From Nitrospiraceae bacterium (GTDB taxonomy: Bacteria; Nitrospirota; Nitrospiria; Nitrospirales; Nitrospiraceae): DNA of 64,000 nucleotides. Below are positions 1 through 64,000 of this stretch, in pieces. The position numbers and the translations under genes were made by a program. The DNA is taken from NCBI GenBank assembly GCA_013140715.1, contig JABFSG010000038.1, positions 62,001-126,000 of the forward strand. The letters are read 5' to 3'. Position 1 is the first letter of the stretch; the number at the start of each line of letters is the position of its first letter. The notes beneath the pieces were generated by a model. That model did not search any database. It saw only the letters and a program-made list of their open reading frames with translations, and was not told the DNA's origin.

Positions 1-722
1 TCCTGATGCGCTTGCGTGGTGAGAGTGCTGAACCCATTGGCATTCAGATCCTCAACCGAGCTCACACGGAGGGTCGGATCCGACATGATGTTCCCCGACC
101 AGATGCCGGGATTGAAGGGTCCGAGGCTTCGTCCGATCCGGTCCGGATAGGTCACGCCGCCAGCCGGCTCTTCGAAGTAGTAATCCCAAAAAATGCCTGG
201 GTATTGGTCGTCCACGTCCCAGATTCCAGCGCTATCCTTGCCGAGGTCTTTCTGCCATTCTGCGTTCCACCGCCAGATATTGGTGGTACCGCCTGACTGA
301 CCCATGCATTGAAACGGTGGCGCTCCAGCCGTATTGACCGGAAACATCACCGCCGCTTGATCCCGGAAGTCCTGGGGACCGATCGTCGTATCGTTCTTGG
401 TCTGATCGTTCCACTCGATACGCAAACCGATCTCTTTACCGTTGGTCATGGCTTTGACAAATACCGACTTCACCGAAATATTCGGATGCATCGGTGTGGT
501 GATCAGCTGTCCACTCAATGGAATAATCACCCCTGGCACGCCTTCCCACACCGGGTTTGCGCCATCCATCGGGATCGCTCCCTTGACCATCTTTGCCGGA
601 ATTGTAACCGGCTGGCTGACAGCCAACGGCACCTGCCCGATCGTCAACATCACGCCAACGACCAACGCAGCGAGAAGAATGCCAAACACCACACGTTTGC
701 TGTGTGTCTGCACTAGTCTCAT
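1..722 (-). CDS. nxrC: Nitrite oxidoreductase gamma-like subunit (NxrC-like), 5' part
   Basis: Reading the minus strand from ATG at 722 gives an open frame of about 240 codons that runs off the window, so it is partial and absent from the ORF track. The protein starts MRLVQTHSKRVVFG, has one hydrophobic segment (about residues 11-35) fitting an export signal, then a soluble part with IRIEWND-type sheet sequence and WRWNAEWQKDLG. This fits the haem-b-binding ethylbenzene-dehydrogenase-gamma fold of the proposed Nitrospira NxrC, which would carry electrons from periplasmic NxrAB. A strong ribosome site (aggagggg) precedes the ATG. The upstream TorD-like and ferredoxin genes support the call. 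Haem ligands cannot be checked because the C-terminus is missing. Another DMSO-reductase-family gamma subunit is the main alternative. Confidence 0.8.
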   Translation of the reverse strand, partial: MRLVQTHSKRVVFGILLAALVVGVMLTIGQVPLAVSQPVTIPAKMVKGAIPMDGANPVWEGVPGVIIPLSGQLITTPMHPNISVKSVFVKAMTNGKEIGLRIEWNDQTKNDTTIGPQDFRDQAAVMFPVNTAGAPPFQCMGQSGGTTNIWRWNAEWQKDLGKDSAGIWDVDDQYPGIFWDYYFEEPAGGVTYPDRIGRSLGPFNPGIWSGNIMSDPTLRVSSVEDLNANGFSTLTTQAHQ

Positions 723-772
723 AGAATACCCCTCCTCTCGATTAAACGATTAAGGTCCCCGTCACTCAACGA

Positions 773-886
773 TCAATTCTTTCCAATTAAAATAGTCACG
801 ACTGCCCAAGCCACACCGAAGATCAACGAGGCAATAAGAATGCCGATCTTCACACGATTGTTCGGTGTCTCCTGTTTCTGGCCCAT
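773..886 (-). CDS. 37-residue single-helix membrane peptide in the nxr-type cluster
   Basis: The ORF track shows a 67-residue frame, but the internal ATG at 886 has a good ribosome site (agaaggagtat) and gives MGQKQETPNNRVKIG followed by one hydrophobic helix (about residues 14-34) ending IGKN. The short charged N-terminus and single helix suggest a small inner-membrane subunit or assembly factor. It lies between the TorD-like chaperone and nxrC in the same direction, so co-transcription is likely. I do not recognise a family. Its function is unknown; attachment to the exported complex is inference from position only. Confidence 0.65.
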   Translation of the reverse strand: MGQKQETPNNRVKIGILIASLIFGVAWAVVTILIGKN

Positions 887-979
887 TGTATACTCCTTCT
901 CTCGATAAAAATAAAGAACCGCCGCCCAGATCATTATCGAGAACCGAAAAAATCCCTTGACCACGAACTGGGACAAGCA

Positions 980-1951
980 TTACGCAGTCCCGACCGGCCC
1001 CCCCTGGTCCTTGTCTTTTCCCTGTTCCTTCTTGTCCAAAAACGATTCTGCGCCGACTTCGTTCAGCAACAGACTCAATTCGTTCCCCTGGTCCTGTGCG
1101 CCGCATTCATAGGTCTGGCCTTCCGGCGCATTGAACGTCGCCGGGCGATAATCGGTTTCCGAGTAGGGCTGAGGGATGACACCGAGGAATGCGACTTCGA
1201 AATCCATCCACTCGGCCATCAAATCCGCCACATGTTTATACAGACCGGACGAAGCTTTCTTGACCAACATCCGGCAAAACAGCGGAACCCATCGTCCGAT
1301 ATGATTCTTCACAAACTTTTTCTGGGCGTCCAGAACAATCTGAGTCTTGTCCGCTCCGTCATGACAACGGGAATAGGATTCTTTGTAAGCCAGAAAATGC
1401 ATGAATTCGAATTCGACGCTCAAATGGTCCAATCGTTCGTGAATATCCTTCGATAACTCCACTCCGAACGCACGGTAAAATCCGGCGATGTCGCCCATCA
1501 CTTGCGATTGGGCAAACACGTGGTCGTTTCCGAAAAGGGTTTCATAGGGGGGGCAATCGAGAGTGATGACGTTGCTGAAGACGCGGCGATGTTCGGCTTG
1601 CAGGTCGGCGAGTTGCCAGTTCACACATTCCGATGCGACAACTTTTTCGATCTGATCGAACTGCTTGCGCAGCAACGTCAGCTTGAGCTTGGCCCGCTCA
1701 CCGCCGATGCCGTCAAGCGTCGTATCCAAGGCGTCGATCGCCGCACGGCCATCTTCGACGAACTCTCCACACTGGACGTAATCCAGAAACTCCTCGTCTT
1801 CAGGATAGAGCAGGCTCCACGACACAAGCAGATAGAGCTTGCTGCGACTGAGGGCGCGTTCGACTGCGGGGGAATCCTTGATGGCCGGCGACGTCGGAAT
1901 GACTGCGGCCACGGCCGGTGAGTTGGCTGGAACCGGCTGTTTACTCGTCAT
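980..1951 (-). CDS. TorD/NarJ-family molybdoenzyme chaperone
   Basis: Family members bind the twin-arginine signal of molybdopterin enzymes and hold them until cofactor insertion. After an Ala/Pro-rich tail (residues 1-35) the protein shows an all-helical core with the hallmark stretch CPPYETLFG and later ERLDHLSVEFEFMHFLA. At 323 residues it exceeds the usual 180-230; the surplus is the N-terminal tail and a Glu/Gln-rich C-terminal tail. The ATG at 1951 has a gaggagctg ribosome site. It lies directly upstream of the small peptide and nxrC, so its client is probably the catalytic NxrA outside the window. That client assignment is inference. Confidence 0.85.
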   Translation of the reverse strand: MTSKQPVPANSPAVAAVIPTSPAIKDSPAVERALSRSKLYLLVSWSLLYPEDEEFLDYVQCGEFVEDGRAAIDALDTTLDGIGGERAKLKLTLLRKQFDQIEKVVASECVNWQLADLQAEHRRVFSNVITLDCPPYETLFGNDHVFAQSQVMGDIAGFYRAFGVELSKDIHERLDHLSVEFEFMHFLAYKESYSRCHDGADKTQIVLDAQKKFVKNHIGRWVPLFCRMLVKKASSGLYKHVADLMAEWMDFEVAFLGVIPQPYSETDYRPATFNAPEGQTYECGAQDQGNELSLLLNEVGAESFLDKKEQGKDKDQGGPVGTA

Positions 1952-2180
1952 AAAAATCAGCTCCTCGGTTTACCCTGTTGCCCGCATACATATTCCTGGC
2001 AGTTGAGGGCAAACCTTTGAGACAAGCCCTCGTATGGTAGGTATCGGCTCAGGAGTTGTCAAGCGGGATCTGCCCATCCACATGAAATAATCTAGGTCCA
2101 TCCTGCCCAAAGGGACGCCCCCTCCCGAAACGCACATACTTTATTCCATATTCCTCAGGTATTCAGGCCTGTTTTGTCGA

Positions 2181-2783
2181 TCACGAGAGCGACTGCGCCA
2201 ATAACCTCACCGGCGTCACGCGAATGGCGACACGATCATTCACCGTCCGGCAGACCTGTTCACATAAACCGCATCCGACACAACGTTCAGACGTGACAAC
2301 AAGCTGCTGCCGGTTAAAGTCCATCGATAGGGCATCCGTGGGGCATTTCGATGCACAGGCGTAGCAACCCTGCCCAGCTGTACAGGCCCGGTGCGAAACA
2401 ACCGCCAGGCCCATGCGTATCTGCATTCGTCCTTCGACAGGGAGCAATGCCTCAGTGGCACAGGCCGCGATGCAGGGCACATCCTCACAGAGATAGCAGG
2501 GCATCTGATCCGCAAAAATCACCGGGGTCCCATTCACGGGATGTGACGTAATCGACCCATAGGGACAGACCTTGCCGCAATCACCGCATTGGGTGCAACG
2601 ATCCAAAAACAATGCCTCACTGACAGCACCGGGAGGCCGTAACCAATCGGTCCGCACCGGAGGCGGAGCCGATTGCTCTGGGACAACTGTTTGCTGCTTA
2701 GCAAGCTCATGTGCGGCTTTGGCCACAGACACGACGGAGTCTTTCAGAAAATCGCGACGTCCGTATGAGGGATCGGTAGCCAT
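2181..2783 (-). CDS. Ferredoxin-type protein with four [4Fe-4S] motifs (NapG/MauM-like)
   Basis: Four cysteine clusters are visible: CTQCGDCGKVCP, CYLCEDVPCIAAC, CTAGQGCYACASKCP and CVGCGLCEQVC. This is the pattern of NapG/MauM/NapF-type polyferredoxins that pass electrons to or help mature periplasmic molybdoenzymes. The N-terminus has GRRDFLKDSV, a twin-arginine-like motif, but the hydrophobic part is weak, so export is uncertain. Length (200 residues) is normal. It is followed after about 230 bases by the chaperone and preceded after 12 bases by the HELLH protein. A maturation or electron-transfer role for Nxr is inferred from position. Confidence 0.85.
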   Translation of the reverse strand: MATDPSYGRRDFLKDSVVSVAKAAHELAKQQTVVPEQSAPPPVRTDWLRPPGAVSEALFLDRCTQCGDCGKVCPYGSITSHPVNGTPVIFADQMPCYLCEDVPCIAACATEALLPVEGRMQIRMGLAVVSHRACTAGQGCYACASKCPTDALSMDFNRQQLVVTSERCVGCGLCEQVCRTVNDRVAIRVTPVRLLAQSLS

Positions 2784-2795
2784 CGTGATGCCCTG

Positions 2796-3794
2796 TTACA
2801 TGACCCCGTCGGCGCGCAGCTTATAGACTTCGACGCACCGATCGCAGGCCCCGAATTCGATGTCCCATCCAGGGTGATTCTCACGAATGAAATCGAGCAC
2901 ATAGGGTTCCAGCTTGTTGCCCATATCCTCAACCCATGAATAGGTCGGGAACCGGCACAGGGGGCAGGGAAACCCCGGCATCAGCATGACTTTATTTTCT
3001 GTTTCCGGAACCTCGCCCCCCTCGACGTCCACGGCACGATCCATGACCCGCAGGGTATCCGACGCCATTTCGATCAATTCCGAGTGGGTAAAGAAACTCG
3101 TCTGCCACAACCCCTCGAATACCGACTTCAATTGCGGGGCTGGAATCTTGCGATACCAGGATCGAAACTCCTTGAATCGGTCTTCCTTCCTGAGCATCGG
3201 CTCTTTCCCTGCGACCGTCAGCCGACTATCCACAGTGAGACTCCACAGGATGCGATAGCGATGCAGGATCAGAGTCTCCTCACCGGGATTCTGCCCGACC
3301 TTGGTATCAGGATCGTACCCAAAGACCGGATCCAGCATGTCTGAAATATGCAATAACTCATGGCGGCAATAACGGGTGAGCGCGGGATCGTAGAACCGGC
3401 GTGGAATGAGCTTGATTCCCACGCCTTTCAACCCTTTTTCTTCGAACTCGCGCGCCATCTCGTGCTCGACGGACCCCCACTTCCTGAGAATATCGACGCC
3501 CTCCTGATCTTCCTTAAGCACGCCCTTTACGAGTACGATTCCGACTCTTTCCTTCAGGAGAGGATATTCATTGAAGGCATCGCGGATAATATCGGAAAAT
3601 CCCCAGATCCCGAAGAGATACTGGTAGAGCTTTTTGAACTCACTTTCACGATCGTCGAGCGTAAACTTTTCGTAGATCGGATCGGCCAGTTCGTGGAACT
3701 CTTTATAGTAAGTCGGGTCGCCTTCCCGTTCCGTCTTTTCCACGAACGAGTCGATGACCTCTTGCAGCAACGCAGGTTGAAAACGAAGTTCCAT
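2796..3794 (-). CDS. Uncharacterised protein with HELLH and paired CxxC motifs, nxr-associated
   Basis: 332 residues, no signal peptide, no membrane helix. The middle holds RHELLHISDM, an HExxH zinc-site pattern. The C-terminus holds CPLCRFPTYSW and, about 40 residues later, CDRCVEVYK, giving four cysteines suited to a zinc ribbon or Fe-S site. The rest is charged and helical. I do not recognise the family. It is the first gene of a minus-strand run with the ferredoxin (12-base gap) and TorD-like chaperone, so an assembly role for the oxidoreductase is plausible but unproven. HExxH can arise by chance; no clear third ligand (gluzincin-type) is identified. Confidence 0.7.
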   Translation of the reverse strand: MELRFQPALLQEVIDSFVEKTEREGDPTYYKEFHELADPIYEKFTLDDRESEFKKLYQYLFGIWGFSDIIRDAFNEYPLLKERVGIVLVKGVLKEDQEGVDILRKWGSVEHEMAREFEEKGLKGVGIKLIPRRFYDPALTRYCRHELLHISDMLDPVFGYDPDTKVGQNPGEETLILHRYRILWSLTVDSRLTVAGKEPMLRKEDRFKEFRSWYRKIPAPQLKSVFEGLWQTSFFTHSELIEMASDTLRVMDRAVDVEGGEVPETENKVMLMPGFPCPLCRFPTYSWVEDMGNKLEPYVLDFIRENHPGWDIEFGACDRCVEVYKLRADGVM

Positions 3795-4004
3795 GTCAGT
3801 CCTTGATTGTCTAATCCAGTTTGTCGAATCTGCACATCCGCCTGAGGAGGCGAAAACCGGCTCTCCTAGCCTGCTTGACTTGATGGCGAAGCTTCTCTTA
3901 CGATCACCTCAAGCCAACGCCGATTATACTGGGCGCGCTCACCGGATGGCAATCGAGCCCATCCTCGTGAAGCGCCTGAGCCTATCCCAACTGTAAGGAT
4001 GAAC

Positions 4005-5105
4005 ATGCCGGATCAGACTACTTCCCAACTTGTTCCCGCCCCCTCCCCGATCGTGCCATCAGCCACGGAACCCGCTCCAGCACCTGTCGATTTCCTCGAA
4101 TACTGGAAGACAGCGGCACGGGAGCTAACGACGTTTCGAGGCCATTCTCATGGAGTCTGGTCGGTCGCCTTTGCACCGGATGGTTTGACCCTCGCCAGCG
4201 CCGGGGTCGACCGGCTTGTCCGCATATGGGATATTGAAACCGGGCGACTCCTGCGCTCGCTCAGGGGACATACAGCGGATATCCGATCCGTCGTCTTCAC
4301 ACCGGATGGCCAGACGTTGGCCACTGCCAGCGAGGACCGCACCATCAGGCTGTGGAACCCAACGACCGGTGAATCGAAGAAGCTCCTCTTCACACGCTAT
4401 GACCACAATGTCGTCAGCCTCTCCCTCTCGCCCGACGGCCTCATGTTGGCCCGTGGCAGCCATAACAAAGACATCAAGATCTGGGAGGTTACGACCGGCA
4501 CTGAACTCATGACCCTTCTCGGCAAGGACCAGTACGATCACCATTGGTCGGTCTGTGTCGCCTTCTCCCCGGACGGAATGCACCTCGCCAGTGGAACGGA
4601 CATCGGCAAGATTAAGCTTTGGGAGGTGTTGCCCAGCGGAGAAGAAAAAATCCTGCATAACGGTCACTGGAAACAACCGGAAGACGACACCAGTGAAACA
4701 CGCGGGTACTTTGTCGAAGACGACGGCGGATTTCAAAAACCGATGGACTATTGGATCGGCGCGATGACCTTCACTCCCGATGCCAAACTGCTGATCACCG
4801 GAAGCCGCGACCAGACCATCAAGCTGTTCGACCTACCGCACGTGGCGGAGCAACGAACGTTGAAAGGCCACACAGCCTGGGTGCGTTCGCTCGCCGTCAC
4901 GCCGGACAGCAAGGTGCTCATCAGCGCCAGCGACGATGCCACCATTCGGTTTTGGGACCTCTCGAACGGCCGTTGCTTCAGAACGCTCAAGGCCCATACA
5001 GCCGGCGTTCGAGGTATCACCCTGTCGCCGGACGGGATGAAACTGGCCAGTGCGTCGTGGGACCGCACGGTGAAATTGTGGGAAGGCGGGACAGAGAGGG
5101 AGTGA
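4005..5105 (+). CDS. WD40-repeat protein, single seven-bladed propeller
   Basis: After a Pro-rich N-terminus (about 45 residues) seven WD-type repeats follow, each with a GHxxxVxS-like strand, SPDG turn and IKLWD-like end. The first opens with FRGHSHGVWSVAF and the last closes with DRTVKLWEGG, enough for one complete beta-propeller. No signal peptide or enzyme domain is present, so a cytoplasmic scaffold role is likely. The ORF track starts at 3999; ATG at 4005 is preferred because aagg lies six bases before it. It diverges from the HELLH gene across about 200 bases that should contain both promoters. Confidence 0.85.
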   Translation: MPDQTTSQLVPAPSPIVPSATEPAPAPVDFLEYWKTAARELTTFRGHSHGVWSVAFAPDGLTLASAGVDRLVRIWDIETGRLLRSLRGHTADIRSVVFTPDGQTLATASEDRTIRLWNPTTGESKKLLFTRYDHNVVSLSLSPDGLMLARGSHNKDIKIWEVTTGTELMTLLGKDQYDHHWSVCVAFSPDGMHLASGTDIGKIKLWEVLPSGEEKILHNGHWKQPEDDTSETRGYFVEDDGGFQKPMDYWIGAMTFTPDAKLLITGSRDQTIKLFDLPHVAEQRTLKGHTAWVRSLAVTPDSKVLISASDDATIRFWDLSNGRCFRTLKAHTAGVRGITLSPDGMKLASASWDRTVKLWEGGTERE

Positions 5106-5262
5106 CCAGGTGCCCTTTTTGCTCGCGGAACGCGCACGCTAAGAAGGTGCTCGTTCGACGCGCGCAGTAAAGAGCAGCCTCGGCCACTCTCTCTCGGAGA
5201 GGTAAAAAGTATCGGAAAGCCCTCACCGGACGCGCGCAGTGGAAGATCAATCAAACCCCAAC
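5102..5262 (-). repeat. Dispersed intergenic repeat, left flank of the restriction island
   Basis: Read on the minus strand, this gap holds two units sharing cactgcgcgcgtc / actgcgcgcgtcgaacgagc, followed by gtgcgcgttccgcgagca and agggcacctgg. The same words in the same order occur on the plus strand at 15177-15455, so the copies on the two sides of the island are inverted. A related copy lies at 56985-57080. No ORF of interest occurs here. Identity was judged by eye. Confidence 0.75.
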
Positions 5263-5281
5263 TTTCTTTCCAGACTTCTTG

Positions 5282-8200
5282 TTATTGCGCTGACGGATAG
5301 ACGCTGACGCCTCGATCCCCATAAGTTTCGTAGAAGTGCTCGAACACTGCGGAGCATTTCTGTTGGTAGAGGTCAGGGGAGTAGGCGCGCGGGAGTCCGT
5401 GATCCAGCATCTCTTCGATGGCCAGTTTTACTTGTGACCGCGCACTTGCCTTTTGTCGCCATTCGATCACCAAGAGCTGCTTGAGTTTCTCCAGCAATTC
5501 TTTCGCCACCTTCTTCACCTCGGCACGCTCTTCCTGGCCCAGCTCCGGTGCGGGCCGAGTCAGAATGTCGAACACCACCAGCTCTTCTTCAGACAGACGT
5601 TCCCGCACATGGCGCTGTTGCTCATCGTTGAGGGTGCGGCTGAGGGCCAGGAGTTCGGCGAAGAGGTCCTCGATGTTTCGGCTGCCAGCGTTGTAGGACT
5701 CGATGAGCTCCTCAAACTTCGTGAGGTAGTCTGCACGAGTCCGGTTGACGCGGATCAGCTTGTCGATGTGGGCGCGGACGGCAGCCTTCAGTTGCTCAAG
5801 GTCAATATTCTTGGTCTTCGACTTCCCAAAGCGCTTCGCGAGCGCTTGAAAATCAATCTTCGCGAGGTCGATGACCCCGTGGCCCTTCTTGCCTTCAGGA
5901 ATGTGAAAGCCATCGGCAGCCACGGAGGCATCAAGAATCTTGTTCAGATCGGTCATCACGGTGGAGATGTCCGCCGGACCTTCACCCGTACGCTCTCGAA
6001 TCGTCTCGGCAATCATCGTGAGGCAGGCGACGCGCGAGGAAAATTCCAAGACAGCCGGATCGGGCTTCACCGCTTGAAAGAGCGTCCGGACCCATCGCTC
6101 CTGGGCGAGGAAGTCTTTGCGGAGCGGGTCTGGGGAGATCAGGCATTCAACGGCATCGACAATCTTTGTCAGTCGCTCCAGACTACCGACATTCGTCCGT
6201 TCGACCTCTTCGAGGCTGACGCCATGCTGACGACAGAACGCCACGGCATCCGTTATCGCCTGCCGCAGGGTCTCCACCAACTGCTGTTTGTCGCGCACGG
6301 GATGCGCGCCGCTCTGCCCGATGGCATAGATGGCCAACGCTTGCTCCAGTGAAGCAAAGACGTTGGCATAATCCACAATCAACCCGCTGTGCTTGCCAGG
6401 GAAGACTCGGTTTGCCCGCGCGATCGTCTGCATCAAGGTGTGGTTCCGCATCGGCTTATCGAGATACACCGTCGAACAACTCGGCGCGTCAAACCCAGTC
6501 AGCCACATCGCGCAGACGAAGACCAGGCGCAATGGATCTGTCGGGTCCTTGAACTTCTCGTCAAGCGACTCGTCGTTCATCCGTTTACGGTGCGGGGCAA
6601 TGTCGAGCCCCCGCTGTTTCATCTGCTCGATCTCGTTCTGGCCTGGCGACACAATCAAGGCCATGTCAGTGGTCTGGATCACATCCAGGCGCTCACGGAG
6701 TTCCCGGATGCGGTCCGGGTCGGACTTCGCCCCATAGTTCGTGAGCTTCGCCAACTCTTGCTCTACCCTCACCCGTTCAGCCTGCCAGCGTGTCCGCACC
6801 TTGTCGTGCATGCGGAGCGCCGTCGCCTTGTCGATGGAGATCACCATCGCCTTGCCTTGAAAGCCTCGTCCAAGGAAATGCTGCACGATATCCTTCGCGA
6901 CCGTCTCCAGTCGTTCGTCGCGGGTGATGAGCTGGTATTGCCGGCCCAGCTCACGCTCCAACCTGGTCTCTTGCTCCTCATCCAGCTCAGCGGCTTCGAT
7001 CAAGTTGTAAATATCATCGTTGAGGTTCGGATTCTCCAATCGAAGCTCCGGTGTCCGGTTCTCATAGAAAAGAGGGACCGTGGCATGATCCTCGACCGAT
7101 TGCTGGAAGTCATAGATGGACACATAATCGCCGAAGACCTCGCGTGTCCGCTCCTCGCCGACAATGAGTGGCGTACCCGTGAAGGCCAGGAAAAGCGCCC
7201 GAGGCAGCGCGGTCCGCATGTTCAGGGCCAAAGTGTCGTATTGGCTCCGGTGTGATTCGTCGGTCAGCACAATCACGTCGGGCCGGTCGCAGAGCAACTC
7301 GGGAGTCTGAAACTTGTGGATCAAGGTGAAGACATATCTGTGGTTCTCGCCGAGCAATTGCCTCAACTGTGCACCACTCTGCGCGTGGCACACGTCGCTC
7401 TCCGCCTCGCTCACCGCGTCGCAGGCCTTGAAGGTCTTCGCGATCTGATCGTCCAGCTCCACCCGGTCCGTCACCACCACGAAGGTCCAGTTGCCGGGGA
7501 CCTTTCGCAGGATCTTCTGCGCAAAGAACACCATCGCCAGACTCTTGCCAGAACCCTGGGTCTGCCAAAACACGCCGCCACGCCCATGGCCCTGCTTCCG
7601 GGCCACGAGGGTGGCCGCAATGGCATTATTCACGCCAAGGAACTGATGGTTCTGTCCCAACACCTTGACGAGCCCCGCCTTGTGCTCGGAGAAGAGCGTG
7701 AAGTTCTCCAGGAGATCGAGAAGGCGCGAGGGTTCGCAGGTTCCGCGCAACATCACTTCGAGCGAAACTCGCCTGGGTTCATCTTCCCGTTCGATCCGCT
7801 TCCACTCAAAGAATCGCTCCCAATCAGCCGTGAGCGACCCCACACGGCTTTCCGTGCCGTTGGAGGCAATCATCAGCCCGTTGAACCAGAAGAGTTGGGG
7901 AATGTCGGACTTGTAACAAGTGAGGTTGTCGTCGAAGGCTTGCTGCGCCGGAACGCCAGGCTTCTTCAGCTCAACGACAATGAGGGGTAGGCCATTCACG
8001 AACCCGACCAGATCAGGCCGACGGGTGTAGAGCGCTCCTGTCACGCTGAACTGACTCACGAGCAGGAAATCGTTTGCAGCAGGATTCTCCCAATCGATGA
8101 TCCGAACACGCTCGGTCTTCTGCCCGCCACCTTTGGTATCTGGAACGGAAACAGGAATCCCTTCTTTTAGAAAGCCATACACGTCTCGATTCGCCGCCGC

Positions 8201-8458
8201 GAGGCTCATTACCGAGCGGTCGTGGGTCAGTTGATCAATCGCTCCAGAAATGGCTTCCGGTGGGAGAGATGGGTTCAGGCGCTCAAGAGCGGTACGAAGA
8301 CGAGGAACCAAGACCGCCTCGCCCTTGGTCTCCCGCCCAAGTGTGCCATCAATACCAAAGACTTCCTCCGCAGCCGACACCGTTTGCCAGCTCAGCTCTG
8401 CAAAAAGCTGGATCGAGGGCTGTTCGACGAGTTGGTCTTCAGAGTAGGCGTGGGACAT
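5282..8458 (-). CDS. hsdR: Type I restriction enzyme R subunit (nuclease-translocase)
   Basis: Cuts unmodified DNA after ATP-driven translocation as part of the HsdR2M2S complex. The N-terminal nuclease domain shows DLVGFVNGLPLIVVELKK (about residues 145-162), the D...ExK pattern. The translocase has a Walker A, TQGSGKSLAMVFF (about 300), and a Walker B-like box, VLTDESHRSQ (about 400), then a second RecA lobe with IARANRVFPGK. At 1058 residues it is full length with no frameshift seen. It is last in the operon, ten bases after the PIN-like gene, unlike the common hsdR-M-S order. Confidence 0.95.
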   Translation of the reverse strand: MSHAYSEDQLVEQPSIQLFAELSWQTVSAAEEVFGIDGTLGRETKGEAVLVPRLRTALERLNPSLPPEAISGAIDQLTHDRSVMSLAAANRDVYGFLKEGIPVSVPDTKGGGQKTERVRIIDWENPAANDFLLVSQFSVTGALYTRRPDLVGFVNGLPLIVVELKKPGVPAQQAFDDNLTCYKSDIPQLFWFNGLMIASNGTESRVGSLTADWERFFEWKRIEREDEPRRVSLEVMLRGTCEPSRLLDLLENFTLFSEHKAGLVKVLGQNHQFLGVNNAIAATLVARKQGHGRGGVFWQTQGSGKSLAMVFFAQKILRKVPGNWTFVVVTDRVELDDQIAKTFKACDAVSEAESDVCHAQSGAQLRQLLGENHRYVFTLIHKFQTPELLCDRPDVIVLTDESHRSQYDTLALNMRTALPRALFLAFTGTPLIVGEERTREVFGDYVSIYDFQQSVEDHATVPLFYENRTPELRLENPNLNDDIYNLIEAAELDEEQETRLERELGRQYQLITRDERLETVAKDIVQHFLGRGFQGKAMVISIDKATALRMHDKVRTRWQAERVRVEQELAKLTNYGAKSDPDRIRELRERLDVIQTTDMALIVSPGQNEIEQMKQRGLDIAPHRKRMNDESLDEKFKDPTDPLRLVFVCAMWLTGFDAPSCSTVYLDKPMRNHTLMQTIARANRVFPGKHSGLIVDYANVFASLEQALAIYAIGQSGAHPVRDKQQLVETLRQAITDAVAFCRQHGVSLEEVERTNVGSLERLTKIVDAVECLISPDPLRKDFLAQERWVRTLFQAVKPDPAVLEFSSRVACLTMIAETIRERTGEGPADISTVMTDLNKILDASVAADGFHIPEGKKGHGVIDLAKIDFQALAKRFGKSKTKNIDLEQLKAAVRAHIDKLIRVNRTRADYLTKFEELIESYNAGSRNIEDLFAELLALSRTLNDEQQRHVRERLSEEELVVFDILTRPAPELGQEERAEVKKVAKELLEKLKQLLVIEWRQKASARSQVKLAIEEMLDHGLPRAYSPDLYQQKCSAVFEHFYETYGDRGVSVYPSAQ

Positions 8459-8467
8459 GGATTTAAA

Positions 8468-10687
8468 TTACAACACTTGAATCAATTGCATGATCACAGC
8501 TAAGACGATTGCACCAAGAGCCCAGAGTCTTCCTTTCCAGCCAAAGATTGACCATGCAAGCCCTGCGACCAGAAGAAAGGCGGAAAGGTACAAGCCCATT
8601 TTATGTTGATGATTTTGTAACCACTCCCAGCCTTGCAGCATTGGAAGCCAAATGAGTAACCCCCATCCGATGGCGGTGAATCCCGCAACCCCTATTCCTC
8701 GGAAAGTCTTTCGATGCCGCGCAAGAGTAGCCTCAGTGGAGCTGAGGTGTTCTACTAGCTCGATTTTCTCTGTTTTCACCATCTCCAGCTGCTGGCGAAT
8801 TTGGGCGGACTCCTCCGAAATGGCGGCGGCAAAATCCTCCTGTTTGCGCCTCTTAAGGCGCTCTTGCTCCAGTGCAGATGCCTGCGCGGATGAAAGGATT
8901 TCCTTCTCCTGAAGGTCTCGCTCTCTTTCAAGAAGGAGAGCTTGCTTACGATTAACCTCTGATCGAGTGGACTCCAGTTGAGAAGCCACCTCGCTATGTT
9001 GTTCGATCAGAGCCGCATTTTTTGTGAGCACTTCAGACTCAATTACCGCCCTAAGCTCTTCATCAGTCTCGACATCTTTTAGGCGTCTCAACAACAATTC
9101 GTCAGCGAGAATCGCACTCGCTGTTTCCTCGCTAAGGTCTTTCACGCTGGCAAGGAACTGCAGTACTCTACGAGTGACTTGGAAAAAGTCAGAGTGGGCC
9201 GATCTAAATTCAGGCAACGCAAACACTTCGGCGAATTTCTTGTCAAAATCAGGAGTCCTTGGTACGAATGGCCTCAAGAGCTGAAGCAGCTGGCTTGGCA
9301 AAACAACGACCCCCAAGCTGTCCCTTCCACTGAGAACGCCCCAGTCGAAAGCGAACAGCCTTTGGTCCGCGCTGAGCAAGAGAGCGCCGACATCCAAGCC
9401 AGTTGCACCAGTTCGCCTGAGTGCCTTCGCCGCCCTCCACACCACAATGTCATGTTTGATTGTTGAGAAGGGCTTCTGGCGATGATGCGGCCACCGGGTT
9501 TCAAGAAACTTCGTGTAGGTTGAAATCAAGTCGGCTGTTTCCTCGTCAATCTTCTCTGTTCGCGCTCCGTTTGGTCTGCGGTAAATCTTGAATCCACGCT
9601 CATTAACCAACTTCTCAACATGACGATACTTTAAGAAGAAGGTTGTGGGATCGATCTGATGTTGGGCATTTGCTTCATGATATTTTAGTTCAAGCCCTGT
9701 GAGTTCAAAGGGGCGGGTGGTTATGGCGGCGCGGCTCAGCCCAGAAGACCACGCGACCTGTGACAGTCGATTTTGCGTAGCGGCGATCGTTTCCTGCATT
9801 TCCTGCAGAGAATCCTCGTGATAGTAGAAATCGAACGGAAGTTGCTGATCGCGAACTAGTGTAACCAATTCAACTGAGACCTCGTTTTGAGGGTTATTGT
9901 GAAGGTTTAGAACTCCGAATAAAAAGTTCGTGTCTAAGAAGATGGTGATTCTTGGGATGGCTCTTTTCAAATAGTCCTGGGTGGCGTCATCGGTGAACAG
10001 CGTATAGAACGAAAATGTTCCGTCGAGTAACTGCGCGATGTAGCGGGCACGCTCGGGTGTCTGTTGGTTGAAAAAGCATTGGAGTGCCTTTCGTGCATTT
10101 GCCGAATCCACTAGCTTGCACTCTTCTGCTATGGTTTCCGTCACAAGCGAACCCACGGTCTTCTCTAATTCGGCATCTTGAAATTTATGTCCAGAAACTA
10201 TGAAAACGGTTTGGGCACCATGTCGTCGAAAAAGCTTCGCAAGATAAGACTTCAATAGAGTCCATAGTTCCGTTCCGATTTGATCACTCCAGACCGTGAA
10301 AAAATCCTGGATGGAGCTTAACCATTGGTTCATTACGATCTGCTCAAGTTTTGCGGCGTCAACAATTCGCCCCGATTGAGCAATCCTAGATCCAGGGCTC
10401 AAAGCAAGTGCCCCTGTTATCGGGCTCTTGATGATCGACCCCGATTGCAGAAGTCTCGCAATCGACGCATTTAAATCTCTCGCTTCAAACTGGATACCGA
10501 AATAGATGCGCAACGCTTCGTCTATCTTCGCATGGTCTGTTGCTGGATGAGCTGAATCGATCTCGACAACATTCAGAACGAAAGAATCAGCGACACCCTC
10601 GATCTTCTTTGTCTCAGATAGCGCAACCAGGTGGCACAGCTGTGATAACAGTTGCTTGTTGTCAGTAGGGTGTTGAGTCGCGTGCAT
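8468..10687 (-). CDS. PIN-like domain protein with coiled coil and C-terminal membrane anchor
   Basis: The track start at 10729 gives an atypical N-terminus; ATG at 10687 (MHATQHPTDN) is preferred, giving 739 residues. A helical N-terminal half precedes RITIFLDTNFLFGVLN (about 247-262), the first strand and acidic residue of a PIN-type nuclease fold. Later DIVVWRAAKAL and LLLSADQRLFAFDW fit its remaining core. About 570-680 is a Glu/Gln/Lys-rich coiled coil, and two hydrophobic helices (about 690-739) end the protein. It lies between kinase and hsdR in a type I operon. An RNase effector tied to restriction, comparable in placement to PrrC, is inference. Confidence 0.75.
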   Translation of the reverse strand: MHATQHPTDNKQLLSQLCHLVALSETKKIEGVADSFVLNVVEIDSAHPATDHAKIDEALRIYFGIQFEARDLNASIARLLQSGSIIKSPITGALALSPGSRIAQSGRIVDAAKLEQIVMNQWLSSIQDFFTVWSDQIGTELWTLLKSYLAKLFRRHGAQTVFIVSGHKFQDAELEKTVGSLVTETIAEECKLVDSANARKALQCFFNQQTPERARYIAQLLDGTFSFYTLFTDDATQDYLKRAIPRITIFLDTNFLFGVLNLHNNPQNEVSVELVTLVRDQQLPFDFYYHEDSLQEMQETIAATQNRLSQVAWSSGLSRAAITTRPFELTGLELKYHEANAQHQIDPTTFFLKYRHVEKLVNERGFKIYRRPNGARTEKIDEETADLISTYTKFLETRWPHHRQKPFSTIKHDIVVWRAAKALRRTGATGLDVGALLLSADQRLFAFDWGVLSGRDSLGVVVLPSQLLQLLRPFVPRTPDFDKKFAEVFALPEFRSAHSDFFQVTRRVLQFLASVKDLSEETASAILADELLLRRLKDVETDEELRAVIESEVLTKNAALIEQHSEVASQLESTRSEVNRKQALLLERERDLQEKEILSSAQASALEQERLKRRKQEDFAAAISEESAQIRQQLEMVKTEKIELVEHLSSTEATLARHRKTFRGIGVAGFTAIGWGLLIWLPMLQGWEWLQNHQHKMGLYLSAFLLVAGLAWSIFGWKGRLWALGAIVLAVIMQLIQVL

Positions 10688-10694
10688 ATATAGC

Positions 10695-10790
10695 CTATGG
10701 GTTAAGCAGACTCGGAAGCAGCAGGTCACTGGTGTATTGCCGAGTCATGCCATTTGGCAAGTGCCATCCCAAGTAGAATGATCGGTGGGT
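10695..10790 (-). pseudogene. Relic of an hsdS 3' end
   Basis: In the 152-base gap between kinase and PIN-like gene, one minus-strand frame ends RQYTSDLLLPSLLNP. The intact HsdS nearby ends its conserved region with RCTRDLLLPRLLSG, the usual HsdS C-terminal signature. The DNA also aligns: aagcagactcggaagcagcaggt here against aagcagccgcgggagtagcaggt at about 12330. The resemblance covers only about 20 codons and has no start of its own, so it looks like a leftover of a second or duplicated hsdS. Confidence 0.55.
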
Positions 10791-10839
10791 CGAGTGATTA
10801 TTGTTGGTATTGTGCACCACCATTGGAACTCCTTCCAAA

Positions 10840-12302
10840 TCATGCGAACTGGGGCGGCCATCTCTCAATTGGCATCGAGCGTGGGCGCCTAAGCTCACTT
10901 GCGGCGGCTTTTGCCACCAGCCATATCCATCTATCTTGGAAATCATCTTCTTTTTCGTCGTCAATTGGCTCAGGCCCATACGCAATGTTGACGAGGCCCA
11001 TTACATTGGATGCAGCGATATCTGCACTCCTTAAATCAGAAGTGGCAAAAGGCTGATAATTATTCCCCTGCCAACTCCAATAAGAGACTTCATACCAGCG
11101 ATATTCACTCCCCTGCGGGAGCTTCATGTACCAAAGGCAGGCCGACCAAACGTATTCCGGCTGTTCTTGCGCAACCTTTATTTGTGCCATGCAGACAATA
11201 TCCCAACGTGATTGACTAAACAGGCCTGCGTTAAAATGGTCTCGCCGAGAGAGATCAACGTAAAGGAAACCGTGTCCTAAATTGCACTGGAAAGCATTTG
11301 CAGAAGATCTACGGGTTGCATTCGGTGCCTGGCCATGAATCTTTCCCCAAAGTCGTTCTAGGTTATCTTTCAGAATGTCGAAGGCACTCACCGCCAACTG
11401 CGACCTCACAATCCTCGCCGCATTCTCAGTCTGTCGTTGAGCCTGAAGTTTCTGTTCACTATCAGCAATCTTAGCTGCCGACTGAGCCAAGGCAGCTAGA
11501 GGATCTGCGTTGCTTAGTTGTTGTGGTTTCGCCACAATTTCGTTTAATAGGTCACGGATTCGGGACAAAGCAGGCCTGGTCGATGGAAGTTTCCGCAGCA
11601 TCATGTTAGTGAGCGTCGCAAGTCGAGAGTCGGCACAAAGGAACGAGGGTGCTGCCGCCTTCTGGTGTTCCTCAGGTGGGTTCGAAATAAACGGGGGCTT
11701 CCCAGTAAAAAGAAAGAAGGCGATACACCCTAGCGCGTAGATATCTGTGGCATGCGTTGCGCGTTCGAATCTCCACTGCTCTGGCGCAGCATAATATGGG
11801 CTAAGACAATCCTTGACGGTATTGCTTGCTGTGGCCTCTTCAACAAAGCGGGCAATTCCAAGGTCAGCAACCTTCCACTTGCCCTCGTGAAACAGGACGT
11901 TGTCTGGCTTGAGATCACGATGAACCAACTCGCCGACTTCACAAAGTCCTTTGACAATTTGAAGCAAAACCGATGCAGCCTCCGCTGCTGTCAGTGGTCC
12001 GTTTTTCTCTACGGTACTCTGTAGGCTCCCTTCAGCCTTCGACATTACGACAAAGTAATTGCCAGTATCTGCATCTTCCCCCGCGTCAATGAAAGAGATG
12101 ACATGTTCGTAGGAGTTGCCTTTCAACTCTTCGGCAATGCGTAGCTCGCGATGTGCGGCATCAGCCGATGAGACGTGCAGCTTCTTGATAGCTACATCGT
12201 CCCCACTCGCGGTTGTCCCAGCAAATACTTGCCCAAAGCCCCCTCGTTTGCCCAACGGCATAGCTGGGTCGTATTCAAATACGCCTGTTGGAAGCTTGAT
12301 TA

Positions 12303-12309
<7 letters not shown>
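10840..12309 (-). CDS. Hanks-type Ser/Thr protein kinase embedded in the type I R-M operon
   Basis: Residues 15-265 form a complete kinase domain: glycine loop GKRGGFGQVFAG (20-31), catalytic Lys in DVAIKKL (42-43), HRDLKPDN (130-137), DLG in place of DFG (149-151) and YAAPEQW (about 173-179). The set suggests activity. No transmembrane helix or PASTA repeat is present, so it is cytoplasmic. The C-terminal 220 residues have a short coiled region then a Trp-rich domain (YWSWQGNNYQ) that I do not recognise. The start overlaps hsdS by seven bases, so the two are translationally coupled. A regulatory or abortive-infection role is inferred. Confidence 0.9.
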
Positions 12310-13450
<1,141 letters not shown>

Positions 13451-13454
<4 letters not shown>

Positions 13455-15061
13455 GCTTCAAGAATCTCTGCCACGTTGCGGGCGATGGTTTGTTCAAGCT
13501 CGCGGGCCTGGGCGTTCAGGATTTCTAGCTCCTCGTTGAGGGTTTCGAGTTGTTGCTTGAAATCTTCGTCGCTCACAGCCTCGCCGAGAGCCACGCCAAC
13601 GTAGCGGCCAGGATTCAGGCTCCAGCATTGCGCTTCGATCTCCTTGATCGTGGCGGCCTTGCACAGACCCAGCACATCGGCGAACTTCAGCTTCTTGCCG
13701 AAGACTTCCTTGAGCTTGGCTTCTGCTTCTGCCCCGCCGAGCGTGAAATCCGGTTCTTCTCCTCGATACAGACGGACGACGTTGGCTAAGAATCCGATCT
13801 GTCCTTCGGTCCATTCGCGATGCGCACGATCTATCTGTCGACAGATATGCCTCGCATCGAGAAAGAGTATCTTGTCGGCGCGGGTGGTCCGCTGCTTCCC
13901 ATTGTCGAGAAACCACAGCGTGCAGGGCAACGTGACGGTGTAGAACATGTTGGATCCGACGGCAACGATGGCATCGACGGCGCGGGCTTCGATAAGCTGC
14001 TTGCGGATCTCCTGCTCGGAGGCGCGGGCATCGGAGGCGGAATTGGCCATGACGAATCCGGCCCGACCAGTTCCGTTGAGCGTCGAATAGAAGAGCTGAA
14101 TCCAGAGATAGTTCCCATTGTCTGTGCGTGGCAGGCCGAAGGGATATCGGCGGCCTTTCCCCACCTCTGCTTCCAGGCATTCCTTATCGACCGCATTCAC
14201 GTTGAACGGCGGATTGGCGAGGACGAAGTCGAACCGTCCAGTGCTGTTGTGCAGATCCTCGTAGTAGGTGATGGCTTCCTTGATGTCCCCTTCGAGGCCG
14301 TGCATCGCCAAATTCATGCGGCAGAGTTTGACGGTATCAGCGACCTTCTCTTGCCCGTGAATAGCCAATTCCGTGGAAGGGTTCTTCTTGTGCTCGGCCA
14401 CGAAGCGGGCGCTCTGGACGAACATGCCGCCGGAGCCGCAGGCTTGGTCCAGTATTCGGCCGTGGTAGGGCTCTAAGACTTCGACCAGCAGGCGCACGAT
14501 GCTCGAAGGTGTATAGAACTCGCCGCCCTTTTGCCCTTCCGTCCTGGCGAATTCTCCGAGGAAGTATTCGTAGATGCGACCGAAAGCGTCATAGTCGATG
14601 GTGGCGGGGATTTCGGAGACGCGCTTGAGAAGCTCTTTCAAGAGCGTGCCGGTGAAAACTTCGTACGTCTTGGGCAGCACCCCGGCGAGCTGGGGATTGT
14701 GCTTTTCAATGTCACGCATGGCTTCGTTGATCGCCTTGCCGGCATTGCTTCCCTCTGGCAGATGCAGGAGTTTGTCAAAGCGGGCGTTGGGCGTGAGATA
14801 GAGCACCCCTTCGGCGTGGTAGGCAGCCGGATCGTCCATACGGGAACCGCGGCGAGAGGAGGCCGCTGTCTTTTCCAGCGTTGCTCGCCGTTTGGCGAAA
14901 CGTGTGTCGGCGAAACGCAGGAAGATGAGACCGAGGACCGGGGTAGAGTATTGTGCAGAAGTCAGGCCGCTATTGGCCCTGAGTTGATCAGCGGCATCCC
15001 AGAGTCGCTTTTCGAGCGCATCCGTCGCGGCATCTTTCTCTGAAGGAGCAACCCAAAGCAT
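13451..15061 (-). CDS. hsdM: Type I restriction-modification DNA methyltransferase subunit M
   Basis: Adenine-N6 methyltransferase subunit. The N-terminal helical HsdM_N domain ([23 protein letters not shown] region) is followed by [15 protein letters not shown], the SAM-binding motif [10 protein letters not shown] (about 200) and the catalytic NPPFN (about 283), all intact. The C-terminus is a coiled coil ([15 protein letters not shown]) as expected for contact with S. Length is normal at 536. It is the first gene of the island operon, with about 600 bases of repeat-bearing non-coding DNA upstream that must contain the promoter. Confidence 0.95.
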
Positions 15062-15686
15062 AGGTTACCTTGTTAGAGAACCTTTCCAACCAGTCGCAGC
15101 TTACCTGTTTTCCTCGCTTAAATCACGTCCTCCCATGGGATGCTTTTGGGTTTTACGAATATGACCGGCAGGAGCGAGGGAGTGGCTGAGGCTGCCCTTG
15201 ACTGTGCGCATCCAACGACCATCATCCGCCGACATGATCCCTCCAGCTCGCTCGTTATTTCTTCAAGGATGGGGCCTGATTGGTCTTCCACTGCGCGTCG
15301 AACGAGCACATTCCTATCGTGCGCGTTCCACGAGCAGGAGGACGACCAGGCTGCCCTTCCCATCCTTCTGAGGCCGCGCGTTGCGCGGGCACAGAAGATC
15401 ATCAGGCCTCATCCTCCTCCTCGTGCGTGCTCTGCGAGCAAGAAGGGCACCTGGCGGCTCCCCTCCCTCTTTCCCCTCGTGAAAGCACGCAAACTTGGGA
15501 AGGATGGTGGACAGAAACGGCCCCTCCCTTCACCCCCGTCACGCCGTTCAATCCAGCTGGGTCGGCAGGGAGAAAATATTGTTTACTTCTTTCTGTTTTA
15601 GGTTTTCAACAGTTGGCTGGATGGTCTGGTCTATCTGGTTTATTGCATTCCTCAGACCAGATGACCAAGGCAGTTGTGTGCGAGCC
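15062..15686 (+). repeat. Non-coding stretch with three copies of the dispersed repeat, right flank of the island
   Basis: No convincing gene is seen. Copies of the repeat found at 5102-5262 occur on the plus strand: gagtggctgaggctgc at about 15179, ttccactgcgcgtcgaacga with gtgcgcgttccacgagca at 15286-15338, and tgcgagcaagaagggcacct at about 15433. The hsdM promoter should lie near 15070-15120. The last 130 bases are T-rich and unremarkable. Confidence 0.7.
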
Positions 15687-16028
15687 CTAGGCGGCGCGAG
15701 GACCTGTTTTCTTCTCTCCTCCTCGAATAGCTCTGGCAAGATCGGCCGAGCTTGCTCCAAGGAGAAGGAGCGAGCTGACGAGGAGATCCATTGAGACGGA
15801 CGGATCTCCGGCTTCCATTTTAGCCACTCGGGATTGGCTGGACTGAAGACGCTTGGCAAGTTCCACCTGAGACAGGCCCCGCTGCTCTCGCCGGTTGCGA
15901 AGACTACGGCTGAGCGCCAGCTTCATTTCAATGAGGGCCGCATCTGCTTCCGACAACCCGAGAAACTCCTTCACCGACCCGACGGCCCATCCTGCGACTT
16001 CCAGTCTTGCGCGTTTGCTTTTCCTCAT
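15687..16028 (-). CDS. XRE-family HTH antitoxin (HigA-like)
   Basis: 113 residues. The centre holds a helix-turn-helix, RREQRGLSQVELAKRLQSSQSRVAKMEAG, typical of Cro/XRE antitoxins that bind and repress their own promoter. The N-terminal 40 residues resemble the dimer/toxin-binding arm of HigA relatives that follow Gp49-type toxins. The ATG overlaps the upstream toxin stop by four bases, the usual coupling of toxin-first pairs. The HTH family is certain; the antitoxin role rests on the neighbour. Confidence 0.85.
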   Translation of the reverse strand: MRKSKRARLEVAGWAVGSVKEFLGLSEADAALIEMKLALSRSLRNRREQRGLSQVELAKRLQSSQSRVAKMEAGDPSVSMDLLVSSLLLLGASSADLARAIRGGEKKTGPRAA

Positions 16029-16384
16029 GGCTTTTCCTCTGCTTTACCCAACCTGTCATACTCGCGGAGTCGGCGTTTACAGTCTGCCGTGACCGACTGA
16101 GCTGTCTGCTGTGTCTTTTTCATAAATACATCCAGAATGACGACGGCATCGACATCAACCCGGTACATAATACGGAAGGTGCCGAGTTCATCATTCACCC
16201 GCAACTCATGACACCGGGGTCCAACATTCGGCATAGGCCGTGAGTGCGGAAGTCCGAGCAAGTCTCCCTGCTGCAACAATCTAAGCAGATATCCCGCTTC
16301 AAGACGGGCTGTTTGAGAAAACGGCGGTGTCTTAACCTCACCTCGGAGCCAGACCAGTGGTTTGCCTACCTGAGCTCTCCTCAC
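16025..16384 (-). CDS. RelE/HigB-type toxin (phage Gp49-like family)
   Basis: KPLVWLRGEVKTPPFSQTAR followed by PHSRPMPNVGPRCHELRVND and FRIMYRVDVDAVVILDVFMKKT is the signature of the Gp49-like/HigB family, ribosome-dependent mRNA interferases of the RelE fold. About 110 residues is the family norm. The start appears to be GTG at 16384, overlapping the ORF6N stop by four bases, and the stop overlaps the antitoxin start by four bases. The three genes are therefore one transcription unit. Toxicity is inferred from the family. Confidence 0.87.
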   Translation of the reverse strand: MRRAQVGKPLVWLRGEVKTPPFSQTARLEAGYLLRLLQQGDLLGLPHSRPMPNVGPRCHELRVNDELGTFRIMYRVDVDAVVILDVFMKKTQQTAQSVTADCKRRLREYDRLGKAEEKP

Positions 16385-16758
16385 GCGCCAGCCTGTTTGC
16401 CAAGAGGATAATATGTCATATCTGACATGATGTCAATTCTGAATATCTCCGCCGCGCGTGTGCTTCGAAGTACGCTGGATAACATGGCAATTCCCTGTTC
16501 AGTAAAGGCCCTCGGCAACTTCCGAGTCCCTCCCCAACTTGATGTTCCAAATTGGAACTTCAAGCCGTTGAATTCCGACCGTGTGAGCTGAAGCATAAAA
16601 TCATCGGGAAATCTCTCGCGGTTCCTCGATACTGCCTTGTTCAGATCCCTGGTTGACACTCCATACATTGCAGCCAAATCTCTATCGAGTATGGTCTTAT
16701 GACCACGAAGCAATAAAATGGCTCTCTCAATTCGTTCAGCCGGGAACACAGTACTCAT
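16381..16758 (-). CDS. ORF6N-domain protein, apparently shortened
   Basis: Residues 1-100 match the ORF6N (KilA-N-associated) DNA-binding domain of phage and mobile-element proteins: ILDRDLAAMYGVSTRDLNKAVSRN, RFPDDFMLQLT and RAFTEQGIAMLSSVLRSTRA. Family proteins usually continue with a helical stretch (VNIxIMRAFVRLRE type). Here the sequence changes to FRIDIMSDMTYYPLGKQAGA and stops at 125, so the C-terminus has probably been lost or replaced. The stop overlaps the toxin start. It may be a regulator acquired with the toxin pair. Confidence 0.8.
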   Translation of the reverse strand: MSTVFPAERIERAILLLRGHKTILDRDLAAMYGVSTRDLNKAVSRNRERFPDDFMLQLTRSEFNGLKFQFGTSSWGGTRKLPRAFTEQGIAMLSSVLRSTRAAEIFRIDIMSDMTYYPLGKQAGA

Positions 16759-16925
16759 GACTCTCCCCTCGCGTCATGAACGGCCTATCCCTTCGTCGCA
16801 CAGAGATACTGCTTTCATTGGACGAAATCAACGGGCAGAAGATTGAAATGGTTGGATTTACATGAGGTTGAAGAAATTGTGTTGCTCGGAGGTGCGAGGG
16901 CAACTGGGAAGGATTGAGGAGCGAG

Positions 16926-18371
16926 CTATTCGCTCTCCTCTGCCGACTCATCTCGCGCGGAGGGGATACCGTAGCGTTTGCACTTTTCCCAAAGAGCTTT
17001 ACGCGAGAGGCCGAGAATTTTCGAGGCGGTGGTTCGGCTGCCTTCTACCTTCCCGAGGACCGATAGAATATACTCACGTTCGAACTGTTCCCGTGCCGTC
17101 GCCAGCGAGGTCAGCGGACGCTCTTCGCGCTTCTGCCCCGTCAACCCTTCGCTACAGAATCCGCAAGATTCTTGTGCGGTGCCGCCGGTAAAGGGACAGG
17201 ACTGGTACCCGCATAGATCCGGCGGTTGAATCGCTTCACGATCCCGCCCCAGAGCCACCGCGCGCTCGACCATGTTCTCCAGCTCCCGCACATTCCCGGG
17301 GAAGGAGTAGCGCAAGAGCAGCTCCCGCGACTGTGGGGAAAATCCCTTCAGCTGTTTATTCATCTTGGTGGAGCAGGTCTTGAGCACGTGATCGCCGATC
17401 ACCATGATGTCCTCTTGCCGCTGGCGCAGCGGAGGAATCACGACCTGGACAACGTTGAGCCGATAGAATAAATCTTCACGGAACCGCCCCTGCGACACTT
17501 CCTTTCGTAGATCCTTCTGGGTCGCACAAACCAGGCGGACATCGACATCGATCCTGTCGTTCCCCCCGACACGCTCAAACTGTCGTTCCTGAAGCACCCG
17601 CAAGAGTTTTACCTGGATGACCGGCGAGATTTCACCGATCTCGTCCAGAAACAGGGTGCCTCGGTGCGCCAACTCAAATCGCCCTCGCCGTTGACGAAGC
17701 GCGCCGGTGAAGGCACCTTTTTCGTGGCCGAACAACTCTGCCTCGAGCAACGATTCCGGCAAGGCGGCGCAACTGACCTTGATCAGCGGGTGAGGGCTGC
17801 GCGGACTGTTTTGGTGAATTGCGTTCGCAACAAGTTCTTTGCCGGTTCCACTTTCTCCAAGAATTAAAATCGTCGAGTCCGTCCCAGCCACCAGCTTGAT
17901 CTTGTCCAAGACCGCTCGCATTTGGTTATTCGATCCCAGAATGCCGTTGAAGCAGAATTTATCTTCAAGCGTATCTTTGAGATCCTGATTCTCACGGCGT
18001 AAGGCCACAACGTGGCCCACTCGTTCGACGATCAACAATAATTCGTCCATCTGAAAGGGTTTCGTGACGTAGTCGAAGGCGCCGAGCTTCATTGCGCCGA
18101 CTGCCGTTTCCACCGATCCGTGGGCGGTAATCACGACAACCTCTGTGTCGGGCAACTGCTCTTTGGTCGCCTTGAGCACCATGAGCCCGTCCGCTCCCGG
18201 CAACCGCAGATCGGTGATGACCAGATCGAAGGGCCGCTGGCGGATGGCTTCGATGCCCTCCGTCCCGGAGGCAGCCGCCTCGACGTCATGGCCGATCATT
18301 TCCAACGCATCGACCATCGACAGCCGCATCAACGGCTCGTCATCCACGAGCAACGTCCTGAGTCCCTTCAT
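16926..18371 (-). CDS. NtrC-family sigma-54-dependent response regulator
   Basis: The receiver domain (1-120) has the acidic pair in LLVDDEP and the phospho-acceptor Asp54 in VITDLRLPG. The AAA+ domain has Walker A GESGTGKE (172-179), sigma-54 contact loop GAFTGA (219-224) and Walker B FLDEIGE (241-247). The C-terminus is a Fis-type HTH, TTASKILGLSRKALWEKCKRYGI. Between AAA+ and HTH is an unusual four-cysteine cluster, CGYQSCPF...CGFC (about 404-423). Its ATG overlaps the histidine kinase stop by four bases, so the two form one two-component system. Targets are unknown; no obvious -24/-12 promoter was found nearby. Confidence 0.93.
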   Translation of the reverse strand: MKGLRTLLVDDEPLMRLSMVDALEMIGHDVEAAASGTEGIEAIRQRPFDLVITDLRLPGADGLMVLKATKEQLPDTEVVVITAHGSVETAVGAMKLGAFDYVTKPFQMDELLLIVERVGHVVALRRENQDLKDTLEDKFCFNGILGSNNQMRAVLDKIKLVAGTDSTILILGESGTGKELVANAIHQNSPRSPHPLIKVSCAALPESLLEAELFGHEKGAFTGALRQRRGRFELAHRGTLFLDEIGEISPVIQVKLLRVLQERQFERVGGNDRIDVDVRLVCATQKDLRKEVSQGRFREDLFYRLNVVQVVIPPLRQRQEDIMVIGDHVLKTCSTKMNKQLKGFSPQSRELLLRYSFPGNVRELENMVERAVALGRDREAIQPPDLCGYQSCPFTGGTAQESCGFCSEGLTGQKREERPLTSLATAREQFEREYILSVLGKVEGSRTTASKILGLSRKALWEKCKRYGIPSARDESAEESE

Positions 18372-21300
18372 GACACCCTCTCCACCAACGAACGTTCACG
18401 GGACACAGGAAGACAGAGCATAAAGGTCGTTCCCTTTCCGACTTCGCTATCCACCAGGATCTTTCCTCCGTGGCGCTCAACGATGCCCAGACTGACCGAC
18501 AGGCCGAGTCCGGTTCCTTCGCCTTCTCGGTTGGTCGTAAAGAAGGGATCGAAAATCCTCGGCAGGACCGCCGGAGGAATGCCGGACCCGGTGTCGCACA
18601 CTTCGACCATGCAGACTCCCTCGACCACGGAAGTTCGGATCGTCAGGGTCCCTCCCTCTGTCATCGCATGCACCGCATTCAAGACCAGGTTCATCAGGAC
18701 CTGCTCGATCATGTGCCGATCGACCATAATATTCGGCAGCCCTGACCCGAATCCCGTTTCCAACACGATCCGCTTCGGGGCAAAGAGATGGGTCGTCAGG
18801 ACCAAGACCCGATCGACGACGTGATTGATATCCGTCAAAGCAAACTCCGGCACATGCTGTTGAGAAAAATCGAGCAGCTGCCGAACGATCTTCTGCACGC
18901 GCCGCACACCGTCTTCCATCGATACTCGATATTCCTCTTGCCTTGTCGGCGACAACGTTCCCTTCCGTAAGTTGTAGAGACAGTTGAGGATGCCGCCAAG
19001 GGGATTGTTGATTTCGTGGGCCACTCCTGCGGCAAGCCTTCCGACCGAGGCCAGCTTTTCTGAGTTTCTGATTTGCTGCTCCAGTTTCTTGGTCTCGGTC
19101 ATGTCACGAGCAATGCCCATCAGACCCAGAAATCCTCCCTCGGCATCGTGTAGTGGTGACACGCTGACCATCACAGCCCGCGCCTCTCCCATGCGAGTGA
19201 CCACTTCGACCTCATAAACCTGTTTCACCTCGATATCCAATGTACTCTTGAGACGTTTCCCTCGATGCCGCTTGGAGAGAAGAGCGAGGTAGGGACGCCC
19301 GAGCAGATCTTCTTTCCTGTAGCCCCATGCTTCGATCTTGCTGTTGACATAGGTGAATCGCTGCTCGGTATCGAGTGTGTATATGACATCGTTCGCGTTC
19401 TCGAGCAGACTTTCAAGATACTGCTTGGTCTCTTCGATCTCCTTCGTGCGCTCCCGTACCTTATCCTCCAACTCTTCCCGATAGGCATCTAACTGCCGTT
19501 CGAGGCGTTTCCGGTCGGTAATGTCGCGCAACTGCACCATCACCGACAGTTGGTCTGCCACTCCGACCCGGATCAAATCCATTTCAGCCGGAGTTTCCAA
19601 TCCGTCGGCATGGAGCACCACGATCTCCTGGGTAGGGATTTTTCGCTGGCCTGAAATGGTATCGCTGAGCCAGCCACGCAATGCATCGTGATAGCCTGCG
19701 AGGACCACATCGAGCAGGCTGCGACCAACCACCTTCGCCTCTGCATACCCCAGTGCTTGCTCCTCACGTTTGTTGACCGCGACGATTATGCCGTTCGCAT
19801 CCACCATGAAGACAGAGTCGGCCACTAAATCGAACAGGGCCTTGTACCGCGCCTGGGAGGCGACCAACTGTTGCGTCCGTTCCGACACAGCCTCTTCAAG
19901 TTCTGTCGTGTATTCCTGCACTCGTTGCTCAAGCCGGTGCCGATCGGTCACGTCGCGCACAAATGCGCGCGAGTGAACCAGTCCGCCCCGTTCTTGATCG
20001 ATCAGCGCCGTGGCGTGGATCTCCACGTCGATCGGGTGACCGCCTTTGGTGAGAAACACGGTCTCCATCGAACTGCGCCCTTGCGCCACCAATCGCTCCA
20101 AATACTGTAAGACGAGCGGCTCCTGGCCGCGCGGCACGATGTCCCAGAGACGCATCGCCAGCATCTCATCGAGAGTATATTTCAGCTTTTCGAGCCCCGT
20201 CTTGTTCACGTGAACGAATCGTCCATTCCGGTTCAATTGATAGATCATCTCCGGAGAATGTTCGATCAAGTCGCGGTACTTTTCTTCCAGATGGCGCACA
20301 TCCACCACCCGTTGCTCGATCTGCCCAAACGACCGTTGTAGATTCTCCGCCATTTGGTTGAACGCATCGGCAAGCCCTTGAATTTCATCGCCGGTCTTCA
20401 ACTCCAGCCGCCGGTCTAATCGTCCGCTTCCGATTTCACGCACCCCGTCGTGTAATAACTGAATAGGCCGGGCAATCCGACGTGCGACGATTACCCCTGT
20501 TCCCCACAACACAGCGAGCACGAGCAGCCCATAGAGCAGCACCTTCGCCATGAGCTCAGCGAGCGGCGCATAGGTCTCCTGGGGATCCTGCCGCACCACG
20601 GTGATCCACTGATGTCCTCCGAGGCTTCCCTGAGCCAGGGTCTCACCGAATCGGACCGGCGCGAATCCGATCAAGGCGTCCCTACTCCCATGCGAATCGT
20701 CTACGGCAATGGTCCAACCAGCCTGTCCCCCCGCAAGAGTACTGATCGTCTCAGGCTTGCCAGTATGTTCCTCAGGAGGCAAAACCGGACAGATGACGGG
20801 TCCGCCATCGGAATTGAACAACATCGCATGACCGGTCTTCCCAATGGTGACCTCACCGATCGCATGGAAGATCGTATCTCGCCGTAACAGAATGGTGACC
20901 GCTCCGATCACCGTCCCCTTGGTATCGTCCAGAATGGGCGCCGCCACCACGAGCACATGGGTCCCAAAAGCAGGATCGAAGGCCATCTCGCTCACATAAC
21001 CCTTGAGACTTCCCCCCTTCACCACTGCTTGCCACCAAGGCGTCTTCCCGTAAAAATATTCCACTTGTGGAATGGAACTGACCACCAACGCCCCCTGCTG
21101 GTCAGTCACCAATATCCCGACGTAATCCGATTTTCGGATATCGTGCCACCGAATGAGGTAATTCGTCACGATACGATTGATGAAGAGGGGAAACTCGCTT
21201 TGCTTATCCCGCTGGCGCCACCGCTGCTGCCAATCCTTGATCATGCCTTGGATATTGCGCGCATCCTTGCCTTCGTACGTACGGTTGGACTCGGTGACAG

Positions 21301-21547
21301 CGGTATGGAGAAAGGGAGTCGTAGCGAGTTGCTGCGCTTCGTTCATCCCGCGACCGACCTGCATTTCGATCCGGCGGGCGGCTTCTACGGCTGCTTCCTT
21401 GAAATTGACGCCGGTCAGTTCTCGTAGCGCGCGCCGCTCTTCAACGTAGGTGAGGGCAAGCAGAAGGGTCAGGGGCAAAAGTCCCACCAGCACGATGGCC
21501 GTGATGATCTTGCGCTGGAGGCTGTGCGACCGACTCCAGAATGTCAT
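18368..21547 (-). CDS. Membrane sensor histidine kinase with extracytoplasmic sensor, HAMP and three PAS domains
   Basis: The track frame begins at 21622, but its first 25 residues translate intergenic repeat-like sequence; ATG at 21547 (MTFWSRSHSLQRK) fits better, giving 1059 residues. Order: TM helix (about 12-34), a periplasmic dCache-like sensor (about 35-330), second TM, HAMP (VARRIARPIQLLHDG), PAS 1 (LIEHSPEMIYQLN), PAS 2 (LVADSVFMVDANG), PAS 3 (NANDVIYTLDTEQ), HisKA with VAHEINNPLGGIL (about 840) and HATPase with DTGSGIP and GEGTGLGLS. It phosphorylates the adjacent NtrC-type regulator. The ligand cannot be inferred. Confidence 0.92.
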   Translation of the reverse strand: MTFWSRSHSLQRKIITAIVLVGLLPLTLLLALTYVEERRALRELTGVNFKEAAVEAARRIEMQVGRGMNEAQQLATTPFLHTAVTESNRTYEGKDARNIQGMIKDWQQRWRQRDKQSEFPLFINRIVTNYLIRWHDIRKSDYVGILVTDQQGALVVSSIPQVEYFYGKTPWWQAVVKGGSLKGYVSEMAFDPAFGTHVLVVAAPILDDTKGTVIGAVTILLRRDTIFHAIGEVTIGKTGHAMLFNSDGGPVICPVLPPEEHTGKPETISTLAGGQAGWTIAVDDSHGSRDALIGFAPVRFGETLAQGSLGGHQWITVVRQDPQETYAPLAELMAKVLLYGLLVLAVLWGTGVIVARRIARPIQLLHDGVREIGSGRLDRRLELKTGDEIQGLADAFNQMAENLQRSFGQIEQRVVDVRHLEEKYRDLIEHSPEMIYQLNRNGRFVHVNKTGLEKLKYTLDEMLAMRLWDIVPRGQEPLVLQYLERLVAQGRSSMETVFLTKGGHPIDVEIHATALIDQERGGLVHSRAFVRDVTDRHRLEQRVQEYTTELEEAVSERTQQLVASQARYKALFDLVADSVFMVDANGIIVAVNKREEQALGYAEAKVVGRSLLDVVLAGYHDALRGWLSDTISGQRKIPTQEIVVLHADGLETPAEMDLIRVGVADQLSVMVQLRDITDRKRLERQLDAYREELEDKVRERTKEIEETKQYLESLLENANDVIYTLDTEQRFTYVNSKIEAWGYRKEDLLGRPYLALLSKRHRGKRLKSTLDIEVKQVYEVEVVTRMGEARAVMVSVSPLHDAEGGFLGLMGIARDMTETKKLEQQIRNSEKLASVGRLAAGVAHEINNPLGGILNCLYNLRKGTLSPTRQEEYRVSMEDGVRRVQKIVRQLLDFSQQHVPEFALTDINHVVDRVLVLTTHLFAPKRIVLETGFGSGLPNIMVDRHMIEQVLMNLVLNAVHAMTEGGTLTIRTSVVEGVCMVEVCDTGSGIPPAVLPRIFDPFFTTNREGEGTGLGLSVSLGIVERHGGKILVDSEVGKGTTFMLCLPVSRERSLVERVS

Positions 21548-21677
21548 GGGTATGCCCCATCTCGCTATTGGCGCGGGACTCGCGGGACTTGCGAGAAAAG
21601 CGTGACGGGTCGGAAGTTTCATCTTTGCGAGTCGCGCCCTTCACGCACGTCTCGCTTCTCGCGCCTGTGATTCCGGC

Positions 21678-22595
21678 TTACGCCCGTTTCAACATCTTCC
21701 CTGCCGCTCCAGGCCAAAGCAACAACAATGGGCTTGCGACAAAGATCGAGGAGTAGGTTCCGAAGATGACCCCCCACAACAGGGCGAGAGAGAAATCGTG
21801 CAAAACTTCTCCGCCTGCCACCGCCAAAGGAATCAGCACCAACACCACGGTCAAACTCGTGACGATGGTGCGGCTCAAGACCTGGTTGACCGCATTGTTG
21901 ATAATCGTCTCTTCGCTCTCCCTGCGCCGCATCCGGAGATTTTCCCTGATACGGTCGAATACGACGACCGTATCCGTCATCGAATAGCCGGCTAAGGTGA
22001 GCAAGGCCGTGATCACGAGCAGGGTAATTTCCTTATCCAGAATATAAAAGGCTCCCAGAACCGCCAACACATCGTGGAAGGTGGCTAAGGCCGCGGCGAT
22101 GCCGAACCGCAGTTCGAATCTCGCCGCCACATAGAGGATGATTCCGATAAAAGAAATGACGACCGCGATGAGGGCATCCTGCTGAAGTTTCTGCCCGATG
22201 GTCGGTCCGATTTCCGTGCTGGAATCCACCACGAAATGATTTGAGGCCAACTCTTTGGTAAAGATCGCCACGACGCGATCGGCGACTTTCTCTTCGATGG
22301 TCGTCGAGGCCTTCAGACGGATCAGCAATTTGTTTTCTTGACCGAATTCTTGGAGCTCGGCATTGGCCAGACCGTTGGCCTCCAAGATTTTTCTCGCTTC
22401 ATCGATCCGGACTGCTTGGTCGAACTTCAACTGCACCGCAGTCCCGCCCGAGAAATCGATACCGAGGTTGGCTGCCCCTCGGGAAATCTGAACGACCGCC
22501 ACGATTCCCAACACCACCATGATGCCGGAAAACATAAACGCCATGTAGCGTTTTCCCATGAAATCGAAATTCGTTTTTCCGAGGATCTCTAACAT
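21678..22595 (-). CDS. secF: Protein translocase subunit SecF
   Basis: Inner-membrane partner of SecD that uses the proton gradient to complete secretion. The protein has one N-terminal helix, a periplasmic P1-like part starting GIDFSGGTAVQLKF, and five further helices including the conserved TMTDTVVVFDRIREN-type segment (here SMTDTVVVFDRIREN). Length 305 is normal. It starts ATG with gaaggagtc upstream, 15 bases after secD. Confidence 0.97.
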   Translation of the reverse strand: MLEILGKTNFDFMGKRYMAFMFSGIMVVLGIVAVVQISRGAANLGIDFSGGTAVQLKFDQAVRIDEARKILEANGLANAELQEFGQENKLLIRLKASTTIEEKVADRVVAIFTKELASNHFVVDSSTEIGPTIGQKLQQDALIAVVISFIGIILYVAARFELRFGIAAALATFHDVLAVLGAFYILDKEITLLVITALLTLAGYSMTDTVVVFDRIRENLRMRRRESEETIINNAVNQVLSRTIVTSLTVVLVLIPLAVAGGEVLHDFSLALLWGVIFGTYSSIFVASPLLLLWPGAAGKMLKRA

Positions 22596-22610
22596 GCTGA
22601 CTCCTTCGAA

Positions 22611-24254
22611 CTAGATGCTTAAGTGCTCTACTTTTTGGCGTTGATTCAAGAGGTCGAAGATGACCTTGGTGCCGATCAAAGCCGTAAACAGATTGATTCC
22701 GATTCCGAGACAGAGAGTCACGGCAAATCCTTTGATCGGTCCTGTGCCGAAAAGAAACAGCGCCACCCCCGTAATCAGGGTGGTCACGTGAGAGTCGACG
22801 ATCGTCAGCAGCGCCTTGTCATAGCCTCCGTTCACTGCCAACCGAACCCCTTTCCCCGATCGTAGCTCTTCCCTGATGCGCTCGAAGATAAGGACGTTCG
22901 AGTCGACACCCATCCCGATCGTGAGCACGATTCCGGCAATACCCGGCAGGGTCAACGTCGCATTCAGGGCAGAAAGGGCTCCGATCAAACACAAGAGGTT
23001 CAGCATCAAGGCAAAGTCGGCTATCACTCCGGACAGGCGGTAATAGACGATCATAAATACCACCACCAAGGCGCCGGCAAACAGAGTAGCCTGTATGCCC
23101 TTCTCGATAGAATCCTTCCCCAGCGACGGTCCGACCGTGAGGTCCTGGATGATCTTCAGCGGAGCCGGCAAGGCGCCGGCCCGAAGCACGATGGCCAAGT
23201 CGTTCGCCTCTTGCATTGAAAAAGTCCCGGTAATTTGCGCGCGGCCCCCGGTAATGCGGTCCTGAATCACCGGCGCCGAGTAGATCGTGTTGTCGAGCAC
23301 GACCGCCATGCGCTTTTTGATATTGTCTCCTGTAATCCGTTCGAATTCTTGGCCGCCTTTCGAATCGAACGTCATCGAGACATAGGGATCGTTGAATTGA
23401 CCGATTGAAACTTGCGCATCGCTCAACACATCGCCGGTCAGCATGACCCGTTTCTTCACGAGATAGGGAACCCGATATTCCCGACCGGTATCTTTGTCGA
23501 CTCCACGCTCAAAGAGAATCTGATCGCCCGGCGGAAGTTTCGCTTCGAATTGTCTCAGAATCTCCGCCTCGTTCTCTTTCGGAATGCGGCCAGGCAGATC
23601 GAGTTTCGTCTGGTTATCCTCGTCGAGCATCTTGAATTCGAGCAACGCCGTCTCTTTGATCAGATCCCTGGCTCGCTTGGGCTCTTTGACACCTGGTAAC
23701 TGCACGACGATCTGCTTCAACCCCTGCCGCTGCACAATCGGTTCAGCCACGCCGAACTGGTCGATGCGGTTGCGGATCGTTTCCAGCGCCTGGTTGATGG
23801 TGGAGTCCTTGATCCGCTTGGCCTCGCTCTCCCGCAGCTCCCACACCAGTTTGTTGGCGGACCCGGCGGCCTCCGTCTCGCTGAAGATCGGATAGTCGCT
23901 GATCATCTTCTGAACTTGAGCCTTGAGGTCGGGGTTTTGGAACTGAATCGTCACCTGGGACGGCCCAGTCCGTGCGACAGACTCGACAGGGATCTTCTTG
24001 TCGACTAACGTATCTTGTAGGGACACCACCGCTCGATCGACGGCGATTTCGACAGCCCGATCTTCATCCACTTCCATGACCAGGTGAATCCCGCCCTGGA
24101 GGTCCAAGCCGAGGGTAATACCTTTGCTCGGTATCACCTTCTTCATCCAACCAGGCAACGCCTGATACAACGGCTGGTAAGAAGGGATAAAGAAAATCAG
24201 CGACGCCACCACAACCAACGCCAACAATGCTAACCGCCCACCCACTTTTTTCAT
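22611..24254 (-). CDS. secD: Protein translocase subunit SecD
   Basis: Six-helix inner-membrane protein with a large periplasmic P1 domain. Visible signatures are GLDLQGGIHLVMEVD (about 48-62), the P1 region with NRIDQFGVAEPIVQRQG, and the C-terminal helices with GMGVDSNVLIFERIREE. Length 547 is normal. It sits 29 bases after yajC and 15 bases before secF, the standard yajC-secD-secF unit. Confidence 0.97.
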   Translation of the reverse strand: MKKVGGRLALLALVVVASLIFFIPSYQPLYQALPGWMKKVIPSKGITLGLDLQGGIHLVMEVDEDRAVEIAVDRAVVSLQDTLVDKKIPVESVARTGPSQVTIQFQNPDLKAQVQKMISDYPIFSETEAAGSANKLVWELRESEAKRIKDSTINQALETIRNRIDQFGVAEPIVQRQGLKQIVVQLPGVKEPKRARDLIKETALLEFKMLDEDNQTKLDLPGRIPKENEAEILRQFEAKLPPGDQILFERGVDKDTGREYRVPYLVKKRVMLTGDVLSDAQVSIGQFNDPYVSMTFDSKGGQEFERITGDNIKKRMAVVLDNTIYSAPVIQDRITGGRAQITGTFSMQEANDLAIVLRAGALPAPLKIIQDLTVGPSLGKDSIEKGIQATLFAGALVVVFMIVYYRLSGVIADFALMLNLLCLIGALSALNATLTLPGIAGIVLTIGMGVDSNVLIFERIREELRSGKGVRLAVNGGYDKALLTIVDSHVTTLITGVALFLFGTGPIKGFAVTLCLGIGINLFTALIGTKVIFDLLNQRQKVEHLSI

Positions 24255-24283
24255 GTCTTCTGTAACCCCTTTGTCACTCGCAC

Positions 24284-24637
24284 TTACGAGTCTTTATCCT
24301 TGTCCTCGTCTTCACTGCCGCGCAATCGCGCGATCTGATCCCGCTGTATCCGAATCTTCGCGGTATCCGCAATTTGCAACGTCACCGTCTCCTTCCCAAG
24401 ATTCGCCACGGTGCCCCAGATCCCGGATGCCGTCACTACCTTGTCGCCCTTCTTCAGCGCCTCCCGCAACTCCTTCTGCTGTTTGGTGCGTTTTTGTTGC
24501 GGCATAATGACCAGAAAATAGAAAATGACGAAGATCAACGCGAAGGGAAGGAGGGACAGAATCGTACTGTACGTCGAATTCGCACCCCCGGCCCCTGCTC
24601 CAATCCCCTGCGCCCATGCGACCGATTGCATGACCAT
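24284..24637 (-). CDS. yajC: Preprotein translocase accessory protein YajC
   Basis: 117 residues with one membrane helix (ILSLLPFALIFVIFYFLVI), then the family signature MPQQKRTKQQKELREALKKGDKVVT and GIWGTVANL. The C-terminus is an acidic/lysine tail (EDEDKDKDS). It partners SecDF. The start has ggaggcg seven bases upstream. Position directly before secD supports the call. Confidence 0.96.
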   Translation of the reverse strand: MVMQSVAWAQGIGAGAGGANSTYSTILSLLPFALIFVIFYFLVIMPQQKRTKQQKELREALKKGDKVVTASGIWGTVANLGKETVTLQIADTAKIRIQRDQIARLRGSEDEDKDKDS

Positions 24638-24658
24638 ACGAACGCCTCCTCAATCCAG

Positions 24659-25831
24659 TTAGTCCCACCCAGCCTGCCGCCGATGCCCATCGAGCCCTGG
24701 CTCATCTGCCTCTGAAACCTCCGTCAGAGCCTGATTGCGGGATCGGTAAAACTCATCTCGAAACGACCGTAACGTTCCCTGTGCGATCGCAGACCGCACT
24801 TGGCCCATCAGATCGGCAAAATACCAAAGATTGTGAATCGTATTCAGCCGCGACGAGAGCATTTCTTTCACTTGGAAGAGGTGATGTAAATAGGCCCGAG
24901 AATAACGGGCGCAGACCGGGCATCCGCAGGCAGGATCGATCGGCTGCTCATCGCGAAGATACCGTGCTTGCTTGATGACCACCCGCCCGAAACTCGTAAA
25001 GAGCGAACCGGTCCGCCCATGCCGCGAGGGCACCACACAATCGAACAGATCGATCCCGCGCGCCGCCCCTTCGATCAAATCCTCCGGCATTCCCACTCCC
25101 ATTAAATACCGCGGCTTCGAAGCCGGCAGCTCAGGCACGGTCACATCCAACATGGCATACATCTCGGCTTTCGATTCTCCCACCGAAAGACCCCCGACCG
25201 CATAGCCCTCGAAGCCAAGCGCGACAAGCTCGCGCGCAGAAGTCACACGAAGATCTCTATCCAGGCCTCCTTGCACGATCCCAAAGAGCGCCTGATCTGT
25301 GCGGCGCCGACTGGCCTGACAACGTTCCGCCCACAGAGTCGTACGTCTTACAGCATCTCGCACGACCGTCTTCTCAGCCGGCAAGGCCACGCAATGATCG
25401 AACGCCATCATGATGTCGGCCCCCAACGCTTCTTCGATCTCGATGGCCGTCTCCGGCGTGATGAAGTGCGTGGAGCCATCGATATGCGACTGAAAACTCA
25501 CACCCTCATCCGTCACCTTGCACAATTTGGCAAGGCTGAAAATTTGAAACCCACCGCTATCCGTCAAGATGGCGCCCGGCCACCCGGTAAACCGATGCAA
25601 TCCACCCATCTCAGCCACAATCTTATGTCCAGGCCGTAAATAGAGGTGGTAGGCGTTGTTGAGCATGAGGCCAAAGCCGAGCTGCTCTAAGTCTGCCGGA
25701 TCGATGCCCTTCACCGGCCCCAGCGTCCCGACCGGCATAAATGCCGGTGTATCGATCGCCCCATGGGCGGTACTGAGCCTCCCCAACCTGGCGCTCGTCT
25801 CACCAGCCGCCTGCTGCACTGAATATTCCAT
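24659..25831 (-). CDS. tgt: tRNA-guanine transglycosylase
   Basis: Exchanges G34 of GUN anticodons for preQ1. Evidence includes PAFMPVGTLGPVKG near the N-terminus, ILTDSGGFQIFSL with the catalytic-site residues, GGLSVGESKAEMY, and the zinc site CGCPVCARYSRAYLHHLF near residue 307. Length 390 is slightly above the usual 370-380 owing to a polar C-terminal tail. It begins 14 bases after argS and precedes yajC; the tgt-yajC-secDF order is common in bacteria. Confidence 0.96.
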   Translation of the reverse strand: MEYSVQQAAGETSARLGRLSTAHGAIDTPAFMPVGTLGPVKGIDPADLEQLGFGLMLNNAYHLYLRPGHKIVAEMGGLHRFTGWPGAILTDSGGFQIFSLAKLCKVTDEGVSFQSHIDGSTHFITPETAIEIEEALGADIMMAFDHCVALPAEKTVVRDAVRRTTLWAERCQASRRRTDQALFGIVQGGLDRDLRVTSARELVALGFEGYAVGGLSVGESKAEMYAMLDVTVPELPASKPRYLMGVGMPEDLIEGAARGIDLFDCVVPSRHGRTGSLFTSFGRVVIKQARYLRDEQPIDPACGCPVCARYSRAYLHHLFQVKEMLSSRLNTIHNLWYFADLMGQVRSAIAQGTLRSFRDEFYRSRNQALTEVSEADEPGLDGHRRQAGWD

Positions 25832-25845
25832 AATCCTCTGACTCG

Positions 25846-27600
25846 CTACATCTGCTCGGGCGCGGAAACTCCAAGGACACGGAGTCCATTCTGTAAGACC
25901 TGCTGAACTCCCCGCATCAAGGCCAATCTCGCCGCAGTCCGTTCAGGTGTGGGGATCTCCTTCTGCAATCCCTCGCCTGGGACGATTCCCTCCGGCGCGA
26001 CCGCCAAGAGATCTCGATCAGCTGCGGGAGGGAGGATTCGGTGCTTGTTGTAAAACGTGTGCAGCATGCCGGCTAACTGCTGAAGATAGTAGGTCATTCG
26101 ATGAGGCTCATAGGCCATCGCACTGCCCTGCAGAACCGAGGGATAGGCAGAGAGCTTTCGGATCAATCCCAACTCGTCCTGGTCCGTCAACAGGGCTAAA
26201 TCCGTTTCGCTCGGCAGAGGGCAGACAATGCCTCGCGCAGCCGCGACACGCCAAAGACTGGCGATTCTGGCATGGGCATACTGCACATAGTAGACGGGGT
26301 TGTCGGATGACCGCTGCTTGGCCAACTCCAAGTCAAAGTCGAGATGCGAGTCGGAATCCCGCATTAAGAAAAAGAACTTGGCCGCATCGGCCCCGACTTC
26401 GTCGATGACTTCACGCATCGTGATAAACTCGCCGGCCCGCTTCGACATTTCCACTTTTTTCCCGCCGCGCAACAGGTTCACCATCTGAACCAGCACGACC
26501 TGGAGGCGATCCTTCGGGTAACCATAGGCCTGCACGACCGCTTGCATGCGAGGGATGTAGCCATGGTGATCCGCGCCCCAGACATCGATGAGAAGGTCAT
26601 ATCCGCGCCGCAGCTTATCTTGATGGTACGCGATATCGGAAGCCAGATAGGTATATTCACCGTCCTGCTTCCGTACGACACGATCCTTCTCGTCGCCAAA
26701 CATCGAGGATCGGAACCACCAGGCCCCCTCCTGCTCAAATAGAAACTGCTGCGATTTCAATTCGTCCAAGACCCGCTCGACGGTCCCTGAGTCTACGAGA
26801 GACGCTTCGCTGAACCAGGACTCGAACTCGATCCCGAAAGACTTCAGATCCTCGCGAATCAGACTCAGCAATTCCCGATAGGCAAAGGTTCGGCAACGCC
26901 CTTCAACATCCGAGGGCTCGCGTCCAGCCAGCTCAGGCCCAAGCTGTTGTTTCACTCGCTTGGCCACAGCTGTGATGTACGACCCGTGATATCCTTCCGT
27001 GGGAAACTCCACCGGACGGTTCGAGAGTTCCTCATATCGCGCAAAGACGGAACTCCCCAACAATTTCATCTGCCGGCCTGAGTCGTTGATATAGTACTCA
27101 CTCACGACATCGTACCCAACGGCCTTCAGCATATTTGCCACTGCCTGCCCGACTGCAGCGCCACGACCATGTCCCACATGTAACGGACCGGTCGGGTTCG
27201 CACTCACATACTCCACCAAAACACGCCGCCGCTGCCCCAATTCTGCCTGCCCGTAAGCCGATCCTTGCATCTCAATCTCGCGCAGCACTTCCTGCCAGAC
27301 TGCAGGCTTGACTGTGAGGTTAAGAAACCCAGGTCTGGCGATCTCAACCCGCTCGAACAGCTGCCCGTCTTGCGCAAGATTGTCGATGATAATTTGGGCA
27401 ATGTCGTGGGGAGCCCGTTGTTCGGACGCCGCGAGAGACATGGCCACCGTTGAAGCAAGATCTCCCCATTCAGGCCGCTTCGGAGCATCGAGACTCAGTT
27501 GAGGCCAGGCTTCTGTCTTCAATTGGCCTTTTTTTTTGGCTCCATTGAGCGCTTCAAGGAGCGCAGTGACGACCTTTTCCTGAACAACCCCGCTGGACAA
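25846..27600 (-). CDS. argS: Arginyl-tRNA synthetase
   Basis: Class I synthetase with N-terminal Add-1 domain, the HIGH box as VSANPTGPLHVGHGRG (about 130-145), a KMSKS-like box VEMSKRAGEFITM (about 377) and the DALR anticodon-binding domain starting YVQYAHARIASLWR. 584 residues is normal. The start is TTG at 27600 with aggag 8-12 bases before it. Confidence 0.96.
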   Translation of the reverse strand: MSSGVVQEKVVTALLEALNGAKKKGQLKTEAWPQLSLDAPKRPEWGDLASTVAMSLAASEQRAPHDIAQIIIDNLAQDGQLFERVEIARPGFLNLTVKPAVWQEVLREIEMQGSAYGQAELGQRRRVLVEYVSANPTGPLHVGHGRGAAVGQAVANMLKAVGYDVVSEYYINDSGRQMKLLGSSVFARYEELSNRPVEFPTEGYHGSYITAVAKRVKQQLGPELAGREPSDVEGRCRTFAYRELLSLIREDLKSFGIEFESWFSEASLVDSGTVERVLDELKSQQFLFEQEGAWWFRSSMFGDEKDRVVRKQDGEYTYLASDIAYHQDKLRRGYDLLIDVWGADHHGYIPRMQAVVQAYGYPKDRLQVVLVQMVNLLRGGKKVEMSKRAGEFITMREVIDEVGADAAKFFFLMRDSDSHLDFDLELAKQRSSDNPVYYVQYAHARIASLWRVAAARGIVCPLPSETDLALLTDQDELGLIRKLSAYPSVLQGSAMAYEPHRMTYYLQQLAGMLHTFYNKHRILPPAADRDLLAVAPEGIVPGEGLQKEIPTPERTAARLALMRGVQQVLQNGLRVLGVSAPEQM

Positions 27601-27666
27601 GAAAAAACTCCTAAGTCCTTAGCAATGAAAGGAAAAACGAACTGGACACTGTAGCATACGAGATAG

Positions 27667-28707
27667 TCAGTGACAAGACACCGGAGGGCATGGATGGGAT
27701 GAGAATCCTCTGTCGGCAACTGCTTTTTTAAGATGCCACAGACAAAGTTCCCCAAGATAATTCTGCGGCATTTCAAGGCAGGGTTTGGTTTCGCACCGGC
27801 TCACATCGTCCCATGATTGACAGAGGCAAGGCGCGCCCTGCACAACAGAAACATGAGGTCCCCAGGGAGCCCAGCGATCTGCATCAGTCGGTCCGAACAG
27901 GGCAACCGTACGCAGGCCCATCAGCCCTGCCAGATGCGTGACACCAGAATCCTGTCCGACAAAGAGTTGTGCTTGGGCAAGTACCCCGGCGACGCGAAGT
28001 ATGTCGAGGCCCTTTAGGACAATCGGTCGGTTCACGCATAATTGGAGAAGACGCTCGACCGGCTTATGATCCGCCGGCCCTTCTAACAGGACAGGAATCG
28101 CTCCAAAGTTCTGAATACCACTCACGACGGATGCCAGCGTTTTCGGTGACACACATTTATGAACACTCCCGCTCCCTGGATGAATCACAACAAGAAACCG
28201 TCCCGTCGTTAGACCTTCTGCTTCAAGGCAGGCTCGGCCTAAATCGAACAGAAGTTCTGTCGGCGGCAAGAGAACCTCCTGCTGACTACCGGACGGAACC
28301 TCATTGATTGTCTCAAGAAACCGATCCCGCTGATGGGTCGCTCGAATCGTGTCCAAGAACGGCGACCTCACGATAACATCCCGGGCGCCGGCCGCCTTGA
28401 GCGTTTTGCAGAACGTACCATCAAGATCCTTCATCCAGCCAATGGCAAGATCGCAGTTTTCAAGCCACCTCTGTATCTGATTCGTGGGTGACTCCACGCC
28501 GCCGAATAAGTCTGCACAATCTCGACCCTGGGCAGGAGCCCAGGCATCGATGACGCGGCACTCGAGAAGCAACTTCCCAACCTGATCCTTTGCGCAGAGC
28601 ACCAGCCGATGTTTGGGGAAACGTGTCCGCATCCGGATCATAGCCTGGACAGCCAAAAGCACATCGCCAAGACCGCCGGGATGGATCATGACGACTGTCC
28701 GCGCCAT
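27667..28707 (-). CDS. Glycosyltransferase family 9 (heptosyltransferase-like)
   Basis: The track gives 462 residues from 29055, but the first 115 are cysteine- and arginine-rich shadow of mobA. ATG at 28707 gives MARTVVMIHPGGLGDVLLA, the typical family 9 start, and 346 residues. The second Rossmann lobe has VIHPGSGSVHKCVSP and the sugar-nucleotide site GQDSGVTHLAGLMGLRTVALFGPTD. Family members add heptose from ADP-heptose to LPS core. It lies eight bases after mobA. The exact sugar is unknown. Confidence 0.9.
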   Translation of the reverse strand: MARTVVMIHPGGLGDVLLAVQAMIRMRTRFPKHRLVLCAKDQVGKLLLECRVIDAWAPAQGRDCADLFGGVESPTNQIQRWLENCDLAIGWMKDLDGTFCKTLKAAGARDVIVRSPFLDTIRATHQRDRFLETINEVPSGSQQEVLLPPTELLFDLGRACLEAEGLTTGRFLVVIHPGSGSVHKCVSPKTLASVVSGIQNFGAIPVLLEGPADHKPVERLLQLCVNRPIVLKGLDILRVAGVLAQAQLFVGQDSGVTHLAGLMGLRTVALFGPTDADRWAPWGPHVSVVQGAPCLCQSWDDVSRCETKPCLEMPQNYLGELCLWHLKKAVADRGFSSHPCPPVSCH

Positions 28708-28715
28708 AGCGAGTT

Positions 28716-29339
28716 CTACAGTTTTTGTGGGGGAGACATCTGAGCCAGCAGCGAACAGGCCGCCTGAAGATCTGCCGGTGTATTGACGTTGTGAAAAGAC
28801 CGCCAGGAAGGATCGGTAGAGCGCACATCTTCTTCCGTAATCTGTTGAACCCTGAGGGACGGACACGCCGCTAAATCTTGAATCTTCAGCCGTCCTGCTG
28901 CAATCATCTGCTCTATAGCCGCCAGGCATCCTTTTCCATAAACCGCATGCATCGGATGTACACGTTCCGCGAGATTTGCCATCACAATATCGACGGTGGC
29001 CCTTCGACTTGTGAACTGGGCAATGACCGCAGGATCGAGAAACGGCATATCGCATGCCGCCACGAATATGTGAGGAGTCGTTGCCAGTTTGAGTCCTGTG
29101 TAGACCCCTCCGAGGCTACCGCGATCAGGCAGCAGATCTCGAACGACTCGAGCATCCACAACGTTCAGTGGGGGGCTGTCCTGTGCAATAACGACTAGTA
29201 CCTCCTGAAAGATTGACCCAAGCACCGCCAGCCCTCTTTCCAAGAGAGTCTGTTTTCCCACGAGAAGAAAGCGTTTGTCTTCACCCATCCTCCGGCTTTT
29301 TCCTCCGGCAAGAAGGACTCCGGTCACATCAGTCTCCAT
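28716..29339 (-). CDS. mobA: Molybdenum cofactor guanylyltransferase
   Basis: Adds GMP to molybdopterin to form MGD, the cofactor form used by DMSO-reductase-family enzymes such as nitrite oxidoreductase. The signature VTGVLLAGGKSRRMGEDKRFL is at the N-terminus, followed by VAACDMPFLDPAVI. ATG at 29339 (METDVTG) with aagga upstream is preferred over the track start at 29360. Length 207 is typical. It is unlinked to nxr here but functionally connected. Confidence 0.92.
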   Translation of the reverse strand: METDVTGVLLAGGKSRRMGEDKRFLLVGKQTLLERGLAVLGSIFQEVLVVIAQDSPPLNVVDARVVRDLLPDRGSLGGVYTGLKLATTPHIFVAACDMPFLDPAVIAQFTSRRATVDIVMANLAERVHPMHAVYGKGCLAAIEQMIAAGRLKIQDLAACPSLRVQQITEEDVRSTDPSWRSFHNVNTPADLQAACSLLAQMSPPQKL

Positions 29340-29351
29340 AATATCCTTGCT

Positions 29352-29397
29352 GCGAAACAAAAAAAGAAAGAGGGGGTGGGTTACCCCACCCCCTCTT
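29352..29397 (-). terminator. Rho-independent terminator after the dihaem cytochrome gene
   Basis: On the minus strand agagggggtgggg-taa-cccaccccctct forms a strong G+C stem, followed by ttcttttttt. It lies 25 bases beyond the stop of the gene ending at 29422 and ends the respiratory block before mobA. Confidence 0.9.
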
Positions 29398-29421
29398 CAT
29401 ACTCCAGACACTCTGATTAGG

Positions 29422-31203
29422 CTAGCGAGAAAGACCCTTTGTCTTCCGCTTATTCGATCGTCTGGTCAGAATCCAACCTTCCAGAAGAACGACGCCGGCC
29501 GCAATCGCCACAGGATAAATATAGGCCTCCTGCGGGGTCGGCGGCTCTAAGAAGGTGTAGTAGAAGGCCGAGACAGCCATCTTCCTACCAGCGTCTCCAT
29601 TGTGCCCGTCCCAGGCGAAGAACACGGTGGGAATGTATTGTCCCATTTCAAAGAACGTATCCGAATCGTAATCCTGCTCTTTCTTATCGCCCAACGGACG
29701 CTGAATGATCACCGTCCATCGGCCATTTTTCCATTCCGAGAAGAGTAACTTGATGTTCTCTTCGTAATCGAAGCGTTGTTCAAAGTCTTTATCCCATCCG
29801 GTCCCTTTGAAGGCGCGCAACGAACCATCAGCCTCCCACTTCACAATGTCCATCGGGAACTGTTCGTTGCTGCCGAACAGGTAGCGGGGCTTAATCGGTG
29901 CGGGAAGCTCTTTCCACTTTATCGCAGTTTCCATGGCGACGGCATCATTATAGACGGTGTAATTATTCTGATGCGCGGCAATAGAACCCTCTTCCCCGGT
30001 CTTTGGATCCTGCTCCTTGACTTCCACGTTGACGGAGGTTGGAGCCCAGGGCAGCTTTCCTTCGGCTACGCTCTTCGTACGATCGTCCCACTGGAACATG
30101 AACACGACATGCGTTTCATTGTAAAGCGACTTTACCCAGAGGTCGTCGATCCGGTTCACAAAGTTTCTGGGCTTGTGAGTGATCTGACCGCCCATTGCAA
30201 TATAGCGCCTGGCCCTCTTCGTCCACAATTCATTCTCCGGATCGGCTGAAATCTCTCCTTCGACCTTCCCTGAGGGCACCACAAAGTTGATTTTAGGTTT
30301 GTCAGCCTGTGGGTCGATTGGGAGAGGCTTTCCCTCTACATCCCGTTCACAGAGGGAGTTCACAAAATTTGCAATGTGCCATCGCTCTTCAACTGTCGTA
30401 TTGTCGGCAAACGAAGGCATCGGAGTACCGTTGACTCCGGTCGAAAATGTCCGGAAGATATTCTTCACATTATAGGGATCTTGCCGGCTGCCTCTGAAGT
30501 TCCAACACTTGTGCCAGTTGGCCGGCTGGATCGAAAAGCCCCAGTCGTCTTTCAGGTTGAACGCATTGCCGTCGCCACGGCCTTCGACGCCATGACATTC
30601 AATGCACTTCTTTTCGACAATCAGCTCGGCCCCCTTTTTCAAACTCTCTTCAGACGCGGCAATCGGAGCCAACTCAGCCAGCTGCAAGACAGTTTGGCTC
30701 TCTGACTTCGTGTCCGTAAATTTTCGATCTTTTACAAGTTGCGTCGTCACAAACGACAAGACTTGAAGCCGTTGCTCCTCTGTCAGAATACCTTCCCATG
30801 GCGGCATGGCGGAGCCTGGTAACCCGTGGGTCACAGTCGCAAAGAGATCGTTCTGTCCCTCAACCGGTTTCTTGGCATCGAACAGGGGCAATTCTCCACT
30901 GGCCGTATGACGAATCTTGAACGTCCCCTGATTGAAATTGCGGGGACGAGGCCAGAGACGATCGGCACCTGGGCCGTCGCCGGCGCCATCTACACCGTGA
31001 CACCAGACGCACTTGGTGAAGTAGACCCGTTTTCCTGCTTCGATCATATCGGCAGACGGTTCCGGTGCAAGCGCTCCAGCCTTAAAGCCTGCAGGCAGTG
31101 AATCTGCGGCAAAGGCAAACCCTCCAGCGTTTGCAGAGAGCAAGATCACTCCAAAGGCAGTTAGGGATAACACCCCTGCCTTCAGACTAAACGAATTCTT
31201 CAT
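29422..31203 (-). CDS. Dihaem cytochrome c fused to ethylbenzene-dehydrogenase-like haem-b domain, membrane anchored
   Basis: Signal peptide (1-33, cut near AFA-AD), first haem motif CVWCH (65-69), second CIECH (200-204) with a Met-rich ligand loop (GSAMPPWEG after the first, GTPMPSFAD after the second). Residues from about 315 form an EB_dh-type domain similar in kind to NxrC (RYIAMGGQI, VVFMFQWDD). One C-terminal helix (about 563-580) is followed by RRSNKRK, so the protein is periplasmic with an anchor. The fusion of cytochrome c with an NxrC-like fold suggests an electron carrier between nitrite oxidation and the bd-like oxidase next to it. That role is inference. Last gene of the block. 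Confidence 0.88.
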   Translation of the reverse strand: MKNSFSLKAGVLSLTAFGVILLSANAGGFAFAADSLPAGFKAGALAPEPSADMIEAGKRVYFTKCVWCHGVDGAGDGPGADRLWPRPRNFNQGTFKIRHTASGELPLFDAKKPVEGQNDLFATVTHGLPGSAMPPWEGILTEEQRLQVLSFVTTQLVKDRKFTDTKSESQTVLQLAELAPIAASEESLKKGAELIVEKKCIECHGVEGRGDGNAFNLKDDWGFSIQPANWHKCWNFRGSRQDPYNVKNIFRTFSTGVNGTPMPSFADNTTVEERWHIANFVNSLCERDVEGKPLPIDPQADKPKINFVVPSGKVEGEISADPENELWTKRARRYIAMGGQITHKPRNFVNRIDDLWVKSLYNETHVVFMFQWDDRTKSVAEGKLPWAPTSVNVEVKEQDPKTGEEGSIAAHQNNYTVYNDAVAMETAIKWKELPAPIKPRYLFGSNEQFPMDIVKWEADGSLRAFKGTGWDKDFEQRFDYEENIKLLFSEWKNGRWTVIIQRPLGDKKEQDYDSDTFFEMGQYIPTVFFAWDGHNGDAGRKMAVSAFYYTFLEPPTPQEAYIYPVAIAAGVVLLEGWILTRRSNKRKTKGLSR

Positions 31204-31261
31204 GGCTTCCCTCTTCCCTCATCACGTCAATTCAGGTTGGCTGCGTAGTTCACGCGAACGA

Positions 31262-32299
31262 TTAGTCCCAAGTTCGTGGGTAATACCCCGTGTGCCAATA
31301 CTCAAACATGACGACTTTCCAGATTTCATCTACGGTCAAATGCTGTTCCCATGGCGGCATGACAGAGGCCCATGGGAAGCCTTCGTTCGGCAAGCCGATT
31401 CCACCCTTTGAAACGCGCCAGAAAATAAATGTTTCCTGTAACTGGGCGATTGTGCCTGGGTCAGTAAAATTCGCCGGGATAGGATTGAATGCGAAGGCAT
31501 GGAGGCCACGACCATTCAGATTGTCCCCATGGCAGAAGTGGCAATTTTGATAGAAAATTTCCCCGCCCTCACGCACATACTTGAGATACCCTTGCGCATC
31601 CTTATCCCAGGGATTTGCATTCGGCTTCATCAAACGGCCCATACCCTGCTCCACAATATTAGCGTTACTGTATTCCTGATCGTACTTTCCTTCAGGATTG
31701 ACTCGGTAGGGGTTCTGCGATGTTTGAAGCGTATAGGTTTTCCCATGCACCTTCGTGCTGGCTGGTGGAGCCGGATGCACCGTTCTCAACTCGATCGGTT
31801 CTTCAGATTTTGGGACCATTGCGTTGTAAGAGAATCCGCCGATCAATATCGGGAGGATAATGAGGTATGCATACCGCAACAACCGGTTACCCCCGGTCTT
31901 GGCGTCCAGGACGTTCATGATCGGCTGCTTGAATTTCTGCCAATCTTCCTCGTTGGCGGAAACCCACATGAATACAGCTACGAGGGAGACCGTCCCGTAC
32001 ATCGCGCGGACGCTGAAGGGGATCGGAGGATAGACGCGAAACTTCAAATAGAGAAGAACGAAGGCCCAACAACTAATCCCTTGCCAAAACCGTGGGAAAG
32101 CCATTCCCATGGATGACATCATGTAGCTGATACCCGTAAATCCAGCCACGAAAAGGATCAGCTCCGCGATCACTTGGACCGGCATGTACCCTTCGATCAG
32201 GCGCACAGTGTCTGACGGAATGATGCCGACAATCATTCCGGAAAGCAGGAGTAATCCCGCTACCCCTATAAGTGCCCCGAGCGACATTATAGCTTTCAT
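31262..32299 (-). CDS. Membrane-bound monohaem cytochrome c
   Basis: Four hydrophobic helices in the first 160 residues (about 5-25, 42-60, 76-90, 100-115, 145-160 are candidates) precede a periplasmic cytochrome c domain with CHFCH (253-257) and likely Met ligand in ASVMPPWEQHLT. The membrane part contains no obvious haem-b histidine pair. It lies between the dihaem EB_dh protein and the CPLCH protein, all on the same strand with short gaps, so the three likely function as one electron-transfer module with the bd-like subunit. 345 residues. Confidence 0.87.
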   Translation of the reverse strand: MKAIMSLGALIGVAGLLLLSGMIVGIIPSDTVRLIEGYMPVQVIAELILFVAGFTGISYMMSSMGMAFPRFWQGISCWAFVLLYLKFRVYPPIPFSVRAMYGTVSLVAVFMWVSANEEDWQKFKQPIMNVLDAKTGGNRLLRYAYLIILPILIGGFSYNAMVPKSEEPIELRTVHPAPPASTKVHGKTYTLQTSQNPYRVNPEGKYDQEYSNANIVEQGMGRLMKPNANPWDKDAQGYLKYVREGGEIFYQNCHFCHGDNLNGRGLHAFAFNPIPANFTDPGTIAQLQETFIFWRVSKGGIGLPNEGFPWASVMPPWEQHLTVDEIWKVVMFEYWHTGYYPRTWD

Positions 32300-32356
32300 C
32301 GATGAGCTCCCATATTGATGTGCATCCCTACTCGATAACCAGATCCCGCATCCTGA

Positions 32357-33670
32357 TCATGATATCTTCGGTGGCGGTGAACCGGCTTTCACTTGCGACA
32401 AATAGTCGACAATCTTTTTTAGCGCGCCCGCACTCAGCTTTGTCCCGAATTCCTTTGGCATCAAGTTGTCAGGAAAAGGCTTAACAACGTAAGTGCTGGG
32501 CGACACGATGGACTCCATGATGTATTCTTGTGTGTTATGTGCAGTTCCCTTGTACGCCGGATCCTTGATCCTATTTGGTGCATTGGTCCCCTCTTCAAGG
32601 ACGGGACCCTGCTTGCCGGTCGCACCGGGGATGCCGGGAATGGTATGGCACAGAATGCACGTGGATTTAGCAAAAATCACATCGATCGGTTCGGTACCAT
32701 CGGCCAGGAGAGCACTAGCCGCACCTGCCGGCTTGTCTTCCTGCTGCTTCGGACGATCAGCTTCCGGAATAAACTTCTCATAGGACTTGATGATTTCATC
32801 GTATGACGGAGCATCGATCCCTTCACGCAAATATAACCAGGTATCGACGGCAGCCAACTCCTGAAGGCTCAACGAGATGGGTGGCTTGTGAATCGCGGGC
32901 ATCGGGCTGGTTTTATCATTCGTCCCCTTGACGCCATAACCGGAAACGACATAGCAGCTGGGGCATGAATGGGACTCAGCAATATACTCCTGGCCATTTT
33001 CCGCAGTCCCGGAACCTGGGAACGCTTCCTTATCGTCAAATTCACGACCCTTTGGGTTTCCCTTACTGTACTTGGGATCTTCCAACCGCTCCTTGCCTGC
33101 ACGAGCCGGAAGACCCTGTAAATTGGGAGCACGTTCTCCAAGCATCCCGGCATGGAACGCATGGCAGAGAGGACATTGGCCTTTGCCGACTGCTCCTTGC
33201 TCTTTATTCTTTCCAATTCCACCGAAAATAATCTTTTCCCCTTCATCGGCAAGCTGTTGAGCGGTCATTGCCTCATATTGAAGCTTCTCTTCTTTAGGAG
33301 GAAACCCACCTTCAACTTGTGGCAGCCAATTTCCATAGCCTGAGAGACCGGCAGCGACAAGGAACATGAAGCCACCGATCTTCAGCAGTGCTGCGTGATT
33401 GGGGAAATAGATTCCCAACATGAAACATGCTGCTGTGATGAGGACCAAGGAGACGGGAAGCATCCGGTTCGCTTCATAGAAGCTGCCCTTGTAATGAGCG
33501 ATGGCTAGTAGCAACAAACATGCGCCAAGCGTCCCGATAAAGAGCTTGAACATCGAGCTCTTTTTTGCAGCGGCATCCTTCCCTGCCACGATGGAGTAGA
33601 TGAAAAGGCTGGCAAGAAGTGCAAATAGCGGCCAGCCTATTGTTAGAGCTTCCTTTATCAGCTCACTCAC
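32357..33670 (-). CDS. Membrane dihaem cytochrome c with two homologous domains
   Basis: GTG start at 33670 with aggaggtt upstream. Four helices (about 8-28, 42-58, 72-90, 97-112) are followed by two cytochrome c domains: CPLCH (166-170) and CILCH (338-342). A third cysteine pair, CPSCY (236-240), looks like a broken haem site. However, it aligns with SPSTYVV in the second domain (both inside EYIxES...PSxYVV), so it is a structural repeat, not a haem motif. 437 residues. It precedes the other two cytochromes and follows the bd-like oxidase subunit by 80 bases. Probably donates electrons to or receives them from that protein. Confidence 0.87.
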   Translation of the reverse strand: MSELIKEALTIGWPLFALLASLFIYSIVAGKDAAAKKSSMFKLFIGTLGACLLLLAIAHYKGSFYEANRMLPVSLVLITAACFMLGIYFPNHAALLKIGGFMFLVAAGLSGYGNWLPQVEGGFPPKEEKLQYEAMTAQQLADEGEKIIFGGIGKNKEQGAVGKGQCPLCHAFHAGMLGERAPNLQGLPARAGKERLEDPKYSKGNPKGREFDDKEAFPGSGTAENGQEYIAESHSCPSCYVVSGYGVKGTNDKTSPMPAIHKPPISLSLQELAAVDTWLYLREGIDAPSYDEIIKSYEKFIPEADRPKQQEDKPAGAASALLADGTEPIDVIFAKSTCILCHTIPGIPGATGKQGPVLEEGTNAPNRIKDPAYKGTAHNTQEYIMESIVSPSTYVVKPFPDNLMPKEFGTKLSAGALKKIVDYLSQVKAGSPPPKIS

Positions 33671-33750
33671 GATTGTAACCTCCTGAGGTCTGGGTAGTAG
33701 TGGGCACGCCCTTCATGCCTCCACTCCCCCAGCCAAAATCCTAGAGATGA

Positions 33751-35664
33751 TTAGTGGCCCGCAGCCGGTTGCGGTGCACCGCCGGGAACCTCTGCCTTCG
33801 CTGGAACAGGAGCCTTCTTCATCCCGAGGCTTCCCAGCCAGAAGACGAATAGGATGCTCACCCAGAAGAACAACACATTGAAGGAGATCATGTTCGCTGC
33901 AAAACCCACCGTATGCGTATAGGCCCAAGGTGAGTTGTCACGCATGATCTCATTCACATGCCAGAACAACCGAACTGAAGAACGTATGTATCCCATCAGC
34001 CCCATCATCCAGGTAAAGGCGGTTGCGAGCATGATCAAGGCATATTGCGATCGAACGGATATCTTGCCCCACTCGATAGCTCCCATTTGCTTGGCGCCCT
34101 TCATCATGGCGCTGTTGAGCGGGAACATAAAGAAGAGACAAGACAGGGTTGTCGCAACTTGTGGAACGGATAGACCGACTCGCACGTTTGCCGGAATATA
34201 GTACCCGTAAATGGCCAACCAGATAATATTGACATAGGCGCAGGCGAAGAAGACGCCCATGAAAATATTACCGAACTTCGACCAGGATACAGTGGAGACT
34301 TTATTGCCTCGCATATACCAGACGAAGCTCAAAATAGTGGTGGTAATGATGACGTTGATACCCCCATTTTTGGCGGACATGACTCCATAGTTTCCCAACA
34401 CCGGATGCTGCTGACCGCCCATCGCTTTCAATTCGGCAGGGGTCATCACGATGGTGTGGGGAGTAATGAAGACCAGGTAGCCGCAACAGAGGATGAATAC
34501 AAGATACTTAATGTAGCGCTGATATTTTTCGGCGCCGCGCATACGGCCTAGTGCCTGCCAGAGATAGTAATTCGTGCTCAAGAAAAGAATACCGATCATG
34601 GTGGCTTGAATGATAAAGAGCCAGGCCAACAGACCGCCCATGAGCGTGATCCCCATCTGCTGACGGTAGGCATAGACCTCCCGCATCAACCAGTACCCGG
34701 CAAAGGGCAGAGGAATGAGGAATGCCACGCCAAGAGCCATGGCGATATAGCCCATCCAGTCGTAATGCGCGCGATCTTCATCGGTCTTTGAAGCCAAGAA
34801 TTTGTAGGCCGCGTAGGCCGCCACGACACCGCCGCCGAACGCCATGTTACCCAAAATCCGGTGAACGTTGAGTGGGTTCCAGAGAGCGGTATGGATGACG
34901 TGCCAAATGTTCCCCAAGAACCGGCCCTGCTCATCGACGCCGGCCGGCGACATCATGAAGCCGATCCATGAATTTGCCAGGAACATCAGCAATGTTCCGA
35001 TCACGTTCAATATCACGGACATGCTCAGGTGGATCCACTTCAGGAACCCATCTCTCATCTTGTCCCAACCATAATAGTAGATGTAGAGGGTTCCGCTCTC
35101 CGCCACGAACATCAGCGCATAGATATGCATGACCGGGCGGAAAATACTGGATAAGTAGCCGAAGAAGGCGGGGTAGAGCGTGAGGAAGGTGAAGATCAGA
35201 ATACCGCCTAAAATTGCGGTCAGTGAATAGGCCGTCAAACTGATTTTAATAAAGTCATAGGCGAGCTGGTCATACCGCTTCGCCATTGCCTTATCCTTCG
35301 TGACGACACCCATGAACTCGATCACCATGCAGAAAATCGGCACTGCAAGCACAAAGCTTCCGTAATAGAGATGCTGCTGGTTCGCAAACCAGAGGAGCAC
35401 GCGGCTCTCAAAGTTGTATCGCGGATAGTCCTTAGGCCCATCGACGGTCTTTGGCGCAGGAGCGCCGATCGCGAGCCCCTCGGTCTTATAATAGACATCG
35501 CGCCCCTTCTCGTACTTCTGCTCCCCTTCCTTCTTCACCGCATCAGGAGCATCTGCGCCAATAGCCAGTGAGGGAAGCGATACGGCGATGGGGAGCAGGA
35601 GAAGGCCAACCATCGCGACAAGCGCCATGATTGAAAATAACTTCTTCCCGGCCACACGTCCCAT
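33751..35664 (-). CDS. Cytochrome bd-like oxidase subunit I, copy 1
   Basis: ATG at 35664 with aaggaggtatctc is preferred to the track start. 637 residues: signal-like helix, a 60-residue polar part, then about 13-14 helices. LLWFANQQHLYYGSFVLAVPIFCMVIEF resembles the CydA helix I with its haem-ligand His, and GYWLMREVYAYRQQMG, PHTIVMTPAELKAMGGQQHP and RVGLSVPQVATTL follow. The classical quinol-loop motif GRQPW is not present. It is surrounded by membrane cytochromes c and no cydB is seen. Nitrospira bd-like proteins have been proposed as the terminal oxidase accepting electrons from cytochrome c; that is recalled knowledge, not shown here. Confidence 0.85.
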   Translation of the reverse strand: MGRVAGKKLFSIMALVAMVGLLLLPIAVSLPSLAIGADAPDAVKKEGEQKYEKGRDVYYKTEGLAIGAPAPKTVDGPKDYPRYNFESRVLLWFANQQHLYYGSFVLAVPIFCMVIEFMGVVTKDKAMAKRYDQLAYDFIKISLTAYSLTAILGGILIFTFLTLYPAFFGYLSSIFRPVMHIYALMFVAESGTLYIYYYGWDKMRDGFLKWIHLSMSVILNVIGTLLMFLANSWIGFMMSPAGVDEQGRFLGNIWHVIHTALWNPLNVHRILGNMAFGGGVVAAYAAYKFLASKTDEDRAHYDWMGYIAMALGVAFLIPLPFAGYWLMREVYAYRQQMGITLMGGLLAWLFIIQATMIGILFLSTNYYLWQALGRMRGAEKYQRYIKYLVFILCCGYLVFITPHTIVMTPAELKAMGGQQHPVLGNYGVMSAKNGGINVIITTTILSFVWYMRGNKVSTVSWSKFGNIFMGVFFACAYVNIIWLAIYGYYIPANVRVGLSVPQVATTLSCLFFMFPLNSAMMKGAKQMGAIEWGKISVRSQYALIMLATAFTWMMGLMGYIRSSVRLFWHVNEIMRDNSPWAYTHTVGFAANMISFNVLFFWVSILFVFWLGSLGMKKAPVPAKAEVPGGAPQPAAGH

Positions 35665-35752
35665 GAGATACCTCCTTGATGCATTCTGAAAACAACTCAT
35701 GCCATTTTTCTCCACAAGCTCAATTCAAACAGACGACGACTCTCCCTATTAT

Positions 35753-35875
35753 CTACTTCCGGAATAAATACCAGAAGTCGAGACCTTGTGAATCCATCAA
35801 GAAGTGGTCGACTGCTAGAAAATATGCGACACAGATGACCAAAGATATTGCCCCGTAAACGATTGCGCTCCCCAT
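35753..35875 (-). CDS. 40-residue single-helix membrane peptide beside bd-like oxidase
   Basis: Too short for the ORF track. Reading minus from ATG 35875 (ribosome site gagggagagg) gives MGSAIVYGAISLVICVAYFL then a short soluble tail ending DFWYLFRK. One membrane helix (about 5-22). It lies 88 bases upstream of the bd-like gene, in the same direction. Small subunits of this size (CydX, CcoQ-like) are known for respiratory oxidases, but no sequence match to CydX was recognised. Confidence 0.6.
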   Translation of the reverse strand: MGSAIVYGAISLVICVAYFLAVDHFLMDSQGLDFWYLFRK

Positions 35876-35935
35876 AGCATCCTCTCCCTCAACCCTTGCA
35901 ACGTTCAGGAAATTCCAGTGCTACGCCAGCCCTGC

Positions 35936-36076
35936 TTAGCAGGGACACTGAATTCCTGCAAACCAATAAAAGAACCATAGACCGACTGCACAGGTCACAT
36001 AGAAAATCATTTTGCCGATCGCAACTTTCATCTCGCTATCCGGCGGTCCTGCTGGTGTCGCTGATGCGTCGCCCAT
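35936..36076 (-). CDS. 46-residue single-helix membrane peptide beside bd-like oxidase
   Basis: Absent from the ORF track. Minus strand ATG at 36076 with an excellent ribosome site (ggaggagaaggag) gives MGDASATPAGPPDSEMKV, a helix VAIGKMIFYVTCAVGLWFF and an end GIQCPC. The Pro-rich soluble N-terminus and single helix fit a small membrane subunit. It is 60 bases before the 40-residue peptide gene. The strong translation signal is the main argument that it is real. The C-terminal CPC might bind metal or form a disulfide; this is speculative. Confidence 0.65.
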   Translation of the reverse strand: MGDASATPAGPPDSEMKVAIGKMIFYVTCAVGLWFFYWFAGIQCPC

Positions 36077-36203
36077 CTCTGTCTCCTTCTCCTCCGGATC
36101 CTATCGAATATTCGGTCAATCAGCCCGGTGAAATTCTTGACTCTCAGATACCCGTATGTTATTCAAAATTCCTTGTCACGCACGAAAAATCAGGGGAAAT
36201 TCA

Positions 36204-36308
36204 ATGAAAAGACATTCAAAAGTGTTCGACATTATAGTTTTGGTCGGCATGGTTGTCAATATCATTTTGGCCGTGTTTCTCATTCTCTACTACTTTGATT
36301 TCCTGTAA
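36204..36308 (+). CDS. 34-residue single-helix membrane peptide, plus strand
   Basis: ATG at 36204 preceded by aggggaaattca gives MKRHSKVFDIIVLVGMVVNI followed by LAVFLILYYFDFL and TAA. It is almost entirely one membrane helix with a basic N-terminus. It diverges from the two other small genes and converges on the SUMF1-domain gene 20 bases away. No family recognised. Support is the ribosome site and helix only, so it may be spurious. Confidence 0.45.
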   Translation: MKRHSKVFDIIVLVGMVVNIILAVFLILYYFDFL

Positions 36309-36328
36309 ATTTCACCCGGCGTATTTCT

Positions 36329-37222
36329 TCAGCGATTTTCTAACTTTTCGCTAGAAGCCGCACAGCGAAATCCGATCGCTTCATCGCGAAAATCTTGAAC
36401 CATTTTGCTCCGGCTAGTGATGCGGATATCGGCCCCGGTGGTCGCATAGCCGCCACCGCGAAGTACCCGATATACGCCATGATCCGGACCGGGGCTGTTC
36501 TGCTCCGGCGCTTCCTCAAAGTAGCGTTCCGCGTACCAGTCGGCCACCCATTCCATGACATTTCCCGCTCCATCCATAACGCCATAGGGGCTCTTATCGG
36601 TTTGAACTGTGCCGACAGAAGCGGAAACCTCATACCCATCCTGTACCCTGGCCCAATTCGCCCCATTCGGGTTCTCCACATTACCCCAGGGCCACAGACG
36701 GCCATCCGATCCCCGCATGGCCTTCTCCCACTCTGCTTCAGTCGGTAGCCGCTTCCCCTTCCAATTGCAATAGGCCTCCGCATCCTCCCAAGAAACGTAG
36801 ACTACCGGCTGATTGATACCCTGCATTTTGCTCATATTCTTGGCATAGCGGGCGGGAGGACCGGATTTACGATGTCCGGTCACATTGACAAACTGCTGGT
36901 ATTGAAAGTTCGTCACTTCGTACCGATCGATGGCAAAGGCATTCAGTATCAGCGTGCGTTGCGGGTGTTCATCGAACCCCCCTTGATCGGTCCCGCGAAT
37001 AAATGGGCCTGCCGGAATCGCGATCATTTCTTCCACCACCGGCTCTTCGGGAGCCGTCGGCAACTGGGGGTCGGACGACCCAGATGGGCTTACTATCGGG
37101 GAGTCATTTGAAGATTTCTCAAACGGAGTCAGCATGCTGCCGCGAAAGATGCCCATGATGGGAATCGCAGCGAACGCAAGGATAGCGAAAAGGAAGAGAA
37201 GCTTGAATTTGGTTTCGAGCAT
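36329..37222 (-). CDS. SUMF1/FGE-fold protein, membrane anchored, lacking the FGE cysteine pair
   Basis: One N-terminal helix (about 7-27) anchors a SUMF1-type domain: IPAGPFIRGTDQGGFDEHP, VSWEDAEAYCNWKGKRLPTEAEWEKA, GVMDGAGNVMEWVADWY and the closing IGFRCA. In true formylglycine-generating enzymes the RGGSW segment is followed by two copper-binding cysteines; here RVLRGGGYATTGADIRITS has none. The fold is therefore clear but FGE activity is unlikely. The gene follows its paralogue by five bases. Position beside respiratory genes suggests an assembly or structural role. Confidence 0.88.
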   Translation of the reverse strand: MLETKFKLLFLFAILAFAAIPIMGIFRGSMLTPFEKSSNDSPIVSPSGSSDPQLPTAPEEPVVEEMIAIPAGPFIRGTDQGGFDEHPQRTLILNAFAIDRYEVTNFQYQQFVNVTGHRKSGPPARYAKNMSKMQGINQPVVYVSWEDAEAYCNWKGKRLPTEAEWEKAMRGSDGRLWPWGNVENPNGANWARVQDGYEVSASVGTVQTDKSPYGVMDGAGNVMEWVADWYAERYFEEAPEQNSPGPDHGVYRVLRGGGYATTGADIRITSRSKMVQDFRDEAIGFRCAASSEKLENR

Positions 37223-37227
37223 GGCGT

Positions 37228-38151
37228 TTATGAAGGCTCAGGGCTCTCGCCACCCTCCACATCGCTTGCACAGCGGAACCCGATTGTAATGTCCGTTCTC
37301 CAGTGCTTTGCGGCAAATCGCTTGGAGAGGCGGGCATTATGTTCGGTCTCCCGCCATGAGCCTCCCCGCACGACTTTTAAATCGACCGGCTCCGGCCCTT
37401 TCGGATCGCGGTAGGACGCCTTCTGGTAGTAATGTTCATCGTACGAATCGGCAACCCACTCGGCGACATTTCCGGTCATATCGTAAATACCGTAGGGGCT
37501 TCTACCGGTCTCGAACGATCCGGGAGGCGCCAGATACCGAAACCCGTCTTCACTCCCATCCACATTCGCATTGGCACGGCCGTTCATGAAGGTATCGCCC
37601 CACGCATACCTGCGCTTTCCCTCGCCACGACCCGCTTTTTCCCATTCCGCTTCTGTAGGAAGGCGCTTCCCCGCCCATTTGCAATAGGCCGATGCCTCTT
37701 CCCATGTCATACTCATCGCCGCAAACTCAGGCCGCAACAATTTGGATTGATCGTCTTCGAATACTTCAATCTTGGGCAACGGACGTTTGGTCATCTTGGC
37801 GAATCGCGCATACTCCTCTTGCGACACCTCTTTTTTGTCGATAAAGAACGCCTTGAGGTAGGCTTGATGCTCCGGCGCCTCATCCGGGTCGCCGTCTTTG
37901 CTGCCCATGATAAATGGGCCTTCGGGGACCTGCACCATTTCTCGGCCTTCATCGCCGATCTTCGTTTTATACATGGAGTAATCCAACGAGGCGACGCTGG
38001 CCGGCGCAGGGCGAGCTTCTGTCTTGATCGACGCAGCCAACGCTTTGATCTGCTTCGCCTTATACGACTCATACACCAGCAAACTAATCATCAGAAAGAA
38101 ACACCCAAAGACAAAGATGATCGATCCGATGAGCAGCCCCTTGTTTTCCAT
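37228..38151 (-). CDS. SUMF1/FGE-fold protein, second copy
   Basis: Paralogue of the next gene: one helix at 7-27, then VQVPEGPFIMGSKDGDPDEAP, MTWEEASAYCKWAGKRLPTEAEWEKA, GIYDMTGNVAEWVADSYDEHY and ITIGFRCA. The catalytic region reads VVRGGSWRETEHNARLS, again without the cysteine pair of FGE. 307 residues. Start ATG 38151. Tandem duplication is likely because both order and motif spacing agree. The substrate or role is unknown. Confidence 0.88.
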   Translation of the reverse strand: MENKGLLIGSIIFVFGCFFLMISLLVYESYKAKQIKALAASIKTEARPAPASVASLDYSMYKTKIGDEGREMVQVPEGPFIMGSKDGDPDEAPEHQAYLKAFFIDKKEVSQEEYARFAKMTKRPLPKIEVFEDDQSKLLRPEFAAMSMTWEEASAYCKWAGKRLPTEAEWEKAGRGEGKRRYAWGDTFMNGRANANVDGSEDGFRYLAPPGSFETGRSPYGIYDMTGNVAEWVADSYDEHYYQKASYRDPKGPEPVDLKVVRGGSWRETEHNARLSKRFAAKHWRTDITIGFRCASDVEGGESPEPS

Positions 38152-38200
38152 TTCGCCTCATACTCCTTCGATTGTGCCTGACATGACGGACTCGGCCGAT

Positions 38201-38542
38201 TCAGAGGCGGTTTTTCTTTGCTGCACGCATATCCAGCAACATCGAGATTTGCACACCGAGAAATCCACCCATCGCCGCGCCGGCCCCCGCGCCTACAGAG
38301 ATTCTCTCCGGGCCTGCAACCAACCATGCAAGCGCTCCGCCCAATAACGTTCCTACCAAAATACTCGCCAGAAAACGTCGCCCTCCCATAAAACCGATGA
38401 CACCGCCGAGCACCAAGCCAACCCCGCTCGCAAACGGCATGATGCCGCCGCCCGCAATGAACCCGATGAGCATACCGACCGTGCCCATGACGGCCACGCC
38501 GAATAGGATATCGATCACCTTTGAGGGCGTAGCGTATTCCAT
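38201..38542 (-). CDS. Glycine-rich membrane protein
   Basis: The track frame uses a TTG inside the preceding gene; ATG at 38542 ([15 protein letters not shown]) gives 113 residues. Three to four short hydrophobic, Gly/Ala-rich helices follow ([55 protein letters not shown]), a pattern of glycine-zipper membrane proteins. It ends with a basic tail AAKKNRL. No function recognised. It lies between DUF3047 and SUMF1 genes in one run. Confidence 0.7.
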
Positions 38543-38576
38543 ACCGGACTCGGCCGTGCTGATGACGGAGCGGTTT

Positions 38577-39233
38577 CTAGCGTCCCGTGCTCGCAACCAT
38601 CGAACCGAAATCGATTTCTACCCCGGGTCCAGAGATGATCGAAATCCCCCAGGCTTTGGCGGCCGGCTCATGCTTGTGAATCCGCTTAAAGTCTTCATAG
38701 ACGTTCACACGCTCTTCAAACCACTGGCCCACTTCCTTCGTACCGCTCTGCACCACGATTTCCGAGCCACTGAACATGCCGCCTTCGGTCAACGTCCCCT
38801 CCGGCTTGGTGGCGCTCCACACATACTTCGTAAACACAGGAATGAACATCAGATCGACATCGAGCGACGCATAGACGGCCGCAATGGGTTCAGTATCCGT
38901 CGTAGTCTTGTGGAGACGCCATCGCCAGGTCAGCACCGGAAAGGCCTTCGGGTCCCAATCGATCTTCTTTTTCTTGATCCTCTGCCCCGCATCCTTCGCC
39001 GCCAGAAAATTCACACCGTCCTCAGTCTGGACCTTATACGCATCCCGCCCCTTGGACTCGCTTCGCTGGCTTTCATTCTCCCAGTTCATGGGAAATCCGT
39101 CCGCTTCTTTCGACTGAAAATTCTCTAACGTCAAAGACTGGCTCTGGGCCGAGGCCGTGCCATCGATCAAGAAACCGGCACAGAAGACCAATCCGACCGC
39201 AAGACATCCCCGAACCACCGCTGCTCGCACCAT
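38577..39233 (-). CDS. DUF3047-type periplasmic protein
   Basis: The track extends to 39797 through a frame of the bd-like gene; ATG at 39233 with ggggttggagt upstream is the real start and gives 218 residues with a signal peptide (1-29, ending TASA). The body shows [25 protein letters not shown] and the C-terminal [19 protein letters not shown], the pattern I associate with DUF3047 proteins. No cofactor motif is seen. It follows bd-like copy 2 by about 20 bases and may be co-transcribed. Confidence 0.78.
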
Positions 39234-39253
39234 ACTCCAACCCCTTTCGATAG

Positions 39254-41128
39254 TTATGCCTCTTGTGACGAGGATGGCGGCGCCAGCACCCTCGTATTTT
39301 CCACTGCCACCTCTGCTCCCTTCGCCGGCGACTGATCTCGCTGACACATCCAAAATAGAGCGAGCACCGCCCCCCAGAATACCATCATGTTGAGCGTGAC
39401 CATCTTTGCAGCAAACGCAAAGTCCGGTGTAAAGGCCCAAGGCGAGACATCGGCCATCAACTCGCTCACGTGCCACGCCAACCGCCCGGAGGAACGGATA
39501 TAACCCATGAGGCCCATGACCCACGTAAATGCTGCAGCCAGCCCGAATAAACCTGCCATGCCCCTCAGAGAAATCTTTCCCCACTGGATCGGCCCATGGA
39601 GGACCGAGCCCTTGAGCATCATGCGATTGATGATCACTCCGACCACAAGGACCGTCAGCGTGGTCGCCGCTTGCGGCGTCGACAGCCCGACGCGAAGCTT
39701 CGCCGGCAGATAATACCCATACACGGAAAGCCAGATAATGTTGATCGCCCCCAGAACGAACACCAGGCCGATGAGAATGTTCCCCTTCTTGGCCCAAGAT
39801 ACAACCATCGTTCGATTGGCGCGACGGTAGTACAGAAAACTCATGGTGGTGACGAGAATCATGATATTGACCGCGCCATTCTTTGCCGACATCACTCCAT
39901 AGTTGCCGACTACGGGATGTTGGGCTCCACCCATGGCCTTCACTTCACTGGCCGACATAAACACGGTGTGCGGCGTCAGCCAAATAACCAAGGCCACCAT
40001 AAACACCGAGAGGAGCATTTGGTAATAGGGTTGATAGCGACTACCCCCCTGAAGGCGAGCCATGCTCTGCCAGAGATAAAAATTGATTCCGAGAAAGAGG
40101 ACGCCGATCAAGATAGCCTGCACGACAAAGAGCCAGGTGAGCAACCCACCCATCATCGTCACCCCCATATTCTGGCTGAATGCGTAGACCGATCGCATCA
40201 ACCAGTAGCCGGCAAAGGGCATCGGGAGTAACGCGCAGACCGTGACAAATAAGAAGATATGCCCGACCCAATCAAAATAGGCGCTCTCTTTTTCCGATTT
40301 GCTGGTGAAGAATCGATAACAGGCGTATGCCATGACCACCGCGCCACCGGACATGATGTTTGCCAGGAAGCGGTGGACGTTCAATGGATTCCATAGGGCA
40401 GAATGGAGCAGATGCCACCCGTTTCCCAAATACTGGCCCTGCGCATCGACACCAGCCGGCGCCATCATGAAGGCCGACCAGGCGTTGGCCAAGAGCAGCA
40501 ATGCTGTCCCAAAGAGATTACTCAACAAGCCGATCGATGCATGAGCCCACTTCGAAGCCGGCTCAACCAGCCGGTTCCAGCTATAGTAATAGGTAATGAG
40601 CAGCGCCGATTCTCCGAAGAACACGAACGCATAGACCGGCATGAAGGTCTTGAATGTCCCGCCCATGTACCTCATGAAACTGGGGTAAAAATAGAGAAAG
40701 ATCCCCAGCATGACGCTCCCAACCACAGCCGTGACCGATAGGGAGAGCAGAGCCACTTTCGCCAAGTCGCGAGCGAGACCGTCATAGCGAAGCGCGAGCT
40801 CGGGTTTTTTCGTGCTGAGCCCGAGAAATTCCAGCAACACACAAAAAATCGGCAATGCCAGAACAAACCCTCCGAAGTAGGTGTGGAGTTGTGTGACGAA
40901 CCATACAATCAATCGACTGTCGAAGGATCCGATGCGTGAATAGACCGTCTCCTCGGGAGAAGGAACCGAAGGACCTTGGGGAGTTCCTGGGGTCTTGAAA
41001 TAGAGATCGGTGCTGCTCTCGGCAAAGGATTGGCTATACAGGCCCCAGCCAATTATCGAAGCTGCACAAATAGCTGTCAGCAGGACCGCATACCCGATGA
41101 CCCTGTACGCTCTCTTCTTCATGACCAT
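39254..41128 (-). CDS. Cytochrome bd-like oxidase subunit I, copy 2
   Basis: 624 residues, paralogous to copy 1 over the whole length: QLHTYFGGFVLALPIF, PFAGYWLMRSVYAFSQ, TPHTVFMSASEVKAMGG, QHPVVGNYGVMSAKNG and LRVGLSTPQAATTL match in order and spacing. Likewise about 14 helices, no GRQPW loop and no cydB partner nearby. Differences concentrate in the termini. It lies in a separate run with DUF3047 and an unknown membrane protein, without its own cytochrome c genes, so it may be a divergent or regulatory copy. Substrate unproven. Confidence 0.83.
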   Translation of the reverse strand: MVMKKRAYRVIGYAVLLTAICAASIIGWGLYSQSFAESSTDLYFKTPGTPQGPSVPSPEETVYSRIGSFDSRLIVWFVTQLHTYFGGFVLALPIFCVLLEFLGLSTKKPELALRYDGLARDLAKVALLSLSVTAVVGSVMLGIFLYFYPSFMRYMGGTFKTFMPVYAFVFFGESALLITYYYSWNRLVEPASKWAHASIGLLSNLFGTALLLLANAWSAFMMAPAGVDAQGQYLGNGWHLLHSALWNPLNVHRFLANIMSGGAVVMAYACYRFFTSKSEKESAYFDWVGHIFLFVTVCALLPMPFAGYWLMRSVYAFSQNMGVTMMGGLLTWLFVVQAILIGVLFLGINFYLWQSMARLQGGSRYQPYYQMLLSVFMVALVIWLTPHTVFMSASEVKAMGGAQHPVVGNYGVMSAKNGAVNIMILVTTMSFLYYRRANRTMVVSWAKKGNILIGLVFVLGAINIIWLSVYGYYLPAKLRVGLSTPQAATTLTVLVVGVIINRMMLKGSVLHGPIQWGKISLRGMAGLFGLAAAFTWVMGLMGYIRSSGRLAWHVSELMADVSPWAFTPDFAFAAKMVTLNMMVFWGAVLALFWMCQRDQSPAKGAEVAVENTRVLAPPSSSQEA

Positions 41129-41132
41129 CGAC

Positions 41133-42194
41133 TTAGACCTTCGACCCGGATCCGGAGCCAGCGGTCACTGAAATGCCTGCTCCTGTCGATTTCCCAAGAA
41201 TTCCCATGACGAAAGGACAACGAAGTAACGCGCTCGACATCGTATGCCCCTGTTGTTCTTCGACTTGCCGGCGAAACCCAAGAAAGTAGCAATAGAGCGC
41301 CATCGTGCCTGCCACAAATCCGCCGCTAACCATGGCATAGGAAGTGGGAATGCCTGGCTGCCTTAACAGGAAAACCACAAAGCCTGCGGCTACGAGATAG
41401 TAGGTTGCAGCAAAGGAGAGCCCAGGCCACCACCAATACTTGAGCAATTCTTTCGTCTTCGTCTGTACCAACCCCTGAGTCCATGATGCCTGTGGGCGAA
41501 GTCCGCCAAAATAGGCGCACAGTGCGACTCCGCCTCCCAACACCGCCACTGCCGAGAGTTGAATCAGAGCTGCAACCTGAGTCGCTTCGACAAGATGCCC
41601 CAGCGAGGCGCCCAGTGCGCCGACGATCAGACCTATTCCAACCCAGGGAACAAACCCCATCGCAAGATCCCCTACCATCCTGCGAAGGGCAGTCCCATTG
41701 GGAAATGTAGGGAAGGGGCGGCCCATGAGGACCATCTTCTGCACATGACCGATCTCGAAAGCATCGCGCGCAACAGAGGTACAGGAAATAATGATCGCCA
41801 TCATTGCCGGCCCATCAGGATGTTTGAGATAGTCATATCCGACAAGCCAGAGTAACGCCAAGACCAACAGCGACAACTGCACTCCATACACAAACCCGAT
41901 CCAGCCGCCAATCCAGAGCAGCAGCCGACTCCCGTCCTCTCGAACGATCTTGCTCCAGACTGTGCTGCGGCCGACACGATAGGCCAATAATGCCGTCACC
42001 AACGAGACAAGCCCGCTGACGATCAGCAACACGATCGGTTCGGACAGAGGCAACAGCAGCTTGGCCACCCGATAGACAGCGAAGGCCACCAACCCCGGCA
42101 CAAACATGACGATCCGCTTTTTCTTGCGCACAGAGTCTTCTGTGACGGCCAGACTCAAACTGGGCAATACTCGTAGCGCCATCCGATGCAACAT
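41133..42194 (-). CDS. Multi-pass membrane protein of unknown function
   Basis: 353 residues with about nine hydrophobic helices, starting after a short basic segment (VRKKKRIV). Sequences such as IIISCTSVARDAFEIGHVQKM and MGRPFPTFPNGTALRRMVGD look like conserved loops but I do not recognise the family. The C-terminus is Gly/Ser-rich (TAGSGSGSKV). It lies four bases before bd-like copy 2, so the two are probably co-translated, and it may be a partner subunit. It has no obvious similarity to CydB. Confidence 0.65.
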   Translation of the reverse strand: MLHRMALRVLPSLSLAVTEDSVRKKKRIVMFVPGLVAFAVYRVAKLLLPLSEPIVLLIVSGLVSLVTALLAYRVGRSTVWSKIVREDGSRLLLWIGGWIGFVYGVQLSLLVLALLWLVGYDYLKHPDGPAMMAIIISCTSVARDAFEIGHVQKMVLMGRPFPTFPNGTALRRMVGDLAMGFVPWVGIGLIVGALGASLGHLVEATQVAALIQLSAVAVLGGGVALCAYFGGLRPQASWTQGLVQTKTKELLKYWWWPGLSFAATYYLVAAGFVVFLLRQPGIPTSYAMVSGGFVAGTMALYCYFLGFRRQVEEQQGHTMSSALLRCPFVMGILGKSTGAGISVTAGSGSGSKV

Positions 42195-42199
42195 CTCTT

Positions 42200-42293
42200 G
42201 ACCCGTTAGGGGTGAAGGGTGAGGGGTAAGGGGACCATGGCTTGCTCATCAGCCACACTCACCTCACCCCTCACTCCTGACCCCTTACCCTTT
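42200..42293. repeat. Imperfect inverted repeat between genes
   Basis: Left arm gggtgaggggtaagggg (about 42218) pairs imperfectly with the right arms cacccctcactcctgacccc and cccttacccttt (about 42262-42293). The two G- or C-rich arms enclose about 25 bases. It overlaps the 3' end of the PCP_red gene and the gap before the next gene. It could be an intercistronic hairpin. Confidence 0.5.
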
Positions 42294-42779
42294 CTGAGCG
42301 CCCATTCCGAAATAGCGAGCCTTCACTTCTTCCATCAGGGCCACGGTGATGCGCCGCTCTCCGCGATCTGCCGCGGTCCGCTCTAATTCAATACGCGCCA
42401 TGGCCCGTACCGGCGCCGGCACCCTGTCCAATCGGCGCTCGGCATCAAGATCCCATTCCATACGTTCGCCGGTTCTTGGACGGAGCAATGTATCGTAGGT
42501 GATGACCCGCTCTCCCCTCCCCCGCACGTCTTGCTCGACCTCGCAACGCACAAGCGGAGCAAGGTACGGGGGCATGCGATCCAGTCGATGGATCGCTTCA
42601 TCTGTCCACATTACCCGATCGACAAGTCTTCCTGGTTGACCGGCAGGGACATCGACTCCTACTTTGAGCCCACAGCCGCGACATTCCGTCCGAACGAACC
42701 ATTGAGCAATCTCGTCGCCATAGGAACGTTCTTCAATCCCCTCAGTGTGCATCCAACGACCGCAGCCACAGGTCAGCAT
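42285..42779 (-). CDS. Zinc-ribbon protein with two PCP_red-like domains
   Basis: ATG at 42779 (MLTCGCGRWMH) replaces the track start, which lies in a repeat. The N-terminus has CGCGRW and, about 30 residues on, CRGCG, a four-cysteine zinc-ribbon pattern. Two tandem units follow: WTDEAIHRLDRMPPYLAPLVRCEVEQ and DLDAERRLDRVPAPVRAMARIELE, each with a following (R)GERxIT. This is the pattern of the PCP_red domain found at the end of protochlorophyllide-reductase subunit B. Here it is unrelated to chlorophyll. 164 residues. Function unknown; perhaps a redox or assembly factor. Confidence 0.75.
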   Translation of the reverse strand: MLTCGCGRWMHTEGIEERSYGDEIAQWFVRTECRGCGLKVGVDVPAGQPGRLVDRVMWTDEAIHRLDRMPPYLAPLVRCEVEQDVRGRGERVITYDTLLRPRTGERMEWDLDAERRLDRVPAPVRAMARIELERTAADRGERRITVALMEEVKARYFGMGAQKG

Positions 42780-42781
42780 GG

Positions 42782-42822
42782 TGAAACACCGTGAGTCGTG
42801 AAACGTGAAACGTGAAACGTCC
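42782..42822. repeat. Short tandem repeat gtgaaac(gt)
   Basis: cgtgaaacgtgaaacgtgaaacgt repeats an eight-base unit directly upstream of the PCP_red gene. Related words occur at 55874-55903 (cgtgaaacg, cgtgaagcgtgaagcg) and at 63810. Each copy touches a gene boundary. Its cause is unknown. Confidence 0.6.
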
Positions 42823-42892
42823 CGGAGCGCATGACTATCCGCCAACTCTGCATTGCGCGCCCATCACTCATCACGGATCACCCGTCACTTCC

Positions 42893-43609
42893 TTATCCGA
42901 TCTTTCCCGGATAGAGCAGGTAGAGCATCGTGTAGGTCGTCGTTCCCGTCACAAACAGAATGCAGTAAATAGCCATCGTAAAACGTCCGAGTGCCCGGTG
43001 ACGGTGCCCGCCATCCGGCCACAGACGCTGGATCGTCATCTCCACGGCGAACACAACTGCAACAATGGCGAGAAATCCGGCCCATACGACGAGCCGGCCC
43101 ATCCGAAGACGATCTACGCCCAGCAAATACAACAGATAGACCACCACCGGCAGACAGACTGCACCGAAAATCATCCCGACCTTTCTCCACGTCGTTTGCA
43201 GGACACGATCACTCAACGTCCGTCTCCCCTGCTCGATGAACTGGGCTCGGAACCCCAGGACAATCATGTAGACCGCCATGACCAGCCCAACGACCACCAG
43301 CACGATATGAACGATGAGGATGGGAATGAACACATTATTGTAGAGGGCTTCAGATCCACCGAATCCCTCTTTGCCTTCAAACGCCAACACGCCTAATTGA
43401 CGAAATAAGTAGTAACTGATGAAAAACGCCAACATGGCGATCATCCCGCCAAACATCATCCAATGATGGGCATCGGCCCGGCGTCTCCGCGCCTGAATCC
43501 AACCGATCACGAAGAGCCCAGTAAAGAGCGTCGCCATGAGCTGACTGACGTCCGCTCCGACAGTGGCATGAGTTCCGAAAAACCCCGGCTCCCTCAGCCA
43601 TTCAGCCAT
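42893..43609 (-). CDS. DUF420-like membrane protein
   Basis: 238 residues, about six helices. Histidines near helix ends (ADAHHWMMFGG, IPILIVHIVLVVVG, GGHRHRALGRFTMAIY) match the DUF420/CtaM-type pattern of small membrane proteins found with oxidases, where they may assist haem or copper insertion. The final helix ends TMLYLLYPGKIG. Located in the same run as bd-like copy 2, it fits an oxidase-assembly role; that is inference. Confidence 0.75.
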   Translation of the reverse strand: MAEWLREPGFFGTHATVGADVSQLMATLFTGLFVIGWIQARRRRADAHHWMMFGGMIAMLAFFISYYLFRQLGVLAFEGKEGFGGSEALYNNVFIPILIVHIVLVVVGLVMAVYMIVLGFRAQFIEQGRRTLSDRVLQTTWRKVGMIFGAVCLPVVVYLLYLLGVDRLRMGRLVVWAGFLAIVAVVFAVEMTIQRLWPDGGHRHRALGRFTMAIYCILFVTGTTTYTMLYLLYPGKIG

Positions 43610-43620
43610 AACGCCCCTTG

Positions 43621-43727
43621 TCGGTCGTAGTTTCTTTGGTTCATTTGGTTTGTTTGGTTCATCTGGTTAGTTTCGTTCAACCAAACAAACGAGATAAACT
43701 AAACAAACCAAAGCAACCATCCGGTTC
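43621..43727. repeat. A/T-rich inverted repeat of ggtttgtttggtt words
   Basis: tttggttcatttggtttgtttggttc on the left faces caaccaaacaaacgagataaactaaacaaacc on the right, able to form a long imperfect hairpin with about 20 bases between. It fills the gap between DUF420-like and methyltransferase genes. Not followed by a clear T tract on the minus strand. Confidence 0.6.
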
Positions 43728-44717
43728 TCACGCTTCAGAAGCCTTTACGCCCTGCACAACAGCTGTCGGCTCCAGTTCCGTTACGGTTGGAAAGCCGGCG
43801 TCTCCCATCCACTGAATCGCATCTGCCGTTCTGTAGCAACCGCCTCGCTCTGTATTCACAAGAATATGCACCGCAAACGCGGTGGTCCAAGCTGGACCGG
43901 TTCCTGCTTCGTTTAAGAATCGATCCTTGATGACCAACCGACCGCTTGGCGCCAAATGGGTCCAAACCCTCTTCACCAACGATGCGTTCGTCGAAAAATC
44001 CTGATAGTGCAGGATGTCAGACATCAAAGCGACATCGTAGGGTCCTCCCAGTGCATCCTTATTAAAATCGCCTGGAAGCAACGTGATCCGCCCTTCCAAA
44101 CCAGCCTCTTTCACCGTTCGTTCCGTCAGCCGGAGCGTTGCAGGCAAATCGAACACAGTAGCGGTCAGCTCCGGATAGGTCTGACAGAACGCAATTGCAT
44201 TGGTCCCGGCTCCGCCTCCTAGATCCAGAAATCGAACCGGCCCGCTCAACTGCAGCCGCTTGGCAAGGTCTGGCCCGCTCTGCTGTCCGATTCGATGGAG
44301 CACTGCCAATACGTTGCTGCCTAAATCCGGGTCGGTCTCAAACACATGCCGGTCGACCGATCGTTGCCCCGTGCGAATTACTTGTTCAAGCTTGCCCCAG
44401 TTATCCCATTCCGCATCGTGGAGCAGAAGGAGATGTCCGACATATTGGGCAGAGCTGCGGACCAGATGGGTGGCTGCGACCGCCGAATTCCCATAGGAAT
44501 CTCCATCCTTCTTCAGGAGTCGCATTGCAACAAGAGCGTTCAACAGCAATCCCAGCGTCTGCCCATGAACACGAAGACGACCGGCCAAGTCCAGGAGAGT
44601 TTTCTGCTTTCCATCCAGGGCAGAAAATACATCAAGCCTCACAGCCGTGAGCAGAATTTTCGTTTCCCAGTAGTACCCAAGCTGGAAGATTTCCGCGAGC
44701 GAGAGATCTCGTGACAC
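43728..44717 (-). CDS. SAM-dependent O-methyltransferase-like protein
   Basis: A dimerisation winged-helix part (FQLGYYWETKILLTAVRLDVFSAL) precedes a Rossmann methyltransferase domain with RFLDLGGGAGTNAIAF as motif I and LMSDILHYQDF as motif IV. This layout is that of plant-type O-methyltransferases and bacterial hydroxyindole/acetylserotonin relatives. The track starts at a TTG; GTG at 44717 follows gaggggacc and is preferred, giving 329 residues. Substrate unknown. First gene of the bd-like copy 2 run. Confidence 0.88.
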   Translation of the reverse strand: MSRDLSLAEIFQLGYYWETKILLTAVRLDVFSALDGKQKTLLDLAGRLRVHGQTLGLLLNALVAMRLLKKDGDSYGNSAVAATHLVRSSAQYVGHLLLLHDAEWDNWGKLEQVIRTGQRSVDRHVFETDPDLGSNVLAVLHRIGQQSGPDLAKRLQLSGPVRFLDLGGGAGTNAIAFCQTYPELTATVFDLPATLRLTERTVKEAGLEGRITLLPGDFNKDALGGPYDVALMSDILHYQDFSTNASLVKRVWTHLAPSGRLVIKDRFLNEAGTGPAWTTAFAVHILVNTERGGCYRTADAIQWMGDAGFPTVTELEPTAVVQGVKASEA

Positions 44718-44809
44718 ACCGGTCCCCTCAAGCAAATCGCTTTGAAACTCAGTATCTTACCTAGATCGGAAACTGAAAGGCAAGGCGGCAAACACCGATG
44801 GCGGGCGAG

Positions 44810-44847
44810 AAAAACACAAAGGGCAGCGGATTGCTCCGCTGCCCTTC
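44810..44847 (-). terminator. Rho-independent terminator after the first CxxHxxM cupredoxin gene
   Basis: Minus strand aagggcagcgga-gcaa-tccgctgccctt followed by tgtgttttt. A 12-base-pair perfect stem placed about 35 bases after the stop at 44883. Confidence 0.9.
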
Positions 44848-44882
44848 GATGGCGGACGACTCCGCCAATACAACACGCGGTC

Positions 44883-45677
44883 TTACTTGATTTCAGCCTT
44901 CAGATTGGCAGTCCCACCGTCGGTCACATCGACATCGAACTCGATTTTCTTGCCCTTGGCAGCGAAAGGATGCCAGGCCACCACCTTATGCTTGCCGGCC
45001 GGCACATCCTTGATCTCGAAGGAACCATCGTCCTTTACAACCGCAAAGTGCGGGCTCGACACCGGAAGGTAGAAGCCCTGCATGAACTCATGCTGGTCGC
45101 ACTGCAACCGGTAGAAGCCATCCTTCTCTGCTCCGCCGCGGAACACGACCGGCTTGTCGAGCTTGTCACCCTTCTTGGCCAAGCCGATGTTGAAACCGGT
45201 GGCTGAGCTGGTGCCCTTCACCACAAAGCTATGGGGATTATGGAGCACACCTTGAACCGACTTTGGATCGTCCGGATCGGCGTCATGGTTTTCGACCTTG
45301 AAAGACTTGTTATTCACCACCACACCGGCGAAGGGCATAAACTCGCAGAATTCCGCAACCACCTCGGTGCCCTGATAACCATCCATGAACGCCTTGTCTT
45401 CGACATCGATCACCGCAACAACCGCATTCTTGAGGCCGCCGTCCTTGCCGACTTCGATCTGCTTCAGAAAGCGCTTATCCCCATCCATCAATTCCTTATG
45501 CGGGTTCTTAGGGCAAAAACCGGGGTTGGGGAACTTCGAGAACAAAAATTCCTTTTGCTCTGCCTTTCCCGCATAGGTCACCTTTCCGGCAATCGTTCCA
45601 CCTGCAAACGAGGTGAACGGCGCTGCGACAAACGCAACGGCTGCCACGCCAAATACAACTGATAACGCACTCTTCAT
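44883..45677 (-). CDS. Periplasmic cupredoxin / carboxypeptidase-regulatory-like protein
   Basis: Signal peptide (1-25, cut near SFA-GG). A cupredoxin-type half holds VLHNPHSFVV and the copper triplet QCDQHEFMQGF (CxxHxxM), then a carboxypeptidase-regulatory beta fold FAVVKDDGSFEIKDVPAGKHKVVAWHPF. This matches the family often labelled methylamine-utilisation-like cupredoxin. Type 1 copper with His, Cys, His and Met ligands is plausible, so it could be a soluble electron carrier. It is paralogous to the gene at 47875. ATG has aaggaggtag upstream; the operon is single-gene with its own terminator. Confidence 0.85.
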   Translation of the reverse strand: MKSALSVVFGVAAVAFVAAPFTSFAGGTIAGKVTYAGKAEQKEFLFSKFPNPGFCPKNPHKELMDGDKRFLKQIEVGKDGGLKNAVVAVIDVEDKAFMDGYQGTEVVAEFCEFMPFAGVVVNNKSFKVENHDADPDDPKSVQGVLHNPHSFVVKGTSSATGFNIGLAKKGDKLDKPVVFRGGAEKDGFYRLQCDQHEFMQGFYLPVSSPHFAVVKDDGSFEIKDVPAGKHKVVAWHPFAAKGKKIEFDVDVTDGGTANLKAEIK

Positions 45678-46003
45678 ATGACTACCTCCTTGTGATTAAC
45701 ACTAGACCCTGGTTGCTCGCTCCCCATTCCCCTCCTCCAACCATCTATCCGAAAATAGAAAGACGGGAACGGCTTCCTCTCTGGTGTGCTCGATCATCGA
45801 CATACTGGCGAGGCTGGTCGGGATCAAGTATGTATATGAAATCCTACCGTATCCTGTCAATTGAAACAAGAGGCAACGGACTCAAATACCACATGCAGTA
45901 TTTTAAAGCGAGCATGTCGCGTGAGAACCATCTACAATTCAGCCGAGCCTTGAAAAACGGCCCATGATCGAACTCGATTTTAGGGGGTAAAGGGAAAAAT
46001 AAT
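45678..46003. other. Divergent intergenic region without recognised gene
   Basis: Between two divergently transcribed secreted-protein genes. No ORF with a ribosome site and no strong hairpin was seen. Promoters for both should be here, but none is clear enough to mark. Confidence 0.5.
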
Positions 46004-46645
46004 ATGAGGTGGATTCGTTGGCTTTCACTCGTACTCGCGTTGAGCTCCGGGCTGGAACTTCTCTATTCTCTCGGACATGCAACAGAGCCGACCGATGCAG
46101 ATATATGGAAGACCTACACAAACACTCGGTTTGGCTTCTCAGCTCGATACCCACCGGACTGGCGTCCCGGGAACCCAATGCCCGATGGAACCGGCATCAC
46201 GCTTTCTCCGCCTGCCAGAGATGCTCAGGTCGCGCTATTTGGATTCATGAACGTCGTAGAAGGGAGCAGCCAAGATGGCCGTCAAACCCTCGACGAATTC
46301 GTCAAGGCTCATCGGCGTATCATCACTGAACTGTTCGAGAAGAAACATATCAAGGTCTCATGGGAGCCGGATCGTCTCATGACGCTCGGAGGATTCGAGG
46401 CAAAGCAACTCAGCTTCACCTATCGCAATTCTATGAATGCCGAGATGAGAGAGATACACATGATGTCCGTGGGGCGGAACGAGGGCAGGGGGGTCCGGAT
46501 AAAAACCCCGCTTTCCTATACCAACACGATAATTCCACTCGTGACAAAACTTCTCGAATCCTATCAACCGGGACGTGACCAGAATGCGGTAAGCCCTTTT
46601 GCGCCTCCGCGCGGCGAGCAGCCTTCAGCTCCCCTTCCTCAATAG
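46004..46645 (+). CDS. Secreted PsbP-like protein of unknown function
   Basis: Signal peptide (1-26, ending GHA). The body starts WKTYTNTRFGFSARYPPDW, the opening of PsbP/DUF1795-type folds, then ITLSPPARDAQVALFGF and a C-terminal helix TNTIIPLVTKLLESYQPG. The Pro-rich tail (PFAPPRGEQPSAPLPQ) is probably disordered. 213 residues. RBS aaaggg lies 12 bases before ATG. No operon partner; the next gene converges. Confidence 0.7.
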   Translation: MRWIRWLSLVLALSSGLELLYSLGHATEPTDADIWKTYTNTRFGFSARYPPDWRPGNPMPDGTGITLSPPARDAQVALFGFMNVVEGSSQDGRQTLDEFVKAHRRIITELFEKKHIKVSWEPDRLMTLGGFEAKQLSFTYRNSMNAEMREIHMMSVGRNEGRGVRIKTPLSYTNTIIPLVTKLLESYQPGRDQNAVSPFAPPRGEQPSAPLPQ

Positions 46646-46649
46646 AATG

Positions 46650-46845
46650 CTCGCAGGATGTTCAAAAAAACCATACTTCTCACCCGCCAGACCCCGGCGC
46701 GCCAAGACTCGCCGTTCCGCAGGCAAGGCCACAGCGAGCGAAGCAGGCTGAGGTTAAGGTTGAGCAAAAGATCAGACTTTCCTCTCTCAACCTTAGCCTC
46801 AGCCTTAACCTTCCCGTAAGCTGGCGGACTTTTTCAGCATCCTGG
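46650..46845. repeat. REP-like repeat with long hairpin
   Basis: Two layers are visible. Outer arms: gcaggatgttcaaaaaa at about 46653 against actttttcagcatcctg at about 46826. Inner arms: ggctgaggttaaggttgag (46748) against ctcaaccttagcctcagcc (46787), 18 of 19 paired. It lies between converging genes and may terminate both. The outer word ctggcggactttttcagcatcctg recurs at about 47340. Confidence 0.75.
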
Positions 46846-47253
46846 TTAGGCTCCGCTCTCTCTGAGAGCCGCTAGGTGCTTCACAGCTTCCCGTGCTGCT
46901 GTGCGGGCTTTGATCGCAGGATTTAAACTTGCCCCTGGATCTACCTTGTCTCCCAGTTCCGCAACCCGCCGACAGTGCTTAATCGCTTCTAGTAAATGGG
47001 GCTGAGCTTCCTTGCCGTGCGGATCGCTCGGAGGAAGGGCCTTAAGAATTGCTTCCGCATGCCGACTGACTTCACCGCAATGATGGACGATCGCTTTCGT
47101 GTCTCCCATTCCCCCATGAGCGACCATGTCCTCTGCATCCTTTATCATGGCCGTGCCTTGCGCCTGAATATCTTTCACGGTCGCTCCCATCGCCGCCTGA
47201 ACGGGGAGTAGTAATCCGAGCAGAAATGCGCAGGTTATAAATGTGCGGCTCAT
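46846..47253 (-). CDS. SmbP-like small metal-binding protein
   Basis: Signal peptide (about 1-23, ending AMGA). The mature protein is helical with repeated His positions, DMVAHGGMGD, AIVHHCGEVSRHAEAIL, DPHGKEAQPHLLEAIKHCRR. This resembles SmbP, the periplasmic copper-binding protein first known from Nitrosomonas. ATG at 47253 is preferred over TTG three bases earlier. 135 residues. Lies downstream of the copper-protein operon, consistent with metal storage or buffering. Metal specificity unknown. Confidence 0.75.
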   Translation of the reverse strand: MSRTFITCAFLLGLLLPVQAAMGATVKDIQAQGTAMIKDAEDMVAHGGMGDTKAIVHHCGEVSRHAEAILKALPPSDPHGKEAQPHLLEAIKHCRRVAELGDKVDPGASLNPAIKARTAAREAVKHLAALRESGA

Positions 47254-47335
47254 CAAAGTATCACGCCCTTCCTAGTGTGGTCCTACAAACCTGTATCACG
47301 ATTCTTGCGAATTACGCTTCACGGGTGTTCAGAGC

Positions 47336-47364
47336 GCCGCTGACGGACTTCTTCAGCATCCTGC
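47336..47364. repeat. Second copy of the ctg(g/a)cggactt(t/c)ttcagcatcctg repeat
   Basis: gctgacggacttcttcagcatcctgcac repeats the outer arm at 46818-46842 with two differences. It overlaps the 3' end of the gene ending at 47353, supplying its last codons. Confidence 0.7.
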
Positions 47365-47874
47365 ACAGTAGCGACCAGCTGGCTTCAAGGGAACCGATGT
47401 CAGCTTCCCGTACAATTCATGAAACTGCTCGGTCGACAAGGAGGTATCGAGCAGACGCGCAAGGTCCTCTTTCAGAATGGGATACTCAACTGTGTCGTCG
47501 AAATTCGATGAGGCGATCGTCACAAATCGTGGGGGGAAAAGCCGTTCCGGCAGAAGAATCCCGATACCCAGATTATATTTGAGCGCCAACCGAATCGCCT
47601 CGCGCGCCTTATCGGCCGGTACCGCTCTCCCCATGCCGATGTTTTGCGGCGGCTGGCCATACCTCGCAAACTGAAAGTGGACATTGGGCATGCCCGCTTG
47701 GACGAACTCCTCGGTCAAGGCCTCTACCTGATGCTTGTACTGACTGGCCAGGACCACTTCGATCCGGCTCACCGGGGGCATCGGCGTATCCTCCGCCCAT
47801 CCAGCAACCGCGCCCGCCATGCTCGCAGATACCGCCATGGTGATGGCGATAATAGTTCCACTCAGTCTCATCAT
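47353..47874 (-). CDS. Secreted protein of unknown function
   Basis: 173 residues with signal peptide (1-27, ending GWA). The body has FARYGQPPQNIGMGRAVPADKAREAIRLALKYN, then FVTIASSNFDDTVEYP. I do not recognise the family. The C-terminal CAGC is encoded by the repeat at 47336, so the end may have been altered by it. It starts one base after the stop of the cupredoxin gene, so translation is coupled. Confidence 0.65.
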   Translation of the reverse strand: MMRLSGTIIAITMAVSASMAGAVAGWAEDTPMPPVSRIEVVLASQYKHQVEALTEEFVQAGMPNVHFQFARYGQPPQNIGMGRAVPADKAREAIRLALKYNLGIGILLPERLFPPRFVTIASSNFDDTVEYPILKEDLARLLDTSLSTEQFHELYGKLTSVPLKPAGRYCAGC

Positions 47875-48651
47875 CTACTTCGCCTTGAACTGAAAATCCG
47901 TCGACACTGTGCCATTGGCCGCGACCGTTACATTCTGGGCCTGCTCGCCCAGGATCGGATGCCAGGCCCTAATACGATAGGTCCCGGCCGGCAGGTCCGT
48001 GATCGCAAAGGTACCCTCCAGCCCAGTGATGGCATAGTAAGGATTGTCGACCGCCAGCCCATGCCCCTGCATGTAGGGATGCATCCCACATTGCACCACC
48101 ACCCCGCGGCGGTTCCCCGTGAAACGAATGATGTCTCTCGTCCCCTCCCGCGTCAGCGCTGGACGGTGAAACATCATGAAAATATGTTCCCATTCCCGTT
48201 CGTAGAACTGGAGATCATGCGAGACACCATCCAGATTCTTGACCACGAGGGGATGCTGATCGCGCATGACGGAGACGAACGGGATAAACTGACAGATATT
48301 CGTCTCCAGGTGCGTTTCCTCGAAGTCGAAGGACTTCCCCTTCTCGATGCCCTGAATGGTCACAATCACATCTTTCAATCCCTGTGCCGGTCCCACGGCT
48401 ACCTCGCGAAGAAACCGCCATCCCGACCCATCCGACAGCGCCCCACAGTAGTCTCGATCGGGATAGCGGCGGAGTTCAAAGCCGGTGGGTGGCGGGGGAT
48501 CACCGGCAAACTGCACGGTTCCGGTAACCGTTCCCCCGTTCGACACGGTTGTGGCTTCGTAGGCCCAGGCCGTGACCACGCCGCTCGTGACCAGGCTCAG
48601 GAGGACTGCACCGCGGATAAGCAATTTCACGCACCAGCCATGTCTCGTCAT
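47875..48651 (-). CDS. Periplasmic cupredoxin / carboxypeptidase-regulatory-like protein, second copy
   Basis: Signal peptide (1-30, ending TAWA). It has LDGVSHDLQFYE, VVQCGMHPYMQGHGL (CxxHxxM) and AITGLEGTFAITDLPAGTYRIRAWHPILG, aligning with the gene at 44883 (QCDQHEFMQGF and AWHPF). Copper ligands His-Cys-His-Met appear complete. It follows the giant multicopper oxidase after a terminator, so it may be separately expressed, but its place suggests a redox partner. 258 residues. Confidence 0.85.
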   Translation of the reverse strand: MTRHGWCVKLLIRGAVLLSLVTSGVVTAWAYEATTVSNGGTVTGTVQFAGDPPPPTGFELRRYPDRDYCGALSDGSGWRFLREVAVGPAQGLKDVIVTIQGIEKGKSFDFEETHLETNICQFIPFVSVMRDQHPLVVKNLDGVSHDLQFYEREWEHIFMMFHRPALTREGTRDIIRFTGNRRGVVVQCGMHPYMQGHGLAVDNPYYAITGLEGTFAITDLPAGTYRIRAWHPILGEQAQNVTVAANGTVSTDFQFKAK

Positions 48652-48667
48652 AATTCACCACCCTCGA

Positions 48668-48710
48668 TGAGAAAAAACTATGGGGGAGCCTCTGTGCTCC
48701 CCCATAGTCC
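48668..48710 (-). terminator. Rho-independent terminator after the giant multicopper oxidase
   Basis: Minus strand ctatgggggagc-acagag-gctcccccatag followed by ttttttctc. A perfect 12-base-pair stem about 75 bases after the stop at 48786. Confidence 0.92.
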
Positions 48711-48785
48711 GGATAAGGTTAACCGGCCTTGCACCTGTCATGGCAGCATCGTCGCTTGTTCAAGCCGACGTTACCTGCTGAAGGC

Positions 48786-51700
48786 CTATCGCCCCGGCAT
48801 GGACGTGCGCAACACCTCACCGTCGGTATTGTCACCTTCCGCCGTCTTGGTCGGCGGCACTTGCGGCATCAAGGGGAGCAGCCGTTGGTCGCCCATCGGC
48901 AGCACCTTGAAGAGGCCCCACTGCCCAGCATTGGCAAACGCCGGCCGCTGGTTCTTCCACAGATAATCGCCAACGATCTTATTCGGCCCGCCGGCTCCAC
49001 CGGTTAGATACGCGTTGATAATTTCAGACCCACCGAATTCCATCGTGCTGACCTGATCGGCCCCCTGCATATAGGGTTCATGCGGCCACTCGTGACCATC
49101 GATGGTAAAGAGCTGGACCTGTTCGCTAAATGCGCCCAGCACATGGATCGCCACCGGATCCCCGACATGCGCCTGCAACAGAGGCGTAGACGGCATCTCG
49201 CCCGCCTTCACGCAACTGAATATCTCAGCCACTTCACAGCCCTTTTCGATGCGCCAGGCCGTCGGTTCGGAACGGTAGTTCACCGCCGTGATCCCGGCTA
49301 CCTGCTGGATATAGGGCATGAAACTCACACCCACGATGTTATCCTCGTCTTGGAACATTAGAGAGAATGACCGGTAGTTTTTCCGGTTTTCGTTTCCGGG
49401 AAGCGTCCGGTCCACCATCACGTCCGCGCGCCAGCTGCTCTTCATCGTGATATCGCCGCCTGTCATCGGATCGCGGTAGTGCGATCCCTTAGGCCCGACA
49501 ATGATAGAACCGAACAGCCCGTTGCGCGGATTCTCAACGACATTCCCCCAATCCTGGATGAGAGCCGCCAGTTCACCGTACTCCGGATGGGCATAGTAGG
49601 TGTACGTCTTGCTCTGGCCGGGGCCGATCGTTTGATCCCCCGGATTATTGCCGACATTGGCGCCGAACGAATCCTTCGGATTGAATGCCATCATATCGAC
49701 ATGGAAGCCGGCCCGATCCTTCGCCATCTCATTCTTCAGATTGATCTTCACGCAATCGCCGACGTTCACGTGCAGGGTCAGGGGGCTCGGCTTCAGTTCG
49801 CCGGCCTTGACCTTGCCCCGATCCCCGTCGAGCACATACATTTTGCCCTGCTCGTTGCCGAAGACCATCTTCCGTTCCAGATCGACTTCCATCACGCCCG
49901 GCGCTCCGTCATGATACCGGATGTTCTGATCGATCGCCGAAACGTTGAAGCTCTTCACGGGCGCCTCCGCCGGACAGACCGATGAAGCGGATTTTTGAAT
50001 CTGCTCACGACTCGGCAAGGGTTTCAGATCTCCTTGCAACTCATCGAACACCCGGAACAGGCCCCAACTGCCTTCAGCAAAGTGCGAGGCCCGACCACTG
50101 TAGTAGAGATAGTCGCCGGCCTGCTTCTGCGGCCCACCAGCGGCGGGAATCGCCGGATCGTACCGCTCGCCGATCGCCAGATGGATGGTGCTGCGCGGCA
50201 TCGCAGTGATTCCATACCGTTCCATTGGGAACCAGTGGCCGGTCACATGCCAGGTATGGACTTCATTGGCGGAGCCCACCAGAGCCCGTACCAGAATGGG
50301 ATCGCCCAGGTAGGCTCGTAACAACGGCGTGCCGGGGTCGCCATGAATCCCGGACACAAAGAGTTTCGAGGGATCCGGATCGTTGGCCAAGCGCACGCTC
50401 AACGGCTCCACACGCATACTGTAGCCGCTGCCGGTCGTCGCTTCACCGCCGTTCAGGAACCGCATCGCCGATTTGTTGATACGGGCCGGGAATTGATGCG
50501 ACGGAGGCCCATCCACAGTCACTGCATCCAACTTGGCTTGTGGGTTGTCAGTGGTGATCAACTCCGCCGTCCGAGCATTACTGTCCATGATATGCATCAT
50601 CACTTCGCGGAAACTGCCACGGATATGGGCTGACACAGGCTCCAGCGTATGAATATCCGCGATGGGGCCGCTTCTGAGTTCTTTTCCGGTCACCGGGTCA
50701 TGATAGGTTGAGCGCGGAGGCTCGGTAATGAAAGCGGAGAACAGGCCATGGCCCCAGGTATCGGTGCCGAACACATGGTCATGCCAGTAGACCGTCCCAA
50801 AGTCTGCATCCACATACCACCGCTCACGGATGAACTCGACGCTCGCAATGTCATTCTTCTTATGTGCGTATTTCAACGGCCGATCGAAAGCAATGGTTTT
50901 GCCGGTGATGCTCTTGATCCGCGCGACTTCAAAGTATTTCGGGTCATCCATCGCCACGCCAAGTTCCGTATTCACATGGAACTTGGACGCATCCGCCACG
51001 GCGATACTCATGGCGCCGGCCTTGGTGTCCGCCGTCTGGACTGTATTGCCCGGGAGCGGCATCCCTTTGGTCGGTTGCGGGTCCGTCAGCATGGTAAAGG
51101 CCCGCAGGGACATATCGTAAGAGAAGCCGATTGTCGGCCCGTCAGATGAACTGGTATCGAATTGGAAGAAATGCGGATGGAGGTTGACCTTGTTGGCCCA
51201 ACCAGTTCGCGCATCGTCGGGAATTTTGTTCTTGTAGATGACATCCACGCAGTCGTAGACATTTCCACGGATCACCAACGGCACTTGCTTCTTGGGGGTC
51301 GCACGAACCTCCGCTTCCTCCTCGTGAAGCACAAAAATCATACCGATCGGATCGACGATGGCCGGTGTTTTGGCCGTTGCCGGTTTCAATGTGATCGGCA
51401 AGGTAATCGCGTTCACATTGAAGTGTTTGCGTGGCGAGTCGGACGGGCAGAGACTCCAGGGTCCCTGTTCGCCTGGCTTGGCCGGCTCTGTGCTCTTCGT
51501 ACCGTCTTCACGAACATGGAATGGCTCTAACCAGGGCGCACCGCCGTGATTCGGAGCAAACGGAGGCCGCTTGCCCAGATGCGGACGGAGCCAGGGGAAC
51601 GCCAGCTTGCCTGTCTGCGGATCGAAGGTAATCGCCGGCCGCTTCAACGGCGTGGGAGAGACGTAATCGGCCCACTTGTGGGGAGTCTCCGGTTCATTGA

Positions 51701-53525
51701 GCGCTAACGTGCCATCCCATTTCCAGTTCACCACCGTTGCGTCATGTGCCGCTGCTTGCTTGGTCTGGTCTTCCGTCTTACCCGGCAGACCCTGCGGCGG
51801 CAGCATGTACTCCACCCAATCCTTGATGGAGACCTTCACCGGATTAGCTTTCCAATCCGTTTTATCTTTGGTGATCTCCCACTTCTTGCCGCCATACCAA
51901 TCCACCGTCGTACCGACCAGCTTATCGGAGGAGACAGCCTGCTGAATCTTGCCCTTGCGGTCCGGCAGTTCCACCAGCGGCTTCATCACATCGGTCTGAA
52001 ACCCCGCCGATTGCAGCGTGTTATACACACGCCAGAAGCCCCACATCCCTGTCACATAATGTTGTGGAATATGGCAATGGAACACGAACTCTCCTGCCAA
52101 CGCTTGCAAACCACCGGAACCACCCTCTGTTACTTCATCATAAATTTCCGAGGGCCCGATCGACTGCACATCCAGCCGGTCCGAGGTATCGCTGATCGGG
52201 GGGAACTTGACCGGCCCGTTCTTGGAGAGGGTCGGATCGAGCTTGCTGGTCAAGGGCTGCCTGGCCCACCGGATCGAGCCCCCATGGAGGTGGTGAGAGT
52301 GCACGATCTCCGACCCGCCGACCATCCGGAACGTGGCCGGATCGCCGAGATAGGATCGCGGAACCGTCGTGGCTGGATCACCGAACGTGTAAGACCCATA
52401 GCCCTGCGATTCATCACTAAACCCAATCAAATGCTCCTGCTGTTCCAATCTCGTGCCGTGTGGCTCACTACGATAATTCAGCAAGCGCGCAGCAGGCCGA
52501 TAAGTATCGGTGTGCGGATCGCGCTGCGGCAGCATGTCGCCCTTGCGGTTCAGCAATCGGAACGTTTCATCTCCTGCCTCATGATAGAAAATCACAAATT
52601 CTCTAAAATCCGACCCGTTTGCCACATCGATCATGGCTTCCCAGCCGCTCTTCATCTCCTCCCCGGTGAAGGGGCTGAGGAAGCGGGAGCCTCGCGGTTC
52701 GACGACCAGCGATCCCAGCAAGCCCAAGGAATACTGATCCCGGCTCGCATGGCTGTGGAACGCCCGTCCACCGACTTGCAGATCGTTGGGGATCGCCCAT
52801 TCGAACTCTCCGCTCTTGCCGGTCGGCACCAGGGCATCCGGGTTATTGGCAGTCGCCGGCTTCCCCGTGCTGGCCACCAGCATCTGGGAGCCATTGATGA
52901 TCATGTTGGTCGCATCGTCGGCAATCTGGTTGCGCAGCGTGATCTTGAGGCAATCGCCCTGGTTCGCCCGGATGACCAGTGGTTGGATCAGATCGCCCTG
53001 CAACCCGTGTGAAACAGCACCTCCCGAAAACGTCGGATCCTCGCTGTCCCGCGCCGCCTGGTTCTTCGCTTCTTCGGCCCGAACTCCGGCAACATCCTCA
53101 GTCAGGACATACATGAAACCGGGATAGAAATCCCCAAACCGACTGACCGTGATCTCGACCGTGATGGCAGAAATATCGTAGGCCCGGACCGGCATCTGCG
53201 CCGAGCAGCGCGCGCCTTGCCCTACCTTCACCTTATCTTTATCTTCCGCGACGAGGAGCACCCCTTGCTGCATCGCATGGGCGCCGGCGCCCTGGAAAGG
53301 ACCTTTGCTCTGCACCTGCCTCTCAATCTGCTCGATGGCGCGAGCCATCTTATCCTGCAGCACCGGACCCGCAGGCTGATGCACGACAGTCGCAGCAGCT
53401 GCCGTTTCAGCATTCATCACAGCCGCATGCTGGTGAGAAGCCGTTTCTGCCCACGCCTGCGTGACGCCCAAGACGGCGGCGAGCAACGCAACCCCGGCCT
53501 GACTTACAAACTTTCTGGTGGTCAT
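48786..53525 (-). CDS. Giant multi-module multicopper oxidase (1579 residues)
   Basis: ATG at 53525 with caggaggaggagagg upstream; signal peptide MTTRKFVSQ...TQAWA. Three modules of paired cupredoxin domains are seen. Module 1 (about 90-520) has FHSHASRD (256), HSHHLHGG (408) and FHCHIPQHYVTGMWG (480), the last with full type 1/type 3 ligands, but no first HxH (NMIINGSQ instead). Module 2 (about 690-1150) has LHPHFFQFD (781) and YWHDHVFGTDTWGH (912) but ends YYSGRASHFAEGSWG with no HCH. Module 3 (about 1180-1570) has only remnants. The enzyme is periplasmic. Size and layout recall MofA/MnxG-type manganese oxidases; substrate is unproven. Confidence 0.85.
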   Translation of the reverse strand: MTTRKFVSQAGVALLAAVLGVTQAWAETASHQHAAVMNAETAAAATVVHQPAGPVLQDKMARAIEQIERQVQSKGPFQGAGAHAMQQGVLLVAEDKDKVKVGQGARCSAQMPVRAYDISAITVEITVSRFGDFYPGFMYVLTEDVAGVRAEEAKNQAARDSEDPTFSGGAVSHGLQGDLIQPLVIRANQGDCLKITLRNQIADDATNMIINGSQMLVASTGKPATANNPDALVPTGKSGEFEWAIPNDLQVGGRAFHSHASRDQYSLGLLGSLVVEPRGSRFLSPFTGEEMKSGWEAMIDVANGSDFREFVIFYHEAGDETFRLLNRKGDMLPQRDPHTDTYRPAARLLNYRSEPHGTRLEQQEHLIGFSDESQGYGSYTFGDPATTVPRSYLGDPATFRMVGGSEIVHSHHLHGGSIRWARQPLTSKLDPTLSKNGPVKFPPISDTSDRLDVQSIGPSEIYDEVTEGGSGGLQALAGEFVFHCHIPQHYVTGMWGFWRVYNTLQSAGFQTDVMKPLVELPDRKGKIQQAVSSDKLVGTTVDWYGGKKWEITKDKTDWKANPVKVSIKDWVEYMLPPQGLPGKTEDQTKQAAAHDATVVNWKWDGTLALNEPETPHKWADYVSPTPLKRPAITFDPQTGKLAFPWLRPHLGKRPPFAPNHGGAPWLEPFHVREDGTKSTEPAKPGEQGPWSLCPSDSPRKHFNVNAITLPITLKPATAKTPAIVDPIGMIFVLHEEEAEVRATPKKQVPLVIRGNVYDCVDVIYKNKIPDDARTGWANKVNLHPHFFQFDTSSSDGPTIGFSYDMSLRAFTMLTDPQPTKGMPLPGNTVQTADTKAGAMSIAVADASKFHVNTELGVAMDDPKYFEVARIKSITGKTIAFDRPLKYAHKKNDIASVEFIRERWYVDADFGTVYWHDHVFGTDTWGHGLFSAFITEPPRSTYHDPVTGKELRSGPIADIHTLEPVSAHIRGSFREVMMHIMDSNARTAELITTDNPQAKLDAVTVDGPPSHQFPARINKSAMRFLNGGEATTGSGYSMRVEPLSVRLANDPDPSKLFVSGIHGDPGTPLLRAYLGDPILVRALVGSANEVHTWHVTGHWFPMERYGITAMPRSTIHLAIGERYDPAIPAAGGPQKQAGDYLYYSGRASHFAEGSWGLFRVFDELQGDLKPLPSREQIQKSASSVCPAEAPVKSFNVSAIDQNIRYHDGAPGVMEVDLERKMVFGNEQGKMYVLDGDRGKVKAGELKPSPLTLHVNVGDCVKINLKNEMAKDRAGFHVDMMAFNPKDSFGANVGNNPGDQTIGPGQSKTYTYYAHPEYGELAALIQDWGNVVENPRNGLFGSIIVGPKGSHYRDPMTGGDITMKSSWRADVMVDRTLPGNENRKNYRSFSLMFQDEDNIVGVSFMPYIQQVAGITAVNYRSEPTAWRIEKGCEVAEIFSCVKAGEMPSTPLLQAHVGDPVAIHVLGAFSEQVQLFTIDGHEWPHEPYMQGADQVSTMEFGGSEIINAYLTGGAGGPNKIVGDYLWKNQRPAFANAGQWGLFKVLPMGDQRLLPLMPQVPPTKTAEGDNTDGEVLRTSMPGR

Positions 53526-54060
53526 CCTCTCCTCCTCCTGAATAACACCCGTTGAAAACATTCCCCCCGCAGTAGCTCTATCCACTCAACGCTGGCGCAA
53601 CGAGCGCCTTTGCATCTTATCAGAAATATTTACTTGCTTATTCGCCAGACGAAGATCCTCACTCGTCGTGCAACCTTTGCCGGACTGGTCGTCGCTTCAT
53701 CGATCACCTGCAACAGCCAGTCACCAGCACTGCATGGCGATTACTATTTCATCAGGTAGGGTGTCATTGAGAGCCAATGACAGTTCGAGAAACCGCCGGC
53801 CTAAGAAATAGTTCAGGGTTACATCCCCCTCCCATAAATAGCAGGGGTCGGATGGTTAACCTCAAAGCTGCGGCAAAACATACTGAACTTCGATCAGGCT
53901 GTCAACCCCTCCACGCTCCCGTTCGATCGCCGACAAGACTCGCAATACTTCACCGCGCGAAATCCCACATCTCGAAGAATTATGCAGCGTGTTCAGTCTC
54001 TGCCTTTGAAAAGCTTCTTCTTCGATGGGCACGACTCCACTTATATGCGATAATCACCGC
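53526..54060. other. Intergenic region between multicopper oxidase and permease
   Basis: 535 bases with no convincing gene; the 169-residue plus-strand frame 53777-54286 runs into the permease in another frame and has no ribosome site. A promoter for the multicopper oxidase should lie within the first 100 bases. No hairpin or repeat was noticed. Confidence 0.5.
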
Positions 54061-55872
54061 ATGCTTCTCAAACGTTGGTTGGTGGGCGATCCGCTTAAAA
54101 GCGCTCAGGCTGCACAGCAACGGCTGTCCAAGACCCTCGCTCTCGCGGTCTTTTCTTCGAATGCGATTTCTTCCGTCGCCTATGCCACGGAAGAAATCTT
54201 ACTGGTTCTGGTCCTTGCGGGAGCCGCCGCCGTCGCCTGGTCCATCCCCATCAGCCTTGCGATTCTTTTTCTCATCGTCGTCCTGACCATCTCCTACCGC
54301 CAGATCGTCTACGAATACCCAGAGGGTGGTGGAGCCTATGTTGTTGCCCGCACCAATCTGGGGGAACGTCCCGCACTGATCGCTGCAGGAGCGCTGATCA
54401 TCGATTATGTCCTCACTGTGGCCGTCAGCGTGGCGGCGGGCATCGCAGCCTTGACTTCGGCCGTGCCAAGTTTGTTCGTGCATCGCGAAGCCCTGGGGCT
54501 CGCCGCGACTATCTTGATTATCGTCATCAATCTTCGCGGCATGCGGGAGTCAGGAAAATTCTTCGCCGTCCCCGTCTACTTTGCCATTGGTTCCCTCGGG
54601 ATTATGGTGGTGATCGGAAGTATCCATGCCCTGTTCGGACAAAGTGTCTCTGCAACGCCAGACCACCAGACGGCGATCGAAGAACTGACGCTGTTCTTGA
54701 TTCTTCGCTCATTCGCCGCCGGTTGCTCGGCCGTGACCGGGATGGAAGTGATTTCGAACGGTGTCAAAACCTTTCGTCGACCGGAGTCTGAAAATGCGTC
54801 GACCACCATGATTTACATGTCCCTGATTCTGGCCGCCTTGTTTATGGGTATCACCTTCCTGGCCTCGCATCATGGCATACTGCCCAAAACGGATGAGACA
54901 ATCGTATCTCAGCTGGCACATCTGACCTTCGGCACCGGGACTCTGTACTACGCCCTCCAGATTGGGACGATGCTGCTGTTGGTGCTTGCCGCCAACAGCG
55001 CCTTTGCCGGCTTCCCCCATCTCGCATCGATCCTCGCGCGTGACGGCTATATGCCCCGTCAGATGGCGACATTCGGCGACCGCTTAGTGTTCTCGAACGG
55101 GATCATCATTTTGGGGGTCTTCGCCTGTTTCCTCTTGATCCTCTTTCACGGCGACCCACACGCATTGATCCCTCTGTATGCAGTCGGCGTGTTCATCTCC
55201 TTCACCTTGTCCCAAGCCGGCATGGTCCGACGATGGCTGACCAAAAAGGGGCCTCACTGGCAGACGAAACTGGTCGTGAATGGCCTAGGCGCAATCACAA
55301 CCGGCATCGCCACCATTATCCTGGCCAGCACCAAGTTTACACAGGGCGCCTGGATCGTCTTTCTTCTCATCATCCTCTTGGTGTGGCTGTTCCTTTCGAT
55401 CCGCTCTCACTACAAAGCCGTCTCAGAACAGATCGCACTCACGCGCGATCACCGTCCTCCACCACCACGACGCAATATCGTCATCATCCCTATCAATGGG
55501 GTCAATCAATCGGTCATACGAGCCGTCGACTATGCACGGAGTCGAACGGGCGAGATTCAGGCTGTGATGGTGGATGTGGATGCCGAAGCCACGGCGCGCA
55601 ACCAAATTCAATGGGCCCAGTGGGGCTGCGGTGTCCGGCTGACTGTATTACCCTGCCCCTACCGCTCCGTCTTAAGCTCCTTTCTCGACTACGTCGAAGG
55701 TCTCTTGGAAAAGGAACCGGACACCTGGGTCACGGTCGTGATCCCGGAAATTCTCCCGGCTCACTGGTGGCACGGAGTCCTGCACAATCAGCGGGCTCTC
55801 CTCCTCAAAGCCTCGCTCCTGTTCAAGGAACGCGTTATCCTGATCGATGTGCCATTCCATCTCAAGAGATGA
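54061..55872 (+). CDS. APC-superfamily permease with C-terminal cytoplasmic domain
   Basis: ATG at 54061 (MLLKRWLVGDPLKS) is preferred; the track adds 12 residues. Around 12 helices: the first contains SSNAISSVAYATEEIL, the APC motif, followed by VYEYPEGGGAYVVAR and AAGIAALTSAVPSL. After residue 480 a soluble domain (NIVIIPINGVNQSVIRAVDYAR) resembles universal-stress-type folds seen on some APC/KUP permeases. Substrate (amino acid or potassium) cannot be told. 603 residues. The following gene overlaps its stop. Confidence 0.85.
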   Translation: MLLKRWLVGDPLKSAQAAQQRLSKTLALAVFSSNAISSVAYATEEILLVLVLAGAAAVAWSIPISLAILFLIVVLTISYRQIVYEYPEGGGAYVVARTNLGERPALIAAGALIIDYVLTVAVSVAAGIAALTSAVPSLFVHREALGLAATILIIVINLRGMRESGKFFAVPVYFAIGSLGIMVVIGSIHALFGQSVSATPDHQTAIEELTLFLILRSFAAGCSAVTGMEVISNGVKTFRRPESENASTTMIYMSLILAALFMGITFLASHHGILPKTDETIVSQLAHLTFGTGTLYYALQIGTMLLLVLAANSAFAGFPHLASILARDGYMPRQMATFGDRLVFSNGIIILGVFACFLLILFHGDPHALIPLYAVGVFISFTLSQAGMVRRWLTKKGPHWQTKLVVNGLGAITTGIATIILASTKFTQGAWIVFLLIILLVWLFLSIRSHYKAVSEQIALTRDHRPPPPRRNIVIIPINGVNQSVIRAVDYARSRTGEIQAVMVDVDAEATARNQIQWAQWGCGVRLTVLPCPYRSVLSSFLDYVEGLLEKEPDTWVTVVIPEILPAHWWHGVLHNQRALLLKASLLFKERVILIDVPFHLKR

Positions 55873-56933
55873 CCATGAGACGTGAAACGTATAGCGTGAA
55901 GCGTGAAGCGCTGGGTCGGAACTGTTGTCTATTCGTTTTCGCCATATGCCTTGCCGCAACCTCTCCGGTCCATGCGTTCAAAATTACCGAACCGGCGGTG
56001 GGAACCAAGCTGACAGCCGGACAATCCGTCACAGCCCACGTGGACCTCGGCAAAGATTCCGGCATTGTGCTGGTTCGCTATTATTGGTATGGCGAGCAGG
56101 ACGATACCCTGGTCGAGCAGGATGACACTACCGCCATGGGATCGATTGTCGCGCCTGTGGCGTTAATCGGATTATCAAGCCATCATCCACCCTTCGGCGG
56201 TCCGTTGCTGGTTCCGAAAGACGGTGTCGGGCCGATGCGGTTGCTGGCAGTGGCTGAAATCTCACGGGGACGATTGGGAACGAGATCGGTCTTCGATGAA
56301 ATTCTGGTGAGGGTTGAACCGGCTGCTTCCCTCACTGCGATCGATTTCGAAACGGATAAACCCTTGCACCTCGGACGAGCGGGGCAATCCTCTGCATTCG
56401 GTCACGTCGATTCAATGGGGAAGATCTTCGAGCTGCCGGTCGTCGGTGAGTTCGCCGATGGCGTGACCCGCCGGATCAGCGCCCCGGCAACCGGTACGAA
56501 TTACCACTCCTCAAGCGAAAAAGTCATCAAGGTTCTCGCCGATGGCTTGCTTCAAATTGTCGGCAATGGAAAAACAACCGTAACCGTTACCAACCGCGGC
56601 AAGCAGGCTGCGATCGAGGTCACAGTCCAGGTGAATGAGGAACCGAACGAGCCGCCGGTTGCGGATGCGGGACCGAATAAAAGTGTGAAAGCGGGATCGA
56701 AGGTGAAACTGAACGGTTTGAAGAGTCGCGACCCGGAAGGCGAAGCCCTCTACTATGCATGGAGCCAGGTGCGAGGCAGCAAGATCGCGCTGCTGGACCC
56801 GGATAATGCGGAGCCCTCGTTCCTCGCGCCGACCGTGTCGGAGAAACGGACCTATCGGTTCAAGTTGAGGGTGACGGATAAAAAGGGGGCGGACTCGGTG
56901 CCAGCGTTTGTGGATGTCACAGTTGAGCCGTGA
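55869..56933 (+). CDS. Secreted Ig-like/PKD-domain protein
   Basis: Start ATG at 55869, overlapping the permease stop, or ATG 55875; the upstream track extension runs in another frame of the permease. Its first codons (RRETYSVKREALG) are made of the cgtgaaacg repeat. Signal helix CCLFVFAICLAATSPVHA. The body has a beta-sandwich, a Big-2-like stretch (ADGLLQIVGNGKTTVTVTN) and a PKD/K319L-type domain beginning EPPVADAGPNKSVKAGSKV and ending ADSVPAFVDVTVEP. About 354 residues. No enzyme motif; an extracellular adhesive or structural role is possible. Confidence 0.8.
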   Translation: MTMRRETYSVKREALGRNCCLFVFAICLAATSPVHAFKITEPAVGTKLTAGQSVTAHVDLGKDSGIVLVRYYWYGEQDDTLVEQDDTTAMGSIVAPVALIGLSSHHPPFGGPLLVPKDGVGPMRLLAVAEISRGRLGTRSVFDEILVRVEPAASLTAIDFETDKPLHLGRAGQSSAFGHVDSMGKIFELPVVGEFADGVTRRISAPATGTNYHSSSEKVIKVLADGLLQIVGNGKTTVTVTNRGKQAAIEVTVQVNEEPNEPPVADAGPNKSVKAGSKVKLNGLKSRDPEGEALYYAWSQVRGSKIALLDPDNAEPSFLAPTVSEKRTYRFKLRVTDKKGADSVPAFVDVTVEP

Positions 56934-57268
56934 GAATCGGGCGCGACTGGGGCGCTTTCCGTACTCGCGCCGCCCACGCGCAAGAAAGTGGATTGGAACG
57001 ACGCCCGCGTCAGTTTTTTGCTCCCGGAGCGCGCACGATCAGAATGTGCTCGCTCGACGGCCGCAGTCAGACTGACACGGGCATCATTCCAAGTGGTCAC
57101 ATGCGCATTCGGAGAATGCGCGTAGTTGGAGTCATCCCGCCGCTCCTGTCAATGAACGATTTTCTGACTCGCCTCGAAAGAATCCACGCATCGGCACACT
57201 TGTAGTATGGACAGCATAAGATTTATGCTCTGCCCTTAATCAAAATCCCCTCTGCGATCGCAGATTCG
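56934..57268. repeat. Non-coding region with a third-locus copy of the dispersed repeat
   Basis: At 57019-57070 ttttttgctcccggagcgcgcacgatcagaatgtgctcgctcgacggccgcagt matches the repeat at 5115-5168 (tttttgctcgcggaacgcgcacgctaagaaggtgctcgttcgacgcgcgcagt). Orientation is the same as the left flank of the island. No gene is seen; the rest should contain the promoter of the gene at 57269. Confidence 0.75.
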
Positions 57269-58747
57269 ATGAACATGACATTGAAACGACCTTTTCTACT
57301 GGTCTTGGCCTCTCTCCTCATTCTTGGCAGCCCCCTACTTGCTCTCGCTGAAACCAAAGTCCTGACTGCTGAAGCCACATATATAATGGGCGACGGCGAA
57401 ACGCCATCCTCCGCCGAAGCAATGGTGCTTCAGAAAGCCAAGCAAATCGCGCTTGAGCAAGCCGGCACCTATGTCGAGAGCTATACGAAAATTCAGAATC
57501 TCGACTTGACTGTCGAGGAAATTCAAACTATCGCGGGCGGAGTGTTACAGGTAGACGTGCTTGAGAAGAAAAGGTCACTAGTCGGTGATGGGCTACAGCT
57601 CTACATCAAGATTAGGGCCGCTGTGAGCACTGATAAGATGCAGGAGTTAGCTCAACGCATTAGGGGAAAGAACGCCGCTGACGAATACAAGAGGCTTCAA
57701 GAAGAATACGTTCGTCTCAGTAAGGAAATCGAAACCTGGAAACAGCTGATCATCAAAACTTCACAAGGCGCAGAACGCAATACCGCACTAGACCAAATCA
57801 GGGAGCGAGAAAAAGCCTTCTCTTCACTGCAAAGTCGGGAGTTGGCCTTTTACCAACAGCTTTTCTCAGGTGAGGGAATCCTAGCAGAGGCAACCAGCCA
57901 GCTATCGAAAAAGCAGGCTCACAAAGAGATATTAGAAGGTCTCGTGCAATGGATCACAACGAAAGGTTACCGCATTACGCACCAAAAGCCGAGTGTGCGT
58001 ACTTCGATTAAGAAACCTGGATATGCCACGGTAACTATCCCTGTCTCAATTGGGCTAACCACTGAGGCAAGGCAGCGCATTGTGGAGGTAGCAGAACAGC
58101 TTGGCGGGAGCATGCAAACGCTACGGCATCCAACACCAGAAACAATGTGCGGCAAGGATACATTTCAGAAATCCTCCCTTATAGCTTTCCCCGTTATCCT
58201 TTCACAGGACGCCGAACTCCAGGAGCTGTTATTGGAACTGGTCAACAACCAGGTCCTTGAAATCAGTGCTCGAAAGGCTGATGATACGATCATATTTGAA
58301 AACTCACAGAAGCTGATGTCTCAACGCGTGAGCGACCGAGACTGTTCAGCGAACCCTGGCCGAGACATAGCTCCTCTCCGAAGGTATTACTTACAAACAG
58401 CGCCTACCAGCAGCAAGCCACTGGTAGCCCCATTCTTTTCTTATGCCCTTCCCACGCTCGAGGAACTGTATCCTGGCTTTGAAGACATCATATCCAAGGG
58501 ACGCACCAAGAATGAGTCAGATTCTGACATCCTTAAATACATTAACTTCGAGATCGAACACATCAGACAAGCAAGCCCTGAATTATCCGCCGAGCAACTA
58601 GCTGAGTTTTCTGCTGGTTGCCGCATTTTTTCTGATGCCTATAAAGCTGCCCGCGATGAAGAACGGCGTCTAGAGCGCGCTCAAATAGGGGCAATGATAG
58701 GAATGATGGGAGCGCTGATGAACCGTGATTCTATGGCCAGCGAGTGA
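57269..58747 (+). CDS. Secreted protein with LPP20/FlgT-like N-terminal domain and coiled coil
   Basis: Signal peptide (1-27, ending LALA). Residues 30-120 (LTAEATYIMGDGETPSSAEAMVLQKAKQ, then GDGLQLYIKIRAAVS) resemble the N-terminal fold of LPP20 and FlgT-type proteins, in which an A/E-rich helix follows a strand with GxGxS-like turns. A coiled coil (RLQEEYVRLSKEIETWK) spans about 130-210. The C-terminus (300-480) is unfamiliar and ends with a Met-rich tail. 492 residues. No partners nearby. Function unknown. Confidence 0.65.
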   Translation: MNMTLKRPFLLVLASLLILGSPLLALAETKVLTAEATYIMGDGETPSSAEAMVLQKAKQIALEQAGTYVESYTKIQNLDLTVEEIQTIAGGVLQVDVLEKKRSLVGDGLQLYIKIRAAVSTDKMQELAQRIRGKNAADEYKRLQEEYVRLSKEIETWKQLIIKTSQGAERNTALDQIREREKAFSSLQSRELAFYQQLFSGEGILAEATSQLSKKQAHKEILEGLVQWITTKGYRITHQKPSVRTSIKKPGYATVTIPVSIGLTTEARQRIVEVAEQLGGSMQTLRHPTPETMCGKDTFQKSSLIAFPVILSQDAELQELLLELVNNQVLEISARKADDTIIFENSQKLMSQRVSDRDCSANPGRDIAPLRRYYLQTAPTSSKPLVAPFFSYALPTLEELYPGFEDIISKGRTKNESDSDILKYINFEIEHIRQASPELSAEQLAEFSAGCRIFSDAYKAARDEERRLERAQIGAMIGMMGALMNRDSMASE

Positions 58748-59066
58748 GCTAGACAACATGCCGAGGATGCCGCTCGCAAAGACGACGAACCGCTCAAATC
58801 CTTGAAGACGACCAGGGGAAGGGAGCTAAAGTTGATTTCAAAGCAGCCCCTAAAAAAGCCTTGTCGGACGTCAGCTGGATCGAACCAGGTACCTTCTCAA
58901 GTTTTTCTAATCGATCAACCAGTGGGCTCGACCTTTGTTATCGATCTATCACTTGAATCTATAGCATCCATCAGTAATGTCCAGGCGCGAGTTGCCCTCA
59001 AGTCAACCTCTAAGTAACTAAGCAACGCGAGATTGGAAGCTCAGATAGCCGGAGAGGAGATTAGAC
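58748..59066. other. Intergenic region without recognised gene
   Basis: A 71-residue frame (58802-59017) lacks a ribosome site and shows no recognised motif. A weak hydrophobic/polar alternation in FVIDLSLESIASIS is not convincing. Nothing else seen. Confidence 0.45.
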
Positions 59067-59603
59067 ATGAACATCCTAGAGCAGAAACTGCGTGAAGCAT
59101 GGATCGAGTTTCAAAAATACTCTCAGAAGGAAATGGGATATACAAACCGACAGAATCTCAACGAATGTCTGAATGGAGCAGGTGCCTTTGTGGATTTTAT
59201 TTGTGGGCGAACGCCTAAAGCTGGGACATCTTACGCCACCCACTTACCAGGGAAGTGCCTGCAGACTAAGATTCTTCACCTTTTATCTTGGATGAGACCA
59301 GAAACAGTGGCAACAACCGTTTCCGCTGTGGTGACGGATTGCCAAGAGGAGGGTATCGTGTCCAGAACAACGACGCTCCAAATTCAGGGCAAAGGATACA
59401 AGATCAGCGACAATGACATACGGCGTGTGGCACGGGCGCACACTCCAGAATCTCTTGTGGGCTACTACATTGAGGTCGAGGGAAAGCAGTACCCACCAAA
59501 GCAGCTCATCAGGTTGGCCACGGGTACTCGTGACGTTTTTAACTCAACGAACGCAAGGAGCGCCTTGACACGTCTTGGCTTCATTGTCCAACCTTCCCAC
59601 TGA
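59067..59603 (+). CDS. Protein resembling the ScoMcrA N-terminal head domain, standing alone
   Basis: 178 residues. The C-terminal half, YYIEVEGKQYPPKQLIRLATG followed by FNSTNARSALTRLGFIV, matches the pattern of the head domain found at the N-terminus of ScoMcrA, a modification-dependent (methylation / phosphorothioate) restriction nuclease. Usually that domain leads an SBD or HNH nuclease; here nothing follows. The N-terminal half (MGYTNRQNLNECLNGAGAFV) is unknown. ggagaggag precedes ATG. It may be a remnant or single-domain protein. Defence role is inference. Confidence 0.6.
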   Translation: MNILEQKLREAWIEFQKYSQKEMGYTNRQNLNECLNGAGAFVDFICGRTPKAGTSYATHLPGKCLQTKILHLLSWMRPETVATTVSAVVTDCQEEGIVSRTTTLQIQGKGYKISDNDIRRVARAHTPESLVGYYIEVEGKQYPPKQLIRLATGTRDVFNSTNARSALTRLGFIVQPSH

Positions 59604-59890
59604 CAGACAGGCCTACATGGACCTTGTGTTCCGACATATTGCCTTTGATTGGAGAAATAGCTGAGTGAGGGTCGGGTCTTGCGATGGTACATGACTATTG
59701 ATTCGCGCTCCGAACCGCTTCTTTCTTTAAGGGGCGGCCTGTGTCTCTGCCTAACGATCGCGAATGCACGTTGAAGGTGGCAGAGGACGAGACCGGTCTC
59801 AGATGTGCTTGCCTTCTTTACCCTTGCCGGATCTTTCCAATATACTGAGACCAACCTTTGGCATCCTAATCCCCAAAGGAGCTGCAGACC

Positions 59891-60088
59891 ATGATTAATG
59901 TACCGGTTTCCATCTCAGATGAAGAAATGCGGTGGCTGGAAGCGCTAGGTAGGCGGGAGGGGTTGACCGTCGAACAGATGGTTCGCCTCGGCATCAACGA
60001 CTTCATTGGCCAGCCTGATGACGCGTTCCACGCCGCTGCCAAGCGGGTGATGGAGAAGAACGCCGATCTCTATCGCCGCCTCTCGTAA
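59891..60088 (+). CDS. Orphan antitoxin-like protein
   Basis: 65 residues starting after aaaggagctgcagacc. The first part (VPVSISDEEMRWLEALGRREGLTVEQMVRLGI) looks like a ribbon-helix-helix or HTH N-terminus; the last part AAKRVMEKNADLYRRLS is typical of short antitoxins paired with Doc or RelE-type toxins. No toxin follows: the next gene is on the other strand 100 bases away. It may be an orphan left by decay. Confidence 0.7.
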   Translation: MINVPVSISDEEMRWLEALGRREGLTVEQMVRLGINDFIGQPDDAFHAAAKRVMEKNADLYRRLS

Positions 60089-60190
60089 ATCTCTCCCATT
60101 ACAAAATCGAACGTTGCCCAGTCATACTGGCCCGTAGGCCTGGCAGGCTTGTTGACGTCCTTTTACGTGACGGCTGAGAAATTGGCGCTA

Positions 60191-60631
60191 CTAACGGATT
60201 TCGCTGAGGGGGTGCACGACCCATTTGCCGAATCGGCGAAAGTCTTCGTCGAACGCAAACGCGGTTCCGATACCGAGCCGCTTCATGATCGCGAAGCTGG
60301 TGCAATCCGTAAAACTGAATCGTTTGTCCGGATACTGACGGAAGATGGCCCACGCCCTTTCTTCGTCAGCGGGAGTAATCCGAACGATTGGCGTCGTAGT
60401 CTCGCCCAACAAACGGAGCCCGAATTGTAAGGCAGGCTCGTACCCGAGTCGCATGCGAAGGAGAGTGGTCGTTTCGTGAACGACCACATTGCTGGTAACG
60501 AGAAGCTGTTCCGTGGACTGCACGTACTGGAGGGCCTGATAATGCAAGCGATCAGTCTGATCCGCAAGAGCAAAAAACGCCGAGGTATCAACGAAGACTG
60601 ACGTACGGAGAGAATGAACAGGCAGGCTCAA
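60191..60631 (-). CDS. PIN-domain toxin (VapC-like)
   Basis: 146 residues starting TTG at 60631. The PIN acidic residues are seen in VFVDTSAFFALAD (Asp), NVVVHETTTLLR (Glu), FSFTDCTSFAIMK (Asp) and AFDEDFRRFG (Asp). This is the full set for VapC ribonucleases. It overlaps the preceding small gene by four bases, so translation is coupled. Target RNA unknown. Confidence 0.88.
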   Translation of the reverse strand: MSLPVHSLRTSVFVDTSAFFALADQTDRLHYQALQYVQSTEQLLVTSNVVVHETTTLLRMRLGYEPALQFGLRLLGETTTPIVRITPADEERAWAIFRQYPDKRFSFTDCTSFAIMKRLGIGTAFAFDEDFRRFGKWVVHPLSEIR

Positions 60632-60810
60632 GGTTTCTCGTGCAAATAAGTGTCATGCTCAACGCTGATATCAGTAAACCCACTGGCCCCGATACCGGCG
60701 AGGGATAAAAGGGCTTTCTTCTGACGAGCCACCCGCTTTTGCAAACTCACCCGCTGGACGGCCAAAATTCGTTTGACAGGCGGTTTTTGCTGTTTGCTAC
60801 GAAGTGCCAC
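60628..60810 (-). CDS. Small basic protein upstream of the VapC-like toxin
   Basis: The track begins at TTG 60822; GTG at 60810 follows gaggg by five bases and is preferred, giving about 60 residues, MALRSKQQKPPVKRILAVQRVSLQKR. The protein is rich in Lys/Arg. The final part SVEHDTYLHEKP resembles the C-terminal tail of VapB antitoxins that wraps the toxin. No DNA-binding fold is visible. An antitoxin role is inferred from position. Confidence 0.6.
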   Translation of the reverse strand: MALRSKQQKPPVKRILAVQRVSLQKRVARQKKALLSLAGIGASGFTDISVEHDTYLHEKP

Positions 60811-61009
60811 AGTTGCCCTCAATATCGCTCGATAGCAGCTTGCTCAGACGCTGGACCATGCGGGCTGCACGGCCTCGAGCTGTCTGGCGCCGTTCAGACT
60901 CGATGAACAGCACGTTACCCTCTCTTTGGACGGACACAGGTCCGATCAACCCTTTCAACAGGGAAGATGGAATCAGTAACCCTTCTTTGGTCTGCCGCAG
61001 TTTACTCAT
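60797..61009 (-). CDS. Small AbrB-like protein in the VapC cluster
   Basis: ATG at 61009 (MSKLRQTKEGLLIPSSLL) is preferred over TTG 61015; 70 residues. The opening KEGLLIPSSLLKGLIGPVSVQREGNVLFIE has the strand-turn pattern of AbrB/MazE-like antitoxin DNA-binding domains. A basic helix follows (ARGRAARMVQRLSKLL). It overlaps the gene before and after it. It may be the true antitoxin of the PIN toxin. Confidence 0.6.
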   Translation of the reverse strand: MSKLRQTKEGLLIPSSLLKGLIGPVSVQREGNVLFIESERRQTARGRAARMVQRLSKLLSSDIEGNCGTS

Positions 61010-61208
61010 TGGCAAGCGCTTTCAAGGCAGGGCGATATCGCTCGATGAAGGCTTCAACTTGCGCCGCAAAGGTCTGTTTCACTTTTTGCCGCATGACTGG
61101 AGCTTCAGAAGAAGAGCCCTTCTTCTGTTTACAATCTGTCAATTTATTCGCTTTCAGAACGTTGCCCTTCATGGTCGTTATGATAACGCAGTCATTATGT
61201 GAAAACAA
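61002..61208 (-). CDS. 68-residue basic protein, first in the VapC cluster
   Basis: MFSHNDCVIITTMKGNVLKANKLTD then a charged helix (QTFAAQVEAFIERYRPALKAL). No recognised family. It overlaps the following ATG by eight bases, so it could be co-translated, but alternative starts (M13) and the lack of a clear ribosome site leave doubt. A four-gene toxin-antitoxin-like unit would be unusual. Confidence 0.45.
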   Translation of the reverse strand: MFSHNDCVIITTMKGNVLKANKLTDCKQKKGSSSEAPVMRQKVKQTFAAQVEAFIERYRPALKALANE

Positions 61209-61472
61209 TGAACGGCAAAGACTAGGCGCTGCAGAATCGACTGTCCCACTATCGATTCCCTGAGCGAGCCGTGAGATCAGCCTCCGCTACCTGTTTGCGA
61301 TTGCAGTCACCTGCGCAAGATCGACTCATTTTTTGACGGACCCCTCTCTACTAAGTCGCTGTTTTTCCAAGCCCACATCGTAAACACCTCGGCATAGCCT
61401 TTGCGTGACACGTCTCTGTCACAAGAACCTTCACAGGCTTTTGCATCTGCAGCTTCAGCAAGGAGAAACGTT

Positions 61473-61829
61473 ATGACATCCCTCATCGCCAGACTCATCT
61501 TCTGCATGAGCCTCGTCCTCCCACTTGTTTCGTGCAGCAGCGGCGGCTCGAATGAGCCGGCTGGTTCGGCCCCGGCTGCGACAGCCACGGCTTCGGCTTC
61601 GTTCCAATGGGACCCCAATACAGAAACGGATCTGGCCGGGTACAAGATTTACCAAGGCACTGCCTCCGGTCAATATGGTCTGCCGATCGCAACGCTGGCC
61701 GCAAACAACACCAGCTATGAAGCGACCGGACTAGAGAAGGGTAGCACGTACTTTTTCGTTGTGACAGCCTTCGATGCGTCCGGGAACGAAGGCCCCCTCT
61801 CAGCTGAATTGTCCATACCGATTCCCTAA
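61473..61829 (+). CDS. Fibronectin type III lipoprotein
   Basis: ATG at 61473 with aaggaga upstream; the track adds 24 residues. Signal helix LIARLIFCMSLVLPLVSC ends in a lipobox (LVSC), so the Cys is likely acylated. A linker rich in Ala/Pro precedes an FN3 domain (SFQWDPNTETDLAGYKIYQGT, YFFVVTAFDASGNEGPLS). 118 residues. It is directly followed by the beta-helix gene, so both may be surface proteins expressed together. Confidence 0.87.
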   Translation: MTSLIARLIFCMSLVLPLVSCSSGGSNEPAGSAPAATATASASFQWDPNTETDLAGYKIYQGTASGQYGLPIATLAANNTSYEATGLEKGSTYFFVVTAFDASGNEGPLSAELSIPIP

Positions 61830-61849
61830 GCCAAACCGACAGAGCCATC

Positions 61850-63204
61850 ATGCGCCGGCTATTCTCCGGAATCGCAGTCGTCACCGCATCTATTATGGTC
61901 GTGGCGCTGCTAAGCGGCGTCCCGGAATCGGCGATGGGCGCTCCACTCCGCACCTTCTACGTCGCCACGACCGGCGACGATACAGCCAACGGTTCATCGG
62001 CAACGCCATGGAAAACCCTGCAACGTGCCACGCGCGATGTGCTGCCAGGCGATCTCATCCTTGTCCGGCCAGGCCGCTATGTTGGCTTCGTACTTGGCTG
62101 GGATGGTCCACAAAACGGCACCGCTGCCAACCCCATCACGTTCCAAGGGGAACCGGGCACAATCATCGACACGCGTAACCTCCGCACTGCCGACGGCATA
62201 AACCTCGAAGGCGCCAGCTATATCGTGATTGACGGCTTCACCATCTCAAATGATGGGACGATCACGCGCGCCGGCATCAGGTCCGTCACCAATCAGCACG
62301 TGGTGATCCGCAATAATCGGATCGATCAGGCAGGGCGGTGGGGCATACTCACCGGGTTCAGCGACGACGTCACGATCGAAAACAACATCACCAGCCGCTC
62401 ACAAATCGAACATGGCATCTATGTGTCCAATTCCTGCGTGAATGCGATCGTGCGCAACAATCAAGTCTGGGGCAATGCCGGCAACGGCATCCACATGAAC
62501 GGCGACCTAAGCCAGGGAGGCAACGGATTGATTCTGAACGCGTTGGTGGAGAAGAACCTAATTTACGACAACGGGCGCCTGGGTGGATCGGGCATCAACG
62601 GCGACGGAGTCCAAAATTCAAAGATCCTGAACAATGTGTTGTACAACAACCATGCGAGCGGTATTCACTCTATCGGATCGACGGGGCCGACGGAGCTAAA
62701 AACAATCTTGTGGCTCATAATACGATCGTCATGGCGGCCGACGGGCGATGGGCCTTGAACATTCAAAACGGGAGTACCGGCAATACAGTCGTCGACAACG
62801 TCCTCTACAACAACCATGCGTCCAGAGGCAGCATCGATATCTCCGCCGACAGCCGGACAAATTTCACCAGCAACTTCAATCTGGTCATGGAGCGGTTTAC
62901 GACGGATGGTGGAACGGTATTGAATTTGGCCCAGTGGAAGCAGAGCACCGGACAGGATCAGAACTCCGTTGTGGCCCTTCCTTCTGCGCTGTTTGTGAGC
63001 GCACCGAGTAACGACTACCACCTGACAGCCACCTCACCGGCACGCGATGCCGGCGTAATCCGGGCCGACGTGCCAACCGATCGCGAAGGCATCGCCAGGC
63101 CTGCCGGACCGACCTCCGACATCGGCGCTTACGAATTCCGCAGTACGACCGATAGCACCCCGCCCCTTGCTCCACAAGGATTTAGGCTTCTACGGATTCA
63201 ATAG
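61850..63204 (+). pseudogene. Right-handed beta-helix secreted protein, frameshifted
   Basis: Frame 1 (61850-62758) has a signal peptide, FYVATTGDDTANGSSATPWKTLQRA (DUF1565-like start) and parallel beta-helix repeats (VIRNNRIDQAG, NNITSRSQIEHGIYVSN). The repeats break off after HASGIHSIGS, at about 62674. Frame 3 resumes the pattern at RIDGADGAKNNLVAHNTIV and continues to 63204, ending PTSDIGAYEFRS. One base appears to be missing near ctctatcggatc. Sequencing error or a true inactivating mutation cannot be separated here. Joined length about 450 residues. Confidence 0.8.
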
Positions 63205-63250
63205 GTGGAGTCGCCTCTGGACCAGATCCCGTCGAACCCCCACTACAGAA

Positions 63251-63730
63251 TCATTTGAGCTGTGACCCTGCTCGCAGGGTCGGCCGTCTTAATTGGATAA
63301 TGAGATAGGCCACGATGGCCAGATTCAGCAGCAGTACGCCGATTCGAAGTAGCGATACCTGCTCAACAACCTCGTAGATTTCGAATGGAAGTAATAGGCC
63401 CGTCGACACCACTGTCATGTACGAAGCCCAGGTAAACTCCAGCCACAGGCCAACACCTTCGATCAACAAAATCCCCGCGTAACCCAGACTGACTAGCCCG
63501 GCCAGCAGGACACTGTTCGATTGCAGCGCATCCACCTTCAACACCAAAGTGTGAATGAAGCGGGAGTCGGCATTCAAATGCAGCGCTTCGATCAGAAGTG
63601 AAAACAGCGTGGCAATCTCAGCATGCATCAACTTCAAAAGGCCCAAGCCGAGCAGAAGTAAGAGCAGCCCCTTCACCACCTTGAACACGGCAATCACGGC
63701 CAAGCCTGTATGGTGCGAGTGAGTCGTCAT
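63251..63730 (-). CDS. DUF2127 membrane protein
   Basis: 159 residues with four helices: VIAVFKVVKGLLLLLLGLGLL, SVLLAGLVSLGYAGILLIEGVGL, YMTVVSTGLLLPFEIYEVVE and IGVLLLNLAIVAYLII. This is the layout and wording of DUF2127, with GLWLEFTWASYMTVV and PFEIYEV as signatures. It starts with a His-rich MTTHSHHTG. Function is unknown. It stands alone, facing the beta-helix gene. Confidence 0.85.
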   Translation of the reverse strand: MTTHSHHTGLAVIAVFKVVKGLLLLLLGLGLLKLMHAEIATLFSLLIEALHLNADSRFIHTLVLKVDALQSNSVLLAGLVSLGYAGILLIEGVGLWLEFTWASYMTVVSTGLLLPFEIYEVVEQVSLLRIGVLLLNLAIVAYLIIQLRRPTLRAGSQLK

Positions 63731-63951
63731 CGATTCGAGAGACTATCACAAACGACAGCAACTCTAGCAGTGGACGCGGGTAGGGATGTCGTCTCGTGAA
63801 CTAAAATGTAAGACGTAAAACGTTTCAGGGTTTCAGTGAGGGCCCAGATGCGCTCCACGCACAACGAACATCAAACCGGTGAACTGCCGGCGAGGGTGGA
63901 CGTCTGTTCAGCCCGAGAAAATTCCCGGCATTTTTCTCCTTGGAAGCGAAC

Positions 63952-64000
63952 TTACATCTTCTCCCAATCCACAGTCTTCATCCACTCAGCAAAGGTCGTG
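63952..64000 (-). CDS. 3' end of a gene cut by the window edge
   Basis: The minus strand has an open frame reading TTFAEWMKTVDWEKM followed by TAA at 63954. Amino acid use looks natural, but the fragment is only 15 residues, so it is listed with low confidence and no family. Confidence 0.35.
   Translation of the reverse strand, partial: TTFAEWMKTVDWEKM

Follow-up and report, generated by a model that had tools for sequence, protein, structure and literature searches.

The window analyzed here, a 64,000-nucleotide stretch of Nitrospiraceae DNA, carries a gene for a giant multicopper oxidase whose copper motifs appear split between its modules. This raises the question of whether such a protein can assemble an active site and, if so, what it oxidizes.

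The open reading frame runs on the reverse strand from an ATG at 53525 to the end of its stop codon at 48786 and encodes 1579 amino acids. A strong ribosome site, AGGAGGAGG, lies ahead of the ATG at 53539-53531, and by eye the product has an apparent signal peptide ending in AWA. This is a genuine gene for an exported protein. Pfam matched module 1 only (Cu-oxidase_3 and Cu-oxidase_2). Profile self-alignment with hhalign resolved six cupredoxin domains, in which domains 1, 3, and 5 mutually align, as do domains 2, 4, and 6, and the comparison with MnxG returned six matched stretches. The gene and its parts are as follows.

48786-53525, reverse strand: six-domain multicopper oxidase of the MnxG type with a signal peptide (open reading frame, ribosome site, PDB and Pfam matches)
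52650-53228, reverse strand: cupredoxin domain 1, residues 100-292 (hhalign against domains 3 and 5; conservation)
51990-52628, reverse strand: cupredoxin domain 2, residues 300-512, predicted location of the type 1 copper and of one half of the trinuclear center
51456-51965, reverse strand: linker between domains 2 and 3, residues 521-690, well conserved, no Pfam match
50676-51458, reverse strand: cupredoxin domain 3, residues 690-950 (profile alignment)
50838-51095, reverse strand: insertion of ~85 residues in the interval from motif 1 to motif 2, no Pfam match (spacing)
50010-50663, reverse strand: cupredoxin domain 4, residues 955-1172, with His-1090, His-1093, and His-1148 kept and Cys replaced by Ser
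49440-49985, reverse strand: cupredoxin domain 5, residues 1181-1362, with His-1275 and Asp-1277 kept
48870-49418, reverse strand: cupredoxin domain 6, residues 1370-1552, without a copper motif (profile alignment)

The second half of the insertion at 50838-51095 was modeled at a pLDDT of ~95 as a compact, strand-rich unit. The copper motifs themselves fall in domains 2 and 3.

52284-52301, reverse strand: motif 3, HSHHLH, residues 409-414, domain 2, invariant in 110/110 homologues
52044-52079, reverse strand: motif 4, HCHIPQHYVTGM, residues 483-494, domain 2, invariant in 110/110
51171-51179, reverse strand: motif 1, HPH, residues 783-785, domain 3, invariant in 110/110, aligned with HIH of MnxG
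50775-50783, reverse strand: motif 2, HDH, residues 915-917, domain 3, invariant in 110/110, aligned with HDH of MnxG

Spelled out, the domain 2 motifs read H409-S-H-H412-L-H414 and H483-C484-H485-IPQ-H489-YVTG-M494. All 13 motif residues that we checked, His-411 included, were identical in the 110 homologues, at identities down to ~50%. Twelve of them also match in six distant oxidases (from Priestia, Rubrobacter, two haloarchaea, Streptomyces, and Hymenobacter), the one exception being Rubrobacter, where the axial Met is a Phe. Domain 2 alone carries motifs 3 and 4 with the type 1 ligands, and motifs 1 and 2 lie in domain 3. This agrees with the original prediction that module 1 keeps only the later motifs besides one HSH, and that module 2 has the early ones and has lost HCH; the HCH position of module 2 is occupied by YSG (residues 1142-1144). 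The HSH of module 1 lies in domain 1 (residues 257-259; 52757-52749), with His-257 present in 100 of 110 homologues and His-259 in only 62. We rejected it as part of the active site because of this poor conservation and place it outside the copper site. Module 3 had been described as degenerate, which holds insofar as it has no copper motif; it is not decaying, however, with conservation of at least 97% in 107 of its 399 columns. Domains 4 to 6 as a whole contain no working copper motif, yet are well conserved.

The split between modules had been read as a sign that a single trinuclear center could form between module 1 and module 2, and homology strongly supports this for domains 2 and 3, in the motif order of MnxG. 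The best PDB match by sequence was 9bxa, the MnxG of Bacillus (E = 2.9e-89), and MnxG was also the best fold match in Foldseek (E = 1e-40). His-489 aligns with MnxG residue 340, the histidine mutated to alanine in 9bxa (H340A). In all bacterial six-domain oxidases surveyed by Vasin et al. (2013, PMC3600357), the center lies at domains 2/3 and the blue copper in domain 2. Because MnxG and that survey have the same arrangement, "split, permuted" motifs are normal for the class; the architecture is not new but the hallmark of a known class.

The window oxidase shares with MnxG (9bxa; NF041487) the six cupredoxin domains, the type 1 motifs in domain 2, and the trinuclear motifs across domains 2 and 3 in the same order. 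It differs in having only ~20-27% identity, 350 additional residues, a linker between domains 2 and 3 that is ~100 residues longer, a spacing of 130 instead of 44 residues between motifs 1 and 2 (the ~85-residue insertion is absent from MnxG), and SMBP-like and cupredoxin genes as neighbors. Against the NCBI MnxG equivalog model NF041487, it scored 141 bits, far below the cut-off of 3100 bits.

In ceruloplasmin, the trinuclear center lies at domains 1/6 and the blue copper in domain 6. The likeness to both proteins that had been proposed for this oxidase therefore holds for MnxG, with its identical motif order, and fails for ceruloplasmin, which has in common with it a six-domain cupredoxin ring and a single trinuclear center. 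As domain 6 has no copper motif, we rejected a center of the ceruloplasmin type at domains 1/6, and the protein falls outside the ceruloplasmin/hephaestin class.

AlphaFold models reached a mean pLDDT of 66 for domains 1-4 (36 sequences) and 72 for domains 2-3 (75 sequences), with domain 2 mostly below 50. This low confidence probably arises because domain 2 is over-conserved for covariation and the alignment contained no distant relatives. MnxG still ranked first when these models were searched with Foldseek, with TM-scores to 9bxa of 0.50 and 0.35, too low to establish the domain 2/3 interface.

On these grounds, the protein is probably an exported, catalytically competent oxidase of the MnxG class that reduces O2 and draws its electrons most likely from a periplasmic metal ion. 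The analysis shows the ligand set, the order of the domains, the kinship with MnxG, the gene pairing, and the near-universality in the class. We infer copper loading, O2 reduction, substrate, partner, and role alike, and the catalytic cycle can be proposed as follows. The type 1 copper in domain 2 (His-409, Cys-484, His-489, and Met-494) would accept electrons one at a time from the reductant and hand them on, via the HCH motif, to the trinuclear center at the domain 2/3 interface. There, His-412, His-414, His-483, and His-485 of domain 2, together with His-783, His-785, His-915, and His-917 of domain 3, would hold the coppers that reduce O2 to water. This reductant would most likely be Mn(II), or else Cu(I)/Fe(II), the adjoining blue-copper protein would be the probable redox partner, and the likely role would be metal and oxidative-stress homeostasis, not growth.

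The conserved histidines further downstream might form another metal site. By profile alignment, His-1090, His-1093, and His-1148 of domain 4 correspond to His-409, His-412, and His-489, and His-1275 and Asp-1277 of domain 5 correspond to His-783 and His-785. In one of the two subfamilies described below (subfamily 1, Manganitrophaceae included), these ligand-homologous residues of domains 4/5 (48870-50663) are invariant or at least 97% conserved, whereas subfamily 2 has His-1093 in ~15% and His-1275 in 3% of its members. Invariant histidines occupy 4 of 10 ligand-homologous positions of domains 4 and 5 (hypergeometric p = 2e-5), a value to be read with the caveat that inheritance from a former site would by itself leave histidines there. 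Only their continued conservation argues that they are still used. Since Ser stands in place of both the Cys and the Met of this site, it should not form a blue copper. One conceivable reading of this pattern, which we consider decidedly improbable, is that subfamily 1 has a second metal site without cysteine at the domain 4/5 interface, derived from the lost second oxidase center and binding an ion such as Mn(II) or a type 2 copper that metal oxidation requires.

The oxidase was found in 98 of 101 relatives, usually in multiple copies, and among named relatives in Nitrospira, Ca. Manganitrophaceae, and Troglogloeales. In the visible ordering of a phylum-wide draw, ~163 of the 164 sampled genomes of the class that holds Nitrospira and Ca. 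Manganitrophus carry it; elsewhere in the phylum Nitrospirota, five weak matches appeared among the matches listed. Related oxidases also occur in Streptomyces, haloarchaea, and Bacillus relatives. We built a tree in which the named relatives from outside Nitrospirota are all plasmid-borne and from which Nitrospina, MofA, and McoA sequences were left out. In it, subfamily 1 unites the window's type A, a type B (~70% identity), and one Manganitrophaceae copy (~62%) with a support of 0.999, and subfamily 2 (~53% identity) comprises all others, including the second Manganitrophaceae copy. Trees built separately from domains 1-2, 3-4, and 5-6 recovered the subfamily 1 clade again (0.98-0.995), and its nearest clade outside Nitrospiraceae is in the Mn-oxidizing Manganitrophaceae. 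By these phylogenies, the two subfamilies are ancient, and the window's is common to the Mn-oxidizing Manganitrophaceae. Subfamily 2 keeps an HIH in domain 1 in 42 of 59 members.

Manganitrophus has one oxidase of each subfamily, in tandem, presumably the two oxidases of Yu et al. (2022, PMC9040806). The resemblance of the window oxidase to these proteins is limited by the ~62% identity, and those authors assign neither to Mn lithotrophy. Among near-complete genomes, some have subfamily 1 only (the window's own genome, G020, and G030) and others subfamily 2 only (G001, G016, and G021). A single chromosomal slot, anchored by permease/PKD genes on one side and by Cup1 and a methyltransferase on the other, is occupied by type A at 14 loci and by subfamily 2 at 10, with the second anchor seen in 5 and 9 of these, respectively. 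The occurrence of either subfamily at one slot suggests that they replace each other in place and hence overlap in function.

The window's genome also contains a second oxidase copy, 93% identical, in two pieces (G000:C79:3880-8301 and the end of G000:C69; loci L126 and L127). The ends of the two contigs overlap by 287 bp at 99%, and the pieces are probably one gene broken by assembly.

The surroundings of the gene were then compared across loci. In the window they include the following genes.

47875-48651, reverse strand: Cup2, exported cupredoxin-like protein, next gene downstream of the oxidase, with the type 1 set His-145, Cys-188, His-191, and Met-194
47353-47874, reverse strand: small secreted protein with the end CAGC, no Pfam match, a recurrent neighbor of the oxidase, in Manganitrophus as well
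46846-47256, reverse strand: SMBP-like small metal-binding protein (PF16785, E = 7.7e-8), recurrent beside the window's subfamily
44883-45677, reverse strand: Cup1, second cupredoxin-like protein, which marks the conserved slot
980-1951: TorD-like protein
29422-31203: NxrC-like protein
31262-33670: cytochromes c
33751-35715 and 39254-41128: two cytochrome bd-like oxidases, in one cluster with c-type cytochromes

A cupredoxin-like gene lies directly downstream of the oxidase on the same strand in 77 of the 101 loci with enough flank, mostly after a gap of 75-230 bp. Cup2 has a full set of type 1 copper ligands by sequence, and its Cys-69, Cys-120, His-145, Cys-188, His-191, and Met-194 are each kept by at least 121 of 122 homologues; we infer that it is the probable redox partner of the oxidase. 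An NxrA-sized protein (1154 residues) is encoded elsewhere in the genome, outside the window. The respiratory cluster also contains, at 42285-42845, a protein with two stretches matched by PF08369, the protochlorophyllide-reductase C-terminal domain. At 5282-15061 lies a type I restriction system in which two other genes, one for a protein kinase and one for a 753-residue protein, intervene among R, S, and M.

Mn(II) is the leading candidate for the substrate. An enzyme that acts in vivo specifically on Mn(II), yields Mn(III)/Mn(IV) oxides like MnxG, and contributes to Mn oxidation by sand-filter Nitrospira would fit the MnxG-type architecture, the subfamily in common with Ca. Manganitrophaceae (0.98-0.999 support in the full tree and the three region trees), and the presence of MnxG in sand-filter Nitrospira metagenome-assembled genomes, with abundance tracking Mn removal (PMC12070406). 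We nevertheless hold this narrower reading to be tentative and rather doubtful, as six-domain oxidases are promiscuous in their substrates and the family is near-universal in nitrite oxidizers not known for Mn deposits. Moreover, Yu et al. prefer the cytochromes Cyc2 and PCC_1 as agents of Mn lithotrophy, pointing out that an oxidase in direct reaction with O2 conserves no energy. Oxidation of Cu(I) or Fe(II) in metal detoxification, the role of CueO and ceruloplasmin, is suggested by the SMBP-like protein and cupredoxins that adjoin the gene, by a distant Hymenobacter plasmid homologue near copper-export and metal-sensing genes, and by a Streptomyces plasmid homologue next to a CopC gene. Such a role is unlikely, given that the same genome has other candidates (Cu-oxidase_3 matches on contigs C100, C26, and C48) and that we noticed no CueO-type methionine-rich segment in the window oxidase.

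The location of the gene could instead speak for a soluble oxidase of the nitrite-oxidizing respiratory chain, or a partner that exchanges electrons with it, acting with the cupredoxins and cytochromes c of its cluster. Its NxrC-like, c-type cytochrome, bd-like oxidase, and cupredoxin neighbors are those of published Nitrospira/Nitrospina clusters. Against this, the gene is absent from the anammox bacterium Kuenenia, which has the remainder of the cluster (Luecker et al., 2013, PMC3578206), and the oxidase also occurs in Manganitrophaceae, Streptomyces, haloarchaea, and Bacillus relatives, which are not known nitrite oxidizers; we regard such a partnership as very unlikely. A catalytically dead structural protein of the cell surface might be suspected from the giant size, the lack of copper motifs in four of six domains, and the weak score of Cup2 against a model for anammox S-layer proteins. 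We rejected this reading as scarcely credible, because all ligands are invariant in the 110 homologues of both subfamilies; the concern that the closest homologues might be dead is contradicted by the retention of every ligand in all relatives. A competent metal oxidase of the MnxG class remains the preferred reading.

A putative multicopper oxidase similar to the manganese oxidase of Bacillus SG-1 is described as conserved in Nitrospina gracilis and Nitrospira defluvii by Luecker et al. (2013, PMC3578206). In their account, its gene sits in the NXR cluster, which also encodes a TorD-like chaperone, a bd-like oxidase, cytochromes c, and two cupredoxins, and they propose that the MnxG-like protein serves in defense against reactive oxygen species via Mn(III). 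Compared by these descriptions, the window has an MnxG-like protein of the same kind in the same type of cluster; their account of the cluster offers no analysis of motifs, subfamilies, or domains 4/5. MnxG in Nitrospira and other nitrifiers was discussed in 2025, and Mn oxidation was proposed (PMC12070406, PMC11995701); no nitrite oxidizer is known to have been shown to oxidize Mn, a point covered for several nitrifier families by PMC11995701. Our search of the Nitrospira literature returned no expression data for the oxidase. The idea of Mn oxidation in nitrite oxidizers is already published (PMC3578206, PMC12070406, PMC11995701). What is new here is the near-universality of the oxidase in the class, the two subfamilies that swap at one slot, the blue-copper gene that usually lies downstream, and the invariant domain 4/5 histidines specific to one subfamily.

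Mn oxidation by Nitrospira, for example in drinking-water sand filters, is a live question in the recent literature. The obvious protein on which to test it is this near-universal oxidase, whose predicted site is intact and whose subfamily extends to the Mn lithotroph Manganitrophus; the split into two subfamilies provides a built-in comparison.
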